Source: Deltaproteobacteria bacterium
Lineage (GTDB): Bacteria; Desulfobacterota; Deferrisomatia; Deferrisomatales; JACRMM01
Length of the DNA stretch: 64,000 nucleotides
Direction: 5' to 3'
Assembly (NCBI GenBank): GCA_016214985.1
Contig: JACRMM010000048.1
Coordinates: 1 to 64,000 of the forward strand
Shown here: piece by piece, positions 1-64,000 of the stretch
Position numbering within the stretch: position 1 is the stretch's first letter
How the letters are laid out: the number at the start of each line of letters is the position of its first letter
Notes under the pieces: generated by a model
Database searches by the model: none
What the model was told of the DNA's origin: nothing
Seen by the model: only the letters and a program-made list of their open reading frames with translations
Program-made: the position numbers and the translations under genes

Positions 1-84
1 CGGTGTCTTCGGGGAGCGCCGGAGGGTCTCCAGGGCTTCTTTGTCGGAGGCAGAGAGTTCGTAGACTTCATGTGTGCGTGCCAT
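1..84 (-). CDS. N-terminal fragment of an IS630-like transposase (partial, runs off the window)
   Basis: A minus-strand frame opens with ATG at 84 and stays open to the window edge (28 codons). It reads MARTHEVYELSASDKEALE and continues into LRRSPKTP. This resembles the opening of IS630-type transposases and their helix-turn-helix proteins, which begin with a short strand, 'LS..(D/E)...L..L.R...TPQ', and then the first DNA-binding helix. The DDE catalytic part would lie outside the window. It borders an AT-rich glycan cassette, so it may mark one end of a mobile or transferred segment. The fragment is short, so the family call is tentative. Confidence 0.4.
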   Translation of the reverse strand, partial: MARTHEVYELSASDKEALETLRRSPKTP

Positions 85-151
85 GCCGCATGGTACCACA
101 CCTTGGCTTTAAAGGTAATAACTAACCGCACAGTACACTAGACAATTACTC

Positions 152-1915
152 CTATTGGAGGCGCATATTGATTTCTCGAGGCGGTGCCACTTGAAACTCG
201 TAGGCACCAATATCATAACCGCCTCGCGCTGGTTTTCGCGTCCCGAGCTGGTCCGCTGACACTAATGGCGCCACAGCATCGGTGCCATGATCAATAGCAG
301 GACTATCCCATCTTAAATCAAGGCGTCCGGAAACCGCGTTCACAAATTTTGGGTCTGCTTCCACCTCATCACTCAATGCCCACGCCGGTTTCTTGTCAGA
401 TGATCCATACCAGATATTATTCCTAGAATCTATTCTCGATGCGTCAAAAGATATGTGATTAATTTGAAAGTAATTTGTATCTGCCGAAATAGCCATTATG
501 ATATTGTTATATATATATACCTTCTCTGGATAAGTTCCCTGTGGAGAATATCCCATTTGTATTATGCCACCTGGAGAAGCATCAGGAGCATCTGTTAGGA
601 CTGTATTATTAAAGAGGCGATAAATTCCCTTGGCTAGCCCTGCGCCCCGCAAAGCAATTGGCGAGAACCCTCCGTTCTTTTTTGTCATGCAGTTACGAAA
701 CACATTATTGTATATAGCGATTTCAAAGGATCCTAAATTGCACAAGATAGCTTCTTCGGCAAGGTTCTCGAATATGTTGTCATGAATCCGTACGTTCGTG
801 TTGGTGCCCCATGTCCCGTTTTCAGAAGAAAATGGGGTCGTCCCCCAGCCATCTCCCGCTATCTGCAGAGCTGCCCGGCCGTATCTGTTGTCATGAATTC
901 TGGACCAGGCGATCTCTCCATCAGTATAGAAATGGCTTAAATAAATCACATGGGAAGCCAAGTCAGGCACGGCGAGCGCACTTTGATTACCTATGTCTAA
1001 TCCATAAACCTTAATTCCGATACATCGCTGCAAAGCAAGCACGTTCACCCCACTACTTGCCCCTGCCATCCCACCACGGACGCGCAAGTTCACCAATCGT
1101 GGGTAATTCAAATATTGCCGAGGATCACTGTAAAACCCGAGATAGATGGCAACATTCCCAGAATCCCTCAGGTCGAACGTCATGTTGGCAAACACATAGT
1201 GCTCGACGCCGACGACGCATCTGATGCCGGCAACACCGGTAGTATTGATACTGCCCCAATCCACCACAGGATCCTCCCCTGGGTATCCTGCTATGGTAAT
1301 CGCGTTAGTAGGCGACGTACCACCTACCGCGGGGGTCCTTCCGTTGCCAACCCCGACATTGAGCCAGCGATTATTGTATAGATTCTCATTGCCAGAACTC
1401 AGGTCGTACGTCCCGCCCCTCAAGATCATGAAGTCACCTGCGGAAAAGTCCGGCATAGCCATGACCGCGTTCGGGGTACGAAAGGGCCGACTTGGGTCAT
1501 TAACAACACCGCTAGCATCATTTCCCCACGTAGCTACATAATAAAAATTTCCCGGCCGGATGGTAAAGAAGTCTGGCGCCGCGACTGTAAGGCCACCCAC
1601 ACTGAGAACCAGTGGGCCACTCCTTGTTCTTGGCCCAAGCTGCACCGAAACCTGTGTTTCTGACCAGTACTTATAGGCAGCAACCTCGCCACCGCCAACG
1701 GTAACCGTTGAGGTGCCACGCATTGAACCAAAATTCCTACCATTAATTGTGACGTAGCAACCGTTGTTATTCTCTCCGCCACTGTTCGGACCAGCAATGA
1801 TGTCCGTATAATTCACCACCGGAAGGCCGGTCGCTCCAGCAAAGCAGAAATGTGGAGCAACCCAGCCCCCGATTGTCGCCAGGACACCGAGCACACAACC
1901 ACGCCAGAACCTCAT
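152..1915 (-). CDS. Secreted right-handed beta-helix protein with an N-terminal IPT/TIG-like domain
   Basis: The 587-residue product starts with a signal peptide (about residues 1-27, hydrophobic core followed by CFAGA). Residues about 33-118 look like an IPT/TIG immunoglobulin-like domain (ITGRNFG-type turn, strands ending in FFTI). The rest (about 120-560) has the N/G/D-rich, regularly spaced short strands of a parallel beta-helix, including 'YVATWGNDASG' at its start and a terminal DIGAYEF motif typical of secreted choice-of-anchor/polysaccharide-lyase-like helices. A near-perfect Shine-Dalgarno (AAAGGAGGTGATTC) precedes the ATG. It is probably exported and acts on or binds the polysaccharide; no catalytic residues could be assigned. 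There is no PEP-CTERM tail at the C-terminus. Confidence 0.75.
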   Translation of the reverse strand: MRFWRGCVLGVLATIGGWVAPHFCFAGATGLPVVNYTDIIAGPNSGGENNNGCYVTINGRNFGSMRGTSTVTVGGGEVAAYKYWSETQVSVQLGPRTRSGPLVLSVGGLTVAAPDFFTIRPGNFYYVATWGNDASGVVNDPSRPFRTPNAVMAMPDFSAGDFMILRGGTYDLSSGNENLYNNRWLNVGVGNGRTPAVGGTSPTNAITIAGYPGEDPVVDWGSINTTGVAGIRCVVGVEHYVFANMTFDLRDSGNVAIYLGFYSDPRQYLNYPRLVNLRVRGGMAGASSGVNVLALQRCIGIKVYGLDIGNQSALAVPDLASHVIYLSHFYTDGEIAWSRIHDNRYGRAALQIAGDGWGTTPFSSENGTWGTNTNVRIHDNIFENLAEEAILCNLGSFEIAIYNNVFRNCMTKKNGGFSPIALRGAGLAKGIYRLFNNTVLTDAPDASPGGIIQMGYSPQGTYPEKVYIYNNIIMAISADTNYFQINHISFDASRIDSRNNIWYGSSDKKPAWALSDEVEADPKFVNAVSGRLDLRWDSPAIDHGTDAVAPLVSADQLGTRKPARGGYDIGAYEFQVAPPREINMRLQ

Positions 1916-2191
1916 GAATCACCTCCTTTGGGTCACACCCTTGGTTGGCACATTGCACCGGATTTGTCTAATGCAATTTGCGCGCCATCCCTGCAAGCCT
2001 CTCGAGCCATGACTCCCGTCAAACCCGCTACCTCGGCCCGGAACGGTTTCGGAACACAGAGCACGCTCTCGCACCCCGGAGGACCACGGTTGGCTGCCTC
2101 GACATCAATCGAGACCTATCCACGCCCTCCCGAACGAGCACGCGCCAAACCACCGAGCGGACGGATTGCACGAGATGGACTACAGCTTCCC

Positions 2192-3316
2192 TTAGGTCCT
2201 CTTGCAGTGCCATGCCCAAAGGGCGTCCCCAATTCTGCGCGCGGCCGTCCCGTCGCCGAATGGGTTCTGCGCTTTGGCCATCAAGTTATACTCATCTTCG
2301 TTGTCGAGCAAGATGGAAGCGGCGCCGACGATTTTCGCCGTTTCGGTCCCAACAAGGCGTGCTGTACCTGCTTCTATTGCTTCCGGCCGCTCCGTATTCT
2401 CCCTAAGTACAAGCACAGGCTTACCTAAGGAAGGCGCTTCTTCCTGAATACCACCGGAGTCTGTGAGTACGAAGTGACACCGGTTTAGAAGTCCAACAAA
2501 TTGATCGTAAGGAAGAGGATCTATCAATGAAATCCTCGGATCTGCCCCCAATTCAGACTGCACCACCTGCCGCACTTCCGGGTTGAGATGCACGGGGAAC
2601 ACAATCCGGACGTCGGGGTATCGGTCACAAATCTCTCGGAAGGCAGCCAGTGCGTTTCGCAAGGGTTCGCCCAGGCTTTCCCTGCGGTGCATGGTGACAC
2701 AGAGTAAGCGTTGATGCTCCTGTCCTAGGCCTGCGGGGTCTACTACCTCCACCTTCTTCCCCTTAGATTGGAGGACCTCGAACAGCGCATCGATGCCGGT
2801 GTTTCCAGTGACGCAGATCGCCTCGCGTGCGACTCTCTCGCCCAGCAGATTCTCAGCGGCCCTGTTGGTGGGCGCAAAATGCAAGGCCGCTAGGCGCCCG
2901 ATCAGTTGACGATTCATCTCTTCAGGAAATGGGTTCGCTAACGAATATGTTCGGAGACCTGCCTCCACGTGCGCTACAGCGATCTTATGCTGCGCCGCAG
3001 TCAAGGCTGCCGAGAAGGCGGAGGACGTGTCTCCCTGCACCACGACAACGTCTGGACGAAACTCCTCCACCACTGGGCCAAAGCGGTCGATCGTCTTGCT
3101 GACAATCGAATCTAGGCTCTGTCGAGCTTGCATGATCTCCATGTTCACGTCCGGTTCGAGACCGAACATCTCCAAGTACGGGCCAGCCATCTCCCGATGC
3201 TGCCCGGTGCAAACAGCCAACGTTTCAAAAACTGTTGGTCTGCGCCGCAGCTCAAGAATGACAGGAGCTGTCTTAATGATCTCCGGGCGTGTGCCAAACA
3301 CCACGCATACTCTCAT
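2192..3316 (-). CDS. wecB: UDP-N-acetylglucosamine 2-epimerase (non-hydrolysing)
   Basis: This enzyme interconverts UDP-GlcNAc and UDP-ManNAc in the cytoplasm and supplies ManNAc-type sugars for glycan synthesis. The 374-residue product has the family hallmarks in order: GTRPE at residues 8-12, TGQH, the VQGDT and HVEAGLRT segments in the middle, a GNTGIDAL linker, and the C-terminal TDSGGIQEEAP and ENTERPEA nucleotide-binding motifs. The length is normal. An in-frame frame extends 18 codons further upstream, but the start at 3316 is preferred: it begins right at the first beta-strand (MRVCVVFGTRPE) and follows a GAGAGGAGA ribosome-binding site. A second, broken epimerase lies at 25.8-26.4 kb, so this copy may be the functional one. 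Confidence 0.93.
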   Translation of the reverse strand: MRVCVVFGTRPEIIKTAPVILELRRRPTVFETLAVCTGQHREMAGPYLEMFGLEPDVNMEIMQARQSLDSIVSKTIDRFGPVVEEFRPDVVVVQGDTSSAFSAALTAAQHKIAVAHVEAGLRTYSLANPFPEEMNRQLIGRLAALHFAPTNRAAENLLGERVAREAICVTGNTGIDALFEVLQSKGKKVEVVDPAGLGQEHQRLLCVTMHRRESLGEPLRNALAAFREICDRYPDVRIVFPVHLNPEVRQVVQSELGADPRISLIDPLPYDQFVGLLNRCHFVLTDSGGIQEEAPSLGKPVLVLRENTERPEAIEAGTARLVGTETAKIVGAASILLDNEDEYNLMAKAQNPFGDGTAARRIGDALWAWHCKRT

Positions 3317-3461
3317 TCTCCTCTCAACCCCGACCTCCCGCATTGCCCAATCTCCCCTTGCAAGTGACACGAGCTATCAGTGAAACCGCAGCAACCCAAT
3401 GTCTTCAAGGACCACAGAACTCCCTCCGATATTAAAATTGCCCAATACGATCCGTAATAGA

Positions 3462-4661
3462 TCACCCCTTTTCCGCTACAAAACGATCAATGACCTCGAG
3501 CAAAATGCCCGTATCTCGGCACCAGTTGTACCGCCGATCCACCGCATCCCAACCGTTCTTCCCAAGGCGCGTGCGATCCAAGCGGCTCCTAGCAAGTAAA
3601 CCCACTGCCTCACGCAGGGACTCATCCACGTTTGCGTCAAACACGACACCGCACTCCTCTTCTAGGACAATTCTCCGGAGGGGCACGGCGTTAGAGACGA
3701 TGACTGGCTTTCCAGCTGCCATATAGTCAAAAAGCTTATTCGGGATAGTCGTGTTCTTGTGAGCCGTTGGTTGGTGTGGAACGATACAGATGTCTGCCAT
3801 CGAGATATAATTTGGTATTTCAGAAAACTGGATCCAGCCCAGGAACTCCATACTAGAGGCAATTCCCAGGTCGTTTGCCAGCGTCCTAAAATCTGTTAAA
3901 CCATCACCATCCCCAGCGATCACAAACAACAAATTTGGCACCTGTTGTAATATACTTGGAATACATCTGAGGACACTTTCCAGTCCTCGGGCTCTATTGA
4001 CGTAGCCGTGATAGAAAAGAATGATCTTGTCCCGCCATGCATTGGGCCTATTGTTGCTAATTCTGCACGCCTCCACCACCGCAACATCCGGAGTATTGCT
4101 TACTACAGACACTTTTTCTGGTCGAACGCCCATTGCTGTCACAGCATCACGTGCCTCTTCCACCACAGTAAGCACGTGATCCGCAAGAGGAATAAATCGA
4201 CGTTCCATGCATTCCGCCATTTTCGGATTCTTTAAAAACAAACTCGAGAGACTCCACGGCTTCTCTTCCGCCACATCGGCCCACATGGCAGAGTAGAGTT
4301 CCGCCATGTCAAAGATCACCGGTATACGCCGAGTCCTGCCCAACCACACCCCCAAGGGAAGGAGCGGCAGATCCCGGACAATGAGCAAATCGATCTCTTC
4401 GTCGTCGCAAACCGCGGCGGATTCGGAACGCCAAAAGGGATTCCCGCTCGCGGGAAGGGACACGATCCGATTCAGACGAATCGAACTACTGCACCGAAGC
4501 CTCCGGATCTCGAGCCCTTCAATGCGCTCTCTTCTCAACCGACCCTGGCGATTGCTCGCGACGATGAAGACTTCGTGTCCACTGTCGCGAAGCGTTCGGC
4601 CAAGCTTTTCCACCCTCACGTCCCAAGGATACTCATCCTTCCACAACATCTCGATCTTCAT
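3462..4661 (-). CDS. Glycosyltransferase family 4 protein
   Basis: A 399-residue GT-B fold glycosyltransferase that probably moves an activated sugar onto the growing repeat unit on the cytoplasmic face of the membrane. The N-terminal half opens with a Rossmann strand and 'DVRVEKLGRTLRDSGHEV', typical of GT4 acceptor domains. The C-terminal half has 'LFYHGYVNRARGLESVL' (donor-domain start), 'FVIAGDGDG', and 'NKLFDYMAAGKPVIVSN' followed by 'EEECGVVF', the EX7E-like GT4 signature region. Donor and acceptor cannot be told from sequence. It sits between wecB and a deacetylase on the same strand and is clearly AT-richer than the genes beyond 10 kb. Confidence 0.88.
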   Translation of the reverse strand: MKIEMLWKDEYPWDVRVEKLGRTLRDSGHEVFIVASNRQGRLRRERIEGLEIRRLRCSSSIRLNRIVSLPASGNPFWRSESAAVCDDEEIDLLIVRDLPLLPLGVWLGRTRRIPVIFDMAELYSAMWADVAEEKPWSLSSLFLKNPKMAECMERRFIPLADHVLTVVEEARDAVTAMGVRPEKVSVVSNTPDVAVVEACRISNNRPNAWRDKIILFYHGYVNRARGLESVLRCIPSILQQVPNLLFVIAGDGDGLTDFRTLANDLGIASSMEFLGWIQFSEIPNYISMADICIVPHQPTAHKNTTIPNKLFDYMAAGKPVIVSNAVPLRRIVLEEECGVVFDANVDESLREAVGLLARSRLDRTRLGKNGWDAVDRRYNWCRDTGILLEVIDRFVAEKG

Positions 4662-4697
4662 GGGGCTTTCCTGTCAGAGTGTAGAATACCAATACGT

Positions 4698-4868
4698 CTA
4701 TCCGAGTTTCCCGCGCGGCTCCTCAAGGTCCCTGCTTTGCCCCAGCACTCCCGTTCTGAATCCTTTCACATAGCAATGCGCAGACCGCTTCCGATATTCC
4801 TGTTCCCCCGCACGCTCTTCTCCAGTGTACGCGGCCTTTGCTAGAATCCACCGGATAAGCTCACGAAT
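4698..4868 (-). pseudogene. Remnant of a glycosyltransferase-like 3' end
   Basis: Between the deacetylase stop and the GT4 start, one minus-strand frame is open for 56 codons and ends in TAG at 4698-4700. It has no start codon; an upstream TAG closes it. Its translation (IRELIRWILAKAAYTGEE, then EYRKRSAHCYVKGFRTG) has the charged amphipathic look of GT2 glycosyltransferase C-termini. It overlaps the deacetylase stop by a few bases in another frame. I read it as the residue of a gene lost by recombination; that is inference from composition, not a confirmed match. Confidence 0.4.
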
Positions 4869-5685
4869 CTAGCACTAGGTCAACTCGTCGCACGCCGTAA
4901 TACCGCCTATACAAGAAACGATATGCCCGCTCCCCAATGCACCGCTTTACCAAGTGCTTCACACCCCACCTGAGGCGCAACGAAGCCCAATTAGAGCGGT
5001 CTCCCTCCAATAAAAGCGAAAAGTCTCTCAACCCCATGTTCGAGGTTACGTCTACTCTCCCTAACACACAAGAAGATCCTTCTATAGCGTCGGGTGCGTT
5101 TGTTTTCACGTCCGAAGTGCAAATCACCCGGTATCCCAGTTCCAACGCGATGTCGAGTCCCCTGCGCGAGTAGCTGCCATGTGGCCAACTGAAGCCGCAG
5201 ACCCCCACGCCGAGCCGGTCCTCCAGAATCTTCTTAGAGCCCTCGAGCTCACTACGAATCACCGACGAACTAGCGCTCCGAAGTGGCCTGTGACTAATCC
5301 CGTGGGAGTGCACTTCCATGCCACAACGAGTGAGATCTTCTAGATTGGACCACGACATGTATCCCGGACTATCGATCAACCCCGTAGAAACAAAAAAAAT
5401 TCCGCGCATCCGCAATTCTGCCAGAACGGGCGCTGCAAATTCGTAGTTTCCTAACATGCCATCGTCAAATGTAACTACAACCGGACTAGAAGATTTTCTT
5501 CTCAGACCTACCTCACGAAATCCCAAAGTATCCATATCTAGGCGGGCAATCTCCTTTACGTGCCGAGAGAACATGTCTTCTCGCAAAAGGCACGCATCAG
5601 ACATCTCCCTACCAGAACAACTTAGGTCAAAACCATTACTAACAATATCGTGGTACATTAGTACCGGAAGATTCCATGCTATCAT
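4861..5685 (-). CDS. Polysaccharide deacetylase (NodB fold, CE4)
   Basis: A 274-residue NodB-homology deacetylase expected to remove N- or O-acetyl groups from a glycan using a divalent metal. Motif 1 is TFDDG (about residues 72-76), motif 2 is the H-x3-H metal pair in HSHGISH (about 126-132), and motif 3 is SWPHGSYS, so all catalytic motifs are present. There is no signal peptide, although the early PVLMYHDIV strand is typical of the family. The ATG at 5685 follows AGGAGA by about nine bases; an in-frame TTG one codon upstream is the alternative. It stands alone, with about 170 bases to the acyltransferase behind it. Confidence 0.88.
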   Translation of the reverse strand: MIAWNLPVLMYHDIVSNGFDLSCSGREMSDACLLREDMFSRHVKEIARLDMDTLGFREVGLRRKSSSPVVVTFDDGMLGNYEFAAPVLAELRMRGIFFVSTGLIDSPGYMSWSNLEDLTRCGMEVHSHGISHRPLRSASSSVIRSELEGSKKILEDRLGVGVCGFSWPHGSYSRRGLDIALELGYRVICTSDVKTNAPDAIEGSSCVLGRVDVTSNMGLRDFSLLLEGDRSNWASLRLRWGVKHLVKRCIGERAYRFLYRRYYGVRRVDLVLDS

Positions 5686-5861
5686 CAATAAACATCTCCT
5701 GTATTCTTACTCTCTTTTTTGCCCGTTGACGTGAATCTTCCACTCGTTTCAATCTGCCTTCACAGGGGAAGTCTTCCGAGTCCCTATCGATGGCTGCCTT
5801 GTGGCGTCACAACGGTCTCTCCTTCATGGTTCTCTTCCTTCAAGCGCAGTGGATCAGGCCA

Positions 5862-6428
5862 TTAGTCGCCCAGTTTCTTTCTGTACTTCACCACGCGGGC
5901 GGGATTTCCCACTGCAATTCCGTAATCCGGCACATCTCGCGACACAACAGCGCCCGCCCCGACAATGGCGTATTTGCCGACTCTGACGCCTGGCAATACT
6001 ATCACGCGATTTCCAAGCCACGCATAGTCATCTATGAGAACGTCTAGCTTATCCTCACCATCGTAAGTATCCTCAAGGTATCTATGATTTTGCGCAAGGA
6101 TCATGCATTCTCGTCCCATCATTACATGTCTCCCAATTGTTACCAACCCACCACCGGGCGCAATATAAGAGTACGCACCGATATTCGCATGGTCTCTCAA
6201 TACGAGGCACGCGCCATTGCCGAAATCTACGCCACGGGCAATGCCGAATGTCCCTTCGCACTCTCTTAACAATGATCTGGAGACTGCCCTCCGAATACGA
6301 AATGCAACGCTTCCGATTTGTCGCAATCCACCCGGCAGGTGCTTTGCAATCGCAAGATAAAGTAGATAGCAAATTATCTTCTTTAACGTCCAACTCTGCC
6401 GATGCGAACGTTCTGCCCTATAGTTCAT
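5862..6428 (-). CDS. Hexapeptide-repeat O-acyltransferase (WcaF/maltose acetyltransferase-like)
   Basis: A 188-residue left-handed beta-helix acyltransferase, probably adding acetyl groups from acetyl-CoA to a sugar. The C-terminal two thirds show the isoleucine/valine-led hexapeptide rhythm: 'IGAYSYIAPGGGLVTIG', 'VMMGRECMILAQNHR' with the catalytic-type histidine region, then 'VIVLPGVRVGKYAIVGAGAVV' and the usual 'VGNPARVVK' end. I chose the ATG at 6428 rather than a further upstream one, because it leaves only an 11-base overlap with the upstream polymerase gene and follows an ACGAGGG site. The overlap suggests translational coupling to the polymerase. Confidence 0.85.
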   Translation of the reverse strand: MNYRAERSHRQSWTLKKIICYLLYLAIAKHLPGGLRQIGSVAFRIRRAVSRSLLRECEGTFGIARGVDFGNGACLVLRDHANIGAYSYIAPGGGLVTIGRHVMMGRECMILAQNHRYLEDTYDGEDKLDVLIDDYAWLGNRVIVLPGVRVGKYAIVGAGAVVSRDVPDYGIAVGNPARVVKYRKKLGD

Positions 6429-7740
6429 GCGCGCCAAGTCCCTCGTGAACTCTCGTGCCAGAGCCAATATTGTCCAACGCAGCGTCAACTAAGCCCCAGG
6501 TGATCCAGAAATAGCTCCCGAGCACGAAATATGACCATCGATCACCGAATATGTTGGTTATTATTACAGCAATAACGCACCCCATAAACCCTAGTCCCAG
6601 ACCCTTTCCGTGTACCGTATTCGCGTTACAAAACAATTTCGCGCCACTCCTTACCGCAGCAACTAAAATCCACATCAGTATACATAAGCCAACAATCCCC
6701 TGCTCACTCAATTGTTTGAGATAAAAATTATGTGTATCCGTCAGTCCCGCCACGCTCGCTTCGAACCCAAAGCTACCGAATCCGCAACCAATAACAGGAC
6801 TGCGTTCAAATAGTTCGATTGCCTTGTCCCATAGTTGAATCCTTGTAGCCGCTGAACTCTCAAGTTGGCCCTCCGATGTCTCGGTCATTGATATCCGGTC
6901 CACGACAGATACTGGCAAGAGAGTTTGCCACGCGAGAGGCAATAGCACGACAAGCACAAGGAGCAGCCGCTTCTTAACTAATCCGTAGAACGCAATGACA
7001 CCATAGGCCGCAACATATGCGGCTCGCGAGTATGAAAAGAACAGCGGATGCAGTCCCATGAGCACCGCTCCGGCCAAGAGTACTTTGGCGATGATCCCAG
7101 TTTCAAAAAAAAACATACCTAGGAATAATGCGCTAAAGTGAACAACAAAAGCCCCCAAGTGGTTTGCCCCCAAACCCACTGCCTCAAAAGGCCCACCCAC
7201 TCTTTTGTCATACGCGAAACTCGCTCCGCCGGAAAAGTTCCGATAGCTTCTGAGAGAAACAAAAAATAGGGTGAAAGCCATGAGCAACAAGATGGTCTGT
7301 CGATCCTTTTCAGTACGGCACGCCGACAATGCGATGAAATAGAAGAAGATCATCTGGGCATAGTTCTTCCAATCTGCCACGAACTGATTCTCTAGTGTAA
7401 TAGGGAGCGGCATCGCGTATCGTATACTAGAATTTAATACCGATGCATACGAGAACAATATCATCAATAGTATAGGAAATGTATTGCCTCCCTTCAATCG
7501 CATCTTCCCCTGCAACAGCAATCCAAGCAACACTGACCCGTAAAGGAGATCAATGTAGTCTTTCCCCATTGGATAAGCATGGAATTTATACCAAATATTC
7601 GGCTGTGGTATCAAGAATACAAGAAGTACAAATCCGCCCCAAGCATCTTTCAACGCACTCCAGACGGCAATCCCCAGCCCCATCGCATAGAGAACCGGGG
7701 GCATCAGGACTCGCAAGAACGCCTTCAGCGCGGTGAGCAC
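6418..7740 (-). CDS. O-antigen ligase/polymerase family membrane protein (Wzy-like)
   Basis: A 440-residue polytopic inner-membrane protein with about ten to twelve hydrophobic helices. A large periplasmic-type loop near residues 265-330 contains 'AATRIQLWDKAIELFERSP' and 'GCGFGSFG', followed by 'DTHNFYLKQLSEQGIVG'. This is the Wzy_C signature (H-N-x-(Y/F) after the GxG loop) shared by O-antigen ligases and repeat-unit polymerases. It should polymerise or transfer lipid-linked repeat units at the periplasmic face. The start is GTG with a GGAGG seven bases upstream. The gene is AT-richer than its right-hand neighbours and lies 120 bases from the flippase. Confidence 0.88.
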   Translation of the reverse strand: MLTALKAFLRVLMPPVLYAMGLGIAVWSALKDAWGGFVLLVFLIPQPNIWYKFHAYPMGKDYIDLLYGSVLLGLLLQGKMRLKGGNTFPILLMILFSYASVLNSSIRYAMPLPITLENQFVADWKNYAQMIFFYFIALSACRTEKDRQTILLLMAFTLFFVSLRSYRNFSGGASFAYDKRVGGPFEAVGLGANHLGAFVVHFSALFLGMFFFETGIIAKVLLAGAVLMGLHPLFFSYSRAAYVAAYGVIAFYGLVKKRLLLVLVVLLPLAWQTLLPVSVVDRISMTETSEGQLESSAATRIQLWDKAIELFERSPVIGCGFGSFGFEASVAGLTDTHNFYLKQLSEQGIVGLCILMWILVAAVRSGAKLFCNANTVHGKGLGLGFMGCVIAVIITNIFGDRWSYFVLGSYFWITWGLVDAALDNIGSGTRVHEGLGAHEL

Positions 7741-7860
7741 TCAACATCCTCCGTAACGGCCCTGGCTCGGCCCCGGGGCCTTTGGACATCGCCCAGGAAG
7801 TCATTGCCATCAAGAACACGGCGACTAGACCCGTTGTCACCGCGCGCTGCCGCCGGGTCG

Positions 7861-9351
7861 TCAAACCGCCGGTTGCTGATCACGGCCGCGCAGGAACCTG
7901 AGAACCACATGGCGCTCGAGGGCGAGAATCCAGGCAGCACAGATTGTGCCGCCGACAAGCAGTTTCGCTACCAGCGTCGCGCCGGGCGAGCCCAACGCAA
8001 CGGATCGGAGCACAAGAAGTACGGTTAGCGCTGCAAATCCGTAGCCGATCAGCCGCCCTGTGTCCACACGCACCGTCAGACACCGCCTGCAGGTCCACCA
8101 CGTGGCTGCCGCGAGGACACACGCGGCCCCAAGGGTCGCGATCGCGGCCCCCATGACGCCGTGGACAGGGATCAGCATCCAGTTAAGAACGAGGTTGAGG
8201 ACGGCAGCCATAACTACAAGAAACATGATCATGCCAGATCTCTTTTCAAGATATAAACCAGCCTTTAGCACCTCGTTGATAGTAAGCACCAATACGCCAA
8301 ACAGTATTACATTGGTGGATGCAACGACCGGCAGGTATTTATAGGAAGCCAATACAATAATCAGCTCCCTGCTGACTGAAAAATAGCCAGACATCACCAA
8401 CATCGCCCCTGACAGAAGGTAGGTCATGGCCTGCTCAACGATCTTCTCTGCCCCTTTTCGTCCCTTCGATTGGAAGGCCTCGACGTACGCGGGAGTGACG
8501 GCGTAAGAGACAGCGAACATCACTGATCCCCCAATGTAGTTAACTAAATTGTATCCAGCCGAGTACAAGCCTGCAGCAGCCGTACCCGCAATCGCCGCCA
8601 GCATGTACCTGTCTGCATAGGAAAGGACTACATATCCCATTTCCGAAATCACCATCGGCGCGCCAAAACGAATCATCTTTCGTGCGAGTCGGGAAGAAGC
8701 GCCCCGCATCGCAAAAGAAAAATTGCGACGCAACCATAGCCAGAGAGCGAGGAACAGCAATACGTCTCCGATACCCGTACCGATATAGTAGCGTGACAGA
8801 ACTCCGTGGGCGGTCCACAGACATAGCAGTCCGAGTAAAGACGTGATAATCCGACTCAGCACGGCAACTTTGGCGTAAGCTGAACTCCTTCCGAGTACCC
8901 GCATGAAGCTCATGGCGACCGCGATCGTCGGCCGAATCGCCACCGGTAGAGCGAGAAGCAAGAAACACAGTAGCATCTCTGTATTCGGAAATACGCCAAG
9001 CCAATAGAGGCCAGCTAACAGTACAAGGCAGGTGCCTGCTGTGATGGCGCCCAGAACGCAACTTGCGAATATTCCGGTTGACACCAGGGCGGCGAGCGCG
9101 GGGGGTTTTCGGGAGTACCGCGCGTAAAAGCGAATGACCGCCTCCGAAAGCCCAAGCTTTCCAAGTGGGACAATCAGCATCGCCGTTGTGCCGATCAACG
9201 CGAAAGTTCCATACTGCTCGATCGAGAGGAGTCGCGTGAGAATCGGGAACGTGACAAGGCCGAGCAACTGCGCGATGACAGTAGCGCCAAAGAAATGGCT
9301 GAATTGCTTGAACATCTTGTGTTGAGCCACAGATCTATACTCTCCCGTCAT
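7861..9351 (-). CDS. Oligosaccharide flippase (Wzx/MATE-like polysaccharide biosynthesis protein)
   Basis: A 496-residue membrane protein with about twelve to fourteen hydrophobic helices. It opens with 'FFGATVIAQLLGLVTFPILTRLL' in the first helix and 'SIEQYGTFALIG' in the first loop, the classic start of Wzx/RfbX flippases of the MOP superfamily. It would move undecaprenyl-linked repeat units to the periplasmic side. The ATG at 9351 has no good ribosome-binding site; an in-frame ATG at 9315 (MFKQFSHFF) is equally likely as the real start. Its stop TGA overlaps a TTG (7864) that opens a short hydrophobic frame, too weak to call. The polymerase follows after 120 bases. Confidence 0.9.
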   Translation of the reverse strand: MTGEYRSVAQHKMFKQFSHFFGATVIAQLLGLVTFPILTRLLSIEQYGTFALIGTTAMLIVPLGKLGLSEAVIRFYARYSRKPPALAALVSTGIFASCVLGAITAGTCLVLLAGLYWLGVFPNTEMLLCFLLLALPVAIRPTIAVAMSFMRVLGRSSAYAKVAVLSRIITSLLGLLCLWTAHGVLSRYYIGTGIGDVLLFLALWLWLRRNFSFAMRGASSRLARKMIRFGAPMVISEMGYVVLSYADRYMLAAIAGTAAAGLYSAGYNLVNYIGGSVMFAVSYAVTPAYVEAFQSKGRKGAEKIVEQAMTYLLSGAMLVMSGYFSVSRELIIVLASYKYLPVVASTNVILFGVLVLTINEVLKAGLYLEKRSGMIMFLVVMAAVLNLVLNWMLIPVHGVMGAAIATLGAACVLAAATWWTCRRCLTVRVDTGRLIGYGFAALTVLLVLRSVALGSPGATLVAKLLVGGTICAAWILALERHVVLRFLRGRDQQPAV

Positions 9352-9357
9352 CTGAGA

Positions 9358-9558
9358 TCAGGTTGCATTCTTGACCTCATTCACGCTTCCACCGATATCC
9401 TGAACCAATCGTCTAACACTTCTTGCGTTGACCTGCGTTTGTGTGAAATATCGGCCGTTGCCTTTCCATAGAAGCGTCTTGATATTGGCGTATGGAAGCA
9501 CCGGTCTTGTCTTTGGAAATCGCGCAAAGAAAATCGAGAGCCTCCTTAAGTATGTTGG
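9358..9558 (-). pseudogene. Coding remnant upstream of the flippase, family unknown
   Basis: The 260 bases between the deacetylase-GT4 fusion and the flippase hold no intact gene. One minus-strand frame is open for 66 codons up to a TGA six bases before the flippase ATG, and is closed upstream by a TGA. Its translation (ARFPKTRPVLPYANIKTLL, then GRYFTQTQVNARSV) looks like a genuine protein C-terminus. A second frame just upstream offers an ATG (MTNILKEALDFL) that could have been its natural continuation before a frameshift. I do not recognise the family. Confidence 0.3.
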
Positions 9559-9611
9559 TCATCTTGTCAGGTAGCCTGAATCTGGTCGGAACCTCCTGAC
9601 ATTCGTTAGTG

Positions 9612-11846
9612 CTAACCGACCATCGTTTCGTAAAACGACTCCGTCTCCGTGAGCATCCGATCTAAAGTAAAGAGCTCCTCCACGCGCTTTCTTCCCGCTT
9701 TGCCAAATTGTGCACGCAACTCCTCATCGGCCCATAGAGCATAAAGCCGTTCGCCAAGGCGACTGTGATCTCCCGGAGCTACCACGTAACCGCTGTATCC
9801 ATCCTGCACCAGTTCGCTGTTCCCGCCCACATCGGTAACAACCAAGGGCTTCCCCATGGCCATTTCTTCAAGAATCACATTGGAGAGGCCTTCGTTGTCT
9901 CTTGGCGTCAGACACGCTACGTCCATGGCCTGAATGTATGGCCGGACGTCGTGCACGTACCCAGGCATCGTCGTCACTCCTGCCATGCCAGACTGTTGCA
10001 CAATTGCCTCGACGGCAGACATCATATCTCCGTCCCCGACCAGGAGAATCTTGAGTCTGTGGACTCGACTCCGTATCTGGGCAATCGCTCGCAAGAAACA
10101 AGGGACGTCCTTTTCTGCCCGAAACACACACGCCATCCCAACCACAAAGTCTAGGGGGTTGAAGCCGAGGCGAGTTCTTATTTCTTCTCTCGCCTCAGTC
10201 ACTTCATCATATGTTTGCAGATCGATCCCGTTGTAGATCGTCTTGATCTTCGTGTTGTGGATCTTTTCCCGACGACACAGCCCTTCCTTGGTACGGTCGC
10301 AGACGGAGATGAACCCTTTGATGACAGGGTTCGCAACTCGATTGAGAAGGATGTGTCGGGTCCGCTTCAGGTCACCCATGTCCCGCCGGCTGGAGACGAT
10401 GCACCGGACGCCGGCGGACTTCGCCGCCCAAACCCCGAAGGTATCGGGCATGAAGTGGAAAGTCTGGACAAGGTCTGGCCGGTACCCGCGAATGAGGCCC
10501 ACGAGGTCTCGGAAGCGCGCCATGGCCTTGAGGCCGTAGATCCGCACGAGGGGAAAGTCCACGACGTCGACCCCCGCAGCGCGATACGTCGCCAGAACCT
10601 GCGGCGTCGTCTTGAAGGCGACCACTCGGCACTCGTGACCGCGTGCCGAGAGCCCCGTCGCAAGCTGGTACAGGTGCTTCTCCGTCCCGGCAAACTTGCA
10701 GAGGGACTCCATGATATAGAGGACCCGCAGTTTCTTGGTGGCCTTTACGCCGTGTTCGACTGACAGGCCAGCATCGCTGCACTCCCTTGAGGGAAGGGTC
10801 CGGAAGGAACGCAGCCTCGCCGTCCTCATGGCAAAGAGCGCGGGACTCATCCTATTCCCGTCGGCGGTAAGGTTCCCCGTAGAGATGTTGATGCGCGAGA
10901 ATTTGAAGCCGTCGGGTCGCCCCTCTTGGCCCTCCAAGGTAAAGAAGGCCCGATACCCCGCTTCTCTCGCCATCCGGACCAGGTTCTCGTCGTAGGTCCC
11001 AAGACTTCCGAAGGGGCAGGCGAAGTAATCGACTGCGGTCCCCAGACCCGCCTCGAGCATCTTCTTGGCCTCGACGATCTCGACTCGAGCCTCTTCGACC
11101 GGGATCTCGGGAAGATAGGGGTGTGAGACGGTGTGCGCGCCAAAGACGACACCTCCTCTCTGCATCTCCCGAACCTCGTCCCAGGAGAGCACCGAGAACC
11201 CGAGTTCGGCCGGCGATACCCCCAGCCGGGAGCACACGTCCTGCAGTAGTTGTGCCCGCGCCGTCCGGGGAAGCGCCTTGGAGGTCCGGTTGATCCGGGC
11301 GACGGCCGCATGCCGTGCCGGCTCGGTGCCGAGGGGAAGAACCCCCAACCCCCAACTTTCGAGGTCGATCCCTTCGACCTGACGGCCCGCAACGGCGAGA
11401 AGGAGAGCGTCGACGAAGAGCGGGATCTTGGTTTCCAGGGGATCCACGGACACGAAGATCGTGATCGGGATTCCGAGCTGTCGGACGATAGGGAACACCG
11501 TCGTGTAATAGCTCCGGTAGTTATCGTCGAAGGTGACCGCAATCTGACGAGGGGACCTGGACCGGCCGTTCAGGATCTCCTGAAGCGGGAGCACCCGGTA
11601 CTCCCTCCCGAGGTGCTCCATGAGCTGGCGGAAGAGTCTCGGAGGCAAGGTGAGGTTGAAGTGAGGGTCGTCCTCCTCCCGAATGTCGTGAAAAGCGAGA
11701 ATCTGCGGCGAGGATCGCCCCACAGCGGACCGAACCCGGTCTCGCAGGTCCAGCAGCCCGGAGTAATGGAGGGCAGAGCCTACGGCCACTTTGACTGTCG
11801 CTGAAGCCGACGGCGCCCAGCCTTTGTCGATTGAGGTCTTGCCCAT
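9612..11846 (-). CDS. Fusion of a NodB polysaccharide deacetylase and a GT4 glycosyltransferase
   Basis: A 744-residue two-domain protein. Residues about 45-345 form a deacetylase: 'QILAFHDI', motif 1 TFDDN (about 105-109), motif 2 in 'FGAHTVSHPYL', and 'FACPFGSLGTYD'. Residues about 367-744 form a GT-B glycosyltransferase: 'RVLYIMESLCKFAGTEKHL', 'TIYNGID', 'RAEKDVPCFLRAI', 'LLVGDGD', then 'NEGLSNVILEEMAMGKP' with the EX7E-type motif. The last Gly of the usual TFDDG is Asn. The start at 11846 leaves five bases after the GNAT stop; an upstream in-frame ATG would overlap that gene. A product that both trims and extends a glycan is inferred. Confidence 0.85.
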   Translation of the reverse strand: MGKTSIDKGWAPSASATVKVAVGSALHYSGLLDLRDRVRSAVGRSSPQILAFHDIREEDDPHFNLTLPPRLFRQLMEHLGREYRVLPLQEILNGRSRSPRQIAVTFDDNYRSYYTTVFPIVRQLGIPITIFVSVDPLETKIPLFVDALLLAVAGRQVEGIDLESWGLGVLPLGTEPARHAAVARINRTSKALPRTARAQLLQDVCSRLGVSPAELGFSVLSWDEVREMQRGGVVFGAHTVSHPYLPEIPVEEARVEIVEAKKMLEAGLGTAVDYFACPFGSLGTYDENLVRMAREAGYRAFFTLEGQEGRPDGFKFSRINISTGNLTADGNRMSPALFAMRTARLRSFRTLPSRECSDAGLSVEHGVKATKKLRVLYIMESLCKFAGTEKHLYQLATGLSARGHECRVVAFKTTPQVLATYRAAGVDVVDFPLVRIYGLKAMARFRDLVGLIRGYRPDLVQTFHFMPDTFGVWAAKSAGVRCIVSSRRDMGDLKRTRHILLNRVANPVIKGFISVCDRTKEGLCRREKIHNTKIKTIYNGIDLQTYDEVTEAREEIRTRLGFNPLDFVVGMACVFRAEKDVPCFLRAIAQIRSRVHRLKILLVGDGDMMSAVEAIVQQSGMAGVTTMPGYVHDVRPYIQAMDVACLTPRDNEGLSNVILEEMAMGKPLVVTDVGGNSELVQDGYSGYVVAPGDHSRLGERLYALWADEELRAQFGKAGRKRVEELFTLDRMLTETESFYETMVG

Positions 11847-11851
11847 GTTCG

Positions 11852-12964
11852 CTAGGCGTCCTTGTCTCCGGCCGTGACAAACCACGACACCTGCCGGTGC
11901 CACGGTTGGGGGAAGAAGGTCTGGAGCACGCCGTCCGGCCGGCGGCGGACGAACCCGGCCCGAGCCAGGACGGCGGCGTACGGGTGGCCCTCGCCGAGTC
12001 GGATCCGCACGCTCGACAGTGCCGAGTTGCGCAAGAGCAACCGACGCAGGGCCGCTGCCCCCGGCGCCACGTCTTCAATCTCGTCGAAAAGCAGGTCGCT
12101 CACCGAGCAGGAGCCCGCAGCCTCGTCGAGGGCGCACACGAAGTAGCCCACCGGCGCGCCACGCCGGGTCACCGAGGCGACCTGACACCGCCCCACCGGC
12201 GCTGCTTCGTACCGCCAGCGCAGGGCGGCCGCGCTCCGGTCCCGGACCACAAGACCGCCCTTGGGGAACCGGTCCCAACATACCCCGAGGGCGTCCCCAA
12301 TCCGACCTACCCAGGTCGCCTCGTAGCCGCCACGGAGGTCCGGCCGGCCGATCGCCAATCGCTGGGCCGTGCGGGCCAACCGGCCGAGCACCTGCCCCGC
12401 CCTTTCTCCGGCGAACCGCCGAAGGTAGGTCTCGGGCCGGAGCACTAGGACCTGGGGCACGAAGCGGAGCGCCGTAGTCCACCCGGCGGCCTCGAGACTC
12501 CGCCGCGCCGCGTCGTTGGGGATGACGAAGCAGTTCCGGCCTACCCGCTCCCGGACGTGCTCGTTCACGAACCGAAACAGGCGGGCTGCCAAACCCTGTC
12601 CCCGATATTCCGAGTCGACGGAGATGTCGCCCAGCACCCCCAGCGCCTCTTGCCGGCCGTCCACCCAATAGGGCCGGAAAGCCAAACCCGCCACACCGAT
12701 CGGTTCTCCGCCTGCCCTGCGTGCCCAGAAGAGGAGCGACTCCTGCTCGACGGTTCCCCCGAGATAGCGCCAATCCATGTGCTCCCGCGTCCGGGGCGTG
12801 GAGCGGTTCCGATTGTGCACACGCAGCAGGTCCTCTGCCGTTCCGGCGTCGTAGCCGGAGCATGAGAATTCGATCTCACCGGTTGCCGGTTCCGAGTTCC
12901 CAGTTCCGGATTCCCAGTTCCGGGTTCCCAGACCCGAGTTTGCGGAACCGAGCTTCGTCCTCAT
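11852..12964 (-). CDS. GNAT-family N-acetyltransferase with repeat-encoded N-terminus
   Basis: A 370-residue protein. Residues about 30-170 carry a GNAT fold: 'EDLLRVHNRNRSTPRTREH' at the start, then 'LGDISVDSEYRGQGLAARL', which holds the acetyl-CoA-binding R/Q-G-x-G-x-A motif. The second half (about 200-350) resembles another GNAT-like lobe. Residues about 6-30 (SGLGTRNWESGTGNSE) are simply the translation of a heptamer array, so the original gene probably began nearer to 'IEFSCSGYDAG'. The ATG at 12964 overlaps a copy of the preceding formyltransferase tail (ATGA), copying the coupling at the true 3' end of that gene. It probably acetylates a sugar or sugar-nucleotide. Confidence 0.75.
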   Translation of the reverse strand: MRTKLGSANSGLGTRNWESGTGNSEPATGEIEFSCSGYDAGTAEDLLRVHNRNRSTPRTREHMDWRYLGGTVEQESLLFWARRAGGEPIGVAGLAFRPYWVDGRQEALGVLGDISVDSEYRGQGLAARLFRFVNEHVRERVGRNCFVIPNDAARRSLEAAGWTTALRFVPQVLVLRPETYLRRFAGERAGQVLGRLARTAQRLAIGRPDLRGGYEATWVGRIGDALGVCWDRFPKGGLVVRDRSAAALRWRYEAAPVGRCQVASVTRRGAPVGYFVCALDEAAGSCSVSDLLFDEIEDVAPGAAALRRLLLRNSALSSVRIRLGEGHPYAAVLARAGFVRRRPDGVLQTFFPQPWHRQVSWFVTAGDKDA

Positions 12965-13366
12965 AGGAGGCGTCGTCCCTGAGCCCTCAGCTGCTCCGCG
13001 TGCTCCCGGCGGGGCAAGGTGAAGTAGCTCCCCTCTGCTCCGATCTTCCGGCACTTCCGAGTGCCGGGTTCCGGGTTCCGGGTTCCGAGGGGCATCCTCA
13101 CGGAAGCCTCCGACCTTGCGCTCTGAGCTGCGCGGCGTGCTCTCAACGAGGGCTCTGCCTGTAGATCCCTGTTCCGGGTTCCCAGTTCCAGGGTTCCCAG
13201 TTTAGGGTCCAGAGTTCGTAGGTCGCAGGTTGCATATGCGGAATCCGACCTCATAGGAGCCTCCGACCCCGTAAACCCTTGTTCCGGGTTCCCAGTTCCG
13301 AGTTCCCAGTTCCCAGTTTCGGGTCCAGAGTTCGTGGTTCGCAGGTTGCGTATGCGGAATCCGACC
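12881..13366 (-). repeat. Nested repeat block: heptamer arrays alternating with copies of a gene junction
   Basis: Four heptamer arrays of the GTTCCGA/GTTCCCA type (about 12881-12940, 13051-13091, 13169-13203, 13280-13320) alternate with copies of the junction between the formyltransferase 3' end and the GNAT 5' end. The bases 13205-13270 and 13321-13386 form a near-identical direct repeat of about 65 bp (both contain GGGTCCAGAGTTCG and CCGACCTCATAGGAGCCTCC). A diverged copy of the formyltransferase tail lies at about 12961-13045 and another partial one at about 13095-13150. Confidence 0.85.
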
Positions 13367-14146
13367 TCATAGGAGCCTCCGTCCCTGCGCTCGGAGCTTT
13401 GCGGCGTGCTCGCGGCGAGGAAACGAAAAGTAGCTCCCCTCACCCTCCATCCTCCTGTATGTCACACTGCCCGACCGAAAATCCTCAATCACTCGGCAGA
13501 CGATTCGCGCCGCCTCGCGCTTCGAGCGAACGAAGACGTCTTGAAGACTCTCCGCGGTGCCGACGGGCATCGACGCCTGCGCGATGATGTCGCCTGTGTC
13601 GAGACCGATGTCGATCTTGTGCACCGTGATCCCCGTCTCCTTCTCCCCGCGGTAGAGCTGCCAGAAGTTGGGGAGCATCCCGCGGTACCTGGGCAGCGGC
13701 GCGCTGTGAACGTTGACGGCCCCCAGGCGAGGCAGACGGATCAGCTCTTCCCGAAAGATGACGGGAGACGCCACCGACACAAAGAGGTCTGGGTCGACGG
13801 CCTCGGCCGCCGCACGGAACTCCGGCGTGTTCAGGTCGCTTCGCTCCCAGCAGGGGATGCCGGCCGCGCAGACGGTCTGCTTCACCGTCGCGGGCCCGCC
13901 CCGCAGCACCGCCGGCAGGCGCGCCCGGAGCTTGACCCCCGCGTACCTCGTCCCCAGGCGAAGGAAATCGACGGGGCCGTAGAAGTCGTACATTCTTCGC
14001 GCGAGCTTCCCGACCGTGGCGTCGTTCATCGGTTTGGAGACGACGACGGCCTTGATCTCGTCCCTGCGAGGGAAGAGCGAGAAGAACTCTTCGAAGAAGA
14101 CCCTCACGTAGAAAGGGTCGTCTTGGGTGAAAAAGACCAAATTCAT
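13367..14146 (-). CDS. Formyltransferase family protein (methionyl-tRNA/sugar formyltransferase fold)
   Basis: A 259-residue protein with the N-terminal formyltransferase fold only. The hallmark segment is 'GAVNVHSAPLPRYRGMLP', with the catalytic N-x-H and the downstream 'TGITVHKIDIGLDTGDIIAQ' containing the active-site Asp. It lacks the tRNA-binding C-terminal domain of Fmt, so a sugar-nucleotide amine acceptor is more likely, as in ArnA- or VioF-like enzymes. It lies among glycosyltransferases in the XrtA locus. The ATG comes only two bases after a GTTCC heptamer array, so no normal ribosome-binding site is visible. Its last 25 or so codons occur again downstream in degenerate copies. Confidence 0.85.
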   Translation of the reverse strand: MNLVFFTQDDPFYVRVFFEEFFSLFPRRDEIKAVVVSKPMNDATVGKLARRMYDFYGPVDFLRLGTRYAGVKLRARLPAVLRGGPATVKQTVCAAGIPCWERSDLNTPEFRAAAEAVDPDLFVSVASPVIFREELIRLPRLGAVNVHSAPLPRYRGMLPNFWQLYRGEKETGITVHKIDIGLDTGDIIAQASMPVGTAESLQDVFVRSKREAARIVCRVIEDFRSGSVTYRRMEGEGSYFSFPRREHAAKLRAQGRRLL

Positions 14147-14148
14147 GT

Positions 14149-14212
14149 GCCGAGTTCCGAGTTCCGAGTTCCGAGTTCCGAGTTCCGGGTGCCGGGTGCC
14201 GGGTGCCGAGTG
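14149..14212 (-). repeat. Heptamer array, 3' side of four-helix-bundle cassette A
   Basis: Units of GTTCCGA on the plus strand repeat about five times and then change to GGGTGCC-type units. It lies between the four-helix-bundle gene A and the formyltransferase ATG. The opposite side of gene A (about 14633-14664) carries the reverse-complement unit (GGAAC-type), so the gene sits between inverted arrays. Confidence 0.85.
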
Positions 14213-14219
14213 CTGCAGG

Positions 14220-14585
14220 CTACTTCGGTTTAGGATTGTTTCTCAAATAGCGGAGGAAGCCGTTGAGCAAGCCTTTGACGTTGTCGCATCTCTCGCAAAG
14301 AACCTGGAACTGATTTCCGCTCAAATAGCCGAGGTCCAGGCCTACATAGCCGAGGCTCTTGACTTCCGCCGCGGAGCCCCGGGCCACGATCAGGAACTGC
14401 GAGAGCTCCCGTCGGCTTTCCCGGCCGAAGCCCTCTGCGATATTCGTCATCACCGAGACAGCGGCTCGCTGGATCTGGTCGCGAAAACCGAAGTCCCGGC
14501 TCTCGCGAAACGCACCGTAGACCTCTTTCACTAGTTCTCTGGCTTCCTTCCAGGAGTCCAGGTCTTCAAAGCGATCGATGCGCAT
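14220..14585 (-). CDS. Four-helix-bundle protein of the 23S rRNA intervening-sequence (S23) family, copy A
   Basis: A 121-residue all-helical protein. The family signature is at about residues 38-55 (QIQRAAVSVMTNIAEGFGR), preceded by 'DLDSWKEARELVKEVY' and followed by 'RGSAAEVKSLGYVGLDLGYL'. Relatives are encoded in intervening sequences of Leptospira and Coxiella 23S rRNA, and the Avd protein of diversity-generating retroelements belongs to the same fold. Function is unknown. It is the most diverged of three copies in this window. It is flanked by inverted GTTCC/GGAAC arrays and has been placed between the GT2 gene and the formyltransferase gene. Confidence 0.88.
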   Translation of the reverse strand: MRIDRFEDLDSWKEARELVKEVYGAFRESRDFGFRDQIQRAAVSVMTNIAEGFGRESRRELSQFLIVARGSAAEVKSLGYVGLDLGYLSGNQFQVLCERCDNVKGLLNGFLRYLRNNPKPK

Positions 14586-14587
14586 GT

Positions 14588-14664
14588 CTAATTCCGGCGC
14601 CGGGTACCGGTGATTGCGGTTTGCCGGTCAACTTGGAACATGGCACTCGGAACCTGGAACATTC
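14588..14664 (-). repeat. Degenerate heptamer array, 5' side of four-helix-bundle cassette A
   Basis: Contains CTTGGAACATGGCACTCGG and further GGAACCTGGAAC units, which are reverse complements of the GTTCC units at 14149-14212. It ends close to the stop codon of the GT2 gene. The array is more decayed than its partner. Confidence 0.6.
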
Positions 14665-14666
14665 AT

Positions 14667-15821
14667 TCACCTCTGCGTCTGCCACGTGACCACGTTGTAT
14701 CCTCGCAGGACACGGAACAAGCTCAAGAGCGATGCCAGGTTGACGACGCAGAAGTAGAGTGGCAGGGACAACACCTTCTTGTGAACCCCCCTACGCTCCA
14801 GGAGGAACCCCGCAGCAGCGAGCAGGTAGAAGAGAAGCTGCAAAACGAGGGTTCCGGCATAGAAGGCCGAATGCCTCCAGAGGATACTATTCGACAGGAG
14901 CGCTCCGATACTGAAGACGGGGACCAACCAGCGGAGCACCTTGTGGGAGAGGAGTTGCAGGGCCACGAACGGGTAGCGCAGCGGGTTCAAGAGATCCCGG
15001 ACGAAGAGGATCCCGTTCATGCCGCGGACGATCACCCGGATGCGCATCTTGAACTCGTCCTTGACCTTCTCGGTTGTGTCCTCAAAGGCCAGGGCGGCGG
15101 GCTCGAAGACGATACGCTTCCCCTTGCGAAGGATCGTCAGCGGCTCCACCAGATCACTGATGATCGTCGGCGGAAGCGGGTTGTAGAGGCTTCGCCGCAC
15201 GGAGTAGATGCACCCGCAGCAGCCCGTGATGGTGCGCACGCGGGTCTGGCGGCTCTTGATGAAGTTCTCGATATTCCAGAAGAGGATCGTAGCCGCACCC
15301 ACCGAGCCTCCGGTCTTGTTCACGTACGCGTAGCGGCCGCTCACGGCTCCCACCTCCGGGTCCGCATAGTTGCGCACCAGCGCGCACAGGACCCCTGGGT
15401 CGTAGAGAGACGCCGCGTCGGAAAAGACGACCACTTCGCCCTGACAGATCGCCACGGCACTGTTCTGGGCGGCGGTCTTGCCGAGGCGCCCTTCGACCCG
15501 GTGAAGCAGCACTCGGACACCCCGTTCGTTGTTCGCGAAGGAGCAGACGATGTCGTCCGTTCGGTCCGTGGAGCCGTCGGAGGCCACAACGATCTCGTAC
15601 CGGTCGGCCGGATAGTCGAGCTCCAGGGAGTTCCGGAGCTTCTCGGCAATGTCCTTCTCCTCGTTGTAGGCTGCGATGAGGAGGGAGACCTGGGGCTCGA
15701 TTGGCGCTGCCTTCACTTTCCGGTGCACGAAGGACGAGAGCATCGCGATCAGAAGCGGGTAGCCCACGTACGCATAGGCAATCAGGCCCACGGAGACCCA
15801 GAAGACGATCGCTGCCATCAC
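14667..15821 (-). CDS. Glycosyltransferase family 2 membrane protein
   Basis: A 384-residue processive-type GT2. One N-terminal membrane helix ('FWVSVGLIAYAYVGYPLL') precedes the GT-A domain with 'VSLLIAAYNEE', 'VVASDGSTDRT' (UDP-binding Asp), 'VVFSDAASLYD' (DxD-like region) and a GCCG-C region. 'RQTRVRTITGCCGCIYSVRR' and later R-rich acceptor motifs precede three or four C-terminal membrane helices. It should extend lipid-linked sugar at the inner membrane. Its ATG overlaps the preceding GT4 stop by four bases (ATGA), so the two are translationally coupled. Its stop lies a few bases from a repeat array. Confidence 0.9.
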   Translation of the reverse strand: MMAAIVFWVSVGLIAYAYVGYPLLIAMLSSFVHRKVKAAPIEPQVSLLIAAYNEEKDIAEKLRNSLELDYPADRYEIVVASDGSTDRTDDIVCSFANNERGVRVLLHRVEGRLGKTAAQNSAVAICQGEVVVFSDAASLYDPGVLCALVRNYADPEVGAVSGRYAYVNKTGGSVGAATILFWNIENFIKSRQTRVRTITGCCGCIYSVRRSLYNPLPPTIISDLVEPLTILRKGKRIVFEPAALAFEDTTEKVKDEFKMRIRVIVRGMNGILFVRDLLNPLRYPFVALQLLSHKVLRWLVPVFSIGALLSNSILWRHSAFYAGTLVLQLLFYLLAAAGFLLERRGVHKKVLSLPLYFCVVNLASLLSLFRVLRGYNVVTWQTQR

Positions 15822-16933
15822 GGGTACCCCCTTTCGTCCTGCGCTTCTGCGTACACGCGCTCGTAGCGCTCGACCATGGCGTCGCGGGAGTACTCGCGCG
15901 CGACCCGATCCCGTCCACGTTCTCCTGCCGCGCGAGCCTCGTCCGGGCTCGCCAAGTAGACGGAGATCGCTTGGGCGAGCGCCTCCGCGTCGCCGGGCTC
16001 CACCACGAGGCCGCAGCCGCCGGAGAGTACCTCGGGAACCTGCCCCACGCGGGTCGCCACCGCCGGAAGCCCGGACGATAGAGCCTCCAGAAGAGCCATA
16101 GGGAGCCCCTCGGTCAGGGAGGGGAGCCCGAAAATATCCATGGCGCCATAGAGATCCCAGATGTCTCGCCGGAGGCCAGGAAACACGGCCCAGGGCGCAC
16201 TGAACTTGCCCTTAAGGTTCTCCAGGAGGCCCCCATCACCGACGATCAGGACCACCAACCGGGGATGCTTCGCCAAAAGCCCAGCGATGGCCTCCAAGAG
16301 GACACGGTGCCCCTTCTCCGGTGAGACCCGCCCCACGGTTCCCACGACGACCGAGTCCTCGGGAATGCCCAGAGACCGTCGGACCTCGAGCTTCGGGCGG
16401 CGGGGCGAGCACGACGCCGTGGACACACCGTTATTAATGATCGAAACCCGGTACGCGGGCACGCCGCTCGCTAGAAGCTGCGTCTTCACCGGCCCGGACA
16501 CCGCCACGATCCGGTGGAAGCCGCGCAGGACCCAGCGGTCCAGGGCCGCATACCCCCTCATCTTGGCGCTCTCGCCGAGCCAGTTGTGGCAGGTAGCCAC
16601 CCGGGCGGTCCGCAAGCCGGCCGTGGCCAGCCGAGCGTACAGGTTCGACTTGTAACCGTGGCTGTGCACCAGGTCGATGCCGCGCGACTTCACGAGGTTG
16701 CGCAGCCTCCTCACCAGGGCGGGGTCCAAGCGTCCCCGGCAGCGCACGGCCGCGGCCTCGAGCCCTCGGGACGCGCACGCCTCTAGGAGTTCCACGTGTG
16801 GGTTGTGGTCGTTTTGGACGACCCCGACCAAGGGCTGGCAAACATTTCGGACCTGGAGCCCCTCGGCGAGCTGCAAGACCACGTTTTCGGCGCCGAAGAA
16901 GCCCCCACTACTGATGAACTGGAGCACCTTCAC
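15818..16933 (-). CDS. Glycosyltransferase family 4 protein
   Basis: A 371-residue GT-B glycosyltransferase. It begins with 'VKVLQFISSGGFFGAENVV', the usual GGAE start of GT4 enzymes that act on lipid-linked glycans. It continues with 'IDLVHSHGYKSNLYARL', 'SIINNGVST', 'GTVGRVSPEKGHRVLLEAI', 'LIVGDGG' and 'EGLPMALLEALSSGLPAVAT' holding the EX7E motif. The frame is open further upstream, but the GTG at 16933 is the start: it overlaps the acyltransferase stop by four bases (GTGA) and sits exactly at the first beta-strand. Donor sugar cannot be predicted. Confidence 0.9.
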   Translation of the reverse strand: MKVLQFISSGGFFGAENVVLQLAEGLQVRNVCQPLVGVVQNDHNPHVELLEACASRGLEAAAVRCRGRLDPALVRRLRNLVKSRGIDLVHSHGYKSNLYARLATAGLRTARVATCHNWLGESAKMRGYAALDRWVLRGFHRIVAVSGPVKTQLLASGVPAYRVSIINNGVSTASCSPRRPKLEVRRSLGIPEDSVVVGTVGRVSPEKGHRVLLEAIAGLLAKHPRLVVLIVGDGGLLENLKGKFSAPWAVFPGLRRDIWDLYGAMDIFGLPSLTEGLPMALLEALSSGLPAVATRVGQVPEVLSGGCGLVVEPGDAEALAQAISVYLASPDEARAAGERGRDRVAREYSRDAMVERYERVYAEAQDERGYP

Positions 16934-17580
16934 ACGGGTTCTCCCTGGTCGCCCCAGAGCACCCGCATCAGGTGTTCCCGCAGGACCTTCTCGTCCCTGC
17001 GTTTGAGCGCATGGATGTAGGCGGGCGGGAACTCTCCCCCGGCGCGGACCTCGGGCATGTAACCGTCGGGTTCTTGCCGGCCCCACTCCCGGAGCACCTT
17101 CTCCCGATAGCTCTCGAGGGTGGAGACGGGGCGCGCCGGACTTCCCGCCACGATCACGCCCGGTGGGACGTCCTTGGTCACCACGGAGCACGCCCCGACG
17201 ACAGAGTTAGGTCCGATTCGAACGCCGGAAAGGATGGTCGCCTTGGTCCCGATCATGCAGTTGTCCAGGATTTCGATGGTCCCGAAGCGCTGCAGCGTCG
17301 GAAACTCGCGGCGGAATACGGAGACGCCACCATCGTGAGTCTCGAATGCAACCAGTGTGGAGATCAAGCAATCGTCCCCGATGCGAACGAGATATGGTTC
17401 TGTTCCTAGTGAGGTGACGCAGATTCTCGTATTCTCTCCGATGCGGGCACCCTGCCTCCGGAAGTGCTCCGCAATCGTGAACTCGTCGTAGTGCCGCATC
17501 TCGATCTTGTAGCGGATCCCCCTAAAGGCGCTATGTACGATGCGCCAAAGACTTGCGACGCGCTGCATCGGTCGTCTCAT
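16930..17580 (-). CDS. Hexapeptide-repeat acyltransferase
   Basis: A 216-residue protein with an N-terminal helical stretch and a left-handed beta-helix from about residue 45 to 155: 'ARIGENTRICVTSLG', 'VRIGDDCLISTLVAFETHDGG', 'IEILDNCMIGTKATILSG' and 'VRIGPNSVVGACSVVTKDVP', ending with 'VIVAGSPARPVSTLE'. The TH pair in FETHDGG is the likely catalytic histidine. It probably acetylates a sugar of the exopolysaccharide. The C-terminal 60 residues are charged and helical. It is coupled to the downstream GT4 by a GTGA overlap and lies 26 bases after epsI. Confidence 0.85.
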   Translation of the reverse strand: MRRPMQRVASLWRIVHSAFRGIRYKIEMRHYDEFTIAEHFRRQGARIGENTRICVTSLGTEPYLVRIGDDCLISTLVAFETHDGGVSVFRREFPTLQRFGTIEILDNCMIGTKATILSGVRIGPNSVVGACSVVTKDVPPGVIVAGSPARPVSTLESYREKVLREWGRQEPDGYMPEVRAGGEFPPAYIHALKRRDEKVLREHLMRVLWGDQGEPV

Positions 17581-17606
17581 TTCTCACGCACCGAGTCGTC
17601 CTGCGC

Positions 17607-18263
17607 CTATCCCGCGCCCTGCCGGGCAAAGAGTCTGGTTTGCAGCCTCGGCATTGCGCTCCATACAAAACCTCTCAGCTGCTCCTCTGTCGCCTTTTCA
17701 TCCGCCCCGAGCCGGGTCGACACACGAACGAACGCGTTCCGCCCGCGGGTGCGGTCTCCGGTGAGCAGCGTGTTCTTCAGCATGTCGAGCTTCAGGAGGA
17801 AGAGGTCCGCCAGGATGCGGTCCGGCGACTGATACCAGAAGTATACGACCTCCCGCTCCTGCGCCTTGCCCACCACCATCCGATTCACCATCACGGAACT
17901 GTCGCCGCTCTGGAGCTCTTCTTTGTCCTTCCCCTCCAGAACCCACCCCTGCCCCGTGAAACAGACCTGAGGAGCGTGGGACATCTTGGCCTTCTGGAGG
18001 GTGTCATAGTAGCCCACGTAAAGGACCACCTGCTCCCCTCTGGCGTTGCGAAACTCCTTGAACACGCTCGCATCCGCCTCAAGTTGGTCAAGAATGCCGG
18101 TGCGGTCCGTGATGTCTATGTCGCTCCAGCCCTCGAGGTGGAGATCGGTGATGATTCGGGTTCCGTCGTAGGGCATCGCCGACGAACTTCCGAGCCACGC
18201 GATGGCCAGAGCCTGCGCATAGAGCAGACATCCGAGCATCAGGGCCTTCTTGGCGATACCCAT
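17607..18263 (-). CDS. epsI: EpsI, exosortase-associated protein
   Basis: A 218-residue protein with one N-terminal membrane helix ('ALMLGCLLYAQALAIAWLG') and a periplasmic domain of the EpsI type. The family landmarks are 'VVLYVGYYDT', 'HAPQVCFTGQGW' (the C-x-x-G-x-GW motif), 'VMVNRMVV' and 'VYFWYQS'. EpsI is found next to or fused with exosortases and is thought to help exopolysaccharide assembly or sorting; its biochemistry is not settled. The start at 18263 overlaps the exosortase 3' end by 25 bases in another frame, as is common for this pair. Confidence 0.85.
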   Translation of the reverse strand: MGIAKKALMLGCLLYAQALAIAWLGSSSAMPYDGTRIITDLHLEGWSDIDITDRTGILDQLEADASVFKEFRNARGEQVVLYVGYYDTLQKAKMSHAPQVCFTGQGWVLEGKDKEELQSGDSSVMVNRMVVGKAQEREVVYFWYQSPDRILADLFLLKLDMLKNTLLTGDRTRGRNAFVRVSTRLGADEKATEEQLRGFVWSAMPRLQTRLFARQGAG

Positions 18264-19102
18264 GAGATCCCCTTCGCAATCAGAGTCAGCATTCCAACGT
18301 TGGCGAGAAAGATGACAATGCCGAGTACGTTGTGTGCAGTCCCCTCCAGGACGGACGTGTAACTGAATTGACTCGCCAACGCCAACACCAATACTCTCAG
18401 GATATTCGTGAGTACGGCGATCGGAAGCGAACTCCCCAGCAGAAACAGTCTTCCGGAAGGCCGGGTCAACGTCATGAGACCAAAAGCATATGCAAGCACA
18501 GTGACCGTTATCAGGGAACGAAGACCGCTGCATGCGCTGACCACTTGGAGGGTCGACTGGGCGAGGTGTAGAATGTTGCCCTCCCGAAGAACAGGAATCC
18601 CACCTACATGCAGTATCTCGGCGACTGACCGTGTCACCAGTAGTTGCAGAGGCATGGTGATCTGGGCATAAAGACCCGACGGTATTGGGACAAGGAAGAT
18701 CAGGAGGAAGAGTTCCCAACCGTATCGGCGGAGCGCTCCAGCGCCGAAAAGAAACCCAGCTGTCCCCCACACGGCCACCACGCATGCCACGTTGGAGAGG
18801 GTTCGAAACCCTGAGAGGATGCCCACGAGTGCCGCTGTGGAGCACAAAAGCACAAGAGCCAGGCCCAGGGCACCACCGCCTCCAGGTAGGAAGCCCCCCT
18901 CGTCTCGGCTTCGCTTCCACACCAGATACGCGACGACGGGACCGATCAGGAGACCGTGGGAGTAGTCGTCGTCTCCCGTCCACTGACGGACCAGTTCGGT
19001 GAGCACGGGCCAGTAGGCCGCGAGGAAGCCGCCGGCCATGAACGCCAGGGCGAGCGCCAGCACCGGGCTGGGGCGAGGGCGGGCGGAGGTCAGCGTGGGC
19101 AT
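18239..19102 (-). CDS. xrt: Exosortase (membrane transpeptidase of the PEP-CTERM type)
   Basis: A 287-residue polytopic membrane protein with about eight helices. All proposed catalytic residues are present: Cys191 in 'VVSACSGLRSL', Arg236 in 'TNILRVL' and His257 in 'GTAHNVLG'. The early 'WTGDDDYSHG' and the 'LVPIPSGLYAQITMPLQL' loop are also family signatures. Exosortases cleave and anchor proteins with C-terminal PEP-type signals. No such cargo was seen in this window. The ATG at 19102 follows GGAAGGA; further upstream codons are heptamer repeat translated in frame. The surrounding genes are those of the exosortase A system. Confidence 0.92.
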   Translation of the reverse strand: MPTLTSARPRPSPVLALALAFMAGGFLAAYWPVLTELVRQWTGDDDYSHGLLIGPVVAYLVWKRSRDEGGFLPGGGGALGLALVLLCSTAALVGILSGFRTLSNVACVVAVWGTAGFLFGAGALRRYGWELFLLIFLVPIPSGLYAQITMPLQLLVTRSVAEILHVGGIPVLREGNILHLAQSTLQVVSACSGLRSLITVTVLAYAFGLMTLTRPSGRLFLLGSSLPIAVLTNILRVLVLALASQFSYTSVLEGTAHNVLGIVIFLANVGMLTLIAKGISWVSPRRP

Positions 19103-19108
19103 CGGGTC

Positions 19109-19140
19109 CTTCCGAGTTCCGAGTTCCGAGTTCAAGGTTC
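19109..19140 (-). repeat. Heptamer array upstream of the exosortase gene
   Basis: Plus-strand units of GTTCCGA (CCGAGTTCCGAGTTCCGAG) repeat about three times between the PP-loop enzyme stop and the exosortase start. It is a solo array with no inverted partner nearby. Confidence 0.8.
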
Positions 19141-19153
19141 ATTCGGTTGACGG

Positions 19154-20206
19154 TCAAGAGCCAGGCTTCTCTGGGGCGTGTGCCGCCACTCTCGAGTCCT
19201 CCGGCACAAGCCGTTGCCTCGCGTACTGCACCATGTCCGGATTCTCGGGGGTCGAGACCTTCTCCCGGCCCTCCTCGCGCGTCATCACTCCCACCCTGAC
19301 CATGTTCGCGATCTCCCAGGCGTAGGGGTGGAAGTCGTAGCGGTCCTTGTGAACCTGATTGGCGAAGGCGTTCAAGAGGCAGTTGGTGGAGTTGGGGTCC
19401 GTGTCGTCGGGTTTCTCCCAGCCGAGCTCCCGGTTTCGCGCGATCACACGGTCTTCATTGTAGTCGAGGAAGGCGAGCGGATGCACGTTCCACGGGAAGC
19501 GTTCCGCCATGCCGAACTGCTCTTCGGTCACGAAATAGGGAGTCACGGCGTCGCCCGCGATCGCGTGAAGAGGCTCGTAGATCGCCTTCTGCGTCGCACG
19601 CGCCATGGCCGGGTTGGTCTTCATCACCGAGGACTGGACCGGCGCCTGACCCGGGGACCAGCCGAATCCGACAAACGGGATCTGCTTCTCGATCGCAGTC
19701 CGGAGGACCACGGCCTTCACGAGGCCGATGCAGCTCGTGCAGATGGTGCTCGCCCGCTCGAGGGTCTTTGGGGAATAGAGCTCCCGCTGTGACGCTTCGC
19801 GAAAGATCTTTCTCAACATGTTGGCGGCGGGGCGGATGATCATGTGATCGGCGCCGAGTTTGCCGCACACCCTCTGCATGTTCACAAAGGACTGGGGAGA
19901 CACGAACGTGTTGTCGAAGGTCAGGGCGAGCACGCGAAGACCGTATCGGTTGACGAACACGTCGAGCGTGTAGGTGCTGTCCTTGCCCCCGCTGTAGGCC
20001 ATGAGGACGTCGTAGGACAAAGGCCTGCGGTGGGTCGCCAGCAGGTCGACGAACTTCTTCTCGTACTCGGCCTTCTGCCCCGCGAGAACCGCGTCTCCCT
20101 TGTAGGAGCGGCAGAAGTTGCACGTGCCGGCATCATCGAAGGAGATGCCGGGGAAGGTGGATGGAAGGACGCAGCGGGTGCAGAGAGTCATGGTGGGCCT
20201 GTTCAT
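19154..20206 (-). CDS. PP-loop ATP-pyrophosphatase, N-acetyl-sugar amidotransferase-like
   Basis: A 350-residue enzyme with an N-terminal zinc-type Cys cluster (C9, C12, C29, C32 in 'LCTRCVLP' and 'GTCNFC') and a PP-loop SGGKDS at residues 72-77, followed by a 'CTSC' pair near residue 155. This architecture matches the WbpG/PseA-like group that adenylates a substrate carbonyl and transfers an amine or similar group to an acetamido sugar. In this locus it sits beside an asparagine-synthetase-like amidotransferase, an acyl carrier protein and an AMP ligase, so a decorated amide-bearing sugar or small molecule is plausible. Substrate unknown. An ATG at 20191 is an alternative start. Confidence 0.75.
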   Translation of the reverse strand: MNRPTMTLCTRCVLPSTFPGISFDDAGTCNFCRSYKGDAVLAGQKAEYEKKFVDLLATHRRPLSYDVLMAYSGGKDSTYTLDVFVNRYGLRVLALTFDNTFVSPQSFVNMQRVCGKLGADHMIIRPAANMLRKIFREASQRELYSPKTLERASTICTSCIGLVKAVVLRTAIEKQIPFVGFGWSPGQAPVQSSVMKTNPAMARATQKAIYEPLHAIAGDAVTPYFVTEEQFGMAERFPWNVHPLAFLDYNEDRVIARNRELGWEKPDDTDPNSTNCLLNAFANQVHKDRYDFHPYAWEIANMVRVGVMTREEGREKVSTPENPDMVQYARQRLVPEDSRVAAHAPEKPGS

Positions 20207-20211
20207 GGCGA

Positions 20212-20287
20212 GAGTTCAGGTGAGTTCCCAGTTCCCAGTTCCCAGTTCAGGTTCCGAGTTCCGAGTTGCAGGTTTGCAGTTCCGGGT
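20212..20287 (-). repeat. Heptamer array between the PP-loop enzyme and the AMP ligase
   Basis: Units of GTTCCCA (three in a row) followed by GTTCCGA and GTTTGCA variants on the plus strand. It reaches the stop codon of the AMP ligase (20287). Solo array, same orientation throughout. Confidence 0.85.
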
Positions 20288-21858
20288 CACTTCAGATCGA
20301 CTTTCCGGATCTTGCCCGTATCGGTCTTCGGAAGCTCGTCCAGGAACTCGATCACCTGCGGAACCTTGTAGGCCGGGAGCTCTTTGCGGCAGTGCCGGAG
20401 GAGCTCCTTTTCGCCGCAGGAGGCGGCTACCTTGAGAACGACGCAGGCCTTGATCGCCTCTCCGAGGATGTCGTGGGGCACCCCGAGCACCGCGGCCTCG
20501 TGGACCGCGGGGTGCTCGAGGAGGACGTCTTCGATCTCCTTGGGCCCGACCCGGTGGGCCCCGCTCTTGATCAGCTCGCTCTTGCGGCTGACGATGTAGA
20601 GGTACCCCTCCTCGTCGACCGTCGCGAGGTCGCCGGTGCGCAGGCCCTCGGGCCCCAGGACCTCGGCGGTCGCCCCGGGCTGCCCCCAGTAGCCGGCCAT
20701 GAGGTTGGGGCCCCGGGCCACGATCTCCCCGACCTCGCCCACGCCCGCCGGCTCGCCCGAGGCCTTGAGGACACTGAGCGTGACGCCGGGGATCGCCTTG
20801 CCGATGGAGCCGGCCTTGCGCAGCAGATCCCCGGGGTCGAGATACGACAGGCGCGCCGACGCCTCGGTCTGTCCGTACATGATGTAGATCGCCGTGCCGG
20901 GCAGGACTTCGCGGACCTCTCGGGCCAGGCTCGGGGCCATGGCGCCGCCGGCCTGGGTCGCGTACCGCAGATCCGGGAAGCGGTAGTTGCGGATCGCCGA
21001 GCGGTGGAGCAGCAGGGCGTAGGTGGAGGGCACCCCCGAGAAGCCCGTAACGCGCTCCGCCTGCATCTGGTCCAGGACGACGTTGGGGTAGAGGAAGCTC
21101 TGGTTGACCACCAGAGTGCCCCCCACGGCCATGTGGGTGAGGAGCACGGAGTTCCCGTAGGAGTAGAAGAACGGGAGCACCGCCATGACCCGGTCCCGCT
21201 CCGTGAGCCGAAGATACTCCACGATGGAGGCCGTGTTGGCCACCAGATTCGAGTGGCGGAGCATGACACCCTTGGGCTCGCCGGTGGTTCCCGAGGTGTA
21301 GATGATCTGCGCGAGGTCTTCCGGGTTCCAGGTTCGGAGTTCCGAGTTCCGAGTTCCGAGTTCCGAATCAGGACATGGAACACGGAACCTGGAGTTGGGA
21401 ACAAGTTTCTCTCGGAGCACCTCTTCCAGGCTTGCGACGAACGCCGGTGCTCCCTCCAACCCGGATGTCCCTCCCGCCACGGCAAGGCGGCGGAGCGCGG
21501 GGGTTGTGGAGAGGATCGGCCCGACGTATTTCCAGAGTTTCCGGTGGGTGAACAGGCGTGAGACGCCGCAATCGTTCAGGATTCCGCCGAGGGTCCGCGC
21601 CGAGGTCTGGGTGTTCAGCGCGACGACGACTCCGCCGCTCAGGAGTGCCCCAAAATAGCAGGAAACATAATCCACCGGATCGTCGAGCAAGATACCTACG
21701 CGGTCACCCGGCTGGAGCCCGGCGGCGGCGAGCCAGCCCGCCACACCGCGCGCGGCGTCGGCGAGTTCCCGGTAGGTGATCCTCCGCCCGGCGGCGACGA
21801 TCGCCTCCTTATCGGGACACCGCCCGGCGGAACGCAGAAGGAAGTCGCAAACCATCAT
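20287..21858 (-). CDS. AMP-dependent acyl ligase (exosortase-A associated), with an in-frame repeat insertion
   Basis: A 523-residue ANL-superfamily enzyme that should activate a carboxylic acid as acyl-AMP and load it onto the adjacent carrier protein. It has 'YTSGTTGEPKG' (A3, residues 187-197), 'YGQTEAS' (A5), 'LRTGDLATVDEEGYLYIVSR' (A7/A8) and 'TDTGKIRK' with the catalytic Lys near residue 516. Residues about 152-178 (VPNSRFRVPCPDSELGTR and following) are the in-frame translation of a palindromic heptamer array placed just before the A3 loop. Homologues usually lack such an extension there. The start at 21858 or the next Met is supported by similarity at 'FLLRSAGRCPDKEAI'. Confidence 0.88.
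   Translation of the reverse strand: MMVCDFLLRSAGRCPDKEAIVAAGRRITYRELADAARGVAGWLAAAGLQPGDRVGILLDDPVDYVSCYFGALLSGGVVVALNTQTSARTLGGILNDCGVSRLFTHRKLWKYVGPILSTTPALRRLAVAGGTSGLEGAPAFVASLEEVLREKLVPNSRFRVPCPDSELGTRNSELRTWNPEDLAQIIYTSGTTGEPKGVMLRHSNLVANTASIVEYLRLTERDRVMAVLPFFYSYGNSVLLTHMAVGGTLVVNQSFLYPNVVLDQMQAERVTGFSGVPSTYALLLHRSAIRNYRFPDLRYATQAGGAMAPSLAREVREVLPGTAIYIMYGQTEASARLSYLDPGDLLRKAGSIGKAIPGVTLSVLKASGEPAGVGEVGEIVARGPNLMAGYWGQPGATAEVLGPEGLRTGDLATVDEEGYLYIVSRKSELIKSGAHRVGPKEIEDVLLEHPAVHEAAVLGVPHDILGEAIKACVVLKVAASCGEKELLRHCRKELPAYKVPQVIEFLDELPKTDTGKIRKVDLK
21323..21402 (-). repeat. Palindromic heptamer pair inside the AMP ligase reading frame
   Basis: Left arm 21323-21365 is GTTCC-type (GAGTTCCGAGTTCCGAG); right arm 21377-21402 is GGAAC-type. 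TCCAGGTTC in the left arm and GAACCTGGA in the right arm are perfect complements, so the RNA can form a hairpin with a loop of about eleven bases plus slack. No stop codon is introduced into the ligase frame. Confidence 0.85.
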
Positions 21859-21868
21859 GGTCCGTTTC

Positions 21869-22114
21869 TCAGCCCGTCTTTCGCCCGACGAAGCTCGCCA
21901 GGCGGTTCACGCTATCGAGATTCTCGGGGACCAATTCCTCGTCGTCAACACGGAAGCCGAAGGTCTCCTCGATCCAGCCCACCAATTCCAGGACGCCCGT
22001 GGAGTCGATGATGCCCTTCTCCAGGAAGGAATCGTCATCATTTAGAGCGCTCTCGTCGGCGTCGAAGAGGAAGCTGTCGAAGATGAATTTCCGAACTTGA
22101 GAGATGATGTCCAT
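21869..22114 (-). CDS. Acyl carrier protein
   Basis: An 81-residue acidic, four-helix carrier protein. The phosphopantetheine site is Ser38 in 'GIIDSTGVLEL', with the usual D-S pair, and the third helix holds 'VDDEELVPENLDSVNRLASF'. The ATG at 22114 gives the normal ACP length; a longer frame upstream only adds translated repeat sequence. It lies ten bases before the AMP ligase, which presumably charges it, and after an asparagine-synthetase-like gene. This trio is standard in exosortase-A exopolysaccharide loci. The acyl group carried is unknown. Confidence 0.9.
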   Translation of the reverse strand: MDIISQVRKFIFDSFLFDADESALNDDDSFLEKGIIDSTGVLELVGWIEETFGFRVDDEELVPENLDSVNRLASFVGRKTG

Positions 22115-22130
22115 GCGGTCTCCATGTCGC

Positions 22131-22265
22131 GAGTTCCAAGTTCGAAGTTCCGAGATCCGAGTCAATATCGTTCGATCTGGTCACAAGATCTCTTGCTGTC
22201 GATCAACATCGAACGTCGAACCTCGAACTTCGAACGCGTCAGCGAATCAACATCGAACCTCGAAC
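22131..22265 (-). repeat. Palindromic heptamer pair at the 3' end of the amidotransferase gene
   Basis: Left arm 22131-22154 (GAGTTCCAAGTTCGAAG) and right arm 22207-22265 (units NTCGAAC, at least six) are inverted relative to each other. The right arm covers the last codons and stop of the asparagine-synthetase-like gene, so its final residues (VRGSMLIR) are repeat-encoded. Confidence 0.8.
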
Positions 22266-24176
22266 AAACTGGTCATAGACAATCTGCGTAGACAGGATTC
22301 CCACGAAGGCCATGTTTTCCATGAAGCCCTGCCTCTGGCCTTTCCTGCACTTGTTGAGCAACTGCGCGACGGCCTGGGGTCTGAAGAGGCCCGCCTCCTC
22401 CAGTAATTCCTTCGAGAGGTAGTGGTTCAGATACTCCGGCGCGTCGTCGCCGAAGAAGCTGAAGATGTCGGGGGCCATGTATGGCTGCTTCTTCCGTCGA
22501 ACGATGGAGGCGGGCAGGAGGTCCTGGACCGCCTTCTTCAGCACGTTCTTCTCGTTGAGCCCCCGCATCCGGAAGCGAGGAGGAACCGTGCAGGCGAACT
22601 CGACGACGCGATGGTCGAGGAACGGGAAACGCCCCTCCACGGAGTGGGCCATCGCCATACGATCGCCCTGGGAGGACAGCAGATACCCCGGCAAGAGGAG
22701 CTTCGTCTCCAGGTATTGGGCTCGAGTAAAGTAATCGGCATTTCGAAGCTTCTCCTCAAGGTTCGCGAGCAGGCGTTCCTCGGGCTGCCCCTGCATCCGA
22801 GCTTCAACCTCGGGGGAGAAGAAGGTGCGCGTGCGGGCAGTCGTCTTCCAGCGCGGACGGTGCGCGTAGAAGGGGTCCGAGTCGACCGGAACCTCTGTGT
22901 CGAAGAAGGCGCGCGCGTAGTCACTCGACTTGGTAGGTGAGAGCGCCAAGTAAGGATACAGACGCCGGAGGAGGAGCGCCCGAAAGGACGATCCCGGCTT
23001 CTTTTGGACGAAGGCCCGGATCTTGGCTTCCTTGAAGAGGTCGTAGCCCCCCAGAATCTCGTCGGAACCCTCGCCGGTGAGCACGACCTTGTACCCGTTG
23101 TCGCGCACGAGGCCCGACAGGAGAAAGAGCGGGGCCGGAGCAGTCCGCAGAATCGGCGTCTCCGCGTGCCAGACTACGTTGGGGAAGGCCTCGGCGATCC
23201 CGCGGTAGGTGCAATGAACCGCGTGGTGGTCGGTCCCCAGGTGGTCCACGACCTGCCCCTGCTCGCGGCTCTCGTCGTAGACGCCGTCCGCAAAGGTCAC
23301 GGAGAAGGTCTTGAGCGGGTTGTCAGTGTAGTGGCGGACCAGGGCGGTAATGGCGGAAGAATCGAGCCCGCCGCTCAGGTAGGCTCCCACGGGCACGTCC
23401 GCCCGAAGCTGCAGGCGGACCGAGTCGATCAGAAGCTCCCGGAGCTCCTCGGCGTAGTCCTGCTCGGTGCGACGGCCGACGGGATGGGCGGCCGCGAGAG
23501 GGACGTCCCAGTACTCTTCCTCGGCGAACCGGCCACCGGCGTCCACCCGCGCCCAATGGCCCGGCGCCAGCTGCCGCACGCCTCGAAAGATCGTGTCGCG
23601 GCCGGCGGGCATCCAGAAGGTGAAGATCTCGCCGAGGACGTCGGGGTCGATTGCGCGGGGGATCCGGGGTTCCGCCGCAAAGATCGCCTTGACCTCCGAC
23701 GCAAAGTAGAATCGCCCGTCGTGGAACGTGTAGAAGAGCGGGCGGATTCCAAGCCGGTCCCGGGCCAGATAGAGGCTGCGGTCCCGGCGATCATACACCG
23801 CGATCGCGAACTGCCCGTTGAGGTCCTCAATGCACCTCTCCCGCTTCTCCTCGTAAAGGTGGACGATCACCTCCGTGTCGGAGTGAGACGAGAAGCGGTG
23901 CCCCCTGGACTCCAGTTCGGCTCGGAGCTCGACATAATTGAAGATCTCGCCGTTGAAGATGACGGCTAGCGTCTTGTCCTCGTTGAAGATCGGCTGCCAA
24001 CCGCCCTCCAGGTCAATGATGCTGAGCCGCGCGTGTGCCAGCCCGACCCCGCCTTCGGCCAGAAAGCCATAGCCGTCCGGACCTCGGTGTCGAAGGGCGC
24101 CCACCATCCGCTGGAGCGTGGTCTTCTCCACCGGGAGACGGTCGGCAATGTTCAGGATTCCCGAGATTCCGCACAT
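22239..24176 (-). CDS. asnB: Asparagine-synthetase-like amidotransferase (exosortase-A associated)
   Basis: A 645-residue glutamine-dependent amidotransferase. The N-terminal Ntn glutaminase domain begins with catalytic Cys2 (MCGISGIL) and has 'RHRGPDGYG' and 'FNGEIFNY'. The C-terminal synthetase domain has the PP-loop 'YLSGGLDSSAI' and 'LTGEGSDEILGGYD'. It should transfer glutamine-derived ammonia to an AMP-activated carboxylate. Given its neighbours (ACP, AMP ligase), the acceptor may be a sugar acid or a carrier-bound acid rather than aspartate. The last ten or so codons run into a TCGAAC heptamer array and have probably been replaced by it. The ATG is fixed by the need for Cys at position 2. 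Confidence 0.9.
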   Translation of the reverse strand: MCGISGILNIADRLPVEKTTLQRMVGALRHRGPDGYGFLAEGGVGLAHARLSIIDLEGGWQPIFNEDKTLAVIFNGEIFNYVELRAELESRGHRFSSHSDTEVIVHLYEEKRERCIEDLNGQFAIAVYDRRDRSLYLARDRLGIRPLFYTFHDGRFYFASEVKAIFAAEPRIPRAIDPDVLGEIFTFWMPAGRDTIFRGVRQLAPGHWARVDAGGRFAEEEYWDVPLAAAHPVGRRTEQDYAEELRELLIDSVRLQLRADVPVGAYLSGGLDSSAITALVRHYTDNPLKTFSVTFADGVYDESREQGQVVDHLGTDHHAVHCTYRGIAEAFPNVVWHAETPILRTAPAPLFLLSGLVRDNGYKVVLTGEGSDEILGGYDLFKEAKIRAFVQKKPGSSFRALLLRRLYPYLALSPTKSSDYARAFFDTEVPVDSDPFYAHRPRWKTTARTRTFFSPEVEARMQGQPEERLLANLEEKLRNADYFTRAQYLETKLLLPGYLLSSQGDRMAMAHSVEGRFPFLDHRVVEFACTVPPRFRMRGLNEKNVLKKAVQDLLPASIVRRKKQPYMAPDIFSFFGDDAPEYLNHYLSKELLEEAGLFRPQAVAQLLNKCRKGQRQGFMENMAFVGILSTQIVYDQFVRGSMLIR

Positions 24177-24185
24177 ATTGGCTCT

Positions 24186-24218
24186 CAGCCTTCAGCAATC
24201 AGCTTTCTGCAATCAAAC
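24186..24218 (-). repeat. Degenerate heptamer array AGCNNTC
   Basis: AGCCTTC, AGCAATC, AGCTTTC and TGCAATC follow one another directly just upstream of the amidotransferase ATG (24176). The constant core and variable middle positions match the NGCNNTC arrays at 37.6 kb and 40.2-40.3 kb. Confidence 0.65.
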
Positions 24219-24282
24219 ACACGATCAAACGCGTGCAGGCAACCCATCCTGAGCCGTCGACCGGCAAGAGGTCCCGGAGCGG

Positions 24283-25395
24283 TCAGAACGAGAAGTCCCT
24301 CAGCAACCGGGCGGGTCGACCCTCGGTCCTCGCCCGAGCGAGATCGCCGGCCTCGCGGCTGGGACGCTCGGGACACGACACGACGTCTCTCATTGAGGCA
24401 AATGCGAACTCTGTCAAGAGCCGGCGCAAGCGCGCCTCGGTCCGGTCCAGGTTCACATAGTGTCGGAATCTGCTCTTCAACCCAGCGCCGCAGATCCTTG
24501 GCTGTTTCGGGTCGATTTCCCAAGGATGCAGGTAGAAGACGAATGGGCGTCGGTCCGTCCGATTGATCCTCCGGAGGCCCCAGCGCGTCAGCCGGTACGG
24601 GAACAGACGGAAGTAGCCACCGCCGGCGATGGGGAAGTTTCTTCCCGCGAGCCGCAAAGTCGTAATGGGTATCTCCAACAACCTAGGCGGCTCGTGGGCG
24701 CTAGGCGGCTGGGCGGCTGGCGCGTTAGGCAGCAGGTCCGGATTGGGCCGCCTCGCCGCCTCGCCGCCTCGCTGCCCAACGTCCCCGCCTTCAGCGGGAA
24801 CCCAATTCCCCCCTTCCAACCTCTCCACGCGGAACGGAAACCTCGGCCAGTCGGGCAGGCCATAGAGGTCGTGGCGGATCGGGAAGACGCTCGAGTCGTA
24901 GACGTAGCCAGCCTCCAGGAGCTCGTCGAACGCCCAGAGAGTCAGGGCCGAGATCGAATAGCTCGGCGCCCGGTAGCCCAGGACCTGCTGCCCGCCGAGG
25001 TCTTCGAGGAGAACCTTCGCTCGGCGAACATCTTCTCGGAACTCCTCGCGCGTCTGGGTGTACACCCGCCGGTGTCCGTACCCGTGGCTCGCGATCTCGT
25101 GGCCCCCGGCCTCGATCTCCTTGACCAGACCGGGGCAACGCTCGGCCACCCAGCCGAGGACGAAGAACGTGGCCGTGACACCCTGCTCTGCGAGCATTGA
25201 GAGGATCTTACGCGTATTGGCTTCAACGCGAAGCTCCCTCCCATCCCAAGTATCCAGCGCCGAAACCGACTCAAACGCAGAAACGTGGAAATAATCTTCG
25301 ACGTCGATGGTAAGGGCGTTGACGATCGCCGGCGGCTGGGTGGTTGGGCGGCTGGGTCGAGACGCCGCTGGGCGGCTCGGCGGTCTGAGGTTCAC
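24283..25395 (-). CDS. Exosortase-A system polysaccharide deacetylase (NodB plus DUF3473-type), with in-frame repeat insertions
   Basis: A 370-residue deacetylase of the XrtA type. Signature segments: 'NALTIDVEDYFHVSAFE', 'TATFFVLGWVAERCP', 'EIASHGYGHRRV' (metal His pair), 'GYRAPSYSI', 'YDSSVFPIRHDLYG' and, after the domain end, 'IPITTLRLAGRNFPIAGGG' and 'FYLHPWEID'. Residues about 204-238 are a translated GC-rich repeat pair interrupting the normal link before 'LLEIPITT'. The N-terminal 23 or so residues (VNLRPPSRPAASRPSRP) are also repeat. The start is GTG at 25395, overlapping the four-helix-bundle B stop (GTGA). Homologues begin directly at 'NALTIDVEDYF'. Catalytic motifs are intact, so it may still work. 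Confidence 0.85.
   Translation of the reverse strand: MNLRPPSRPAASRPSRPTTQPPAIVNALTIDVEDYFHVSAFESVSALDTWDGRELRVEANTRKILSMLAEQGVTATFFVLGWVAERCPGLVKEIEAGGHEIASHGYGHRRVYTQTREEFREDVRRAKVLLEDLGGQQVLGYRAPSYSISALTLWAFDELLEAGYVYDSSVFPIRHDLYGLPDWPRFPFRVERLEGGNWVPAEGGDVGQRGGEAARRPNPDLLPNAPAAQPPSAHEPPRLLEIPITTLRLAGRNFPIAGGGYFRLFPYRLTRWGLRRINRTDRRPFVFYLHPWEIDPKQPRICGAGLKSRFRHYVNLDRTEARLRRLLTEFAFASMRDVVSCPERPSREAGDLARARTEGRPARLLRDFSF
24683..24783 (-). repeat. Palindromic octamer pair inside the deacetylase reading frame
   Basis: Left arm (about 24683-24722) carries AGGCGGCT/GGGCGGCT units; right arm (about 24747-24778) carries GCCGCCTC units. The arms are roughly complementary and the whole is translated without a stop as an Ala/Pro/Gly/Arg-rich insertion. 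Confidence 0.8.
25329..25387 (-). repeat. Octamer array, 3' side of four-helix-bundle cassette B
   Basis: Plus-strand GGCGGCTG/GGTGGTTG-type units, running into the deacetylase N-terminal codons on the minus strand. The opposite side of the cassette (25811-25836) holds the reverse-complement unit. Confidence 0.85.
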
Positions 25396-25757
25396 TTGGA
25401 CCTCACCGCCTGATAGAACGACCATAGTTTTGCGCCCACTCCATCGCTCGCCTGATCGAGGGCGACGTAGTCGTCCTGGCTCAGATATCCCAGGCTGTGG
25501 GCAAAGTGGAGTAGGTACTTAACCTCGGCTAACGATCCGATGCTGATGTTCAGGAACTGGATCAGCTCTTTCTCCCCTTTGCGTGAGTACCCTTCTACGA
25601 TGTTTGTGGGGACAGACAAAGCAGCACGCCTCAGCTGACCGGGGGTAAGGCCATAGCGCTCTTCTTTCGGAAACGTCTCGGCAGCCCGATACACGGTCCG
25701 CGCCAACCCATCCGAAAAACTCCAGACTTCGAGCTTCCGCCACCGTTCGTTCGCCAT
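25392..25757 (-). CDS. Four-helix-bundle protein of the 23S rRNA intervening-sequence (S23) family, copy B
   Basis: A 121-residue helical protein with the family core 'QLRRAALSVPTNIVEGYSRK' (about residues 42-61), 'FLNISIGSLAEVKYLLHFAH' and an N-terminal 'RKLEVWSFSDGLARTVY'. It is closely similar to copy C at 28.4 kb. It lies between inverted octamer arrays. Upstream, the second wecB copy stops being recognisable exactly at the array; downstream, its TGA overlaps the deacetylase GTG. It therefore occupies the place where the epimerase C-terminal half would be expected. Function unknown. Confidence 0.9.
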   Translation of the reverse strand: MANERWRKLEVWSFSDGLARTVYRAAETFPKEERYGLTPGQLRRAALSVPTNIVEGYSRKGEKELIQFLNISIGSLAEVKYLLHFAHSLGYLSQDDYVALDQASDGVGAKLWSFYQAVRSK

Positions 25758-25810
25758 GCGTCGCTTCGCTCCGCGCTGGTCCGCTCGGCGGCTTGACTGC
25801 GAGGCTGTCT

Positions 25811-25836
25811 AACCGCCCAACCGCCCAACCGCCCAA
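25811..25836 (-). repeat. Octamer array, 5' side of four-helix-bundle cassette B
   Basis: Three perfect units of AACCGCCC/CCGCCCAA on the plus strand, abutting the last recognisable codon of the broken wecB. It is inverted relative to 25329-25387. Confidence 0.9.
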
Positions 25837-26361
25837 GGTTGTCGATCATCACGTGGCCGACCAAGTGGATCATCGCCGGGCTCTTCCCCTCCCGCAGAAG
25901 GTTCGCGACGCCGCTCTCCTCCGTTACAAAGAAGTCGTCGGAGATGGCATCGGTCACCATGCGGTTGATCTCCTCGGGCATGGCGAGATCGAAGCTCCGG
26001 AGCCCCGCCTCCACGTGGTCCACCCGGATGCCGAGCTTCTTCGCCACGACGCTGCACGCGAGCGTCGAGTTGACGTCGCCGACGACCACGACCGCGTCCG
26101 GCTTCTCTTCGAGGCACACCGGCTCGAAAGCGACCATGATCCGCGCCGTCTGCGCCGCGTGGGACCCGGAGCCCGCGTTCAGGAACCGGTGGGGCGCCGG
26201 CAGGCCCAGATCGTCGAAAAAGGCCTGCGACATTTCCCGGTCGTAGTGCTGGCCCGTGTGCACGATGCGGCACTCCACCTCGGGGTGCCGCAGCGCCTCG
26301 CGGTAGATCGGCGCGATCTTCATGAAGTTCGGCCGCGCGCCGGCATGAGAAGAACTTTCAC
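25837..26361 (-). pseudogene. wecB: Broken UDP-N-acetylglucosamine 2-epimerase (frameshift at the start, C-terminal half missing)
   Basis: A GTG at 26361 with a GGAG upstream opens MKVLLM, after which the frame shifts: one base fewer than needed gives P-A-R-G-R-T-S-stop. In the next frame the epimerase continues as 'AGARPNFMKIAPIYREAL', 'HTGQHYDREMS', 'VVGDVNSTLA', 'DHVEAGLRSFD' and 'HLVGHVMIDNL', about 175 residues. It then runs straight into an octamer array. The second half, with the TDSGGIQEE motif, is absent. It belongs to the epimerase subtype usual in exosortase-A loci and differs from the intact copy at 2.2-3.3 kb. The frameshift could be a sequencing error; the truncation could not. 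Confidence 0.88.
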
Positions 26362-26379
26362 GCTCAACTCCGTTTCGAT

Positions 26380-26462
26380 CGCTGGGCAGCTGGGCCGTGG
26401 GGCTGCTGGGCTGCTGGGCTGTCCGGCCGCCTCGCCGCCTCGCCGCCCAGCCGCCAGGCCAC
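26380..26462 (-). repeat. Palindromic octamer pair between broken wecB and the GspE-like gene
   Basis: Left arm about 26380-26417 (GGCTGCTGGGCTGCTGGG) and right arm about 26425-26462 (CCGCCTCGCCGCCTCG) are approximately complementary with a very short loop. No reading frame of interest is enclosed. Confidence 0.75.
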
Positions 26463-26467
26463 CTCAC

Positions 26468-28159
26468 CTACTTTATCCCCCTCACCTCTTCGTACGTCGT
26501 CATCCCCTCCACCGCCTTGACGAAGCCGTCTTCGAGGAGCGTTCGGAAGCCAGTGGAGTGGGACTCCTTCTCCAACTCCTCCTGGGAAGCGCCGGCGACG
26601 ATGAGGTTTCGAAGCTGGTCGTCGGGTACGAGGAGCTCGAAGATGCCCAAACGGCCTCGGTAGCCGGTCATGCCACAGGTCCGGCACCCGACGGCCCGGT
26701 AGAGTCGCGGGTTCTCCTTGCCGGTCGCCCGGCGAAGCTCGTCCTTCACCGGCTCGGGCGGCTCGAAGGACTCGAGGCACGACGGGCACAGGCGCCGCAC
26801 CAAGCGCTGCCCCACGACCGCGGCGAGCGCCGAGTAGAGCATGAAGGGCGGGATCCCCTGCTCCAGGATCCGCGGGATCGACCCGATGGTGTGGTTGAAG
26901 ACCATGCGGGCGAGCACCAGGGTCTTCCCCAGCGCTGCCTCGACGGCGATGCCGAGCACCTCGGGGTCGGAGACGTCGCCCACCATCAGGTAGTCCACGT
27001 CCTGACGGATCAGCGCCTTCAGCCCCTGCGCATAGCCGATGCCGGCTCGCTCGTTCGGCTCTGCCTGGTTGATGTCGGAGAGCCGGTTCTTGATCGGGTT
27101 CTCGTAGCTGACCGTCGCCTTGGAGGATCGCTTGAGTTGGTTCAGCGTCGCATAAATCGTGGAGGTCTTGCCACTGTCCGGCGGACCAAGCACGAGGATC
27201 AATCCGCGCTGGGCCTGTATGATCCGCTGGAACCGCTCGGACATCTCCGGCGCCATGCCGAGGTTCTCGAGGCGGAGCTCTTCCTTCGAGAACGGCTGCT
27301 GGAAGGTGAGCACAGCCTGCTCGCCGTTGAGCACTGGGAAGGTGGCCACGTCGATGTCGTAGAACTGGTCTTCGGAGCGGACCCGGAAGTACCCCTGAAG
27401 GGGGATTCGCCGCTTGAGGATGTCCATGCCCCCGAGGATCTTCAGCCGGTTGACGAGGTTCTGGCTGTACTCCTTGGGCGGCGTGACGAGGGACTCCAGG
27501 AGCCCGTTCACCCGGAGCTTCACCTCCACCGACTCCTCGCCCGGAACGATGTGGACGTGGGTCGCCTTCTTGTCCAGGGCTGCGAGGATCACCGAATTGA
27601 TGATCTTGACGATCGGCGCCTCGGAGGCGGACTCGATCACCTCCTCGAGGTTCTCCTCCACCACAGCGCCCTGGGGACTGATGATCTCGAGATCGCGCTG
27701 GGCCTTGAGGTCGAGGGCCTCCTCCCACTTCGTCGTCGCCGGGAAGAGGTCGCGGAGCTTTCGCTTGATGCCGAACATCGAGGTGACGACCGGCGCGATC
27801 CGCAGGCCCGTCATGAATCGGAGCTCGTCGATGACCCGATAGTCGTGGGGGTTGGCCATGGCGACCGTGAGGGTCTTCTCGTGGACCTCGATCGGGAGCA
27901 CGAAGTTCTTCTTCATGAACTTCTCAGGAACGAGATTCACCGTCTCGGGAGCAATCGCGTACTTCTGGAGGCTGATCGCCGGCACCGACTGCTGCCGGGA
28001 GAGCAGGTACTCGAAGTCCTCGACCGTCACGTACCCCTTGCGGATCAGGACACTGCCCAGTCGCTCGCCGGACTTCTTCTGCTCCGCCACCGCCTCGGCC
28101 AACTGATCGTCGGCGACGAGTTTGTATTCCAGGAGGAGTTCGCCGATCTTTTTGGCCAT
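26468..28159 (-). CDS. GspE/PilB-like ATPase of the exosortase-A locus, with degenerate catalytic motifs
   Basis: A 563-residue protein with an N-terminal MshEN-like domain (about residues 1-150), a GspE N2 domain and a RecA-like ATPase. Walker A is GPPDSGKT (325-332), complete. Other motifs deviate: the Asp-box SDIHIEP is THVHIVP, the usual VEDPVE is SYENPIK, Walker B MVGE(I)RD is MVGDVSD (388-398), and the His-box ST(L)HTND is ARMVFNHT (about 416-424). The zinc-binding Cys pairs (CPSC, CRTC) are kept. GspE-like proteins normally power type II secretion or pili. Here it is more likely a regulatory or weak ATPase. The ATG at 28159 (MAKKIGELLLEY) fits homologues. Confidence 0.85.
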   Translation of the reverse strand: MAKKIGELLLEYKLVADDQLAEAVAEQKKSGERLGSVLIRKGYVTVEDFEYLLSRQQSVPAISLQKYAIAPETVNLVPEKFMKKNFVLPIEVHEKTLTVAMANPHDYRVIDELRFMTGLRIAPVVTSMFGIKRKLRDLFPATTKWEEALDLKAQRDLEIISPQGAVVEENLEEVIESASEAPIVKIINSVILAALDKKATHVHIVPGEESVEVKLRVNGLLESLVTPPKEYSQNLVNRLKILGGMDILKRRIPLQGYFRVRSEDQFYDIDVATFPVLNGEQAVLTFQQPFSKEELRLENLGMAPEMSERFQRIIQAQRGLILVLGPPDSGKTSTIYATLNQLKRSSKATVSYENPIKNRLSDINQAEPNERAGIGYAQGLKALIRQDVDYLMVGDVSDPEVLGIAVEAALGKTLVLARMVFNHTIGSIPRILEQGIPPFMLYSALAAVVGQRLVRRLCPSCLESFEPPEPVKDELRRATGKENPRLYRAVGCRTCGMTGYRGRLGIFELLVPDDQLRNLIVAGASQEELEKESHSTGFRTLLEDGFVKAVEGMTTYEEVRGIK

Positions 28160-28173
28160 GGGGAGGAACCTCG

Positions 28174-28318
28174 TTAGAGAGCTGGAAAGCTCGGAAGCGG
28201 GAAAGCTCAAAACAGCTAGAAAGCGAGCCAGCTAGAAAGCTAGAAAGCTAAAAACAGCTCGCAAGCGAGCAAGTTAGAAACAGCTCAAAAGCTGGCATGT
28301 TAGAAAGCTCAAGACAGC
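28174..28318 (-). repeat. Degenerate octamer array, 3' side of four-helix-bundle cassette C
   Basis: Plus-strand units of GCTAGAAA/GCTGGAAA/GCTCAAAA type, with CAGCTAGAAAGCTAGAAAGC at the core. It runs from near the GspE-like start codon to about 90 bases short of gene C. It is inverted relative to the array at 28777-28887. Confidence 0.85.
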
Positions 28319-28410
28319 CGTGACACTGGAAACCATCAGTCGGTTAGCTCTTACATCCAGTGATATGGGCCCTAAGTTTTTATTAATAATTCTACAGCAA
28401 CAACAAGGCC

Positions 28411-28776
28411 TCATACACTGCGAGCGATTTTGCCATAGAACGACCACAACATCCTGCCTAGTTCGTTGTATCGCCCTATCATTTCTTCATAGTCAACGTC
28501 ACATAGGTAGCCGATTCGGTGCACAAAATGCAACAAATACTTCACTTCAGCTAGTGAACCTAAGCTGATGTTCACAAAATGCCGGAGTTCTCGATCCCCT
28601 CTTCGTCCATATCCTTCTACGATATTCGTCGGAATCGACAACGCAGCCCGTCTCAGTTGGGACGTGGCGCCATACGCTTCTGCCCGTGGAAAGGATCGGG
28701 TGACTTCATAGACTCGACATGCGAGATCGTCAGCGACCCGCCAGACATCGAGCTTCACCCACCGATCCTGAATCAT
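28411..28776 (-). CDS. Four-helix-bundle protein of the 23S rRNA intervening-sequence (S23) family, copy C
   Basis: A 121-residue helical protein with 'VKLDVWRVADDLACRVYE' at the N-terminus, the core 'QLRRAALSIPTNIVEGYGRR', and 'FVNISLGSLAEVKYLLHFVH'. It is near-identical in layout to copy B and less like copy A. It is noticeably AT-richer than the neighbouring ATPase genes, which suggests recent arrival. Its ATG directly follows a TTTCC-type octamer array. The 90 bases behind its stop (28319-28410) are AT-rich and hold nothing recognisable. Confidence 0.9.
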   Translation of the reverse strand: MIQDRWVKLDVWRVADDLACRVYEVTRSFPRAEAYGATSQLRRAALSIPTNIVEGYGRRGDRELRHFVNISLGSLAEVKYLLHFVHRIGYLCDVDYEEMIGRYNELGRMLWSFYGKIARSV

Positions 28777-28887
28777 GCTTCCAGCTTCCTAGCTTTCCAT
28801 CTTTCCAGCTTCCTAGCTTTCCATCTTTCCAGCTTTCCATCTTTCCAGCTTTCCAGCCTCCTAGCCTCCTAGCCTCCTAGCTTCCTC
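28777..28887 (-). repeat. Octamer array, 5' side of four-helix-bundle cassette C
   Basis: Plus-strand units CTTTCCAG, CTTTCCAT and TAGCTTCC, then TAGCCTCC three times (CTAGCCTCCTAGCCTCCTAG). The ExeA-like ATPase stop codon (28861-28863) lies inside it, so the last residues of that protein (EEARRLGG) are repeat-encoded. Confidence 0.9.
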
Positions 28888-30501
28888 GCCTCTCTCAACA
28901 AACGTCCCAAAAAACGCCTCGTACTGCTTCTTCACCCCTTCGATTACCCGCAGGAGATCCGCCGTCAGGTGTTCCATGGCGTCGCGATGTGTGGTGAAGG
29001 AACCGGCGCGCCCGTTGGGCTTTTCCAGGAAGTAATTGGCGCCGGCGGCGAAGATCCGTCTCCTCAGGGTGGAGAGATCCAGGTCGCTCAGGTAGATGCG
29101 GGGCACGTGGGGGAGCTCCTCGGAGATCCGCGCGACCCTCTCCACATTGGACGAGTCGTCCTGCTCGGCGCCCAGTACCGCCACCGTGAACCACCCCGAA
29201 CGGCTGCCGTCTCGGAGGGCCTCGGAAAAGGCTCGATAGTCCCGGTGGACCTCGGCGTCGATCCGGCTCGCCTCGAAGGCCTCGGCCAGGGCATTCTGAA
29301 TTCGAGGGTCCGGGTCGTAGGCGTGCACCCGCAGGGCAGGGAAGCGGACCGCGCCGCCCACGGTCTCTCTCCGCACCCGCTCGAGCTGATCCAGGCGCTT
29401 CTTCCACTCGCCCTTGAGCTGGGTCACGCGCTCCCTGAACTCCTCCTCGCGCTTTTCGACATCGGCGACCCGGCGCGCCACCTCGAGCTCGCGGGACCTC
29501 AGGTCGCCCTCCTTCTTGGCGAGGTACCCCGCTCTCTCGGCCGTGCGACCCGGTCCAGGTCCGGGGACCGGCTCCCGGACCGCCTGAACCGTCACGGAGT
29601 CGAACCGCGCCTCAAGGGCGGCAACCTTCGCCCGAAGCTCTGCGTCCGCGTCTCGGGTCGCCGGCTCCGGGGGCGGCGCCTTCCCCTGCTGGTCCCGGGA
29701 GATCTGCGCCGCGACCTCAGCCACGATCGCATCGCCGATGATCCGCGTCTCGGCCACGTAGGCGTGAAGGAGCGCCGCATCACACAAGACGTTGATGAGG
29801 CGAGGAATGCCGCCGGTGGCCACGTGGATCGCGGGAATCACCTCCTCGGGGAAGACCGGCGCCTTCTCGGGATCCCGGCATACTTTGGAGAGGCGGTGGC
29901 GGACGTACTCGGCGACCTCCCCCGGCGTAAGGGCCCCCAGGTGATACCGGACCGTGGTGCGCTGCCGCAACTGCTCGAGCTCCGGGGACTCGATGAGGGT
30001 TCGCAGCCCCGGCTGTCCCACGAGGATGATGTGGAGGAGCTTCGCCTTCTCAGTCTCGAGGTTCGAGAGCATCCGCACGCCCTCGAGGCTCGACACGCCC
30101 AGGTCTTGCGCCTCGTCCACGAGGAGCACGCAGCTTCGCCCCTCGCGGAACCGCTCGATCAGGAAGTCGTTCAGGTTGGAGAGGAGAGAGGCCGTGCCGA
30201 GCCCCTCGGCGGTGAGCCCGAAATCTCGGAGGATCAGCTCAAGAAGCTCTTTGTAGGACACGTGGGTGTTGGTGACCTGGCTCAGCACCACGTTGTCCCC
30301 GAGGTTCGCGATCAGCGCGCGAAGCAGCGTCGTCTTCCCGGAGCCAACCTCTCCCGTGATCATGACGAACCCGCTCTTCGCCTCCACCCCGTACGTCAGG
30401 TGCGCCAACGCCTCCCGGTGCCCCCGGCTCAGGTACAGGAAGTCCGGGTCCGGCGTCAGGTTGAACGGCTTTTCGGAAAGGTCGAAGAACTTACGGTACA
30501 T
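28861..30501 (-). CDS. ExeA-like AAA ATPase of the exosortase-A locus, with a C-terminal receiver-like domain
   Basis: A 546-residue protein. Residues 1-270 form the ExeA/GspA-type ATPase: 'MYRKFFDLSEKPFNLTPDP', Walker A 'GEVGSGKTT' (50-58), Walker B 'CVLLVDEAQD' (124-133) and 'LVGQPGLR'. A long charged coiled coil spans about 290-395. Residues about 400-520 look like a response-regulator-type fold ('LRVHAYDPDPRIQNALAEAF', then 'FLEKP' near the end), but the phospho-acceptor position reads VAVLGAE, without the Asp. It probably organises the export machinery. The start at 30501 matches the family; the frame upstream is repeat sequence. The C-terminus ends within an octamer array. Confidence 0.87.
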   Translation of the reverse strand: MYRKFFDLSEKPFNLTPDPDFLYLSRGHREALAHLTYGVEAKSGFVMITGEVGSGKTTLLRALIANLGDNVVLSQVTNTHVSYKELLELILRDFGLTAEGLGTASLLSNLNDFLIERFREGRSCVLLVDEAQDLGVSSLEGVRMLSNLETEKAKLLHIILVGQPGLRTLIESPELEQLRQRTTVRYHLGALTPGEVAEYVRHRLSKVCRDPEKAPVFPEEVIPAIHVATGGIPRLINVLCDAALLHAYVAETRIIGDAIVAEVAAQISRDQQGKAPPPEPATRDADAELRAKVAALEARFDSVTVQAVREPVPGPGPGRTAERAGYLAKKEGDLRSRELEVARRVADVEKREEEFRERVTQLKGEWKKRLDQLERVRRETVGGAVRFPALRVHAYDPDPRIQNALAEAFEASRIDAEVHRDYRAFSEALRDGSRSGWFTVAVLGAEQDDSSNVERVARISEELPHVPRIYLSDLDLSTLRRRIFAAGANYFLEKPNGRAGSFTTHRDAMEHLTADLLRVIEGVKKQYEAFFGTFVERGEEARRLGG

Positions 30502-30508
30502 AAGAGTT

Positions 30509-30536
30509 CCCAGTTCAGGGTTCCGACTTCCCAGTT
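30509..30536 (-). repeat. Short heptamer array upstream of the ExeA-like ATPase
   Basis: Plus-strand GTTCCCA and GTTCCGA-like units directly before the first copy of the 57-bp element. Confidence 0.65.
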
Positions 30537-30593
30537 TATCCCCAGGATGGGGTGTATCCCGCGGGCCCATGGACGGGCAGGAGCGGGGCCCAG
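30537..30593. repeat. 57-bp dispersed element, copy 1
   Basis: Starts TATCCCCAGGATGGGG and ends GGGGCCCAG. The same 57 bases occur at 32381-32437 with a single mismatch. Internal complementarity (CCCC/GGGG and two GGGCCC hexamers) allows two small hairpins. It is embedded between a heptamer and an octamer array. Confidence 0.9.
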
Positions 30594-30620
30594 TGTCGAG
30601 TTCCAAGTTCAGCGGTGCCA

Positions 30621-30753
30621 GCCTTCTAGCCTTCTAGCCTTCTAGCCTTCTAGCCTTCTAGCCTTCTAGCCTTCTAGCCTTCTAGCCTTCTAGCCTTCTA
30701 GCCTTCTAGCCTTCTAGCCCTCTAGCGTACTAGCGTCCTAGCGTCCTAGCTTT
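30621..30753 (-). repeat. Octamer array with twelve perfect units
   Basis: GCCTTCTA repeats perfectly twelve times (30621-30716), then decays (GCCCTCTA, GCGTACTA, GCGTCCTA) up to the TAG stop of the sugar transferase gene at 30754-30756. The perfection of the core suggests recent expansion. Confidence 0.95.
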
Positions 30754-32142
30754 CTACCTCCCCTTCCCGAACAACACTACCTTCACCGTCTCGAAGATGA
30801 TGCTGAGATCCATCCAGAAGCCCATCCTCTTGATGTAGTAGAGGTCGTAGCGGAGCTTCTCGAGAGCGTCTTCGACGGTGGAACCGTAGCTGTACTTAAC
30901 CTGGGCGAGGCCGGTGACGCCAGGCCTGACGGAGTGGCGCTCAATGTAGTATGGAACTTGAGCCGCCAGCTGGTCCACGAAGAACGGCCGCTCCGGCCGG
31001 GGTCCCACGAAGCTCATCTCTCCTCGGAAGACGCTGATGAGCTGGGGGATCTCGTCGATCCGGGTCTTTCGGATAAAGCTCCCTACCCTCGTCACCCTCG
31101 GATCCTGCTCGGCGGCCCAGACGGGCCCGGTCGAGGTCTCGGCGTCCTGACACATCGAGCGGAACTTGAGGACTTCGAAGATGCGGCCGCCCTTGCCTAC
31201 CCGCTCCTGCCGGAAGAACACCGGTCCGGGCGAGTCGAGCTTGATCAGGAGGGGAAAGACCGCCCAGACCGGCAGGGCCACGATCATGCCCACGCCGCTG
31301 GCCAGGAAGTCGACAAGACGCTTCAGGAGCACGGTCAGGCGCCGCTTCGAGAAGCCGTCGGAGAAGATGAGGTCGCTCGGCTTCAAGTACTCCACGAGCA
31401 TGCGGCCGGCGAGCTGCTCGTAGCAGGCGCAGCCATCCTCCACCCGACACCCCGAGAGCCGAAGCTCGAGGAGCTCGCGGACCGGGAACTTGCCCCTGCG
31501 CTCCGCGATCGCCACGACCACCCGGTCCACGTCGGCTCGGCGACCGTGGCGTAGAATCTCGTCGAACCCCCCAAGGATCGGCGGCAGCCCCTCCGGGGTG
31601 GCCGCCGCGATAGCCGGATCGGCGGCAAGGCAGCCGACCACTTGGAACCCGAGCGTCCTTCGAGTCAGTGACTCGCCGTACACCTTGCGTGCCAGGTCTC
31701 CGGCCCCGACCAGGAGGATTCGCACCGAGAGCCCACGACTCGACAAGACGGCGGCGTAAGCGACCCGCCAGAGGACGACCACACCGAGGCCGATCGCGAC
31801 GAAGAGGAGGAACACCCCCCGCCCCAGAATCAAACTCGGGTAAACGTAGTACAAAAGCGCGAGCGCGATGCTCGCAATCCCCATCCCCTTGAGCAGACCG
31901 ATGAACAGCTCCCGGCGGCTGTTGAGGGCCTGGGGCTCGTAGAGGTCCGTGTAGTAGAACGAGAGCTGGGTGATGCTGACGACCAGGGCCATACGCAGCC
32001 CTTGACCGGGCTCCCGGAGTACGGTCCCCACCTCGGGGCCGAAGCGCACCGCCATGGCGGCCAGAAGGGCCAGGAGCACGATCCCCCCCTCCGAGACCAG
32101 CAAGGTCAGGTGGCGGGCTGTGATCGTGCGGCGAAGGGGCAT
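30754..32142 (-). CDS. epsB: Undecaprenyl-phosphate sugar phosphotransferase, exosortase-A type (EpsB)
   Basis: A 462-residue polyisoprenyl-phosphate sugar-1-phosphate transferase that starts repeat-unit synthesis on undecaprenyl phosphate. Four N-terminal membrane helices (about residues 10-130) precede a Rossmann-like CoA-binding domain ('RILLVGAGDLARKVYGE'). A fifth membrane segment ('FLASGVGMIVALPVWAVFPLL') follows. The catalytic domain has 'KLDSPGPVFFRQERVGKGG', 'FEVLKFRSM', 'RKTRIDEIPQLISVFRGEMS' and 'FVGPRPERP'. All catalytic residues are present. The gene is bracketed by two copies of a 57-bp element and by three tandem-repeat arrays. Confidence 0.93.
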   Translation of the reverse strand: MPLRRTITARHLTLLVSEGGIVLLALLAAMAVRFGPEVGTVLREPGQGLRMALVVSITQLSFYYTDLYEPQALNSRRELFIGLLKGMGIASIALALLYYVYPSLILGRGVFLLFVAIGLGVVVLWRVAYAAVLSSRGLSVRILLVGAGDLARKVYGESLTRRTLGFQVVGCLAADPAIAAATPEGLPPILGGFDEILRHGRRADVDRVVVAIAERRGKFPVRELLELRLSGCRVEDGCACYEQLAGRMLVEYLKPSDLIFSDGFSKRRLTVLLKRLVDFLASGVGMIVALPVWAVFPLLIKLDSPGPVFFRQERVGKGGRIFEVLKFRSMCQDAETSTGPVWAAEQDPRVTRVGSFIRKTRIDEIPQLISVFRGEMSFVGPRPERPFFVDQLAAQVPYYIERHSVRPGVTGLAQVKYSYGSTVEDALEKLRYDLYYIKRMGFWMDLSIIFETVKVVLFGKGR

Positions 32143-32150
32143 GGGAGCGT

Positions 32151-32232
32151 TGGGCGGCTAGGCGGCTAGGCGGCTAGGCCGCTGGGCCGCTGGGCCGCTG
32201 GGCCGCTGGGCCGCTGGGCCGCTGGGCCGCCG
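32151..32232 (-). repeat. GC-rich octamer array upstream of the sugar transferase gene
   Basis: AGGCGGCT repeats about three times, then switches to GGCCGCTG repeated about six times. It begins nine bases before the sugar transferase ATG (32142), so it covers the place where a leader and part of a ribosome-binding site would be. Confidence 0.9.
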
Positions 32233-32283
32233 AACCCCGAATCAGATCTCGGTGCGTTGCTCTCATGATCGCTTCCTCGCTGT

Positions 32284-32380
32284 TTCCGGGTTCCCAGTTC
32301 CCAGTTCCCAGTTCCCAGTTCCCAGTTCCGAGTTCTAGGATCCAGCATCCTAGCTTCCTAGCTTCCCAGCTTCCTAGCCT
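32284..32380 (-). repeat. Heptamer array followed by octamer array
   Basis: GTTCCCA repeats five times with one GTTCCGA (32284-32337); then TAGCTTCC/CAGCTTCC units (32347-32380) lead into the second 57-bp element. Confidence 0.9.
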
Positions 32381-32437
32381 TATCCCCAGGATGGGGTGTA
32401 TCCCGCGGGCCCACGGACGGGCAGGAGCGGGGCCCAG
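32381..32437. repeat. 57-bp dispersed element, copy 2
   Basis: Identical to 30537-30593 except for one C/T difference at the GGGCCCAYGG position. It is followed by CCTCCCAGCTTTCTAGC, in which the TAG stop of the tyrosine kinase gene lies. Confidence 0.9.
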
Positions 32438-32449
32438 CCTCCCAGCTTT

Positions 32450-33349
32450 CTAGCGCTGCTTCGGCTTCGCCTCCTCGTACGAGCTGTAGTAGTAATACCC
32501 CTTCTTGTACGAGTAACCGTGTCCCGGCTCTTCGGCCCGGTTTAGGATCGTCCCGAGCACCTTGCCGGGCGGCAGCGATTCCGCCGACTGCTGGACCATG
32601 TGCTTCAGGGTCTTGCCGGCACGGATGACCATGAGAACTCCATCGACGAATTCCACCAGGAAGTTAACATCGCTGATGGGGTGAATCGGGGGCGTGTCGA
32701 CGATCACATAGTCGAAACGGCCGCGGGCTGCGGCCAGGAACGCCGCGAACTCCGGGCTGGCGAGGAGCTCCGCCGGGTGGCCCTCGGCGTTGCCCGCGGT
32801 GACCACCTGGAGGCCGAAGAAGGGCGTGCGCCGCACAATGTCCTCTTCCGAGGCGGCGCCCTGCAGGTAGTCGGACAACCCGGGAGAGAGGGGGAGGTCC
32901 AAGAGGGCGTGGACGTTCGGTCTCCGAAAATCCGCGTCGACGAGCAAGACGTCACGGTTTGCATTCCCGGCCATGACCAGCGCGAGGTTCACGGCCGTCA
33001 CGCTCTTCCCTTCGCCCTTGACCGCGCTGGTAATCGCCAGAACCTGCGCGGTGGTCGTTGCATTGAGCCGCTCCAGGCGACTGCGGAGCGATCGATACTG
33101 CTCCACGACGACGGACCGCGGCTCGCGGAGCGCGAAGATGCGAGAATCGACGCCCTGCACCGCCCGTGGATCGAGCGTCACAGCCTCCCGCAAGATGGGT
33201 GCCCCATTGCGCTTCCGGCGCTCGGGGCCCTTTCCGCCCTCGCTCCCGTCCGCTGGGGCATGGCGGCCCCGCTCCTCCAGAGCAACCGTCGTGCTCTCGA
33301 GGATGCCCTCTCGCTTGGCCTTCTCCAACGCCTCGATGATCTTGCTCAT
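32450..33349 (-). CDS. Exosortase-A associated tyrosine autokinase (BY-kinase)
   Basis: A 299-residue cytoplasmic tyrosine kinase of the CpsD/Wzc type. Motifs: Walker A in 'ITSAVKGEGKSVTAVNLAL', Walker A' 'VLLVDADFRRPN', Walker B 'YVIVDTPP', and a tyrosine cluster at the C-terminus (GYSYKKGYYYYSSY) that would be autophosphorylated. The N-terminal 'MSKIIEALEKAKRE' is the typical start of this subfamily. It should pair with the Wzz protein encoded 19 bases upstream and control chain length and export by phosphorylation cycles. The TAG stop lies at the edge of a TTTCTAGC repeat, so the last residues may be altered. Confidence 0.92.
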   Translation of the reverse strand: MSKIIEALEKAKREGILESTTVALEERGRHAPADGSEGGKGPERRKRNGAPILREAVTLDPRAVQGVDSRIFALREPRSVVVEQYRSLRSRLERLNATTTAQVLAITSAVKGEGKSVTAVNLALVMAGNANRDVLLVDADFRRPNVHALLDLPLSPGLSDYLQGAASEEDIVRRTPFFGLQVVTAGNAEGHPAELLASPEFAAFLAAARGRFDYVIVDTPPIHPISDVNFLVEFVDGVLMVIRAGKTLKHMVQQSAESLPPGKVLGTILNRAEEPGHGYSYKKGYYYYSSYEEAKPKQR

Positions 33350-33368
33350 CCGTAAGCTCGGCTCCTCT

Positions 33369-35117
33369 TCATCGCGTCGTCGTCCAGTAGGTGTTCTGGA
33401 CCTTGGTGTAGAAATCTCCGAAGGCCTGAGGCAGGGGCTTTACGGCCAGGTGCACGGCCAGGGCCGCTACGAGCACGGTCCCTGCCGCCACGCCGGCTCC
33501 CCAGACCCGAAGCTTGCGCGCGCGAACCCGATCCTCGTCGGTAACGATTTCCGGGATCACGCCCAGGACCGGAAGGCCCACAAGGGATTCGAGCTCGTCT
33601 CTCGACCGAACAGCGGGGATCAGGAAGTCGAGCACGAAGACCACCCCCGCCCCCAGCATTGCACCGCCACCCATCCCTCCCAGTGAGATCCCGATGCGAT
33701 TGGGCCAGAAGGGCTTCTCGGGCAGGTTCGCCGGGTCTACGATCCGAAACTGCTCACCCTTCTGCTTGCGCTCCATGTTCTCCGAGAGGTCGGCCTCGAG
33801 CTTCTTGTTGGTCAGGTCCTCGAGGACCGCCTTCATATTCGTATACCCTTCGCTCAGCTGCTTCATCTGCAGCTCTCGGGCCGGCGCAGCCCCGATCCGA
33901 GCTTGGTAGGTTTCGACCGCCCTCTGAAGACTCTGGTTCTCGACCACGAGCCGCACCGCGTCCGCCTCGCTCCGTGCGATATCGGTCTTCAGTTGGTAGT
34001 AGGCAGGCGGGTACTCGACGTGCACGTCCGTTTCGACGTTGGCCGAAGTTCGTTGCGACGCCTCACTCGCCGGCGAGTCCGCGGGAATGAGCCCCGGCCC
34101 GGGTTGCGCCCTCTCCTTCGACATCTGCGACCGAAGGCGCTTGACGTTGGCAGCGAGCCGCACCACATCAGGGTGCCGATCCGTGTGCGTGGCCCGAAGC
34201 GACGCCAGTTCCTCCTCTTGCCGGTCCAACTCCCGCTCGAGGGCAGTGGGCGGGGGGGCGTCTGGGGGCCGCCTCACGCTCCCCTCTCGCCGCACGGCCG
34301 CCAACTCGCGATCCCGAGCGAACTGTGCCTTGGCTTGGGCCGTCAGCCGTTCCCGTTCGTCCTGCACCCTCTTCTCCATGTCCGCCATCTGCTGCTGCAG
34401 CAGGACCTTCCGGTCCTTCGCGGCGTTGATGCTTTGGGTGTTCATCTGGAGTCGATTCTGCAGCTCGTTGAGACGGGCCTGATTGCTCGCGAGCTGATCG
34501 TTCAGTTCGTTCATGAACTTCTTCTTGAACTCGTAGATCTCCTGTTCCTTCTGCTGCACGGCTCCTTTGTACCGGTCGATCTCGTCGGCCAGGAACTGGC
34601 TGGTCCCGATCGCCTGCTGCTCTCGATCCTTCAGGTTCTCCTCGATGAACAGGCCCGCCAGCCGGTTCGTCACGACCATGGCTGTCCTGGGGTCGGCGTC
34701 GACGTAGGATACTTCGAACGACTCCCCGACCCGGCCGGAGCGGTTGAGGTCGATCGAGACCCTCTTCCGCATCAAATTGACGATTTCTTCAGATGAATAG
34801 TTTTGGTTCTTTTCTCCAAGAAACAGACTGAATTCTGAAATGATCTGCTCTAAAGCAGTACGGCTCAGTATCTGTTGCGAAATCGTATTGAGACGTTCTC
34901 GTAGGTCAGTAGTCACAGTGGACGAAACATACTTTTCTGGAACCTTTTGTGGAGTTACAAATATTAGAGTGCGAGATCTGAACTTGTTCGGCAGCGTGAC
35001 GCTGTAAAGGGTCGCTGTCAGTCCGGCCACGGCAGCGGGGACCAGGATGAACCATTTGCGGCTCAGGAGCGTGTTCAGGTACTTGAGAAGCTCAGTCTTC
35101 TGTGATGTTTTGTCCAT
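33369..35117 (-). CDS. Polysaccharide chain-length determinant (Wzz/GumC-like, exosortase-A type)
   Basis: A 582-residue inner-membrane protein with one N-terminal membrane helix ('WFILVPAAVAGLTATLYSV', about residues 36-55) and another near residue 475 ('GISLGGMGGGAMLGAGVVFVL') preceded by a Pro-rich 'NLPEKPFWPN', the Wzz signature. Between them is a long periplasmic coiled coil (about 165-445). A third hydrophobic stretch at about 540-560 precedes a short C-terminal tail. It determines polymer length together with the tyrosine kinase next to it. The GumC-like length and the lack of a kinase domain fit the EpsC-type proteins of exosortase loci. Confidence 0.9.
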   Translation of the reverse strand: MDKTSQKTELLKYLNTLLSRKWFILVPAAVAGLTATLYSVTLPNKFRSRTLIFVTPQKVPEKYVSSTVTTDLRERLNTISQQILSRTALEQIISEFSLFLGEKNQNYSSEEIVNLMRKRVSIDLNRSGRVGESFEVSYVDADPRTAMVVTNRLAGLFIEENLKDREQQAIGTSQFLADEIDRYKGAVQQKEQEIYEFKKKFMNELNDQLASNQARLNELQNRLQMNTQSINAAKDRKVLLQQQMADMEKRVQDERERLTAQAKAQFARDRELAAVRREGSVRRPPDAPPPTALERELDRQEEELASLRATHTDRHPDVVRLAANVKRLRSQMSKERAQPGPGLIPADSPASEASQRTSANVETDVHVEYPPAYYQLKTDIARSEADAVRLVVENQSLQRAVETYQARIGAAPARELQMKQLSEGYTNMKAVLEDLTNKKLEADLSENMERKQKGEQFRIVDPANLPEKPFWPNRIGISLGGMGGGAMLGAGVVFVLDFLIPAVRSRDELESLVGLPVLGVIPEIVTDEDRVRARKLRVWGAGVAAGTVLVAALAVHLAVKPLPQAFGDFYTKVQNTYWTTTR

Positions 35118-35189
35118 GACCTTATCTTCGCTCAGGGTTGGAATTGGCTCACGCGCCGACGAGACAGTGCGGGAATTCTCCCCTCTCTT

Positions 35190-36710
35190 CTACCACTCGA
35201 ACGTAACCGATGCCTCGACACGATTCTCTCGGTAGCTCGCGAGGTCGCTCTCGGCCGCCATCCTTTGCCGCTCGTGGGAGTACCGCACGGAGCCCGAGAG
35301 CCATTCCAGGAACTGCGCGTGGAAGGAAATCCCGCCGCCGTAAAGCCAATAGTCGTCCTCGGTCTGGTCCTCATTCCGTCGGCTCAGTCTGGCCTCCGCC
35401 AATGCAAACGACCTCTGCCCCAGCCTCACGCGAAGCGATCCTGCTCCGCGGCCGACCCAGTAGTCGCCGGAGCCCGCCGCATCCAGCGACTCCCCCTTGG
35501 GGTAGCCCTCCTCGTACCCTCCCTCCAGATGGCCGTCCCAGCGTCGGGCCACCTGCGAATCCAGGGCCGCCCTGACCCGCCGGACGTCGGTGAGCTCGGT
35601 CCGCTCCGTACGAGAGCTCGGGAGCGCATACTCCAGCGCCTGGGACACTCCCAGGGTCGCCGTGGTATAGGCCGTGAAACGGTGAGAGAGGTCCGCGCCC
35701 CAGCTCCAAAACCTATCGGCCTCTCCGTGGCCGGGCACGAGCCACTGCATTCCTCCCCGCAGTCCGACGTCCGTCGTCGGGGAGAACGGTAGAGAGTACC
35801 CTAACGTCGCACTGTGGAGCCAGTAGTCCGAGCCCTCGCTCGGATTTCCCCGGTCCACCGCATAGCCGAGCGACACCCGCTGTGGAGGGTTCTCGGGCGC
35901 GAAGCGCAAGACGTGCTCCCAGGTGATGTCGGCCCCGTGGTTGGTTCGATTGGCGTCGCCTCCCGTCTGCTCCCTGGCGTACCGGTACCCCCCGGAAAGG
36001 GTGTCCGTCGGCGCGAACTGGACCGCGAGGCGGGTAGCCGCCACGTGGGACCGGGTGTCCTCGCCCTCGGACTCGTCCGAGCGGTAGTGGCGGTAGTGAA
36101 ACTGGTACGAGCTCGTGTTGCTCACGGCCTGCGAGGCCCGCCAGGAGTACTCGGCGTGGGCCGCGTAGTTGTCGAACCGGTTCTGGTAGGTGGAACGGAC
36201 CCCCTCGGGTGCCGCGTCGACGCCGCTCTCGGCGCTTCGCGTCACGTCCCCGCCGCCGGAAAGACTCAGGTTGCGGGCCGCCTGCCAGCGCAGGGCCGCG
36301 GCCAGGGCGTCGCTCCGAAGGTCGCGGCCCTCCAGCGCGTCGCTTCGGTACAGGGGCTCGATATGGCGCGCCTCGAGGCTGCCGTCGAGCCTCGACGACC
36401 GGCGCAGCCACGAGAGCCCCACGTTTCCGTTCGCCAGAAACGCCTCCCTCGGATTCTCGGTCCGATCGATGTTGTCGCTGTACGTCCCGTCGCCCGTCAC
36501 GCGCAGGGTCCACCGCGACAGGGCCCCTTCGGGGATCACGGTCTGAAGGTCCGGGACCCACCAGCCCTGGAACGAGGACCAGTATCGACCGACCTCGGCG
36601 TCGAACGCCTCCGGGCTTCCGGCCGCCGGGGGGACCGCCGCCCATGCCGACGATGTGAGCAGAAGCGTGGAAGCGAGACAAACAACGCGGGCCGCCGCCT
36701 CAGGGAACAA
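35190..36710 (-). CDS. Outer-membrane beta-barrel protein of the exosortase-A locus
   Basis: A 506-residue protein with a signal peptide ('VVCLASTLLLTSSAWAA') and a body of alternating polar/hydrophobic strands separated by charged loops, ending in Trp (VEASVTFEW), as outer-membrane barrels do. Similar barrels are encoded next to the export porin in exosortase-A loci and probably help polymer pass the outer membrane. No ATG is available; the likely start is TTG at 36710, overlapping the epsA 3' end by 11 bases. Start assignment is the weak point; the frame itself is convincing. Confidence 0.8.
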   Translation of the reverse strand: MFPEAAARVVCLASTLLLTSSAWAAVPPAAGSPEAFDAEVGRYWSSFQGWWVPDLQTVIPEGALSRWTLRVTGDGTYSDNIDRTENPREAFLANGNVGLSWLRRSSRLDGSLEARHIEPLYRSDALEGRDLRSDALAAALRWQAARNLSLSGGGDVTRSAESGVDAAPEGVRSTYQNRFDNYAAHAEYSWRASQAVSNTSSYQFHYRHYRSDESEGEDTRSHVAATRLAVQFAPTDTLSGGYRYAREQTGGDANRTNHGADITWEHVLRFAPENPPQRVSLGYAVDRGNPSEGSDYWLHSATLGYSLPFSPTTDVGLRGGMQWLVPGHGEADRFWSWGADLSHRFTAYTTATLGVSQALEYALPSSRTERTELTDVRRVRAALDSQVARRWDGHLEGGYEEGYPKGESLDAAGSGDYWVGRGAGSLRVRLGQRSFALAEARLSRRNEDQTEDDYWLYGGGISFHAQFLEWLSGSVRYSHERQRMAAESDLASYRENRVEASVTFEW

Positions 36711-37587
36711 TGATCACGTCTCCCGGCTGGACCACGAAGTCCGCCTCCGTTCCCTTGGAGATGATCTTCTTGGCATCGACGTTGAGCCGCTTCTGCACTC
36801 CCCCCTCCCAGCGGACGACGGAGACGTTGCCGCTGTCGGCGAACTCCTGGAAGCCCCCGGCCATGGTAAGGACCTGGAGGAACGTCCGGGGGGACCTGAG
36901 CTTCTGGGCCCCGGGCGTTCGGACCATGCCCATCAGGTAGACGGTGTAGCTGTTGATCTCCACGAGGCCGACGGTCACCACCGGGTCCGCGAAATAGGCT
37001 GCGAGGCGTCCCTGGAGCTGGAAGGCCAGCTCACCGGTCGTGAGCCCCTCGGCCACGAACTCGCCGACCAGGGGAAGGGAGACGCGCCCGTCGGGACGGA
37101 CCCACACCTGCCGCGAGAGATCGGGGTTGCGCCACACGTTGATGTCCAGGAGGTCCTCGACTCCGACTCGATACTCCGGCCTCGCACTCGCCACCTCTCC
37201 GGGTCGCTCCCCTGCCGGGGTCTTCAAGCGGTTGGCCGGGGCGTAGTTGATGGTCTCGAGGCTCACCGTGACCACAGGGTCGGTGAGGTACTCCTTGAGC
37301 TTCTCGGCGATCGTCTTCGTCAACCCCTCGGGGGTCTGACCTTCGGCCTGGATCTCGCCAACGAGAGGCAGGGTGAAGCGGCCGTCCGGCCGCACCGAGA
37401 CCCGGCGGGAGACGTCTGGGTTCTTCCAGACGTTGACTTCCAGGCTATCGCCCAGACCAATCCGGTACGGGGCGCGGTCCGGTGCCGCAGCAGCAGCCTT
37501 CGGCGGCGCCTCGTCGGCGACCGCCGCTCCGACACCCAGGGCCGCGAGAAGCATGCCTGCGAGGAGAAACGTCCGGTTTCGCATCAT
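36700..37587 (-). CDS. epsA: Polysaccharide export outer-membrane protein with duplicated export domain (EpsA/Wza-like)
   Basis: A 295-residue exporter subunit with a signal peptide (about residues 1-25) and, unusually, two poly-export domains in tandem: 'YRIGLGDSLEVNVWKNPD' at 41-115 and 'YRVGVEDLLDINVWRNPD' at 139-214. Each is followed by the 'VRPDGR...LPLVGE' and 'DPVVTV' segments. One SLBB-type domain follows ('YTVYLMGMVRTPGAQ', about 215-295). No lipobox Cys is visible, whereas Wza is a lipoprotein. It should form the outer-membrane secretion channel. It is the first structural gene behind the response regulator, with a repeat-filled 177-base gap between them. Confidence 0.88.
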   Translation of the reverse strand: MMRNRTFLLAGMLLAALGVGAAVADEAPPKAAAAAPDRAPYRIGLGDSLEVNVWKNPDVSRRVSVRPDGRFTLPLVGEIQAEGQTPEGLTKTIAEKLKEYLTDPVVTVSLETINYAPANRLKTPAGERPGEVASARPEYRVGVEDLLDINVWRNPDLSRQVWVRPDGRVSLPLVGEFVAEGLTTGELAFQLQGRLAAYFADPVVTVGLVEINSYTVYLMGMVRTPGAQKLRSPRTFLQVLTMAGGFQEFADSGNVSVVRWEGGVQKRLNVDAKKIISKGTEADFVVQPGDVIIVP

Positions 37588-37608
37588 TGAGAATCCTCTC
37601 TTCAGGAT

Positions 37609-37633
37609 AGCGGTCAGCGGTCAGCGGTCAGCG
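37609..37633 (-). repeat. Heptamer array GCGGTCA
   Basis: GCGGTCA repeats three times perfectly, about 20 bases upstream of the export protein start codon. Its NGCNNTC-type unit matches arrays at 24.2 kb and 40.2-40.3 kb. Confidence 0.85.
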
Positions 37634-37680
37634 AATGATCATCCGTAGGTAGTTGCTGGTTCTCAGTCAGATTCAGTTTG

Positions 37681-37751
37681 TCAGCTTCCTAGCTTCCTGG
37701 CTTCCTAGCTTTCCAGCTTCCTAGCCGCCCAGCCGCCCAGCCGCCTAGCCG
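37681..37751 (-). repeat. Two-type octamer array in the regulator-exporter gap
   Basis: TAGCTTCC-type units (CAGCTTCCTAGCTTCCTGGC) change into CCGCCCAG units (AGCCGCCCAGCCGCCCAG) within one array, in the gap between the response regulator stop (37765) and the exporter start. Shows two unit families fused head to tail. Confidence 0.9.
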
Positions 37752-37764
37752 TCCCCCCTTCCCC

Positions 37765-39150
37765 TCACTCCAACCCCGTCTCACGAATCTTATAGAGCAG
37801 CGCCTTGTAGCTGATGTCGAGATGGGATGCCGCCTTCTTGCGGTTCCACCGGGTCTTCGCGAGCACCTGTTCGAGCACGATGCGCTCCGCGCGGCTCGCC
37901 GCGAGCTTGGCCACTTCCTTCAGCGTCTTGCCGTCGAACTCCTCGGGCTCCAGGAGGGATTCGGCCGCGGGCTCCGCGCTCCGGTCCTTGGCCCGAAGCG
38001 TCTGGATCTCTCGGCGCACGCCGTCGACGTCGCCCAGCACCACGAGGCGTTTCGCGTAGTTTTCGAGCTCCCGGACGTTTCCCGGCCAGCGGTACCCACT
38101 CATCTCGGCGAGCAGTTCACTCGGCACCGGAACGGCCGGTCGATCATACTGCTGAGAGAACCGGTCGAGGAAGTAATCGACGATCGCCGGGATCTCGGCC
38201 GCCCGCTCTCTCAGGGGCGGAAGCACGAGGTTGACCACGTTGAGGCGGTAGAAGAGATCCTCGCGAAAGCGCCGCTGCTGGATCTCGTCAGCCAGATTGC
38301 GGTTGGTGGCCGCGATGACGCGCACATCGACCCGGATGGGCGTCTTGCCCCCGAGCCGGCACACCTCCCCGTCCTGGAGGACGTGGAGCAGCTTGGCCTG
38401 GAGGTCGAGGTGCATCTCGGTGATCTCGTCCAGGAAGATCGTCCCGCCGTCCGCGTACTCGAACTTGCCCTGTTTGGTGTGGCTCGCGCCGGTGAACGCC
38501 CCCTGCTCGTACCCGAAGAGCTCGCTCTCCAGCAACTCCCGCGGCAGGGCCGCGCAGTTGACTTTCACCAGGGGTCGCCCTCGGCGCGACGAGCACTGCC
38601 AGATGGCCTTCGCCAGGAGATCCTTGCCCGTGCCGCTCTCCCCGCGCAGCAGCACGGTGATGTCGGTGTCGGCGACCTGGTCGACGACGGCCTGAACGTC
38701 TCGGAGGCCCGCGTTGGCTCCGAACAGGAGGTGGTAGGGTGAGCCCTTCTCCACCTCGCTGCGCAGCCGCCGGACCTCGCGCTCGAGTCGGATGCGTTCC
38801 TCCACCCGCCGCAGCGCAAGGTAAAAGTCGTCGGGCCGAAACGGCTTCTCCAGGAAGTCGAGTGCCCCGAGTTTCATGCACGAGACGACGGCCCCGAGGT
38901 TCTTCTTCCCCGACACCATGAGGACGCTCGTCTCCATGCCCGACGTCCGCACGTCCTCGAGCAGCCTCCGGCCGTCCATGTCCGGCAGGTACAGATCCAC
39001 GAAGGCCACGTCGGGGCGTACCGCTTTCAGGCGCTCCAATCCCTCTCGCCCCGTGCGCTCGTGGTGCACGTGGTAGCCGCCTCTAAACGTCTTGGTCAGA
39101 TGGTCTGCCGTGTAACCGTCCGGCTCCACGACGACGATGGAAGTGCCCAT
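37765..39150 (-). CDS. prsR: Sigma-54-dependent response regulator (PrsR type)
   Basis: A 461-residue NtrC-family activator. The receiver domain has the phospho-acceptor Asp52 in 'VAFVDLYLPDMDG' and the conserved Lys in 'FLEKPF'. The AAA+ domain has Walker A 'GESGTGKD' (170-177), the sigma-54 contact loop GAFTGA (217-222), and 'DEITEMHLDLQAKLLHVLQ'. The C-terminal Fis-type helix-turn-helix holds 'RWNRKKAASHLDISYKALLYKI'. It is expected to drive sigma-54 promoters of the exopolysaccharide locus; I found no clear -24/-12 site. The partner kinase is not in the window. The ATG at 39150 follows an AGGGAGG site; the longer upstream frame is not supported. Confidence 0.93.
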   Translation of the reverse strand: MGTSIVVVEPDGYTADHLTKTFRGGYHVHHERTGREGLERLKAVRPDVAFVDLYLPDMDGRRLLEDVRTSGMETSVLMVSGKKNLGAVVSCMKLGALDFLEKPFRPDDFYLALRRVEERIRLEREVRRLRSEVEKGSPYHLLFGANAGLRDVQAVVDQVADTDITVLLRGESGTGKDLLAKAIWQCSSRRGRPLVKVNCAALPRELLESELFGYEQGAFTGASHTKQGKFEYADGGTIFLDEITEMHLDLQAKLLHVLQDGEVCRLGGKTPIRVDVRVIAATNRNLADEIQQRRFREDLFYRLNVVNLVLPPLRERAAEIPAIVDYFLDRFSQQYDRPAVPVPSELLAEMSGYRWPGNVRELENYAKRLVVLGDVDGVRREIQTLRAKDRSAEPAAESLLEPEEFDGKTLKEVAKLAASRAERIVLEQVLAKTRWNRKKAASHLDISYKALLYKIRETGLE

Positions 39151-39465
39151 GGACCTCCCTGTGCCCGGGCTCACCCCGATCTCGCAGTCCTCAGATGCGG
39201 CCAGGTCCGGTCTGTAGCAACTTTCGGGCCACTTGCGGGATTTCAGCAGACGACGAAGGCTCGCAGGTGCCGGGACGGAGGAACGCGAGCAAGGGGTAGG
39301 GATGCGACGCGTCGCGATCCCCCGCGCAGCGAGCGGTTTGGGGCGGACTGCGGCGGTAGGGTACGGCTGATCTTGCTCCTGCAATAGGAAGAGGAGGAAA
39401 CAGAGTGGGTAACTTTGTTCCACCAAGGAAGCAAAGTACCCACTCCGGTGCGGGAGAGCCGTCGT
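39151..39465. other. Gap between the response regulator and the PEBP-like gene
   Basis: No gene was found in these 315 bases. They should contain the regulator's promoter and the terminator of the PEBP-like gene (see 39404-39444). No clear sigma-70 or sigma-54 element could be picked out by eye. Confidence 0.5.
39404..39444 (-). terminator. Candidate terminator hairpin behind the PEBP-like gene
   Basis: AGTGGGTAACTTTG and CAAAGTACCCACT are inverted with one bulged base and a 14-base loop. On the minus strand it lies 20 bases after the PEBP-like stop and is followed by CTGTTTCCTCC, a weak T-tract. It could equally be an unrelated palindromic repeat. Confidence 0.4.
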
Positions 39466-40047
39466 CTACCGGCTTCGCTGGTACGTGCCGATGAGCTCGA
39501 CCTGGCCGAGGACCTTGCCCTTCATGGCCTCCTCGAGCTTTGCCTTGGTCGGCCGGCCCAGGTCGGGCAGCAACGCGCTGAGGGCGTAGAGCTTGTGGAA
39601 GTACCGGTGCCGACCGATGGGCGGACACGGGCCGCCGCACCCGGTCCGCTTCCAGTCGTTCAGCCCCTCCAGTGTGCCGGCCGGCAGGCGCTCGGGGGGA
39701 ACCGCCTCGGGCAGACCCGTTGCCGTGGGGGGGAGATTGTAGAGCACCCAGTGGACCCAGGTCATCTTCGGTGCCTTGGGGTCCGGCGCGTCGGGGTCGT
39801 CCACCACGAGAACGAGGCTTCGGGTGCCTTCGGGCAGGCCGGACCAGTCAAGGGGCGGAGACACATCCGCGCCGTCGCAGGTGTACTTCTTCGGGATCTC
39901 TCCCTGGTGAGGGAAGGCGGACGAGGTAAGCGCAAAACTCATGGTTGCCGCTCCTTTCCACGCGCGTGAGTCCGAGGCGACCGCACCGGCACAGGCCAGG
40001 ACCGTGGCCGAGAGGCAGGCGGCGAGGCGCCACCGGAGGTCGTTCAT
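39466..40047 (-). CDS. Secreted YbhB/YbcL-type phosphatidylethanolamine-binding-like protein
   Basis: A 193-residue protein with a signal peptide ('LRWRLAACLSATVLACAGAVASD') and a PEBP/Raf-kinase-inhibitor fold: 'SSAFPHQGEIPKKYTCDG', 'SPPLDWSGLP', 'LVVDDPDAPDP' (ligand-pocket D-P-D), 'WVHWVLYNLPP' and 'CGGPCPPIGRHRYFHKLYAL' (the conserved GxxPP..GxHRY loop). Function of bacterial members is not established. The ATG at 40047 follows AGAGGACC and gives the expected signal peptide; a longer frame upstream is unlikely. It stands alone, divergent from the NRDE-family gene. Confidence 0.9.
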   Translation of the reverse strand: MNDLRWRLAACLSATVLACAGAVASDSRAWKGAATMSFALTSSAFPHQGEIPKKYTCDGADVSPPLDWSGLPEGTRSLVLVVDDPDAPDPKAPKMTWVHWVLYNLPPTATGLPEAVPPERLPAGTLEGLNDWKRTGCGGPCPPIGRHRYFHKLYALSALLPDLGRPTKAKLEEAMKGKVLGQVELIGTYQRSR

Positions 40048-40212
40048 CCCAGGTCCTCTCCTCCCCCCTCGTTCCGAACCGTCAGTCTGCCAGGGTCCGG
40101 TCCGAGGGCAAGGCACAGCGGCAACCCGACCCGGACTCGCTTCGCAATTGCAGCCCGTCCGGCTCTCTCCTAGACTGGTGTCCGTTCGGAAAAGGGCCCT
40201 CCGTTCGGACGC

Positions 40213-40298
40213 TGTCGGCTTTCAGCGTTCGGCCCTCAGCCAAAACACAAAAAAATCGACGGTCTTGAGCTGATGACCGATAGCTGACGGCTGATGGC
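40213..40298. repeat. Palindromic heptamer pair of the NGCNNTC type
   Basis: Left arm 40213-40240 reads as GGCTTTC, AGCGTTC, GGCCCTC; right arm 40264-40298, on the opposite strand, reads GGCCATC, AGCCGTC, AGCTATC, GGTCATC. The loop is A-rich. Individual units differ at the same two middle positions. Confidence 0.65.
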
Positions 40299-40299
40299 C

Positions 40300-40328
40300 C
40301 CATCCGGAAAGCATGGGTTTCCGGATGG
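40300..40328. promoter_or_regulatory. Perfect inverted repeat upstream of the NRDE-family gene
   Basis: CCATCCGGAAA and TTTCCGGATGG form an 11-bp perfect stem with a seven-base loop about 50 bases before the start codon at 40379. It could be an operator, a leader hairpin or a bidirectional terminator. Confidence 0.45.
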
Positions 40329-40378
40329 ACACCAGACTGGGCCTCCGCTTCGGCCCCAAAGCCTCCGGAAAGGCCGCC

Positions 40379-41164
40379 ATGTGTACGCTCCACCTCTTCT
40401 TTCAGATCTTTTCCGAGGCGCCGGTGCTCTTCGCCGCCACCCGCGACGAGCTCCTGGATCGCCCCTGGGATCCCCCGGCGCTGCTCGCCGAAGCGCCCCG
40501 GATCTACGGTCCCCGGGACGCCTCGGCGGGCGGCACGTGGCTCGGCGTCAATGAGGACGGGGTGCTGGTGAGCCTGGCCAACCACGAGGGCACCCTCGCG
40601 GGAGTCGTCGGCCCGTCGCTGTGCTCGCGCGGCATGCTCGTGCTCGACGCCCTTCGGCGCCGCTCGGCGGCAGAGGCCGCAGCCTTCTCCGAGGGAGCGG
40701 CGCCCGCGTGCAAGTCCTACACGCTGGTCATCGCGGACCGACGGGACGCCTTCATCGTCGACCGCACACCCCGGGGTTCGCGCCGCTACGCTCTCGCGCC
40801 GGGTTGCCACGTGGTCACGAACGCCCGCTTCCGCGACCCCGACGACGCGAAGGCCGCTCGTTGCCAGCGGCGGATGGAGGCGCTGGCCTCCCGCGGCCGA
40901 GTGCCCTCCGACCGGGACCTGGCCGAGCTCCTCTCGGATCACGACACCGACTCCCCGGCGGTGCGGCCCCTCTGTATCCACCCCGACGGGCCTCCGGGGT
41001 TCGGAACCTCGTCGGCGAGCGTCGTCGAAATCGACGACGACGGCCTCGTGACCCGGTTCCTGTTCGCGGCCGGGCCGCCGTGCACGGCATCACTTCGGGA
41101 CGTGACGCCCGTTCTGCGGCGCCGTGGCCGCGCGCGGCAGTCGAACGCGGCGCAAGAGCCTTGA
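40379..41164 (+). CDS. NRDE (TANGO2-like) family protein
   Basis: A 261-residue protein of the NRDE/TANGO2 family. It begins MCTL, with Cys2 as the likely N-terminal nucleophile of an Ntn-hydrolase-like fold. It has 'FAATRDELLDRPWDPP' (the name-giving N-R-D-E here reads T-R-D-E), 'GGTWLGVNEDGVLVSLAN', 'RGMLVLDAL' and 'TNARF'. The biochemical role of bacterial members is uncertain. The ATG at 40379 gives Cys at position 2; the longer frame from 40313 is rejected for that reason. Its stop codon overlaps the -35-like TTGACA of the rpsT promoter. Confidence 0.85.
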   Translation: MCTLHLFFQIFSEAPVLFAATRDELLDRPWDPPALLAEAPRIYGPRDASAGGTWLGVNEDGVLVSLANHEGTLAGVVGPSLCSRGMLVLDALRRRSAAEAAAFSEGAAPACKSYTLVIADRRDAFIVDRTPRGSRRYALAPGCHVVTNARFRDPDDAKAARCQRRMEALASRGRVPSDRDLAELLSDHDTDSPAVRPLCIHPDGPPGFGTSSASVVEIDDDGLVTRFLFAAGPPCTASLRDVTPVLRRRGRARQSNAAQEP

Positions 41165-41190
41165 CAGAGCCGCTTCGCGGATGGTACAAA
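41161..41190 (+). promoter_or_regulatory. Likely sigma-70 promoter of rpsT
   Basis: A consensus TTGACA (41161-41166) and TACAAA (41185-41190) are separated by 18 bases, about 50 bases upstream of the rpsT start. The -35 box overlaps the stop codon of the preceding gene. Confidence 0.55.
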
Positions 41191-41239
41191 CCTTTTTTCT
41201 CGACTTTCGGACCCTCGAACCCGCTCTGGAGGAACGGCT

Positions 41240-41506
41240 TTGGCTCACCACAAGTCGGCGCTCAAAAAGATCCGTAGGGACGAGAAGCGGCGCCTGCGCA
41301 ACAAGGCGGTGCGCACGCGCTTTCGCAATTTGGTGAAGGCAGTCCACGAGGCCGTGGAGAGCGGCGACGCAGCCAAGGCGAAGGAGGCGCTCGACACCGC
41401 GGTGCCCTACCTTCAGAAGGCCGCAGGCAAAGGCGTTTACCACAAGAACAAGGTCTCTCGAGACATCTCGCGCCTGACGACCCAGGTGGTCACGCTCCAG
41501 AGCTGA
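41240..41506 (+). CDS. rpsT: Ribosomal protein S20
   Basis: An 88-residue basic helical protein that binds 16S rRNA in the small subunit. 'AHHKSALKKIRRDEKRRLRNK', 'VRTRFRNLVKAVHEAV' and the terminal 'GVYHKNKVSRDISRLTTQV' are family signatures, and the length is normal. The start codon is TTG, with a GGAGGA nine bases upstream. E. coli rpsT also begins with UUG and is autoregulated at translation, so the weak start here may serve the same purpose. It is a single-gene unit with its own promoter and terminator. Confidence 0.97.
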   Translation: MAHHKSALKKIRRDEKRRLRNKAVRTRFRNLVKAVHEAVESGDAAKAKEALDTAVPYLQKAAGKGVYHKNKVSRDISRLTTQVVTLQS

Positions 41507-41548
41507 CCAACCGGCGGTCTCGACCGCATCCCGCCCCAGACACCCAGG

Positions 41549-41575
41549 AGCCCCGACCGCGGTCGGGGCTCTTTC
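41549..41575 (+). terminator. Rho-independent terminator of rpsT
   Basis: AGCCCCGACC and GGTCGGGGCT form a perfect ten-base-pair stem with a two-base centre, followed by CTTTC, 42 bases after the rpsT stop. Confidence 0.85.
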
Positions 41576-41628
41576 ATTGTGTCCATACTCGAATTCACCC
41601 GACGACCGTTCCGAGGCGAGAATCGCCT

Positions 41629-41703
41629 CTCGCCGAGGCGCAGAGCGCGCCGAGAGAGACCTCTTCTGGGGATTTCTCTGCGTTCCCTGCGCCTTTGCGC
41701 GAG
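41629..41703. repeat. Palindromic short-repeat pair at the 3' end of holA
   Basis: Left arm 41629-41656 (CTCGCCGAGGCGCAGAGCGC) and right arm 41676-41703 (CTCTGCGTTCCCTGCGCC) are largely complementary, with units of roughly nine bases (TCTGCGTTC, CCTGCGCCT, TTGCGCGAG). It lies between the convergent rpsT and holA genes. No gene was found in the rest of 41507-41773. Confidence 0.65.
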
Positions 41704-41773
41704 ACGGCCTTTGTTCTGTCTTCTCCAGCCGGACCCTGCCCCTGGGTCTTGCGTCGGTGCCTCTCGAGGATTT

Positions 41774-42736
41774 CTAGCGACGCCGCGCGCACAGCCGAAG
41801 CACGAGCGCGTCCAAAGCCTCGGCCCCGGCCCCGGTCTTCAGCGCCACATCGGTGGCCACAAGCGTGTGAAACGCGTCCCGAAGATCCTCTGCGCGCCAT
41901 CCCTTCGCCTGCCTCAGGAGCCCGTCGGCCACGAAGGGCGGCACCCCCACGGCCGCCGCGACCGCACTGCGGTCCGCCCGGAGCCGCTCGTCGAGCAACT
42001 CCCGGGTCGACCACAGCAGCCGGACGTGGCGGTGGATCATGTAGAGGAGCCGCACCGGCGGCTCGCCCAGTTGGAGGAGGCGGCGCAGGGTCCGGGTGGC
42101 GGCGGCGAGGTCCCGCGCCCCGAGGGCGTCGCAGAAGACGAAGACGGTCGTGGCCCGGCTCTCGCCGACCAGAGCCTCGACGTCCTCCCGCGTGATCCCT
42201 CCGCCCTCTCCGGCGAAGGTCCGGAGCTTCTCGATCTCCTGGTGGAGGAGCTGAAGATCCGGGCCGACCCGGAGCACGACCGACTCCAGCACGCCCGGCC
42301 CGGGCCGGAGCCCCGCCTCGCGGGCCAGCCGCTCCGCCCAGCCCGGCAGCTCACGCTCCGAGGGCCGCCTGCACTCGACCAGGCGCGCCGCCTTCTCCAA
42401 TGCCTTGCCGGCCTTGGTGCGCTTGTCGAGGGTGGCGGCCACAAAGACGAGGCAGGTGGAGGGGTTGGGGGCGCCGAGGTAGGGGAGGACCGGCTGCCAG
42501 GCGTCGGCCAGCCACAGGTGCGCGCTCCGGACCACGACGAGCCGGCGCCCGCCGAGGAAGGGCAGCGTCTTGGCCGCCGACACCACCGCCGCCGGCGAGG
42601 CACCCGGGGCCTCGTACACCTCGCGATTGAGCTCCGCGGCTCCGGGGCCCAGGGCCTCCCCCTCCACCTCGGCCAGGGCGCGCGCCACCAAGAAGCTCTC
42701 GTCGCCGTAGATGTAGACGACGGGCGCCGCCTTCAT
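41774..42736 (-). CDS. holA: DNA polymerase III subunit delta
   Basis: A 320-residue clamp-loader subunit that opens the beta clamp in the replisome. 'VVYIYGDESFLVARALAEV' and 'LPFLGGRRLVVVRSAHLW' are typical of the N-terminal domain; 'LQLLHQEIEKLRTFAGEGG' and 'ITREDVEALVG' begin domain II; 'VRLLYMIHRHVRLLW' marks domain III. The length is normal. Its ATG overlaps the lptE stop by four bases (ATGA), so it is the third gene of a leuS-lptE-holA operon. It is very GC-rich like its neighbours. Confidence 0.93.
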   Translation of the reverse strand: MKAAPVVYIYGDESFLVARALAEVEGEALGPGAAELNREVYEAPGASPAAVVSAAKTLPFLGGRRLVVVRSAHLWLADAWQPVLPYLGAPNPSTCLVFVAATLDKRTKAGKALEKAARLVECRRPSERELPGWAERLAREAGLRPGPGVLESVVLRVGPDLQLLHQEIEKLRTFAGEGGGITREDVEALVGESRATTVFVFCDALGARDLAAATRTLRRLLQLGEPPVRLLYMIHRHVRLLWSTRELLDERLRADRSAVAAAVGVPPFVADGLLRQAKGWRAEDLRDAFHTLVATDVALKTGAGAEALDALVLRLCARRR

Positions 42737-43245
42737 GCGCCGCCGTCCGTCACCAGATCGACCCGGCGCAATACCTCCCCGGCCAGCTGGCGGGCTAGCT
42801 GCGTGAGCGCCTCGCCCTTTCGTACCTGGGTCTGCTCCACCTTATCGCCGGCCGCGAACTCGCGGTCCGAACGGATCTTCAGCCCCTTCCAGACGACCCG
42901 TCCGCCGGGCGCCTCGAGCTTCGCCTCGATCTCGGCGGCGAGAAGGTAGAGCCGCGGAAGGTCCCCCACGGCGTAGGCCACGGCAGTCTCCTGGACCGAG
43001 ACCACCCGGGTCGACAGGAGCCACGCCCCGGCCTGGCCGCTCGCCCCCAGTGCGGCCTCGGGCCGATCCACCACCCCGCGGGCGAGGGCCGCCCGGAGCT
43101 GGCTCCCGAACAGGGGCTCGCGGCTGTCGTCGACCACGGGCCCCACGCGAAGCGGCCGGCCGTGCGCCGCTCCGGAGGCGACGAGGCGATACCCGCAGCC
43201 TACGACGAAGAGCGCAGCCGCGAGGACCGCGGCTGCCGCCTTCAC
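42733..43245 (-). CDS. lptE: LPS-assembly lipoprotein LptE
   Basis: A 170-residue outer-membrane lipoprotein that plugs the LptD barrel and helps insert lipopolysaccharide. The short signal ends in a lipobox (VVGCGYR), and the body is the weakly conserved LptE fold: '[13 protein letters not shown]', '[19 protein letters not shown]', '[13 protein letters not shown]'. The call rests mainly on the CGYR start and the leuS-lptE-holA context. The GTG at 43245 overlaps the leuS stop (GTGA); the frame extends far upstream inside leuS but that part is a shadow. Confidence 0.87.
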
Positions 43246-45809
43246 CCGACCACGAGGCTCAGGAGCCGTCCGCTGACGTAGACGCACTTGCGCACCGACT
43301 GCCCCCCGACGAACCGGCTCACGTTCTCGTCGGCCAGCGCCTTGTCCCGCACTTCCTCCTCCGAGGCCGAGGGCGCCACCTGGAGCCGCCCCCTCACCTT
43401 GCCGTTGACCTGCACGACCACGGTGATCTCGTCGCGCACGAGCGCGTCGGGGTCGGCATTCGGCCACGCCGTGTCGGCGAGGGGAACAGTCTGGCCGAGG
43501 GCCTCCCAGAGCTCCTCCGCCAGGTGGGGCACCATGGGCGAGAGGACCTTCAGGAGCACCTCCACGGCCTCCCGGAAGACCGCGCGCGCCGCCGCGCCTT
43601 CGGTCACGAACCCGGCCATCTCGTTGACGAGCTCCATGGCTGCCGCGATGGCCGTGTTGAAGTGGAAGCGGTCCTCGATGTTCTCGGTCACCCGCACGAT
43701 CGTCTCGTGGACCTTGCCGCGCAGCTTGCGCTCGGCGGCCGAGAGCTCGCCCTCCGGCCGGGCAGGCGCGGCCGGAAGCCACGCGGCGTTGTCGGCGACG
43801 AGGCGCCACACGCGCCGCAGAAACCGGTAGGCGCCCTCGACCCCCTCCTCGTTCCACTCCAGGTCCTTCTCCGGCGGGGCGGCGAACAGGCTAAACAGCC
43901 GCGCGGTGTCCGCGCCGTACCGGGCGACCAGCCCCTCGGGGTCCACGAGGTTCTTCTTGGACTTGCTCATCTTCTCGATCCGGCCCGTCTCCACCGGACG
44001 GCGACAGTGGCGGCAGGCTCCGTCCTCGACCTCCTCCGGGAAGAGCCAGCCGTGCTCCGAACACCGCTGGGTCTCCATGCACACCATGCCCTGGGTCAGG
44101 AGGTTCGTGAACGGCTCGTCGAGCGCCGCGACCCCGAGGTCTCGCAGCACGCGCGTGTAGAACCGGGAGTAGAGGAGGTGGAGCACCGCGTGCTCGATCC
44201 CTCCGATGTACTGATCCACCGGCATCCAGGGCTCCACCCGGGCGCGGTCGAGCATCCCCCGGTCAAAGTCGGCGCAGGCAAACCGCGCGAAGTACCAGGA
44301 GCTCTCCACGAAGGTGTCCATGGTGTCGGTCTCGCGGCGCGCTGCGGCCCCGCACCGGGGACACCGGGTCTCGTAGAAGGGCGGAATCTCGGCGAGCGGG
44401 AGCACCCGCCCCTCGGGAAACTCCACGTCTTCGGGAAGCGCCACCGGGAGCTCGTCCTCGGGGACCGGCACCACGCCGCACGCCTCGCAGTGGACGACCG
44501 GGATCGGCGCCCCCCAGTACCGCTGCCGCGAGATCCCCCAGTCGCGCAGCCGGTAGTTGACGGTCTTCTTCCCGAGGCCCCGGCCGGCGAGCTCGTCGGT
44601 GATCGCGTCCATGGCCTGGACGTTCGGCAGGCCGCCGAACCCGGCGGAGTTCACGAGGCGCCCCTCGTCCACGTAAGCCTCGGTGATCGAGTCGCCGTCG
44701 AGGGCCGCACCCTCCGGCTGGATGACGACCTTGACGGGGATGCCGTACTTTCGGGCAAACTCGAAGTCGCGCTGGTCGTGGGCGGGCACGGCCATCACCG
44801 CGCCCGTGCCGTACTCCATGAGCACGAAGTTCGCCGCGTAGATCGGGACCTTCTCGCCGGTCAGGGGGTGGACGCACCAGGCGCCGGTGAACACCCCCTC
44901 CTTCTCGTAGTCCTCGGAGGAGCGCTTGATCTTGTCGTCGCGCTTGACCCGGTCGACAAAGCCCAGTACCTCGGCCTCGCGGGGCGTTCCCGCGACGAGC
45001 TCGGCCACGAGCGGGTGCTCGGCCGCGAGACTCATGAAGGTGACGCCGTAGAGCGTGTCGGGTCGGGTGGTGAAGATCTTCAGCGCGCCGTCGCGGCCGA
45101 CGAGGGGGAACTCGGCCTCGGTGCCGTAGGACTTGCCGATCCAGTTGCGCTGCATTGCGAGCACCTGGGGGGGCCAGCCCGGCAGCCGTTCGGTCGCGTC
45201 CAGGAGCTCGTCGGCGTAGTGCGTAATCCGGAAGAACCAGCCGAAGAGGTCCTTCTGGCCCACGGGCTTGCCACAGCGCCAGCACGCGCCCTGCTCCACC
45301 TGCTCATTGGCGAGCACGGTCTCGCAGGTGCCGCACCAGTTGACCGTCGTTCGCTTGCGGTAGGCGAGCCCCTTGTCGAGCATCTTCAGGAAGAGCCACT
45401 GCTCCCAGCGGTAGTAGCTCGGATCGCAGGTAGCGAGCTCCCGGTCCCAGTCGTAGGAGAAGCCCATCCGCTCAAGCTGCCCCTTCATGTAGCCGATGTT
45501 CTTCCGAGTCCACACCGCAGGGTGGATCCCGTGCTGGATGGCCGCGTTCTCCGCCGGCATGCCGAAGGCGTCCCACCCCATGGGATGGAGCACCCGGAAC
45601 CCCTTCATCCGCTTGTACCGGGCCACGACGTCCCCGATCGTGTAGTTTCGGACGTGACCCATGTGAATGCGGCCCGACGGGTAGGGGAACATCTCCAGGA
45701 CGTAGTACTTGGGGCGCTCGCCCTCGTCCGGCGCCGCGAACGTCCGTTCCTGGAGCCACCGCTTCTGCCACTTCTCCTCGACAGTCTGGGGGTGGTACTT
45801 GGGATCCAT
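43242..45809 (-). CDS. leuS: Leucyl-tRNA synthetase
   Basis: An 855-residue class I synthetase that charges tRNA-Leu. The HIGH motif is in '[18 protein letters not shown]' near residue 45, the editing domain has '[14 protein letters not shown]', zinc-type Cys pairs occur ('CGTCETVL', '[10 protein letters not shown]'), and the KMSKS motif is '[14 protein letters not shown]'. Length is normal. The ATG is preceded by GAGGAG. It is the first gene of the leuS-lptE-holA operon, with a 280-base divergent gap to the FHA gene. Confidence 0.98.
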
Positions 45810-45922
45810 GACAACTCCTCGGTGGCGGGGCGAAAAGCCGCCGGAAACGCCAGGTTATCCTCGGTCCTACGGGATCCGGAAGGGGCGGGACGTTAGCATA
45901 GGGCCACCGGAAGTGCAAAGCC

Positions 45923-45949
45923 TTGACACCTCCTTCCGCGGCGTATTAG
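45923..45949 (+). promoter_or_regulatory. Possible promoter of the FHA-kinase-lipoprotein operon
   Basis: TTGACA (45923-45928) and TATTAG (45944-45949) lie on the plus strand with a 15-base spacer, shorter than ideal, about 140 bases before the FHA gene. The rest of the 45810-46089 gap is GC-rich with several potential hairpins and no gene. Confidence 0.35.
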
Positions 45950-46089
45950 CTTCAGCCTTGGCCCGGCGCCGCCGGGCGGCGTCTCCCGCCCCGGCGGCGG
46001 AGGCCCTCAGGCACGTGCCACGCACCCCCGGGGCGCCCCCAGGAGAGAGTCCGATGTCCCACACCGTTCCGGAAAGGGTCGTTTGACCT

Positions 46090-46989
46090 ATGGACCCCCT
46101 CAACTCGACGGCCGCTGCCCCGGAGATCGTCGTCCAGATCGTCCACATCGAGGGCCCCCGGAAAGGCGAGATCCAGGAGTTCTCCCAGGCGCGGATCACC
46201 TTCGGCCGCGACCCCTCCTGCGACGTCGTCTTTCCGCGCGACCTTCGGACCGTGTCCCGCCACCACGCGGAGATCAACCGCGAGGGCAACCGCTTCCACC
46301 TGGTCAACCGCAGCCCCAACGGCTGCTTCGTGAACAACCGTCCCGCGGAGGAGGCGTACCTGAAGCAGGGCGACGTCCTCGTGTTCTCAGAGGGGGGCCC
46401 CAAGGTGAGCTTCCTCTCCTCGGTGCAGGCCGCGCCCCGGGCCCGGCCGGCGACGCCACCCTCACCCCCTACCCCTCCTCCGAGACCCTCGGCGCCGCCG
46501 CCGCGACCCGCAGCGGCCGCCTTCAGCCACCCGACGCCCGCCCCATCCCGGCCTTCCGCCCCCGCCGAGACCGGGGCCTTCACGATCCAGTACGGCACCG
46601 CGATCCGCTCGTTCAAGCAGGCGGCGGTCCGGCTGGGCCGAGACGCCTCCAGCGACTTCGTGCTCGGCGACCCCCGCGTGTTCGGCACGCACGCCGAGAT
46701 CTACGTCCGGCAGGGTCAGTACCACCTTCGCGACCTGACCGAGAGCCAAGCCACCCTGCTCAACGGCCGGGCCATCCTCGCCGACACGCCGCTGCAGGAA
46801 AACGACGTGGTGGGTCTGTGCGAGGGGGGCCCCAAGCTGCGCTACCTGGGTTCGGGCCGTCTGGCCGAGGTGATCGAGGCGTCTCCGGAGCCGCCCCCCC
46901 GCCCCGCCCCCGCCGCCCCGGAGAGCCCGGCCGCCGTCCCGCCGGGCTCGTCCCTGGCCGATCGAATGAAGTCGCTGTTCCGCAAATGA
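46090..46989 (+). CDS. Protein with two FHA domains
   Basis: A 299-residue cytoplasmic protein with two phosphothreonine-binding FHA domains. The first (about residues 20-110) has 'ITFGRDPSCDVVFP', 'TVSRHHAEINRE' and 'NRSPNGCFVNN'. The second (about 165-255) has 'VRLGRDASSDFVLGD', 'GTHAEIYVRQ' and a less typical binding loop. They are joined by a Pro/Ala linker. The next gene is a Ser/Thr kinase 18 bases away, so the protein probably reads that kinase's phosphorylation. FHA-kinase pairs (Fha/PpkA) control some type VI secretion systems, and VgrG genes lie 5 kb downstream; that link is inference. Confidence 0.88.
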   Translation: MDPLNSTAAAPEIVVQIVHIEGPRKGEIQEFSQARITFGRDPSCDVVFPRDLRTVSRHHAEINREGNRFHLVNRSPNGCFVNNRPAEEAYLKQGDVLVFSEGGPKVSFLSSVQAAPRARPATPPSPPTPPPRPSAPPPRPAAAAFSHPTPAPSRPSAPAETGAFTIQYGTAIRSFKQAAVRLGRDASSDFVLGDPRVFGTHAEIYVRQGQYHLRDLTESQATLLNGRAILADTPLQENDVVGLCEGGPKLRYLGSGRLAEVIEASPEPPPRPAPAAPESPAAVPPGSSLADRMKSLFRK

Positions 46990-47007
46990 CCCCCCTGCGA
47001 GGCCCCG

Positions 47008-48603
47008 ATGTTTGAAGAGATCGGCCGGTACAAGATCCTCGAGCAGCTCGGCCAGGGCGCCATGGCCACGGTGTACAAGGCCTACGATCCCAAGATCGAC
47101 CGGGCCCTGGCGATCAAGGTGCTTCGACAGGAGCGCTGCTCCGACGCCGAGTACCGGATGCGCTTTCTGCGCGAGGCGAAGGCAGCCGGGATCCTCTCCC
47201 ATCCGAACATCGTCACGGTCTACGACGTCGGGGAGCTGGAAGGCCGGCCTTACATCGTCATGGAGCTCCTGGAGGGGACGCCACTGGACCACGTCATGAA
47301 GTCCGGGGAGAGGATGCCCATGGACCGGGTCGTGTCCATCGGACTGCAGCTCGCCCAAGCGCTCTCTTTCGCCCACGCCAAGGGGATCGTCCACCGCGAC
47401 GTGAAGCCGAGCAACATCGTCATCAGCGGCGACGCGATCAAGGTAACGGACTTCGGCATCGCCCGGATGGAAACCAAGGACTCCACGCGCCAGACGCAGA
47501 TGGGCGAGATCTTGGGAACTCCGCAGTACATGTCGCCGGAGCAGGTGATCGGCAAGGACGTCGACGCCCGCTCCGACCTGTTCTCGGTGGGCGTGCTCCT
47601 CTACCAACTCCTGGCCGGTGAGACACCCTTCGAGGCCGACACGCTGACGACCCTGCTCTTCAAGATCGCGACCGAGGAGCCCAAACCCCTCCAGGCGCCG
47701 TCGAACCTTCCCGCTTCCCTCAAGCGAATCGTGGACCGGCTTCTCAAGAAGCAGCCGGAGAAACGCTTCCAGACGGCGGCGGAGCTGGCCGACGCCTTAG
47801 CGCGGGTGAAGCACGAGCTCCAGGAGGCCGCCGAGCAGAAGGATCTTCCCCGGGTCATCCCGATCCGCGTGCGGTGGGCGCTCATCATGGGAGGGCTCGT
47901 GGCGGTGACCATGATCCTGTCCATCTTCTTCATCTACGGAAAACAGTACCGCGCCATGCAGGACCAGGTGATCGACTATGGGAGCTCCCTGGTCAAGTTC
48001 ATGGCGGCCGAGAACGCGGTGCCCATGCTGAGCGAAGACTGGGCGTCGCTCGACCTCTTCGTGCAGGACACCATGGACCGGCAGGACTTCCGGTACCTCA
48101 CCGTCCTCGACCACCGCGGGGTGGTGCGCGGGAGCAGTGACGCCACCCAGGTCGGCAAGACCTACACCGCCATCCAGGGCGCGGAGCCGGTGTCGCGGTC
48201 CCCGGACGTCCAGGTGGTGAGCCACACGCCGGGAGGAGGAGAGAAGGTTCTGGACTTCGATGCGCCGATCCTCTTCCAGAAGAAGGAGGTCGGCCGCGTC
48301 CACCTGGGGATCCGCCAGGCGCCGCTGCAGCGGGTCGCCAACCTTTCGATCTACCTGATGCTCATCCTGATGGGCATCACCGTGGCCTCGGTGACCGTGA
48401 TCACGTACGTGATGGGCAACTTCCTGGCCCGGCCGATCAAGGCCCTCACGGTCGCGCTCCAAGACCTCGCGGAAGGTCACTACGACGTCCGCATCGGCCA
48501 GCGTCGGACCGACGAGTTCGGGCGGCTCTTCCGCGCCTTCGACAAGGCGGCCGAAGCCTTGCACAAACGCCACAGCGATGCGGCTCCGGAAAACCCTGTC
48601 TAG
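47008..48603 (+). CDS. Membrane Ser/Thr protein kinase with extracytoplasmic sensor and HAMP domain
   Basis: A 531-residue kinase. The N-terminal domain (residues about 8-270) is a complete Hanks kinase: 'LGQGAMATVYKAYD' (P-loop), 'ALAIKVL' (catalytic Lys), 'IVHRDVKPSNIVI' (catalytic Asp), 'VTDFGIARME', 'LGTPQYMSPEQ' and 'DLFSVGVLLYQLL'. A membrane helix at about 290-312, a periplasmic loop of about 130 residues, a second helix at about 450-472, and a HAMP segment ('RPIKALTVALQDLAEGHYDV') at the C-terminus follow. Placing a HAMP after the sensor with the kinase in front is unusual. It overlaps the next gene by 26 bases. Confidence 0.9.
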   Translation: MFEEIGRYKILEQLGQGAMATVYKAYDPKIDRALAIKVLRQERCSDAEYRMRFLREAKAAGILSHPNIVTVYDVGELEGRPYIVMELLEGTPLDHVMKSGERMPMDRVVSIGLQLAQALSFAHAKGIVHRDVKPSNIVISGDAIKVTDFGIARMETKDSTRQTQMGEILGTPQYMSPEQVIGKDVDARSDLFSVGVLLYQLLAGETPFEADTLTTLLFKIATEEPKPLQAPSNLPASLKRIVDRLLKKQPEKRFQTAAELADALARVKHELQEAAEQKDLPRVIPIRVRWALIMGGLVAVTMILSIFFIYGKQYRAMQDQVIDYGSSLVKFMAAENAVPMLSEDWASLDLFVQDTMDRQDFRYLTVLDHRGVVRGSSDATQVGKTYTAIQGAEPVSRSPDVQVVSHTPGGGEKVLDFDAPILFQKKEVGRVHLGIRQAPLQRVANLSIYLMLILMGITVASVTVITYVMGNFLARPIKALTVALQDLAEGHYDVRIGQRRTDEFGRLFRAFDKAAEALHKRHSDAAPENPV

Positions 48604-49711
48604 GAAGGCCGGCGCGCTCGCCGCCGTCCTCCTGCCGCTCGTCCTGGCCTGCGCGATCCCTCACCCGAGGCCGGTCTCTCCGCCCGCGCCGACGACCGCC
48701 GCCAAACCCCCTGCCCCAGCACCTCCAGCATCGAAACCCGCCGCCAAAGCGCCCAAACCGCCCAAGCCCAAGCGCGTCTCGGAGCGGGCCCCGCCGAAGC
48801 TCGGGACCGTATTGGCGAAAGACAGGGAGTACGTGGTCGTGCTGGCCGGTCCCGACGACACGCTGCGCTCGCTCGCCGCGCGCCACCTCGGCGACGCGAG
48901 CCGCGGCTGGCTGATTGCGGACTTCAACAGCATCGACCGGGTCGCGCCCGGACAAGAGATCGTGATTCCGCTGACCTTCGAGAACCCCACCGGAGTTGGG
49001 GTCGACGGGTATCAGACCGTGCCCATCCTGTGCTATCACCGGTTCGGTGACAAACCCGCCAAGATGGTCGTCACTCCCAAGGCCTTCGCGGACCAGATGG
49101 ACTTCCTGGCCCAGAATGGCTATCGCGTCGTACCCATGGTCGACATCGCGGACTTCCTCCAGGGCAAACGGGCACTGCCTCAACGAGCGGTCGCGATCAC
49201 GATGGACGACGGGTACAAGTCCGCGTACTCCGTCGCCTACCCGATCCTCAAGCAACACGGCTTCCAGGCAACGCTCTACGTCTACACCGACTTCGTCGGC
49301 ACGTCAGAGGGCCTCACCTGGGCCCAGCTCTCCGAGCTGGCCACGTCGGGGGTCATCGACGTCCAGCCCCACTCGAAGAGCCACGCCAACCTCGCGCAAG
49401 CCCTGCCGGGGGAAGACCTGGACGCCTACCGCCAGCGGATTACGGACGAGGTCGAGGTGCCTCGGCGCCTGCTGGCCGAGCACCTGAAGATCCCGATCCA
49501 CACGTTCGCCTTCCCGTACGGCAACGCCAACGATCTGGTGGTGGAGGTCGTACAGAAGGAGGACTACCGGATCGCCGCCACGGTGTTGCGCGGCGGAAAC
49601 CCGTTCTTCGCCTACCCCTACCTCCTTCGCCGCACCATGATCTTTGGCGAGGACGACCTGGATGCGTTTCGCGGGAAGCTGGAAGTCTTCCGAAGCCAGC
49701 GGCTGCGATGA
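48578..49711 (+). CDS. Lipoprotein with LysM-like segment and polysaccharide deacetylase domain
   Basis: A 377-residue envelope lipoprotein. The signal peptide ends in a lipobox (LVLACAIP), then a Pro/Ala/Lys-rich tether spans about 28-75. A LysM-like region follows ('VVLAGPDDTLRSLAARHLGD' to 'GQEIVIPL', about 85-130). The NodB domain covers about 145-365: 'PILCYHRFG', 'ITMDDGYKSAY' (motif 1, TMDDG for TFDDG), 'QPHSKSHANL' (metal His pair) and 'FAFPYGNAND'. It probably deacetylates peptidoglycan or an envelope glycan. It shares an operon with the kinase upstream (26-base overlap) and with the TPR lipoprotein downstream (ATGA overlap). Confidence 0.87.
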   Translation: MRLRKTLSRKAGALAAVLLPLVLACAIPHPRPVSPPAPTTAAKPPAPAPPASKPAAKAPKPPKPKRVSERAPPKLGTVLAKDREYVVVLAGPDDTLRSLAARHLGDASRGWLIADFNSIDRVAPGQEIVIPLTFENPTGVGVDGYQTVPILCYHRFGDKPAKMVVTPKAFADQMDFLAQNGYRVVPMVDIADFLQGKRALPQRAVAITMDDGYKSAYSVAYPILKQHGFQATLYVYTDFVGTSEGLTWAQLSELATSGVIDVQPHSKSHANLAQALPGEDLDAYRQRITDEVEVPRRLLAEHLKIPIHTFAFPYGNANDLVVEVVQKEDYRIAATVLRGGNPFFAYPYLLRRTMIFGEDDLDAFRGKLEVFRSQRLR

Positions 49712-50763
49712 GACATGCGCTCCGTTCGCTGCTCGGCCTCTGGGCTGTGGTTGCCTTCGCAGCAGCGGGGTGCGCGCCACTGCGCCACGTCCCCCCTGCC
49801 GTGAGCCCTGCTCCCGCCCCGCCCCCGGAGGCGAAGCCGCCGCGTACTCCGGCCGTGACTCCGGCTCCGGCGACACCCGAACCCGAGGAGGAGCCCACCC
49901 CTCCCCCTCGGCACCGCCTGCCACCCCGGAAGGCCAGAGAGCAGCTCGCGGCCGACCTCACCGCGCGAGGAGACCTCGCGGGTGCGCTCATCCAGTGGAA
50001 GATCCTGGCCCTGCTGGAACCGGACAACCCGGAGTACGACGAGGGCGTCGACGCAACCCGCCGGAAGATCGACGCGGGTGTCAAGGAGCACCTGATCCTG
50101 GGCGACGCAGCCAGGCGGCGCGGCGATACAGCGATGGCCTCGGAGGAGTATCTCAAGGTGCTGGCGCTCGACCCCTTGGACCAGACGGCGCCCCCTCTCC
50201 TCCGCGAAATGGAGCGGATCACGGTCCGTGACCAAGAGCTCGCGAAGGTGCGCCGAGAGTCCAGGAAGTCAGGCCCCATGACCGTCCCCCGCGCCGCGCC
50301 GCCGCAAGCCCCCGCGCCCACGAGCGAGGCCGCCTACTATCTCGACACGGGAGTGGAGCTCTTTCAACAGGGGGAGTACGAAGCGAGCGTCGTCGAGCTC
50401 GAGAAGTACCTCCGGTCGTTCCCGGACGATGCGAAGGCGCACAAGGTCCTGTCCGACGCCCACATCCAGCTGGGCTCTGCCGCCCTCAAGGCGGGCGACG
50501 CGGCGGGCGCCCTGCGGCACTATGAGGAGGCGAGTCGGAACGGGGGGAAGGACAACCCTCAGGTGGCGGCGTATGTTCAGCAGGCCCGAAAGAAGATCGC
50601 GGCGGACCTCTACGAAAAGGGAGTGAGGGCGTCGCGCAACGACCTGAAGAAGGCGATGGACTACTGGAAGCAGTGCCTTTCCTACGACCCAACCCACGTA
50701 GCGGCCAAGTCACAACTGGATAAGGCGACCAAGATGCAGGAGCGTCTCCAACAAATCCAGTAA
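49708..50763 (+). CDS. Tetratricopeptide-repeat lipoprotein
   Basis: A 351-residue lipoprotein with signal peptide and lipobox ('VVAFAAAGCAPL'), a Pro/Ala/Glu-rich tether (about 25-75), and TPR-like helical pairs from about 80 to 345: 'LAADLTARGDLAGALIQWK', 'GDAARRRGDTAMASEEYLKV', 'YYLDTGVELFQQGEYEASV' and 'KEKGV..DLKKAMDYWKQCL'-like units. Such proteins scaffold envelope complexes. It is the last gene of the FHA-kinase operon and converges on the LysM/TPR gene opposite. Confidence 0.85.
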   Translation: MRHALRSLLGLWAVVAFAAAGCAPLRHVPPAVSPAPAPPPEAKPPRTPAVTPAPATPEPEEEPTPPPRHRLPPRKAREQLAADLTARGDLAGALIQWKILALLEPDNPEYDEGVDATRRKIDAGVKEHLILGDAARRRGDTAMASEEYLKVLALDPLDQTAPPLLREMERITVRDQELAKVRRESRKSGPMTVPRAAPPQAPAPTSEAAYYLDTGVELFQQGEYEASVVELEKYLRSFPDDAKAHKVLSDAHIQLGSAALKAGDAAGALRHYEEASRNGGKDNPQVAAYVQQARKKIAADLYEKGVRASRNDLKKAMDYWKQCLSYDPTHVAAKSQLDKATKMQERLQQIQ

Positions 50764-50825
50764 TCCTCCGCACCGTCTCCTGCCCATTGGTACGACAGCG
50801 ACACGTCAGGCAAAGTGCGGATAAC

Positions 50826-50921
50826 CCACAGATTTCTCAGATTACGCAGATGAACAGAAGTGCTTTCCGCAGTTTCTTTTCTTTGTTCCAATCCGTAAAA
50901 TCTGCGAAATCTGCGGATGTG
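50826..50921. repeat. Palindromic short-repeat pair between convergent genes
   Basis: Left arm 50826-50851 (CACAGATTTCTCAGATTACG) and right arm 50890-50921 (AATCTGCGAAATCTGCGG) are complementary with few mismatches; each arm is two or three CAGATT-type units. It sits between two convergent genes and could serve as a bidirectional terminator. Confidence 0.75.
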
Positions 50922-50932
50922 TCGTTGCAGTA

Positions 50933-51988
50933 TTACCGCAGCTTCTTCAGTCGTTCCTGCAACTCTTCTGCCTCTGCTCGTCGCAGCCTGACCTTTTCGT
51001 TCTCAGGATCGAGCTCCAGCGCCTTGTTGCAGTACTTGATCGTCTCGTCCAAGTCGTGTTTGTGGAACGCGGCCAATGCCTTCTTGTAGTACGCCTCCAC
51101 CAGAGCCGGCTTGACCTCTTTCATCTTCTCCTGAGCACCCGCGTGCCTCGGGTTGGCCTTGAGCGCTTGCGAAAACTGATCGTAGGCCTTTTCGAGTGAC
51201 TTGGCCGAGAGAGCCTGCAGCCCACTCTGATACGCCCGCTCGGCCGCCGACTCCGGCTCGGAGCCTCCGCTCGCCGGTTCGGGCGCGGGAGGCGGAGCAG
51301 CCCTGGTCGGCGGTGGTGGTAGCGGCGGCGGTGACGCGGGGGCGGGCTTCTTTCCTGGAATCTTCAGAACCTGGCCCACCTCCAGCCCCCCGGGGACCCG
51401 AATTCCATTGTACTTGGACAGGACATAGAACTTGTTGTAGTCCCCCAGGAACTTCTTCGCGATCTTCGACAGGGAGTCGCCGGGCTGCACCGTGTACGGG
51501 AAGGATTCCCGGCCCAGGGCCTGTTCCGGGTCAACGTCGATCTGCCACAGAAGGGTCTTGGCCGCCTCGTTGCCGGGTTCCAGCTGGAGTGCGGCCTCCA
51601 ACTCGCCCCGAGCCGCCTCCGGATCCCCTCGATCCAGAAGCCGCATCCCTTCGAGAAGCCGATCGCGAGCGGTCCGCGTGTCTTGCGGCGGAGCCGCCGG
51701 TGCAGCGCTCGGTGGCGGAGCCGTGGGAGGTTCGGACGGGGCCTGACCCGGGGCCACCGTGGCCGGAGGCGCCAGGGGGCGCGACGGGGACGCCCGCTCC
51801 CGGATCGGCTCCCGCTTGCCCGGCCGCTCCGGAGGCACTGGAGGCTGCGGCGCCCTCGCCGGAGGGGCCGCTTCGAGCGGCGTCGTGGCCGCCTCGGGGG
51901 GGGAAACCGCCTCCTTGGGTGGGGCACCCGCACACGCCGCCAGCAGGCCAACCAAGCACACCACCACACCTCGGCTTACTCGATCCAT
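50933..51988 (-). CDS. LysM-domain lipoprotein with TPR repeats
   Basis: A 351-residue lipoprotein: signal with lipobox ('CLVGLLAACAG'), a long Pro/Ala/Glu linker, a first TPR-like segment ('LLEGMRLLDRGDPEAARGEL'), a LysM domain at about 165-215 ('YTVQPGDSLSKIAKKFLGD' to 'GQVLKIPG'), and two or three TPRs at the C-terminus ('AAFHKHDLDETIKYCNKAL'). The LysM should bind peptidoglycan. The ATG at 51988 is preferred over a TTG three codons upstream. It is divergent from vgrG1 with about 240 bases between, and has the same lipoprotein-TPR design as the gene it faces. Confidence 0.86.
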   Translation of the reverse strand: MDRVSRGVVVCLVGLLAACAGAPPKEAVSPPEAATTPLEAAPPARAPQPPVPPERPGKREPIRERASPSRPLAPPATVAPGQAPSEPPTAPPPSAAPAAPPQDTRTARDRLLEGMRLLDRGDPEAARGELEAALQLEPGNEAAKTLLWQIDVDPEQALGRESFPYTVQPGDSLSKIAKKFLGDYNKFYVLSKYNGIRVPGGLEVGQVLKIPGKKPAPASPPPLPPPPTRAAPPPAPEPASGGSEPESAAERAYQSGLQALSAKSLEKAYDQFSQALKANPRHAGAQEKMKEVKPALVEAYYKKALAAFHKHDLDETIKYCNKALELDPENEKVRLRRAEAEELQERLKKLR

Positions 51989-52140
51989 CAGCTGCAATGA
52001 CCTCGTTCGGCAAGTGCTCGTGCGGATTCAGACAGACCAGAAGCTGCAAGGGACGCGCTTTCGGCGCTGCGGCGTACTGTAGAGCATCCCCTCCACCCCG
52101 GCAAGTTCTGCGGCCTGTTTTCCCTGCCTGCGCAAAACTC

Positions 52141-52168
52141 TTGCAGCCTGTGGGCGGTTCGGTAGACT
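52141..52168 (+). promoter_or_regulatory. Promoter-like element upstream of vgrG copy 1
   Basis: TTGCAG (52141-52146) and TAGACT (52163-52168) are separated by 16 bases, 58 bases before the ATG. The same two hexamers with the same spacing, flanked by GCGCAAAA-type and TTCGG sequence, lie before vgrG copy 2 although the spacer itself differs. Confidence 0.6.
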
Positions 52169-52226
52169 CGGGCGACGACCCCGGACGCGGGGTTCCCCTG
52201 ACACGCGATGCGGGAGAAGAGCGAAC

Positions 52227-54437
52227 ATGGCCAAGAGTCGCTTCGCCGACGTGACGAGCCCGCTCGGGCCGGGCGCTCTCCTGTTGCGCCGGATGGTCGC
52301 CCGGGAGGCCCTCGGTCGCCTCTTCGAGTTCGAGCTGGACCTGCTCAGCCAGGACGAGGCCGTTCCCTTCGACGATGTCCTGGGTCAGGGCATGACCGTG
52401 TCGGTCGAGTTGCCCGGGGGAGCCCGCCGTACCTTCCACGGCGTGGTCAGCCAGTTCGCCCAGACCGGGCGGGTCGGCAGCTATGCCGCCTACCGCGCCG
52501 TTCTGCGCCCCTGGCTGTGGTTCCTGACGCGCGTGGCCGACTGCCGCATCTTCCAGGAGAAGAAGGTTCCCGAAATCATCAAGGAGGTCTTCCGAGCGCA
52601 CGGCTTCACCGACTTTGACGAGGCACTCAGCGGGTCCTACCGAACGTGGGACTACTGCGTCCAGTACCGGGAGACCGACTTCAACTTCGTGACCCGCCTG
52701 ATGGAGCACGAGGGGATCTACTACTACTTCAAGCACGAGGCGGGCAAGCACACCCTCGTCCTCGCCGACTCCTACAGCTCCCACAGCGCGACCCCGGGGT
52801 ATGAGACGGTGCCCTACTATCCCCCATCCAAGAACGTGGTGCGCGAAACAGACCACGTGTTCGAGTGGAACGTGGTGCGGGAGCTCCAGCCCGGCTCGGT
52901 CGCCCTTACCGATTTCGACTTCGAAAAGCCGCGGGCCGGACTCGCGACAAAGTCGTCGGTGCAGCGCAAGCACGCCCAGGCCGCCTTCGAGGTGTACGAC
53001 TACCCGGGCGACTACCTGACGACCGCCGACGGCGATACGTACGCGCGGGCGCGCGTCGAGGAACTGCAAGCGCGGTTCGAACAAGCCACGGGCCGCGGCA
53101 CGGCGCGGGGCCTCACCCCCGGGGGGCTCTTTCGGCTCACCGACTACCCCCGGCAGGACCAGAACCGGGAGTACCTCGTCGTCTCCGCCAGCCACGAGCT
53201 GACCGCAGAGGAGTACGAAACCGGGAAGCGTGCCGGGGCAGGCCCGAGCCACACCTGCACGTTCTCGGCGATTGACAGCCGGCAGGCGTACCGTTCCCCG
53301 CGGGTGACACCCAAACCGGTGGTCCAGGGGCCCCAGACCGCGATCGTGGTGGGCAAGGCGGGGGAGGAGATCTGGACGGACAAGTACGGCCGTGTCAAGG
53401 TGCAGTTTCACTGGGACCGCGAGGGCAAGAACGACGAGAAGAGCTCCTGCTGGGTGCGAGTGGCCCAGGTGTGGGCGGGCAAGAACTGGGGCGCCATGCA
53501 CATTCCCCGGATCGGACAGGAGGTGATCGTCGACTTCCTGGAGGGCGACCCGGACCACCCGATCATCACCGGCCGCGTGTACAACGCCGACAACATGCCG
53601 CCGTACGGCCTCCCGGACAACGCGACCCAAAGCGGGATCCAGAGCCGAAGCTCCAAGCAGGGCGGCAGCGACAACTTCAACGAGATCCGCTTCGAGGACA
53701 AGAAGGGCGAGGAGGAGCTCTACATCCACGCCGAGCGAAACCGGACGATCGTCGTCGAAGCGGACGAGAACCACTCGGTGGGCGCCTCCCGCACGAGAAC
53801 CGTGGGCACCACGGAGTCGGTGACGATCGGTACCGACCGGACCAAGGACGTCGGGGCCAACGAAACCGAGACGATCGCGGCCAACAAGACGATCTCCGTG
53901 GGGGCGAACCACGACGAGACCATCGCGGCCAACATGGACCTCACGGTGGGTGCCAACCAGACCGCCACGGTCGGCGCGAACCAGACCGTCACGGTCGGCG
54001 CTGCGGCCAACCACACCGTCGGCGGGCCGATGACGCTCACGGTCGGCGGACCCTTGAAGATCCAGTCCGCCTCCGAGAGCAACGTGAAGTTCGGCGCCTT
54101 TGTCGAGCACACCTTCGGGCTGAAGTACGAGACCATCGGCGGCGTCAAAGCCGAGGCGGTGGGCGGTACCAAGTTGGAGGCCTTCGCCGGCCTCCAGGTC
54201 TCGGTGGCGGCCGGGGCCAAGATCGAGAAGGGGCCGATGAAGGTGCTCTTTGCCGAAGCATTCGAGGTCAAGTCGACGAGCGTGAAGATCACCGCCCCCT
54301 CGATCAAGCTTTCCTCAGGGGGCGCGTCGATCACGCTCAAGGGCGGCACGGTCACAATCAAAGGGGGGAGCATCAAGATCGACGGCAGCACGAAGTTCAC
54401 GAAGGACATCAAGGCCCCGAACTTCAAGAAAGACTAG
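52227..54437 (+). CDS. vgrG: Type VI secretion VgrG spike protein, copy 1
   Basis: A 736-residue VgrG that forms the tip of the type VI secretion tube. The gp27-like part opens with 'LGPGALLLRRMVAREALGRLFEFELDL' features and 'MEHEGIYYYFKHE'. The gp5-like OB fold is at about 380-460 ('EIWTDKYGRVKVQFHWDREG', 'WAGKNWGAMHIPRIGQEVIVDF'). From about 510 to 605 the spike has eight-residue repeats of the TVGANQT type, followed by a unique C-terminal strand-rich part (about 610-736) with no recognisable effector domain. It heads the cluster with the DUF2169 gene 17 bases downstream. N-terminal parts are almost identical to copy 2. Confidence 0.95.
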   Translation: MAKSRFADVTSPLGPGALLLRRMVAREALGRLFEFELDLLSQDEAVPFDDVLGQGMTVSVELPGGARRTFHGVVSQFAQTGRVGSYAAYRAVLRPWLWFLTRVADCRIFQEKKVPEIIKEVFRAHGFTDFDEALSGSYRTWDYCVQYRETDFNFVTRLMEHEGIYYYFKHEAGKHTLVLADSYSSHSATPGYETVPYYPPSKNVVRETDHVFEWNVVRELQPGSVALTDFDFEKPRAGLATKSSVQRKHAQAAFEVYDYPGDYLTTADGDTYARARVEELQARFEQATGRGTARGLTPGGLFRLTDYPRQDQNREYLVVSASHELTAEEYETGKRAGAGPSHTCTFSAIDSRQAYRSPRVTPKPVVQGPQTAIVVGKAGEEIWTDKYGRVKVQFHWDREGKNDEKSSCWVRVAQVWAGKNWGAMHIPRIGQEVIVDFLEGDPDHPIITGRVYNADNMPPYGLPDNATQSGIQSRSSKQGGSDNFNEIRFEDKKGEEELYIHAERNRTIVVEADENHSVGASRTRTVGTTESVTIGTDRTKDVGANETETIAANKTISVGANHDETIAANMDLTVGANQTATVGANQTVTVGAAANHTVGGPMTLTVGGPLKIQSASESNVKFGAFVEHTFGLKYETIGGVKAEAVGGTKLEAFAGLQVSVAAGAKIEKGPMKVLFAEAFEVKSTSVKITAPSIKLSSGGASITLKGGTVTIKGGSIKIDGSTKFTKDIKAPNFKKD

Positions 54438-54454
54438 ACGATGCGGCAGCCTCG

Positions 54455-56623
54455 ATGGTGATCGTCAACGAGACACCTCTGGCCGTGGCGCCCTTTGTCA
54501 CCATGGGCGGGCCGGGCCGATGCCGACTCACCCTGATCCTGAAGGGCACGTACGCCCTGTCCCCGGGCACCGTGGCGGTGCCAGCCCCGGAGCCCCTGCT
54601 CCCCACCGGCGACGAACCCTACCCCGACGACGAAGATGGCACGGGCTCGCTTCGCTACGCCTCCGATTTCGTCCCCCGCAAGCCCAAGGCCGATCTGCTG
54701 CTCGTGGGCACCTGCCACGCCCCCGGGGGGACGTCAGCGACCTCCTGTCGGGTGACCTTCGGCGTCGGCGGGCGCAAGAAGACCCTTCGAGTGACGGGTG
54801 ACCGAACCTGGCGCAGCGTGGGGGGGGTCGCGTTCGGGGTCACCGAACCCGAGCCGTTCACGTCCATGCCCCTTCGCTACGAGCGGGCCTTCGGCGGCAA
54901 GGGCTTTGCCTCGAACCCGCTCGGGCGCGGATTCGACGAGACCTCGGACGACGGGGATGGGCGCCGGGCGCTGCCGAACCTCGAAGACCCGGGGCGCATC
55001 GTAGTCTCCGCCAGCGACCGACCCGACCCGGCCGGCTTCGGTCCCCTCCCCCTGACCTGGCCGCAGCGTCTCTCCAAGGCCGGCACCTACGACGACGCCT
55101 GGCTGAAGCAGCGCTGGCCGGGCTTCCCGGTAGACTTCGACGAGGGCTTCTTCAACGCCGCCCCGGCCGATCTCCAGGCAGAGAGTCTAGCTGGCGACGA
55201 GGAACTGTTCTTCGAGCACCTTCACCCCGCGCACGCCGAGTACCGCTGCCGGCTGCCCGGCGTGCGGCCTCGCTGCTTCGTTCGCCGGCGACCCCCGGGA
55301 GCTGCGCCGGAGCCCGACCTCTTCGAGGTTCCCCTGTCGCTCGACACGCTCTGGGTCGACGTGGACGCCGAGCTCCTCGTGCTGGTGTGGCGCGGGGCAC
55401 AGGAAGTCCGTTCCCCTCGCCTGGAGGAGGTCGACCAGGTGTACGTGGCGGTCGAGGAGCGGGACGCCCCCCCTGCGAGCCTGGAGGTCCACCGGGCAGA
55501 GCTCGACCGTTTGCTCTCCGAGTCAGAGATCGCAGAGGAGGAGGCGCCCGCCTTCGACGCCGAGGCCGCCGTGGCGAAGGCGCAGTTGGAGCTTCGGCAG
55601 GCGCTGGAGGCGGCCGGCGTCAGCCTCGACGAACCTGGTGAACCGCCACCGCCCACCGCCGAAGACCGAGAGCTGTTCGCCGCGCTCGGTTTGCCCCTGC
55701 CCACCCCCCCGCGCACCCGGGAGGAGGTGGCGGCCCTGGCATCGTCCGGCCACAACTTCGCAGCGGAGGACCTGCGGGGGCTCGACCTCTCAGGGCTCCT
55801 CCTGGCCGGCCGCGACTTCACGGCCGCTCAGCTCGCGGGTGCCCGACTCGTGGGTACCTGCCTCACGGGTGCAACCCTGGAGGGGGCGGCCCTCGGCGAG
55901 GCAGACCTCGGCGGTGCCGACCTGAGGGGCGCCCGGCTCGCCGACGCGGACCTTGCGCGCACACGACTCGAAGGGGCCGACCTCACCGGCGCCTGTCTCG
56001 ATCGGGCCCTGGTAGAGGAGGCCAATCTGCGAGGAGCCGTCCTGGACGGCGCAAGCGCACTCGAGGCCGACTTCACCGGAGCGGACCTGACGGGCGCCAG
56101 CGCTCTCCGAGCCACGCTCAAAGGCGCGGATCTCTCTGGCGCGCGGCTCGACCGCGCGAACTTCCAGGGCGCGAATCTGGAAGGCGCGAGCCTGGAGGGC
56201 GCCCAAGGGGAAGGGGTGGACCTGACTCTGGCGAACATTGCCGAGCTGCGCGCGGCCGGGGCCCGACTGCCCAACGCCCGTGCGGGCCAGGCTTCGGGTT
56301 CCTCCTCGATCTGGACCGACGCGGTGCTCTCCAACGGGCACCTGCCCTTCGCCCAGCTGGATGGTGCCGACTTCTCCGGCTGCCGGCTCGACACGGCCAC
56401 CCTCGACGCGGCCAGCCTGCGGGGCGCTCGGTTCTCCGGCGGGACCGTCCGCGGCGCCCAACTGCGCCGCGCCAATCTCTTCGAAGCGAGCTTCGAGGAG
56501 GCGGACCTCACCGACGCAGACCTGGCCGGGTCCAATCTCTTCGGGGCCGAGTTTCTGGGCGCCGTGCTCGACGGGACCCGCTTCCACGGCGCAAACCTCA
56601 AGCGCACGAAGCTTCAGGCATGA
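54455..56623 (+). CDS. DUF2169 and pentapeptide-repeat protein
   Basis: A 722-residue protein. The first 300 residues are a DUF2169 domain ('VNETPLAVAPFVTMGGPG', 'LILKGTYAL', 'PYPDDEDG', 'YERAFGG'). A charged helical linker spans about 330-420. From about 430 to the end, A(D/N)LxG-type pentapeptide repeats (GADLTGACLDRALVEEANLR and so on) predict a right-handed quadrilateral helix. DUF2169 proteins are encoded beside vgrG and DUF4150 genes and are thought to help load or mature the tip complex. Start chosen at the ATG directly before the DUF2169 core. Confidence 0.88.
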   Translation: MVIVNETPLAVAPFVTMGGPGRCRLTLILKGTYALSPGTVAVPAPEPLLPTGDEPYPDDEDGTGSLRYASDFVPRKPKADLLLVGTCHAPGGTSATSCRVTFGVGGRKKTLRVTGDRTWRSVGGVAFGVTEPEPFTSMPLRYERAFGGKGFASNPLGRGFDETSDDGDGRRALPNLEDPGRIVVSASDRPDPAGFGPLPLTWPQRLSKAGTYDDAWLKQRWPGFPVDFDEGFFNAAPADLQAESLAGDEELFFEHLHPAHAEYRCRLPGVRPRCFVRRRPPGAAPEPDLFEVPLSLDTLWVDVDAELLVLVWRGAQEVRSPRLEEVDQVYVAVEERDAPPASLEVHRAELDRLLSESEIAEEEAPAFDAEAAVAKAQLELRQALEAAGVSLDEPGEPPPPTAEDRELFAALGLPLPTPPRTREEVAALASSGHNFAAEDLRGLDLSGLLLAGRDFTAAQLAGARLVGTCLTGATLEGAALGEADLGGADLRGARLADADLARTRLEGADLTGACLDRALVEEANLRGAVLDGASALEADFTGADLTGASALRATLKGADLSGARLDRANFQGANLEGASLEGAQGEGVDLTLANIAELRAAGARLPNARAGQASGSSSIWTDAVLSNGHLPFAQLDGADFSGCRLDTATLDAASLRGARFSGGTVRGAQLRRANLFEASFEEADLTDADLAGSNLFGAEFLGAVLDGTRFHGANLKRTKLQA

Positions 56624-58461
56624 GCCGCCCTGTGCCGCCGTCGACGGGCGGGGAACTGATCGCCAGGCTTCGAGCCGGCCAAGTGATGGAAGGTCTCGCT
56701 CTGCAGCACCTGGACCTCTCCGGCGCCGCCCTGGCCCGATCCTCCCTGCGGGGGGCGCTTCTGGACGGGGTGAACCTGTCGGGGGCCGATCTGGAAGGGG
56801 CAGACCTCTCCGACTCCGTCCTCAACGGGGTCTGCCTCCGTGGCGCGCGCCTGGCGGGGGCCCGGCTCGCCGGGGCGGTCCTCTCCCACGTCGACGCCGG
56901 CGGGGCCTGCTTCGCCGACGCGGACCTCACGGGCGCGATGATCGTCGGGGGCCAGGTTCCCGTAAAGGACCCGAAACAGGCCCACGTGCCGCTCGCCGAC
57001 CTCGGCCTGCCGGAGGACGCACGGGAGGCCTTGCGCGGGGAAGGGTTCGTCGGCACCGCCTCCAAGCCCTCGGACCTCACCGGCGCCGACCTGTCGGGCG
57101 CGACCTTGACCCGCGCCTTCCTTCAGGGCGCCGTCCTGGCAAAGGCGCGCCTGCTTCGGGCCGATCTGTCGGAGGCGCGCTTCGTGGACTGCGACGGCTC
57201 GGACGCAAACCTGCAGGACGGCCGGCTCGAGGGGACCTCGTTCTCAGGCGGCACGCTGGCGCGGTCCAGCCTCGCCGGCGCAACCGGAGAGGAGTGCCGC
57301 TTCGAAGCCGTGGACCTGACGGGAGCGCAGCTGGGAGACGCTCGCCTCGTGGGGCCGCAGTTCCGCGACCTCGCCCTCGGCGGGAGCGGCGGGCTGCCCC
57401 CGGCGCTCGACGGCGCGACGTTTGAGCGCGCGAACCTGAAGGATGCCGACTTCTCCGGGCGGACCCTGCGAGGGGTCACCTTCGAGGCGTCGGTCTTGGA
57501 CGGCGCCTCATTCCGGAGCGCGGACCTGGAGGACAGCAACTTTCGAAGCTGCTCCCTGGTCGGCGCGGACTTTCGGGATGCCCGGGTGGTCGGCGGAGAC
57601 CTGACCTCGGCCCGCCTCGACCGGGCGACCATGAACCGCTGCCGACTGGAGCGCCTCGACCTCTCTCAGGCGAGCCTCGCAGGCGCGGACCTGTCGGAGT
57701 CTTCGTTGCGCGAGGTCGTCGCCGCGCAGGCGGATCTCACCCGGTGCCTGTTGATCGGCAGCCGGATCGAGGGGGCCGACCTGAGCGAGACCACAATCCA
57801 GGGAGCAGATTTCCGCGGGGCGGAGGTCTCGGAGACCGACGGGCACGGCCTCGACTTCACGGTCTTCGCCGCCCTGCCTAGGATCCTGCGTCTCTGCAAC
57901 CTCTCCGGCACGAGATTCAGCGGCCTCGATCTCACGGGCACGAGCCTCGCCGACTCGAACCTGTCCGGGGCCGATCTGACCGGCGCCCGGCTCACCGGCG
58001 TCGACTGCCGCCGCGTCGATTTCCAGAGAGCGCTGCTCACCGGCTGTGACCTGTCGGGGGCGATCGCCGTCGACGCGGACCTCGGCGAGTGCCAGATCGA
58101 AGTCGCCAACCTTCGCCGGGCCGATCTTCGCGGCGCGCGTCTGGCCGAGGCGCGGGCGGCGAGGGCCGACTTCTCGGGCGCCCGACTGGACCGAGCGCGG
58201 CTGGGGAAGGCACAGTGCCGCGGGGCGACGTTCCGGGGCGCGTCGCTCGCCTACGCGAACCTCTCCCACACCGATCTGCGGGACGCGGACCTCAGGGACG
58301 TCGACGTCCGGGGCGCGCTCCTCCACCGGGTGCGGGACGACGGCGCGGACTGGGGCGGGGCGAACCGCGCCCTGGCCGATGGTACAAACCAGGATCTGGC
58401 CGAGGCGGAGGACTTCGCGCCCCCCCTGCCGGACCGCTCGACTCCAGGAGCGCTTCCATGA
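56620..58461 (+). CDS. Pentapeptide-repeat protein
   Basis: A 613-residue protein made almost entirely of pentapeptide repeats: 'LSGADLEGADLSDSVLNG', 'DLTGADLSGATLTRAFLQGA' and many more, in several blocks (about 25-110, 145-270 and 275-600) separated by short breaks. It predicts a very long four-sided helix. It overlaps the preceding gene by four bases (ATGA). With the DUF2169-linked pentapeptide gene, it doubles the pentapeptide content in this tip cluster. No enzymatic domain was seen; a structural, chaperone or docking role in type VI assembly is inferred. Confidence 0.88.
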   Translation: MSRPVPPSTGGELIARLRAGQVMEGLALQHLDLSGAALARSSLRGALLDGVNLSGADLEGADLSDSVLNGVCLRGARLAGARLAGAVLSHVDAGGACFADADLTGAMIVGGQVPVKDPKQAHVPLADLGLPEDAREALRGEGFVGTASKPSDLTGADLSGATLTRAFLQGAVLAKARLLRADLSEARFVDCDGSDANLQDGRLEGTSFSGGTLARSSLAGATGEECRFEAVDLTGAQLGDARLVGPQFRDLALGGSGGLPPALDGATFERANLKDADFSGRTLRGVTFEASVLDGASFRSADLEDSNFRSCSLVGADFRDARVVGGDLTSARLDRATMNRCRLERLDLSQASLAGADLSESSLREVVAAQADLTRCLLIGSRIEGADLSETTIQGADFRGAEVSETDGHGLDFTVFAALPRILRLCNLSGTRFSGLDLTGTSLADSNLSGADLTGARLTGVDCRRVDFQRALLTGCDLSGAIAVDADLGECQIEVANLRRADLRGARLAEARAARADFSGARLDRARLGKAQCRGATFRGASLAYANLSHTDLRDADLRDVDVRGALLHRVRDDGADWGGANRALADGTNQDLAEAEDFAPPLPDRSTPGALP

Positions 58462-59336
58462 ACCATGCCGCCGAAACCTTCTCTACCGCCCTTGGGACCG
58501 CCGCGGTCCAGCCCGCCAGGGTCGTCGCGGTGCTCCCCGCGAACGCCGGCGCGTGGGTGCAGCCGGCGAGAGAGACGGCGCCGACGTGGGCGCTCTGCAC
58601 GGTCGGGTGCCAGGGGCTCGTGCCCGGCCAGGACGTGCTCCTCGCCGAGGACGCGACAGGGTCCGTCTACATCGTAGGGGCCCTGCCCTGCGCCGACCTC
58701 GAGGAGCCGCGCCCGACCCTGCGCGCCCCCTCGGGAGCCCGTGCCGAGCTCTCGGAGGACGGCACCACGCTGCGGGTGCTCTCTCCGGGGGGCGACTTGG
58801 TGTTCGAGTACGACCCAGCCGCGAACCGCACCGTGTGCCGGGTGCCCCGCGGCGATCTGCAGCTCGCCACGGACGACGGCGACATCGACCTGTGCTCCGG
58901 CCGTGACCTTCGGTTGACGGCGGGCCGCGCGGTGCACGTCCACGCCGAGTCCGCCATCGAGCTCGGGGCGAGCCCGCTGGGCTCGCTCGGCGCCCTCCTG
59001 CGCCTCGGCCGCGACCTCCTTCACCTCCGGGGCCCCACCGTCCGCCTGGAGGCCGAGCGCGCGGACCTCACGGCGACGCACCTCAGCTGCCAGGGCCAGT
59101 CCGCCACGGGCCGGTTCACCAGCGCCCGGGTCATTGCCGAGCGGATCGAGACTTGGACCGGCGAGCTCGTCTCCCGGGCCCGCGAGGTCCACCAGGTGGT
59201 CGAGGGGCTGTGGAACGTAAAGGCCGACCGTCTCCGAGCAGTGGCGCGCACCGGGTTGCGGCTCGGAGGCCGCAAGGTGCACGTGGCGGCGGACGAAGAC
59301 GTCAAGGTCAAGGGCAAGAAGATCTCTCTCGGCTGA
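58458..59336 (+). CDS. DUF3540 protein (type VI tip cluster)
   Basis: A 292-residue beta-rich protein. 'VVAVLPANAGAWVQPARE' and 'GCQGLVPGQDVLLAEDATG' look like an OB-fold at the N-terminus; then comes a stretch of short hydrophobic strands ('VFEYDPAANRTVCRVP', 'LCSGRDLRLTAGRAVHVHAE') resembling the VgrG needle. A C-terminal helical segment ('WTGELVSRAREVHQVVEGLW') and 'LRLGGRKVHVAADEDVKVKG' follow. This matches DUF3540 proteins found between pentapeptide and DUF4150 genes. It may be a spike-like accessory. ATGA overlap with the pentapeptide gene. The longer frame upstream is a shadow. Confidence 0.82.
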   Translation: MNHAAETFSTALGTAAVQPARVVAVLPANAGAWVQPARETAPTWALCTVGCQGLVPGQDVLLAEDATGSVYIVGALPCADLEEPRPTLRAPSGARAELSEDGTTLRVLSPGGDLVFEYDPAANRTVCRVPRGDLQLATDDGDIDLCSGRDLRLTAGRAVHVHAESAIELGASPLGSLGALLRLGRDLLHLRGPTVRLEAERADLTATHLSCQGQSATGRFTSARVIAERIETWTGELVSRAREVHQVVEGLWNVKADRLRAVARTGLRLGGRKVHVAADEDVKVKGKKISLG

Positions 59337-59356
59337 AGACGGAGAGGAGACCCACC

Positions 59357-59764
59357 ATGCTGCCAGCCAGCACGAAGGGCGATGGGACGTGCTTTTCCTT
59401 TCCGGACGTGTGCAAGACACCGGCGCCGCCGGCACCGCCCGTCCCGATCCCTTATCCGAATACCGGGATGCTCTCCCAGGCGGAGAAGACGGTCGACAAG
59501 GTCGAGATCTGCGGGAAACCCGTGGTGACGGTCAATTCGGAGCTCAGCCGCTCCTCCGGAGACGAAGCGGGGACCCTTAAAGGCATGGTGTCGCAGACCA
59601 ACATGGACAAGGTGAGCTTCAAGACGGGCAGCGCCACCGTGTTCGCCAGCGGACAGAAGATCGTCCACCTGGGGGCCACGACCGGCCACAACGGGAGCAA
59701 CGCCAACATGCCGGCAGGGGCGCAGGTGGCGCCCAGCCAGACCAAGGTCCTGGTCGGGCCCTGA
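59357..59764 (+). CDS. DUF4150/PAAR-like protein
   Basis: A 135-residue protein. It opens with 'GDGTCFSFPDVCKTPAPP' and 'PVPIPYPNTGM', the proline-rich start of DUF4150 proteins, and has 'SSGDEAGTLKGMVS', 'FKTGSATVFASGQKIVHLG' and a terminal 'NMPAGAQVAPSQTKVLVG'. DUF4150 is a PAAR-like fold that caps the VgrG tip. No C-terminal toxin domain is fused, so it would be a bare tip or need a separate effector. A GGAGAGGAG precedes the ATG at 59357. Confidence 0.85.
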   Translation: MLPASTKGDGTCFSFPDVCKTPAPPAPPVPIPYPNTGMLSQAEKTVDKVEICGKPVVTVNSELSRSSGDEAGTLKGMVSQTNMDKVSFKTGSATVFASGQKIVHLGATTGHNGSNANMPAGAQVAPSQTKVLVGP

Positions 59765-59780
59765 GGCCAAGGGAGGCTCC

Positions 59781-60083
59781 ATGGAAACCGCGTGGCACCC
59801 GTTCCACTGGCCGGCCTGGGCGCCCGGTGTCCTGCTCGGAGCGGTGAGCCTCGTCTACGGCCTCGCCGTGGGCTTCCTCATCTCCCGGAAGACGTCTCCA
59901 CGGCTCGTGGTGGGGCTTCACCTCGGGATGATCGCCCTGTCCGGCGTGCTCGTTGTCGTTGCCGTCTGGGCCTACGCGGCAGGCGAACCCCGGACCGTGT
60001 GGGAGAACCTCGGCATGCCCGGCGCGATTGGGGTCTTCATGTACGCCGTCACGTTCACGGCAGTCCGAAGGGCCTGCGACTGA
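59781..60083 (+). CDS. Small three-helix membrane protein, unknown function
   Basis: A 100-residue protein with three hydrophobic helices (about residues 13-35, 42-66 and 77-93) and few loops; it starts 'WHPFHWPAWAPGVLLGAV'. I do not recognise it. It lies between the PAAR-like gene and vgrG copy 2, 16 bases behind the former, a position often taken by an effector or its immunity protein. A role as inner-membrane immunity or accessory factor is possible but unproven. Confidence 0.6.
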   Translation: METAWHPFHWPAWAPGVLLGAVSLVYGLAVGFLISRKTSPRLVVGLHLGMIALSGVLVVVAVWAYAAGEPRTVWENLGMPGAIGVFMYAVTFTAVRRACD

Positions 60084-60184
60084 CCCACAGTCGGTGAGCC
60101 TCCCTCCGGTGCCCCAGGGATCGGAGTCCCGCGGGGTCGCTGCACCCGCCTCCCTTCGCTTGCTCCCCCCATCGCGCAAAACCC

Positions 60185-60212
60185 TTGCAGCGCTCCGCCG
60201 CTTCGGTAGACT
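60185..60212 (+). promoter_or_regulatory. Promoter-like element upstream of vgrG copy 2
   Basis: TTGCAG (60185-60190) and TAGACT (60207-60212), 16 bases apart, match the element before vgrG copy 1, including the GCGCAAAA before the first box. The ATG follows 57 bases later. The remaining bases between 60084 and 60269 show no gene. Confidence 0.6.
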
Positions 60213-60269
60213 CGTTCTTGTTTCACGGACGCGAGCGCGGCTACGCGGGAATCTGGGAGGACGGCCGGC

Positions 60270-62396
60270 ATGGCCAAGAGTCGATTCGCGGACGTGAAGA
60301 GCCCGCTCGGGCCGAATGCGCTCCTGTTGCGCCGGATGGTGGCCCGGGAATCCCTCGGCCGGCTCTTCGAGTTTGAGCTGGACCTGCTCAGCCGAGACGA
60401 GTCCCTGTCCTTCGACGATGTCCTGGGGCAAGAGATGGCCGTATCGGTCGAACTGCCCGGGGGCGCCCGGCGCCCCTTTCACGGCGTGGTCAGCCAGTTT
60501 GCCCAGACCGGGCGGGTCGGCAGCTACGCCGCCTACCGCGCCGTGCTTCGACCCTGGCTGTGGTTCCTCACGCGAGCGGCCGACTGCCGCATCTTCCAGG
60601 AAAAGACCGTCCCCGACATCATCAAGGAGGTCTTCCGGACCCACGGTTTCACCGACTTCGACCAGACACTCAATGGCTCGTACCGGACCTGGGACTACTG
60701 CGTCCAGTACCGGGAAACCGATTTCGATTTCGTGAGCCGCCTGATGGAGCACGAGGGGATATATTACTTTTTCAAGCACGAGGCGGCCAAGCACACCCTC
60801 GTACTCGCCGACTCCTACAGTTCCCACAGCACGATCCCCGGGTACGAGACGGTGCCGTACTACCCTCCGTCGGAGAACGCGGTGCGCGAGACCGACCACG
60901 TCTTCGAGTGGAACGTGGCGCGCGAGCTCCAGCCCGGCGCGGTCGCCCTTACCGATTTCGACTTCGAAAAGCCGCGGGCCGGGCTCGCGACCAAGTCGTC
61001 GGTGCAGCGCAAACACGCCCAGGCCGCTTTCGAGGTGTACGACTACCCGGGCGACTATTTGACGACCGCCCACGGCGACGCCTACGCGCGGGCGCGCGTC
61101 GAGGAGCTCCAGGCGCAGTTCGAGCTGGCCACGGGCCGCGGCACGGCGCGCGGCGTCACGGCCGGGGGGCTGTTTCGGCTCACGGACTACCCCCGGCAGG
61201 ACCAGAACCGCGAGTACCTCATCGTCTCCGCCAGCCACCAGGTGACCTCGGAGGAGTACGAGACCGGGGGAGGCTCGGGAGCGGGGCCGAGCTACGCCTG
61301 CACGTTCTCGGCGATCCAGAGCCGGCAGGCCTATCGCTCCCCGCGTGTGACACCCAAGCCGGTGGTCCAGGGGCCCCAGACGGCAATCGTCGTGGGCAAG
61401 GCGGGGGAGGAGATCTGGACCGACAAGTACGGCCGGGTCAAGGTGCAGTTCCACTGGGACCGCGAGGGCAAGAACGACGAGAAGAGCTCCTGCTGGGTGC
61501 GCGTGGCCCAGGTGTGGGCGGGCAAGAACTGGGGCGCCATGCACATTCCCCGGATCGGCCAGGAAGTGATCGTCGACTTCCTGGAGGGCGACCCTGACCG
61601 CCCGATCGTCACGGGCCGCGTGTACAACGCCGACGAGATGCCGCCCTACGAACTGCCCGCCAACCAGACCCAGAGCGGGATCAAGAGCCGGAGCACCAAG
61701 CAGGGCGGCACGGAGAACTTCAACGAGATCCGGTTCGAAGACAAGAAGGGCGAGGAGCTCCTGACCATCCACGCGGAGAAGAACCAAGACATCAGCGTGG
61801 AGAACGACGAAACCCACTCCGTAGGGCACGACCGGAAGAAGACGGTCGGAAACGACGAGACCACCGACGTCAAGGCCAACCGCACGGAGTCGGTTGGGAA
61901 GAACGAGTCGATCACCATCGGCGAGAACCGCACCGAGAGCGTCGGTAAGGACGAAACCATCACGATCGACGGGAATCGCACGGAGAGTGTCGCGAAGGAC
62001 GAAACCATCACGATCAGCGGGAACCGCACTGAAGACGTCACCAAGGACGAAACCATCACGATCAACGGAAAACGCACCGAGACCGTGGCCAAGGACGAAT
62101 CGATCACCATCAGCGGGAACCGGACGAAAGGCGTCTCCAAAGACGACACTCTGAACGTCGGGGGAAAACGGACGAGCAGCGTAGACAAGGATGACCTGCT
62201 GACGGTGGGGAAGAACCTCGCGGTTCAAGCCGGAGACGAGATCGTGCTGCAGGTCGGCGACGCAAGCATCACCATGAAGAAGGACGGCACGATCCAGATC
62301 AAGGGCAAGGACATCACCGTCGAGGGCTCGGGCAAGATCAACGCCAAGGCTTCGTCCGACATCGTCATGAAGGGCAGCAAGATCCTTCAGAACTAG
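60270..62396 (+). CDS. vgrG: Type VI secretion VgrG spike protein, copy 2
   Basis: A 708-residue VgrG. Its first 490 or so residues nearly copy vgrG copy 1 (same 'MAKSRFADV' start, same 'WTDKYGRVKVQFHWDREG' OB fold). The spike region from about 510 to 650 differs: it is built of 16-residue units of the GNRTESVAKDETITIS type, at least six in a row. The end (about 650-708) has 'ASITMKKDGTIQIKGKDITV' needle strands and no fused effector. Upstream GGAGG lies nine bases before the ATG. It is followed three bases later by the DUF6484-like gene. Confidence 0.95.
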   Translation: MAKSRFADVKSPLGPNALLLRRMVARESLGRLFEFELDLLSRDESLSFDDVLGQEMAVSVELPGGARRPFHGVVSQFAQTGRVGSYAAYRAVLRPWLWFLTRAADCRIFQEKTVPDIIKEVFRTHGFTDFDQTLNGSYRTWDYCVQYRETDFDFVSRLMEHEGIYYFFKHEAAKHTLVLADSYSSHSTIPGYETVPYYPPSENAVRETDHVFEWNVARELQPGAVALTDFDFEKPRAGLATKSSVQRKHAQAAFEVYDYPGDYLTTAHGDAYARARVEELQAQFELATGRGTARGVTAGGLFRLTDYPRQDQNREYLIVSASHQVTSEEYETGGGSGAGPSYACTFSAIQSRQAYRSPRVTPKPVVQGPQTAIVVGKAGEEIWTDKYGRVKVQFHWDREGKNDEKSSCWVRVAQVWAGKNWGAMHIPRIGQEVIVDFLEGDPDRPIVTGRVYNADEMPPYELPANQTQSGIKSRSTKQGGTENFNEIRFEDKKGEELLTIHAEKNQDISVENDETHSVGHDRKKTVGNDETTDVKANRTESVGKNESITIGENRTESVGKDETITIDGNRTESVAKDETITISGNRTEDVTKDETITINGKRTETVAKDESITISGNRTKGVSKDDTLNVGGKRTSSVDKDDLLTVGKNLAVQAGDEIVLQVGDASITMKKDGTIQIKGKDITVEGSGKINAKASSDIVMKGSKILQN
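61830..62215 (+). repeat. 48-bp coding repeat in vgrG copy 2
   Basis: The 16-residue unit (N/K-R-T-E-x-V-x-K-D-E-(T/S)-I-T-I-x-G) is repeated at DNA level; ACGAAACCATCACGATC recurs every 48 bases. The first and last units are degenerate. Confidence 0.85.
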
Positions 62397-62411
62397 GCTG
62401 TGGAGGCACTC

Positions 62412-62873
62412 GTGAGCAAGACCGTCACCCTGTTTTCCGCCACTGCCCGGGTCACCGAAGAGGATCCGCTCCGTCCCCGCGGGGTCGTGACCGGCGTCCT
62501 GGACGGGGAGACTTCGGGGGGAGAACCCCTGGTGCGCTGGGTGGGGGGCCCTGAGCATGGGAAGCCCGCGAGAGTCATCTGGATGAAAGACCCGCCGACG
62601 TGGTCCGAGTGCCAGGGGCTGCGCGTACTCCTCACGTTCGAGGACGGAGACCCGGGCCACCCGATCGTTCTCGGCCTGTTGGACGCCCCACCGGCCGAAT
62701 CCGAGACGCCGAAAGTCCTGAAGATTGAGAGCGAGGAGGAGCTGATCCTCGAGTGCGGCCAGGCCAAGATCACCCTGCGCGCCGACGGGAAGATCGTCAT
62801 CCTGGGCGGGTACGTCGTTTCGCAGTCGACGGGCGTCAACCGCATCCGCGGCGGCTCGGTCCAGATCAACTGA
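62412..62873 (+). CDS. DUF6484-like protein encoded behind vgrG
   Basis: A 153-residue protein. 'RGVVTGVLDGETSGGEPLVRW' at the N-terminus, 'VLLTFEDGDPGHPIVLGLLD' in the middle (an OB-fold strand pair like that of VgrG gp5 domains), and 'LILECGQAKITLRADGKIVILGG' at the end resemble DUF6484 proteins seen next to vgrG genes. The GTG at 62412 has GGAGG five bases upstream and is preferred over a GTG at 62400. It is probably a small spike-associated or cargo-coupling protein. Confidence 0.78.
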   Translation: MSKTVTLFSATARVTEEDPLRPRGVVTGVLDGETSGGEPLVRWVGGPEHGKPARVIWMKDPPTWSECQGLRVLLTFEDGDPGHPIVLGLLDAPPAESETPKVLKIESEEELILECGQAKITLRADGKIVILGGYVVSQSTGVNRIRGGSVQIN

Positions 62874-62890
62874 ACCCGTGCTGAGACCAC

Positions 62891-63946
62891 ATGATCCATG
62901 ACATCGTGGAGGAGCATCTCGACGAGGCCACGTGGCTCTTCGAGCGTCTGCAGTCCGCCCTTCGCTCCGAACTCACCTCCGATCACGAGTTGCTCGAGAT
63001 CGAAGACCGGCTTCGGGCCCATCTCGATGGGCTCCTTCTGGGCGGTGAAGCGGCTTGGGCGCTGTGCCGGAACTTCCTTGCCAAGGGCACGCCTGGGCAG
63101 GTGTTCGCCGCGGGCATCACCGCCTTGGAGTGGGGGGAGCGTTCGCATCGAGTCGAACTGGAAACTGCGCTGACCGACGCCGCGGGCGCCACCTACGATG
63201 GTCTGCGCTGGGCCTGTCGGCTCACGAGCTCGACCGAGGTGATCCCCTTCCTGCTCCCACAGCTGGACCGTCCCGAGCCCGCTCCCAGGGCCGTGGCCAT
63301 CGACGCCCTCACGGCGCGCGGGCTCGACCCCAGCCCTTCCCTCGACGAGGCCCTCCGAGAGCCCCCCGGTCCCTTGCTCATCGCGGCCCTACGCGGCGCC
63401 GGCCGGCTCGGGCTGATCCGGGTCCGACAGCGCGTAGCGGACCTCACCGCTTCCGACGACCCCGAGGTCTGCGGGGCGGCCTTGGAGAGCTTGGTCATTC
63501 TCGACCCAGAGCGGGGATGTCTTCGCTGCCGGGAGGCCCTGGAAGCGGAGGGCCCGGGCGCGCCGGCAGCGGCATCGCTCCTCGGTCTCATCGGCCGAGC
63601 CGAGGACCTGCCCGTCCTCGAGAAATCCGCGCGGTCATCGAACCGGAAACTGGCGCGGGCGGGCGCGCTGGCCCTGGGGTCTCTCGGGGACCCCAGGGCC
63701 GTTCCAACGCTGATCCAGGTCCTGGGCATCCCGCACCTCGCCGGCATCGCGGGCGTTGCGTTGCGACGGATCCTCGGGGCGGACTGCCCGGAGGAGCGAG
63801 CCTTGCCCGCCGATGCCCATGTCGAGTCGGAGTCGGACGAGGCGGAGGCATGGAGCCAGGATGACGACCTGCCCCGGCTCTCCAGCGCAGCCGTCAAACG
63901 GTGGTGGGAGGAGAACGGCGCCCGCATCCTTCAAGGATCGCGGTAG
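62891..63946 (+). CDS. TIGR02270-like HEAT-repeat protein of type VI clusters
   Basis: A 351-residue mostly helical protein. It opens 'MIHDIVEEHLDEATWLFERL' and 'HELLEIEDRLRAHLDGLLLGG', the typical start of TIGR02270 proteins. It then runs through HEAT-like pairs ('VIPFLLPQLDRPEPAPRAVA', 'LLGLIGRAEDLPVLEKSA', 'AGALALGSLGDPRAVPTLIQV') and ends with an acidic stretch and 'KRWWEENGARI'. These proteins occur beside vgrG, DUF2169 and DUF4150 genes; their role is unknown. It is the last gene seen; 54 bases remain with no feature. Confidence 0.82.
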   Translation: MIHDIVEEHLDEATWLFERLQSALRSELTSDHELLEIEDRLRAHLDGLLLGGEAAWALCRNFLAKGTPGQVFAAGITALEWGERSHRVELETALTDAAGATYDGLRWACRLTSSTEVIPFLLPQLDRPEPAPRAVAIDALTARGLDPSPSLDEALREPPGPLLIAALRGAGRLGLIRVRQRVADLTASDDPEVCGAALESLVILDPERGCLRCREALEAEGPGAPAAASLLGLIGRAEDLPVLEKSARSSNRKLARAGALALGSLGDPRAVPTLIQVLGIPHLAGIAGVALRRILGADCPEERALPADAHVESESDEAEAWSQDDDLPRLSSAAVKRWWEENGARILQGSR

Positions 63947-64000
63947 GCCGAAGGCGGGAGAAGCCTCTTCAGAGCAAGGGCCAACCCGCGAGGCGCAAGG

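Follow-up and report, generated by a model that had tools for sequence, protein, structure and literature searches.

Background

How can the boundary between two overlapping genes come to be present several times over within a block of short tandem repeats, and where do such repeats come from? The question is raised by a locus on contig C28 of a 5.6-Mb bacterial genome (72 contigs), which we analysed as part of a stretch of 64,000 nucleotides (in the following, the window). Read along the minus strand, the locus comprises a GT4 gene (17191-15818), a GT2 gene (15821-14667), a gene of the PF05635 family (IVP1, 14585-14220), a formyltransferase gene (FT, 14146-13367), a GNAT gene (12964-11852) and a polysaccharide deacetylase-glycosyltransferase fusion. 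According to a preliminary description of this DNA, the overlap of the FT 3' end with the ATGA of the GNAT start occurs in up to four copies that alternate with arrays of the motif GTTCC. All four are indeed present, and they proved to be non-equivalent; we refer to them as J1 to J4.

The multiplied junction

FT (13367-14146, minus strand; PF00551, E 1.7e-22) has a C-terminus like that of its homologues, and its 3' end is J1 (13367-13441, minus strand), which encodes the functional end EGSYFSFPRREHAAKLRAQGRRLL followed by a stop codon (EGSYF..RRLL and stop) and overlaps an ATGA. Since homologues (13 among the matches listed) stop at about the same residue, J1 is the true end of FT. J2 belongs to a tandem duplication that covers a portion of J1. 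The J1-side copy of this duplication (13276-13385, minus strand) contains the last FT codons, the ATGA, a degenerate array and an array, while the second copy with its array occupies 13167-13269 on the same strand; 77 nt match at 94% with a spacing of 116, and a gapped alignment extends over 110 columns at 88%. The near-identical direct repeat that had been described as 65 bp long therefore exists, and its length was underestimated. The J2 junction itself lies at about 13249-13269 (minus strand) and consists only of the last FT codons and the ATGA. J3 (13098-13148, minus strand) is a diverged and decayed FT end with an in-frame stop, reading R, stop, EHAAQLRAQGRRLP, stop; its TGA comes after an altered codon. 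An array (13054-13088, minus strand) lies between J3 and J4 (12961-13035, minus strand), a complete and diverged FT end that reads EGSYFTLPRREHAEQLRAQGRRLL and stop.

J4 supplies the ATG at 12964 from which GNAT (11852-12964, minus strand; PF00583, E 1.7e-10) appears to be translated, so that the active start lies in the farthest copy, as had been proposed. This position of the start codon is our reading of the sequence; both the ATGA overlap and the GNAT protein of the closest relative (L167) speak for it. About 20 residues after the start codon are encoded by an array that is read through as the GNAT N-terminus (12882-12940, minus strand), and in agreement with an array-encoded N-terminus the similarity to the L167 protein starts only at residue 33 (L167 residue 9). 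Alignment of the J1 end with J2, J3 and J4 yields scores of 35, 55 and 67, compared with maxima of 23, 26 and 25 in 300 shuffles each, these being mononucleotide shuffles that preserve base composition alone. Downstream of each junction copy, Tandem Repeats Finder (TRF) detects an array with a unit of 7 bp, GTTCCNN on the plus strand.

Arrays of this kind are difficult to assemble, and the draft genome, with its 72 contigs, has a contamination estimate of 5.26%. That the copies are an assembly artefact is nevertheless extremely improbable: every junction copy carries its own private substitutions, which makes a simple echo of the assembly unlikely, and the inverted arms described below recur in 43 of 50 genomes as well as on complete plasmids.

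A single junction, for which a search among relatives had been suggested, was found in genome G086 of the same phylum, where GT4, GT2, FT and GNAT follow the order of the window (FT 53-54%, GNAT 36% identical), with the FT stop at 2292 and a GNAT GTG at 2295. The 3.8-kb locus of G086 contains no tandem repeat by TRF and no match to the IVP of the window. In G012 (FT 44%) GT2 and FT overlap in an ATGA and a deacetylase gene follows FT; no IVP match was found, nor any array at the GT2/FT or FT/deacetylase junctions, the two TRF rows falling within GT2. Arrays, IVP gene and extra junctions thus look like additions, although both of these genomes are distant relatives. A close relative by which J3 and J4 could be dated was not found: in a set of 395 genomes from the phylum, FT has matches at E <= 1e-55 in no more than three apart from that of the window.

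A unit of 7 bp is not a multiple of three, and the gain or loss of a single unit would consequently shift the GNAT frame. Such arrays lie inside coding sequence at the GNAT N-terminus and in two aminotransferase copies on contig C27, which are tandem reading frames of the DegT family (PF01041) with an array at the same place in both. The blocks around the array are 90-91% identical between these copies and a further block 81%. Copy one reads through the array without interruption and follows the PF01041 profile as far as its end; the profile match of copy two is confined to the part before the array, after which the gene continues in another frame. GNAT would be exposed to the same frame switching.

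IVP elements and solo arrays

Upstream, FT is flanked by IVP1, and the unit of the IVP1 arms, GTTCC, is that of the arrays at the FT/GNAT junction. The gene (14220-14585, minus strand) encodes a four-helix bundle of PF05635 (23S rRNA IVP; E 1.1e-30). Its downstream arm is a GTTCCGA array (14147-14213, plus strand) that abuts the ATG of FT, and its upstream arm an inverted GTTCC array (14630-14667, minus strand) located where the GT2 gene ends. The upstream arm is complementary to 14140-14177 over 38 nt (76%) and to 14154-14184 over 31 nt (81%); when folded as RNA, the two arms form a stem that encloses the gene (z -3.71), and none of 100 shuffles was as stable. ATGAAT can be seen by eye on either side of the element. 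In the about 450 bases between the arms there is no transposase, and the two open reading frames of at least 100 aa are the IVP gene and an opposite-strand frame without a Pfam match.

Altogether six PF05635 matches occur in the genome. IVP2 (28411-28776, minus strand) is accompanied by octamer arrays, one downstream at 28175-28309 (plus strand) and one upstream at 28776-28892 (plus strand) that is inverted with respect to it. Upstream of IVP3 (25392-25757, minus strand) lies an octamer array that is short and rich in GC (25811-25836), and the other side of this gene is weak. Two other kinds of element were considered for these genes and set aside. A location in rRNA finds no match either in the window or in the 20 of 96 IVP loci (see below) that were scanned, where a single tRNA was the only hit. 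Similarly, an element driven by a reverse transcriptase receives no support: the sole PF00078 match of the genome (C28:86372-86995) stands among group II intron matches, and in 148 genomes IVP genes and PF00078 are not significantly associated (38 with both, 49 with IVP only, 19 with reverse transcriptase only, 42 with neither; P 0.17).

GTTCC arrays also occur in the window on their own, all on the plus strand: at a gene junction with an ATG on both sides by eye (19109-19143), between two genes (20224-20251 and again 32283-32345), and within an open gene for an AMP-binding enzyme (21318-21366). From the common units and the closeness of arrays and elements, we infer that these solo arrays derive from IVP elements, of which they may be array-only derivatives; matching units and proximity likewise suggest an IVP-element origin for the junction array. 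On C27 and C28, with rough ORF calls, solo arrays seem always to point the same way with respect to transcription; we do not claim this as a rule, since elsewhere at least one array (L057) is reversed and others are ambiguous.

Survey of IVP loci

At least one IVP match occurs in 87 of the 148 genomes of a phylum sample. We compiled 96 IVP loci, six from the genome under study, 30 from the search and 60 picked by hand from the top of the matches listed. The manual choice skipped positions close to the end of a contig and a few more; the sample is non-random, and it contains too few of the lower-scoring IVP genes. After removal of three loci without a full flank (L086, L098, L148), 93 from 50 genomes were left. 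When the upstream flank was compared with the reverse-complemented downstream flank, the mean score was 39.6, as opposed to 16.0 (sd 0.45, maximum 17.1) in 200 permutations with flanks of mismatched loci and 20.9 in the same-strand comparison. A score of at least 29, which we count as an inverted match, was reached by 69 of the 93 loci versus one of 82 control pairs taken about 900 bp away; among mismatched pairs it was reached by 11 of 144 from the same genome and by 2.2% of 8412 between genomes. This cut-off was picked after the data had been seen, and the means given above are free of any threshold. Arrays are found in 60 of 94 upstream and 66 of 95 downstream flanks, versus 5 of 88 and 4 of 90 at control positions some 900 bp distant, and their unit is 7 bp in 42 of the 60 and 49 of the 66, respectively.

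The 24 loci below the cut-off include four with direct rather than inverted arrays. In the genome under study four of six IVP loci pass; IVP1 does so with a score of only 32, and IVP2 (24) and L049 (19) fail. The downstream arm of IVP2 lies mostly beyond the 150-bp flank that was scored, yet it was found on separate inspection. The arms within one element match each other, whereas elements of one genome are mostly unlike each other, and elements composed of an array, an IVP gene and an inverted array are widespread.

Filled and empty sites on plasmids

The IVP protein search of 72,556 plasmids matched 22, of which 16 are cyanobacterial by genus name. Nine of the first 13 plasmid loci have inverted arms, eight by score (L154, L157-L160, L162, L165, L166) and one by eye (L164); two others have direct arrays (L155, L161), and no clear inverted arms were found at L156 and L163. 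In an operon of Nostoc plasmids the IVP element stands at one gene boundary in L154, with a start codon on either side of the insert by eye, and at the adjacent boundary in L164, L176 and L177, while L173 and L178 are empty at both. At a third boundary, where L154 is empty, L173 contains a short piece with inverted arms and without the IVP gene (784-922). Further sites are filled in one plasmid and empty in others: L162 has an element within a type III CRISPR operon that is empty at this site in PCC 7002 (L170), L158 one between ribonucleotide reductase genes (empty in L172), and L159 one after an integrase gene (empty in L171 and L174). The cas6/cas4 site was not counted as a clean empty site, as the Dolichospermum plasmid L169 has another insert with inverted ends there.

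No clear target duplication was found at L162, L158 or L159. Target duplications are short, and the start codon, which no gene can lack, accounts for part of them. The plasmid cases suggest insertion as a plain explanation; for the window itself, no filled/empty pair at close range was found.

Origin of the junction copies

At first, second and third codon positions, J1 and J4 differ 4, 1 and 12 times (12 of 17 at the third), J3 and J4 2, 2 and 12 times (12 of 16), and J1 and J3 3, 1 and 7 times (11 in all). Set against a third-position share of 0.46, which is our own rough expectation under a mixed model, the excess has a P of 0.036 for J1-J4, 0.018 for J3-J4 and 0.19 for J1-J3, values that reflect a rough model and small counts. 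Third-position differences of this kind fit coding alleles that diverged while functional, rather than dead local copies, in which substitutions would be expected at every codon position, and slippage is therefore disfavoured for J3 and J4. The suggestion in the preliminary description that slippage between arrays had amplified the junction accordingly stands only in part: the multiplication is associated with the arrays and J2 fits a local tandem duplication, but the third-position excess, a weak test, speaks against it for J3 and J4.

A purely local process, in which slippage between arrays or unequal crossing-over amplified junction and array together, with later decay of the downstream copies, would draw support from the clear tandem duplication of J1 and J2, with its period of 116, and from the array boundary that J1 and J4 apparently have in common. 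We regard it as rather unlikely for the block as a whole. The J3-J4 excess is found between two copies of which neither is now used by FT, and J4 retains 25 FT codons without an indel; moreover, going upstream from the J1 segment, the first array is the one that precedes FT, so that a crossover there would copy the whole of FT.

The apparently common array start of J1 and J4 further indicates that the array probably predates the copying. This bears on another explanation, namely very long target-site duplications, by which every array insertion would have copied the whole junction and left both genes intact. Some array and element sites do have a stretch with a start or stop codon on both sides, about 3-7 bases by eye. 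The duplications at the plasmid sites, however, are at most about 7 bases long, not about 75, and together with an array that is apparently older than the copying this makes the explanation very improbable.

We consider it probable, though with much room for doubt, that an IVP element struck the gene junction with one of its repeat arms, and that the junction was multiplied afterwards. An array of the GTTCC family would have entered the overlapping FT/GNAT junction shortly after the GNAT start codon, and FT end, start codon and array would then have been multiplied as one unit, by recombination in which the arrays took part. On this view J2 arose locally, through tandem duplication of a portion of J1. 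For J3 and J4, the pattern of substitutions leads us to believe, with moderate confidence, that they are the ends of other FT alleles: an incoming FT copy would have replaced the old FT, whose 3' ends persisted, and GNAT would now begin in the relic J4 and read through its array.

Comparison with known systems

The nearest known thing to these elements is the IVS of 23S rRNA genes. A study on Coxiella burnetii (PMC4990558) describes a 23S rRNA IVS with an S23 ORF, inverted-repeat ends that form a 28-bp stem, and three tandem heptamers before the S23p start, the number of which varies between strains. The elements in the window similarly encode a PF05635 protein, and their ends are complementary, so as to form a stem that encloses the ORF. 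The IVS, however, is part of the 23S rRNA precursor, from which RNase III excises it. The elements described here are found between protein genes or within them, and each of their two arms is an array of heptamers or octamers with a mostly element-specific unit. For lack of any rRNA match in the window and in the scanned loci, we do not file the elements as IVS; they look like relatives of IVS outside rRNA. IVP ORFs are also reported from insertions in the 16S and 23S rRNA genes of CPR bacteria (PMC11270868).

Tandem arrays of 7-8 bp units, intergenic and in some cases coding as in the window, are on record from several bacteria: heptamer arrays in Xanthomonas and Nostoc (PMC4692102), TAACTGA repeats in Beggiatoaceae (PMC4679880), and heptamer and octamer sites in Geobacter metallireducens (PMC2700814), which include, as in our elements, pairs of sites on opposite strands. 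A search within these papers, with terms that varied by paper, found no mention of intervening sequences, S23 or four-helix bundles. A regulatory role has been proposed for both the Beggiatoaceae and the Geobacter repeats, and the arrays might accordingly be regulatory binding sites before start codons, with an incidental link to IVP genes. Several arrays do directly precede start codons, and translational control was suggested for the Beggiatoaceae by MacGregor 2015 (PMC4679880). Such a role would hardly explain the paired inverted arrays around IVP genes with their mostly locus-specific unit, the arrays inside coding sequence, or the filled and empty sites on plasmids, and we deem it improbable as an account of the arrays.

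Among other mobile elements, MITEs resemble those described here in being short, with inverted ends and no enzyme gene; a short piece of this kind, with inverted arms and no IVP gene, is the one in L173. MITEs differ in that the arms here are tandem arrays with changing units instead of a fixed terminal inverted repeat. The Avd protein of diversity-generating retroelements is said to resemble PF05635 and acts in retrohoming together with a reverse transcriptase (PMC10053308); by contrast, no reverse transcriptase was found inside the IVP elements, and 49 of the 87 genomes with IVP matches lack a PF00078 match.

Xanthomonas also possesses, it seems, a protein of this family, as the PF05635-like XCC0516 has a solved structure (2gsc). 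We take XCC to stand for Xanthomonas campestris pv. campestris, to which the strains of the Xanthomonas heptamer-array study also belong. Among the matches listed in a literature search that covered a minority of subscription journals and no bioRxiv preprints, no paper connects IVP genes outside rRNA with heptamer arrays on their flanks.

Conclusions

Beyond the window, a wider reading is conceivable, which we offer tentatively and with slightly more doubt than conviction. IVP genes may be the hallmark of mobile elements with inverted 7-8 bp arrays that form a large and so far unrecognised class in bacteria. The unexplained heptamer arrays of many genomes would be their footprints and the IVS of rRNA genes a special insertion; the reported links of IVP genes to CRISPR would amount to hitchhiking, and arrays at gene boundaries would become places where operon genes are exchanged, with scars such as J3 and J4. 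As the unit differs between elements and yet the ends of one element match, both ends would have to be rewritten jointly, possibly whenever the element moves.

If this reading is true, the short-unit repeat arrays that were left unexplained in several genome papers would have a single origin, and PF05635, an uncharacterised family, would become the mark of a mobile element, whose presence beside CRISPR and other operons would be explained without any functional link. In polysaccharide operons, finally, arrays at gene boundaries would offer a route both to gene swapping and to frame switching.

Arrays within coding sequences and other repeats

GTTCC arrays, tandem runs of the 7-bp unit GTTCCNN, were also observed within coding sequences. 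In the window, the gene of an AMP-binding enzyme has one such array (21318-21366) within its open reading frame (20287-21858). On contig C27 of the same genome, two frames in tandem (locus L052, 13152-14462 and 15299-16993), each encoding a PIN domain fused to a DegT-family aminotransferase, carry an array at an equivalent position, and one of the two goes out of frame close to it.

The window further contains a direct repeat of ~1.56 kb (52226-53783 and 60269-61827; 88% identity). A dispersed repeat, distinct from the others and ~50-85 bp long, has copies 84-92% identical at 30521-30593 and 32363-32437 of the window, both adjoining short-unit arrays, and at loci L057 (9944-10028) and L051 (13967-14014). 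The genome's sole match to the reverse transcriptase profile PF00078 is surrounded by group II intron matches (contig C28, 84001-88494; locus L055), and the other strand carries one more intron match. Close to its end, C27 holds a stretch that matches the terminal 141 bases of C28 at 98.6%.

Insertions at a plasmid cas6/cas4 boundary

Two related plasmids, from Anabaena sp. 90 (L166) and Dolichospermum (L169), share 98-99% identity on either side of the cas6/cas4 boundary. There the Anabaena plasmid carries an IVP element (a PF05635 gene between arrays), and the Dolichospermum plasmid an unlike insert whose ends are inverted. In a Pseudanabaena galeata plasmid (L161), an IVP gene likewise lies between cas6 and cas4, flanked on either side by long AAAGCTA-type arrays in direct, not inverted, orientation.

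Follow-up and report, generated by a model that had tools for sequence, protein, structure and literature searches.

Why should a palindromic array of heptamers be translated in the middle of an adenylating enzyme, and what is such an array? The question is raised by one gene in a 64,000-nucleotide stretch of a Deltaproteobacteria contig (the window), an open reading frame of 523 residues (20287-21858, minus strand) encoding an AMP-forming ligase. The protein has the AMP-binding and C-terminal domains (PF00501 and PF13193) and the intact core motifs that define ANL adenylating enzymes; its scores against TIGR03098, the nearest exosortase-associated model, lie under that model's cut-off. Every invariant position of a 34-sequence alignment is present in it, including T188-S189-G190 of A3 and K516, with A3 starting at Y187, which confirms that the catalytic motifs are intact, as stated in the first-pass annotation. 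Its central observation, a palindromic heptamer array translated inside the ligase, is also real, but the array spans 21319-21402 and 28 residues rather than starting at 21323 and covering 27. The features are as follows.

20287-21858, minus strand: AMP-forming acyl/aryl ligase (ANL family) in an exosortase-type polysaccharide cluster; PF00501 1e-84, PF13193 1.9e-23; intact, 523 aa
21319-21402, unstranded: palindromic heptamer array of 84 nt, ligase residues 153-180
21319-21366, plus strand: left arm of the array, seven GTTCNNN-type units, mostly GTTCCGA (read from the sequence)
21375-21402, minus strand: right arm, with four units in inverted orientation, ATGGAAC ACGGAAC CTGGAGT TGGGAAC (read from the sequence)

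The arms are arranged head-to-head around an 8-nt loop, ATCAGGAC, end six residues before motif A3, and are translated in frame as VPNSRFRVPCPDSELGTRNSELRTWNPE, the 84 nt giving 28 codons with no stop and no change of frame, just as originally claimed. The 18-mer GTTCCGAGTTCCGAGTTC, allowing up to two mismatches, has 55 matches in this genome and its reversed control one, so the ligase array is not a product of chance. Elsewhere in the phylum, CCTTGAN units, the reversed pattern, form heptamer arrays commonly enough that this pattern cannot serve as a neutral control.

That the array is open calls for little explanation. A tandem heptamer encodes the identical heptapeptide in each of three frames, and since ~69% of all possible heptamers are stop-free on one given strand (50% on both), an open frame through the ligase array is expected and unremarkable. 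Keeping the frame across it requires just a length divisible by three, a one-in-three event. An enrichment of stop-free units in genes reached only p 0.07, and we therefore make no such claim. A seven-nucleotide unit does not fit a whole number of codons, so that a single unit gained or lost would break the ligase frame.

How the enzyme accommodates the array is best seen in its homologues, in which the stretch aligned to ligase residues 126-205 ranges from 49 to 80 residues. The first-pass annotation spoke of about 27 residues of repeat-derived peptide, and array residues are indeed there, but the ligase, with 80 residues in this stretch, has a net gain of only ~14-15 over a typical close homologue. 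Since the array itself accounts for 28, ~13 linker residues have been replaced or lost. An equally long insertion in homologues without arrays, named at the outset as counter-evidence, does occur in two of them (L036 and L037), which are distant (43-44% identity), whereas the ten closest (55-59% identity) are all shorter, at 50-67 residues. An AlphaFold2 model built from the alignment has a mean pLDDT of 89.8 and falls below 50 only at 154-158 and 161-174, so that residues 154-174 are predicted to be the sole disordered stretch of the protein. Length variation and predicted disorder together suggest that the linker is hypervariable and that the array forms a disordered loop within it. This agrees with the earlier proposal that the enzyme tolerates the loop, the gene being intact and disorder being confined, in an otherwise confident model, to the array. 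Most likely, the array is passively read through as a tolerated loop, in a ligase that is presumably active.

The nature of the array is suggested by its surroundings. Arrays of period 7 or 8 number 17 in the window, whereas unselected stretches amounting to 1.18 Mb have 12, and, one period-24 protein repeat excepted, these periods and their multiples are the only ones in the window. Of the six PF05635 (23S_rRNA_IVP) genes in the genome, three also lie here, each adjoining arrays.

14147-14213, plus strand: left arm of an IVP element, GTTCCGA and GTGCCGA/GTGCCGG units
14220-14585, minus strand: IVP/S23 four-helix-bundle protein gene inside the element 14147-14660; PF05635 5e-30, TIGR02436 9e-28
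14633-14660, minus strand: right inverted arm of that element, TTGGAAC ATGGCAC TCGGAAC CTGGAAC (read from the sequence)
20223-20284, plus strand: GTTCCCA/GTTCCGA array, lying between the ligase stop and the next operon gene
22130-22236, unstranded: second palindromic GTTC-heptamer array, between acyl-carrier and asparagine-synthase-like genes; fold -54.7 kcal/mol, z -2.3
25392-25757, minus strand: third IVP gene, adjoining an octamer array (25811-25836)
28411-28776, minus strand: second IVP gene, with inverted octamer arrays on either side (28187-28306, 28783-28892)

The ligase array and the IVP element at 14147-14660, 7 kb away, have the GTTCCGA unit and the order of the arms in common; the ligase array thus consists of facing 7-mer arms built on the unit of an ORF-bearing element in its own genome. 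It has the inverted, hairpin-forming ends of a 23S rRNA intervening sequence (IVS) but no S23p/IVP ORF, its 8-nt loop being all that lies between the arms. The common unit and arm order make an ORF-less member of the IVP element family the best reading of it. We consider it probable that the ligase array is an ORF-less hairpin relative of an IVP (S23) insertion element, simply translated as a tolerated loop.

Some further observations in the window concern the same repeats. A WecB-type UDP-GlcNAc epimerase-like ORF (25631-26467) appears truncated at the octamer array beside the third IVP gene, and the C terminus of the asparagine-synthase-like gene continues into repeat-like sequence (22239-22290). 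Between operon genes at 28187-37754 there are octamer arrays (AGCTTCCT, AGCCTTCT and GGGCCGCT), most with stops in every frame; those octamer arrays that include TAG were ruled out as examples of translated arrays.

The association of IVP genes with heptamer arrays extends well beyond this genome. Of 28 IVP loci in a phylum-level discovery set, two of them from the present genome, 18 have a 7/8-mer array within 700 bp, as has one of 29 control genes (kinship was ignored in the association tests). Arrays were again found within 250 bp at 17 of 25 further loci, on both sides at 11. In this second set, 28 of 35 arrays have period 7 (multiples not counted), and the flanks are inverted, with a median score of 21 vs 10 for direct orientation (p 0.0025). 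Arrays of 7-mers on both sides occur at 16 of 45 IVP genes and at none of 45 positions 850-1100 bp away. Among the genomes sampled (G000-G246), IVP is carried by 33 of 39 in which one or other of two heptamer patterns occurs and by 82 of the other 208, kinship again being ignored; six genomes with heptamer arrays have no strong IVP match, and arrays are much more numerous than IVP genes. On named plasmids, mostly from Cyanobacteriota, 14 of 15 IVP loci have arrays, mostly as inverted pairs, and three cyanobacterial plasmid loci place the IVP gene within a CRISPR-cas operon (L312, L315 and L322; cas10-cmr3 and cas6-cas4). Phages yielded no IVP gene, viral contigs none that was confirmed, and 20 IVP loci no rRNA match. 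One IVP locus (L236) is adjoined by Acido-Lenti-1 RNA matches as an inverted pair, at 2562-2606 (minus) and 2762-2806 (plus). Another genome, G049 (L298-L310), contains 11 almost identical copies of a palindromic element of ~90 bp that is bounded by GTAACTAYTCAGGTT; these termini are its own and fixed, and it was left out of the evidence. Most arrays at the loci of G004 and G049 are one-directional, hence a scan of these loci for facing arrays enclosing the IVP gene was uninformative.

That arms and gene travel together is apparent from plasmids in which the same site is found occupied and empty. Trichormus variabilis plasmid C differs from Nostoc linckia plasmid2 (L318/L328) by a 428-bp insertion consisting of arm, ORF and arm, flanked on each side by GTAAT, which the empty site has as a single copy. 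Nostoc ATCC 53789 pNsp_a differs from C052 pC052_B (L321/L332) by 417 bp, with TTCTA at both sides and single when empty, and pNsp_c differs from pC052_B (L317/L332) by a clean 506-bp insertion; at several occupied/empty pairs the junctions are not clean. Arm, ORF and arm are a discrete insertion of 417-506 bp, and these insertions sit at stop/start junctions of operon genes. One site exists in three states, with the full element in Nostoc C052 (L314), an ORF-less heptamer hairpin in Nostoc ATCC 53789 (L327) and neither in C057, and in another plasmid (L329) the element has decayed to a single arm and a partial ORF. Occupied and empty forms are thus seen for ORF-bearing elements on plasmids and not at the ligase site, where even the best orthologues (59-62% identity) are too distant to provide an empty site and the array has no clear target duplication; the insertion into the ligase gene is thus inferred.

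Taken together, this suggests how the ligase may have come by its loop. A full element would comprise a heptamer array, an IVP gene and an inverted heptamer array, usually at junctions of operon genes, and since the IVP gene is constantly placed between the arms, its protein may take part in the mobility of the element. The ligase copy would retain just the two facing arms, in the linker ahead of A3; with a unit that is stop-free in any frame and 84 nt that keep the frame, it would yield a disordered loop that the enzyme tolerates. Tentatively, and with rather less assurance, we propose that the IVP/S23 four-helix-bundle gene and its inverted heptamer arms together make up a transposable element, widespread and with no recognised transposase, and that many dispersed heptamer repeats of bacteria, including translated ones such as the ligase array, are its ORF-less offspring or footprints; this broader idea could well be right, but we would not give it even chances.

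The majority of arrays in this genome, surveyed as stretches totalling 1.63 Mb, are intergenic, and the ligase array is not the only one translated. The XrtA-type polysaccharide deacetylase (24283-25425, TIGR03006) contains an in-frame octamer array, GCCGCCTC, and has ~42 residues more than the model, and RecD (L137:8437-11844) has a translated heptamer array, GTGTGNRERGTGN, in a linker whose net length is unchanged. Our codon-usage gene caller often picked antisense ORFs in this GC-rich genome, and each array within a gene was checked again on either strand, whereupon three candidates (L126, L165 and the plus-strand ORF 25793-28177) were dropped. In contig C27 heptamer arrays lie within two similar PIN-DegT aminotransferase genes (copy 1, L127:8153-9463; copy 2, L127:10300-11994). 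Copy 2 is in frame and carries two arrays; in copy 1 the 70 nt that make up the second array (10 units) are missing, and the first is longer by 49 nt (7 units), an excess that breaks the frame. Third codon positions account for 30 of 41 differences between the copies where the frame is broken and for 23 of 34 where it is not, and this persisting bias indicates that the break is either recent or an assembly error. Gain or loss of units could in this way break the frame of a host gene, as apparently in copy 1.

The difference in unit number between the DegT copies would also be expected if the array were an ordinary simple-sequence repeat that grew in place when slippage multiplied a heptamer in a tolerant linker, with IVP genes lying merely where repeats are common; heptameric repeats are over-represented in many bacteria (PMC4692102). 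We find this unlikely because slippage does not make inverted arms, because arms and IVP ORF arrive together as a single insertion, and because both-sided arrays are absent 1 kb from IVP genes. Array length might instead be under selection as a frame-based on/off switch for the ligase, which would make it a contingency locus like neuO of E. coli K1. A 7-nt unit shifts the frame at every gain or loss, surface-polysaccharide genes are typical targets of such loci, and the frame-breaking 49-nt difference in the DegT copy has come with little decay. However, the ligase units are degenerate, with only about four perfect copies, the length of its array is known from one assembly, the prevalence of intergenic arrays does not fit, and faulty assembly could account for the DegT frameshift, all of which makes a switch distinctly improbable. 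Removal of the hairpin from the ligase mRNA before translation, the other option of the first-pass annotation, can be virtually discounted: RNase III does cut related hairpins out of 23S rRNA (PMC4990558), but without ligation (PMC11270868, PMC4990558), so that an mRNA would be split in two, the mRNA-strand hairpin is only moderately stable (-38 kcal/mol, z -2.1), Rfam has no match in 20200-22400 up to E 1 and the array no conserved RNA core of group I or II introns, and the ligase frame is intact without any removal.

A translated, ORF-less relative of an IVP element therefore remains our preferred reading of the ligase array. More generally, heptamer arrays emerge as the inverted ends of an element that carries an IVP gene and has occupied and empty sites, which opens the role of IVP, a common protein of unknown function, to direct tests. 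Elements of this type can add loops to host enzymes or break their frames.

Comparison with known systems highlights both similarities and differences. In neuO of E. coli K1, 7-nt repeats in a coding gene serve a frame-switching mechanism; the ligase array is instead a dispersed palindromic element placed mid-protein, whose phase variation would be hypothetical. MITE and REP elements are likewise short, palindromic, non-coding and dispersed, but the IVP element differs in having degenerate 7-mer arrays as arms and a partner ORF that encodes a four-helix bundle and no known transposase. The TAACTGA repeats of Beggiatoaceae and others (PMC4679880) are dispersed heptamer arrays, mainly intergenic with some translated in ORFs; their unit is different and their orientation direct, whereas ours are inverted, and the text of that report does not mention IVP, S23 or four-helix proteins. 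The GGGNATC heptamers of Xanthomonas and Nostoc (PMC4692102) are similarly abundant, with an intergenic bias, but are explained by G-quadruplexes in a report whose abstract and introduction do not connect them with an insertion element. A further parallel is the 23S rRNA IVS of Coxiella burnetii, in which tandem heptamers (GACAGAT) precede the S23p ORF in numbers that vary by strain (PMC4990558), the only report linking IVP/S23 genes to heptamer arrays that our search of the largely open-access literature found. The ligase array differs from an IVS in lying in a protein gene and lacking an ORF, as do the 20 IVP loci in having no rRNA match, yet IVS and heptamer-armed IVP elements are alike in placing an IVP/S23 ORF within a hairpin with inverted ends, and the present data join two old puzzles, the over-represented heptameric repeats and the intervening sequences of 23S rRNA.
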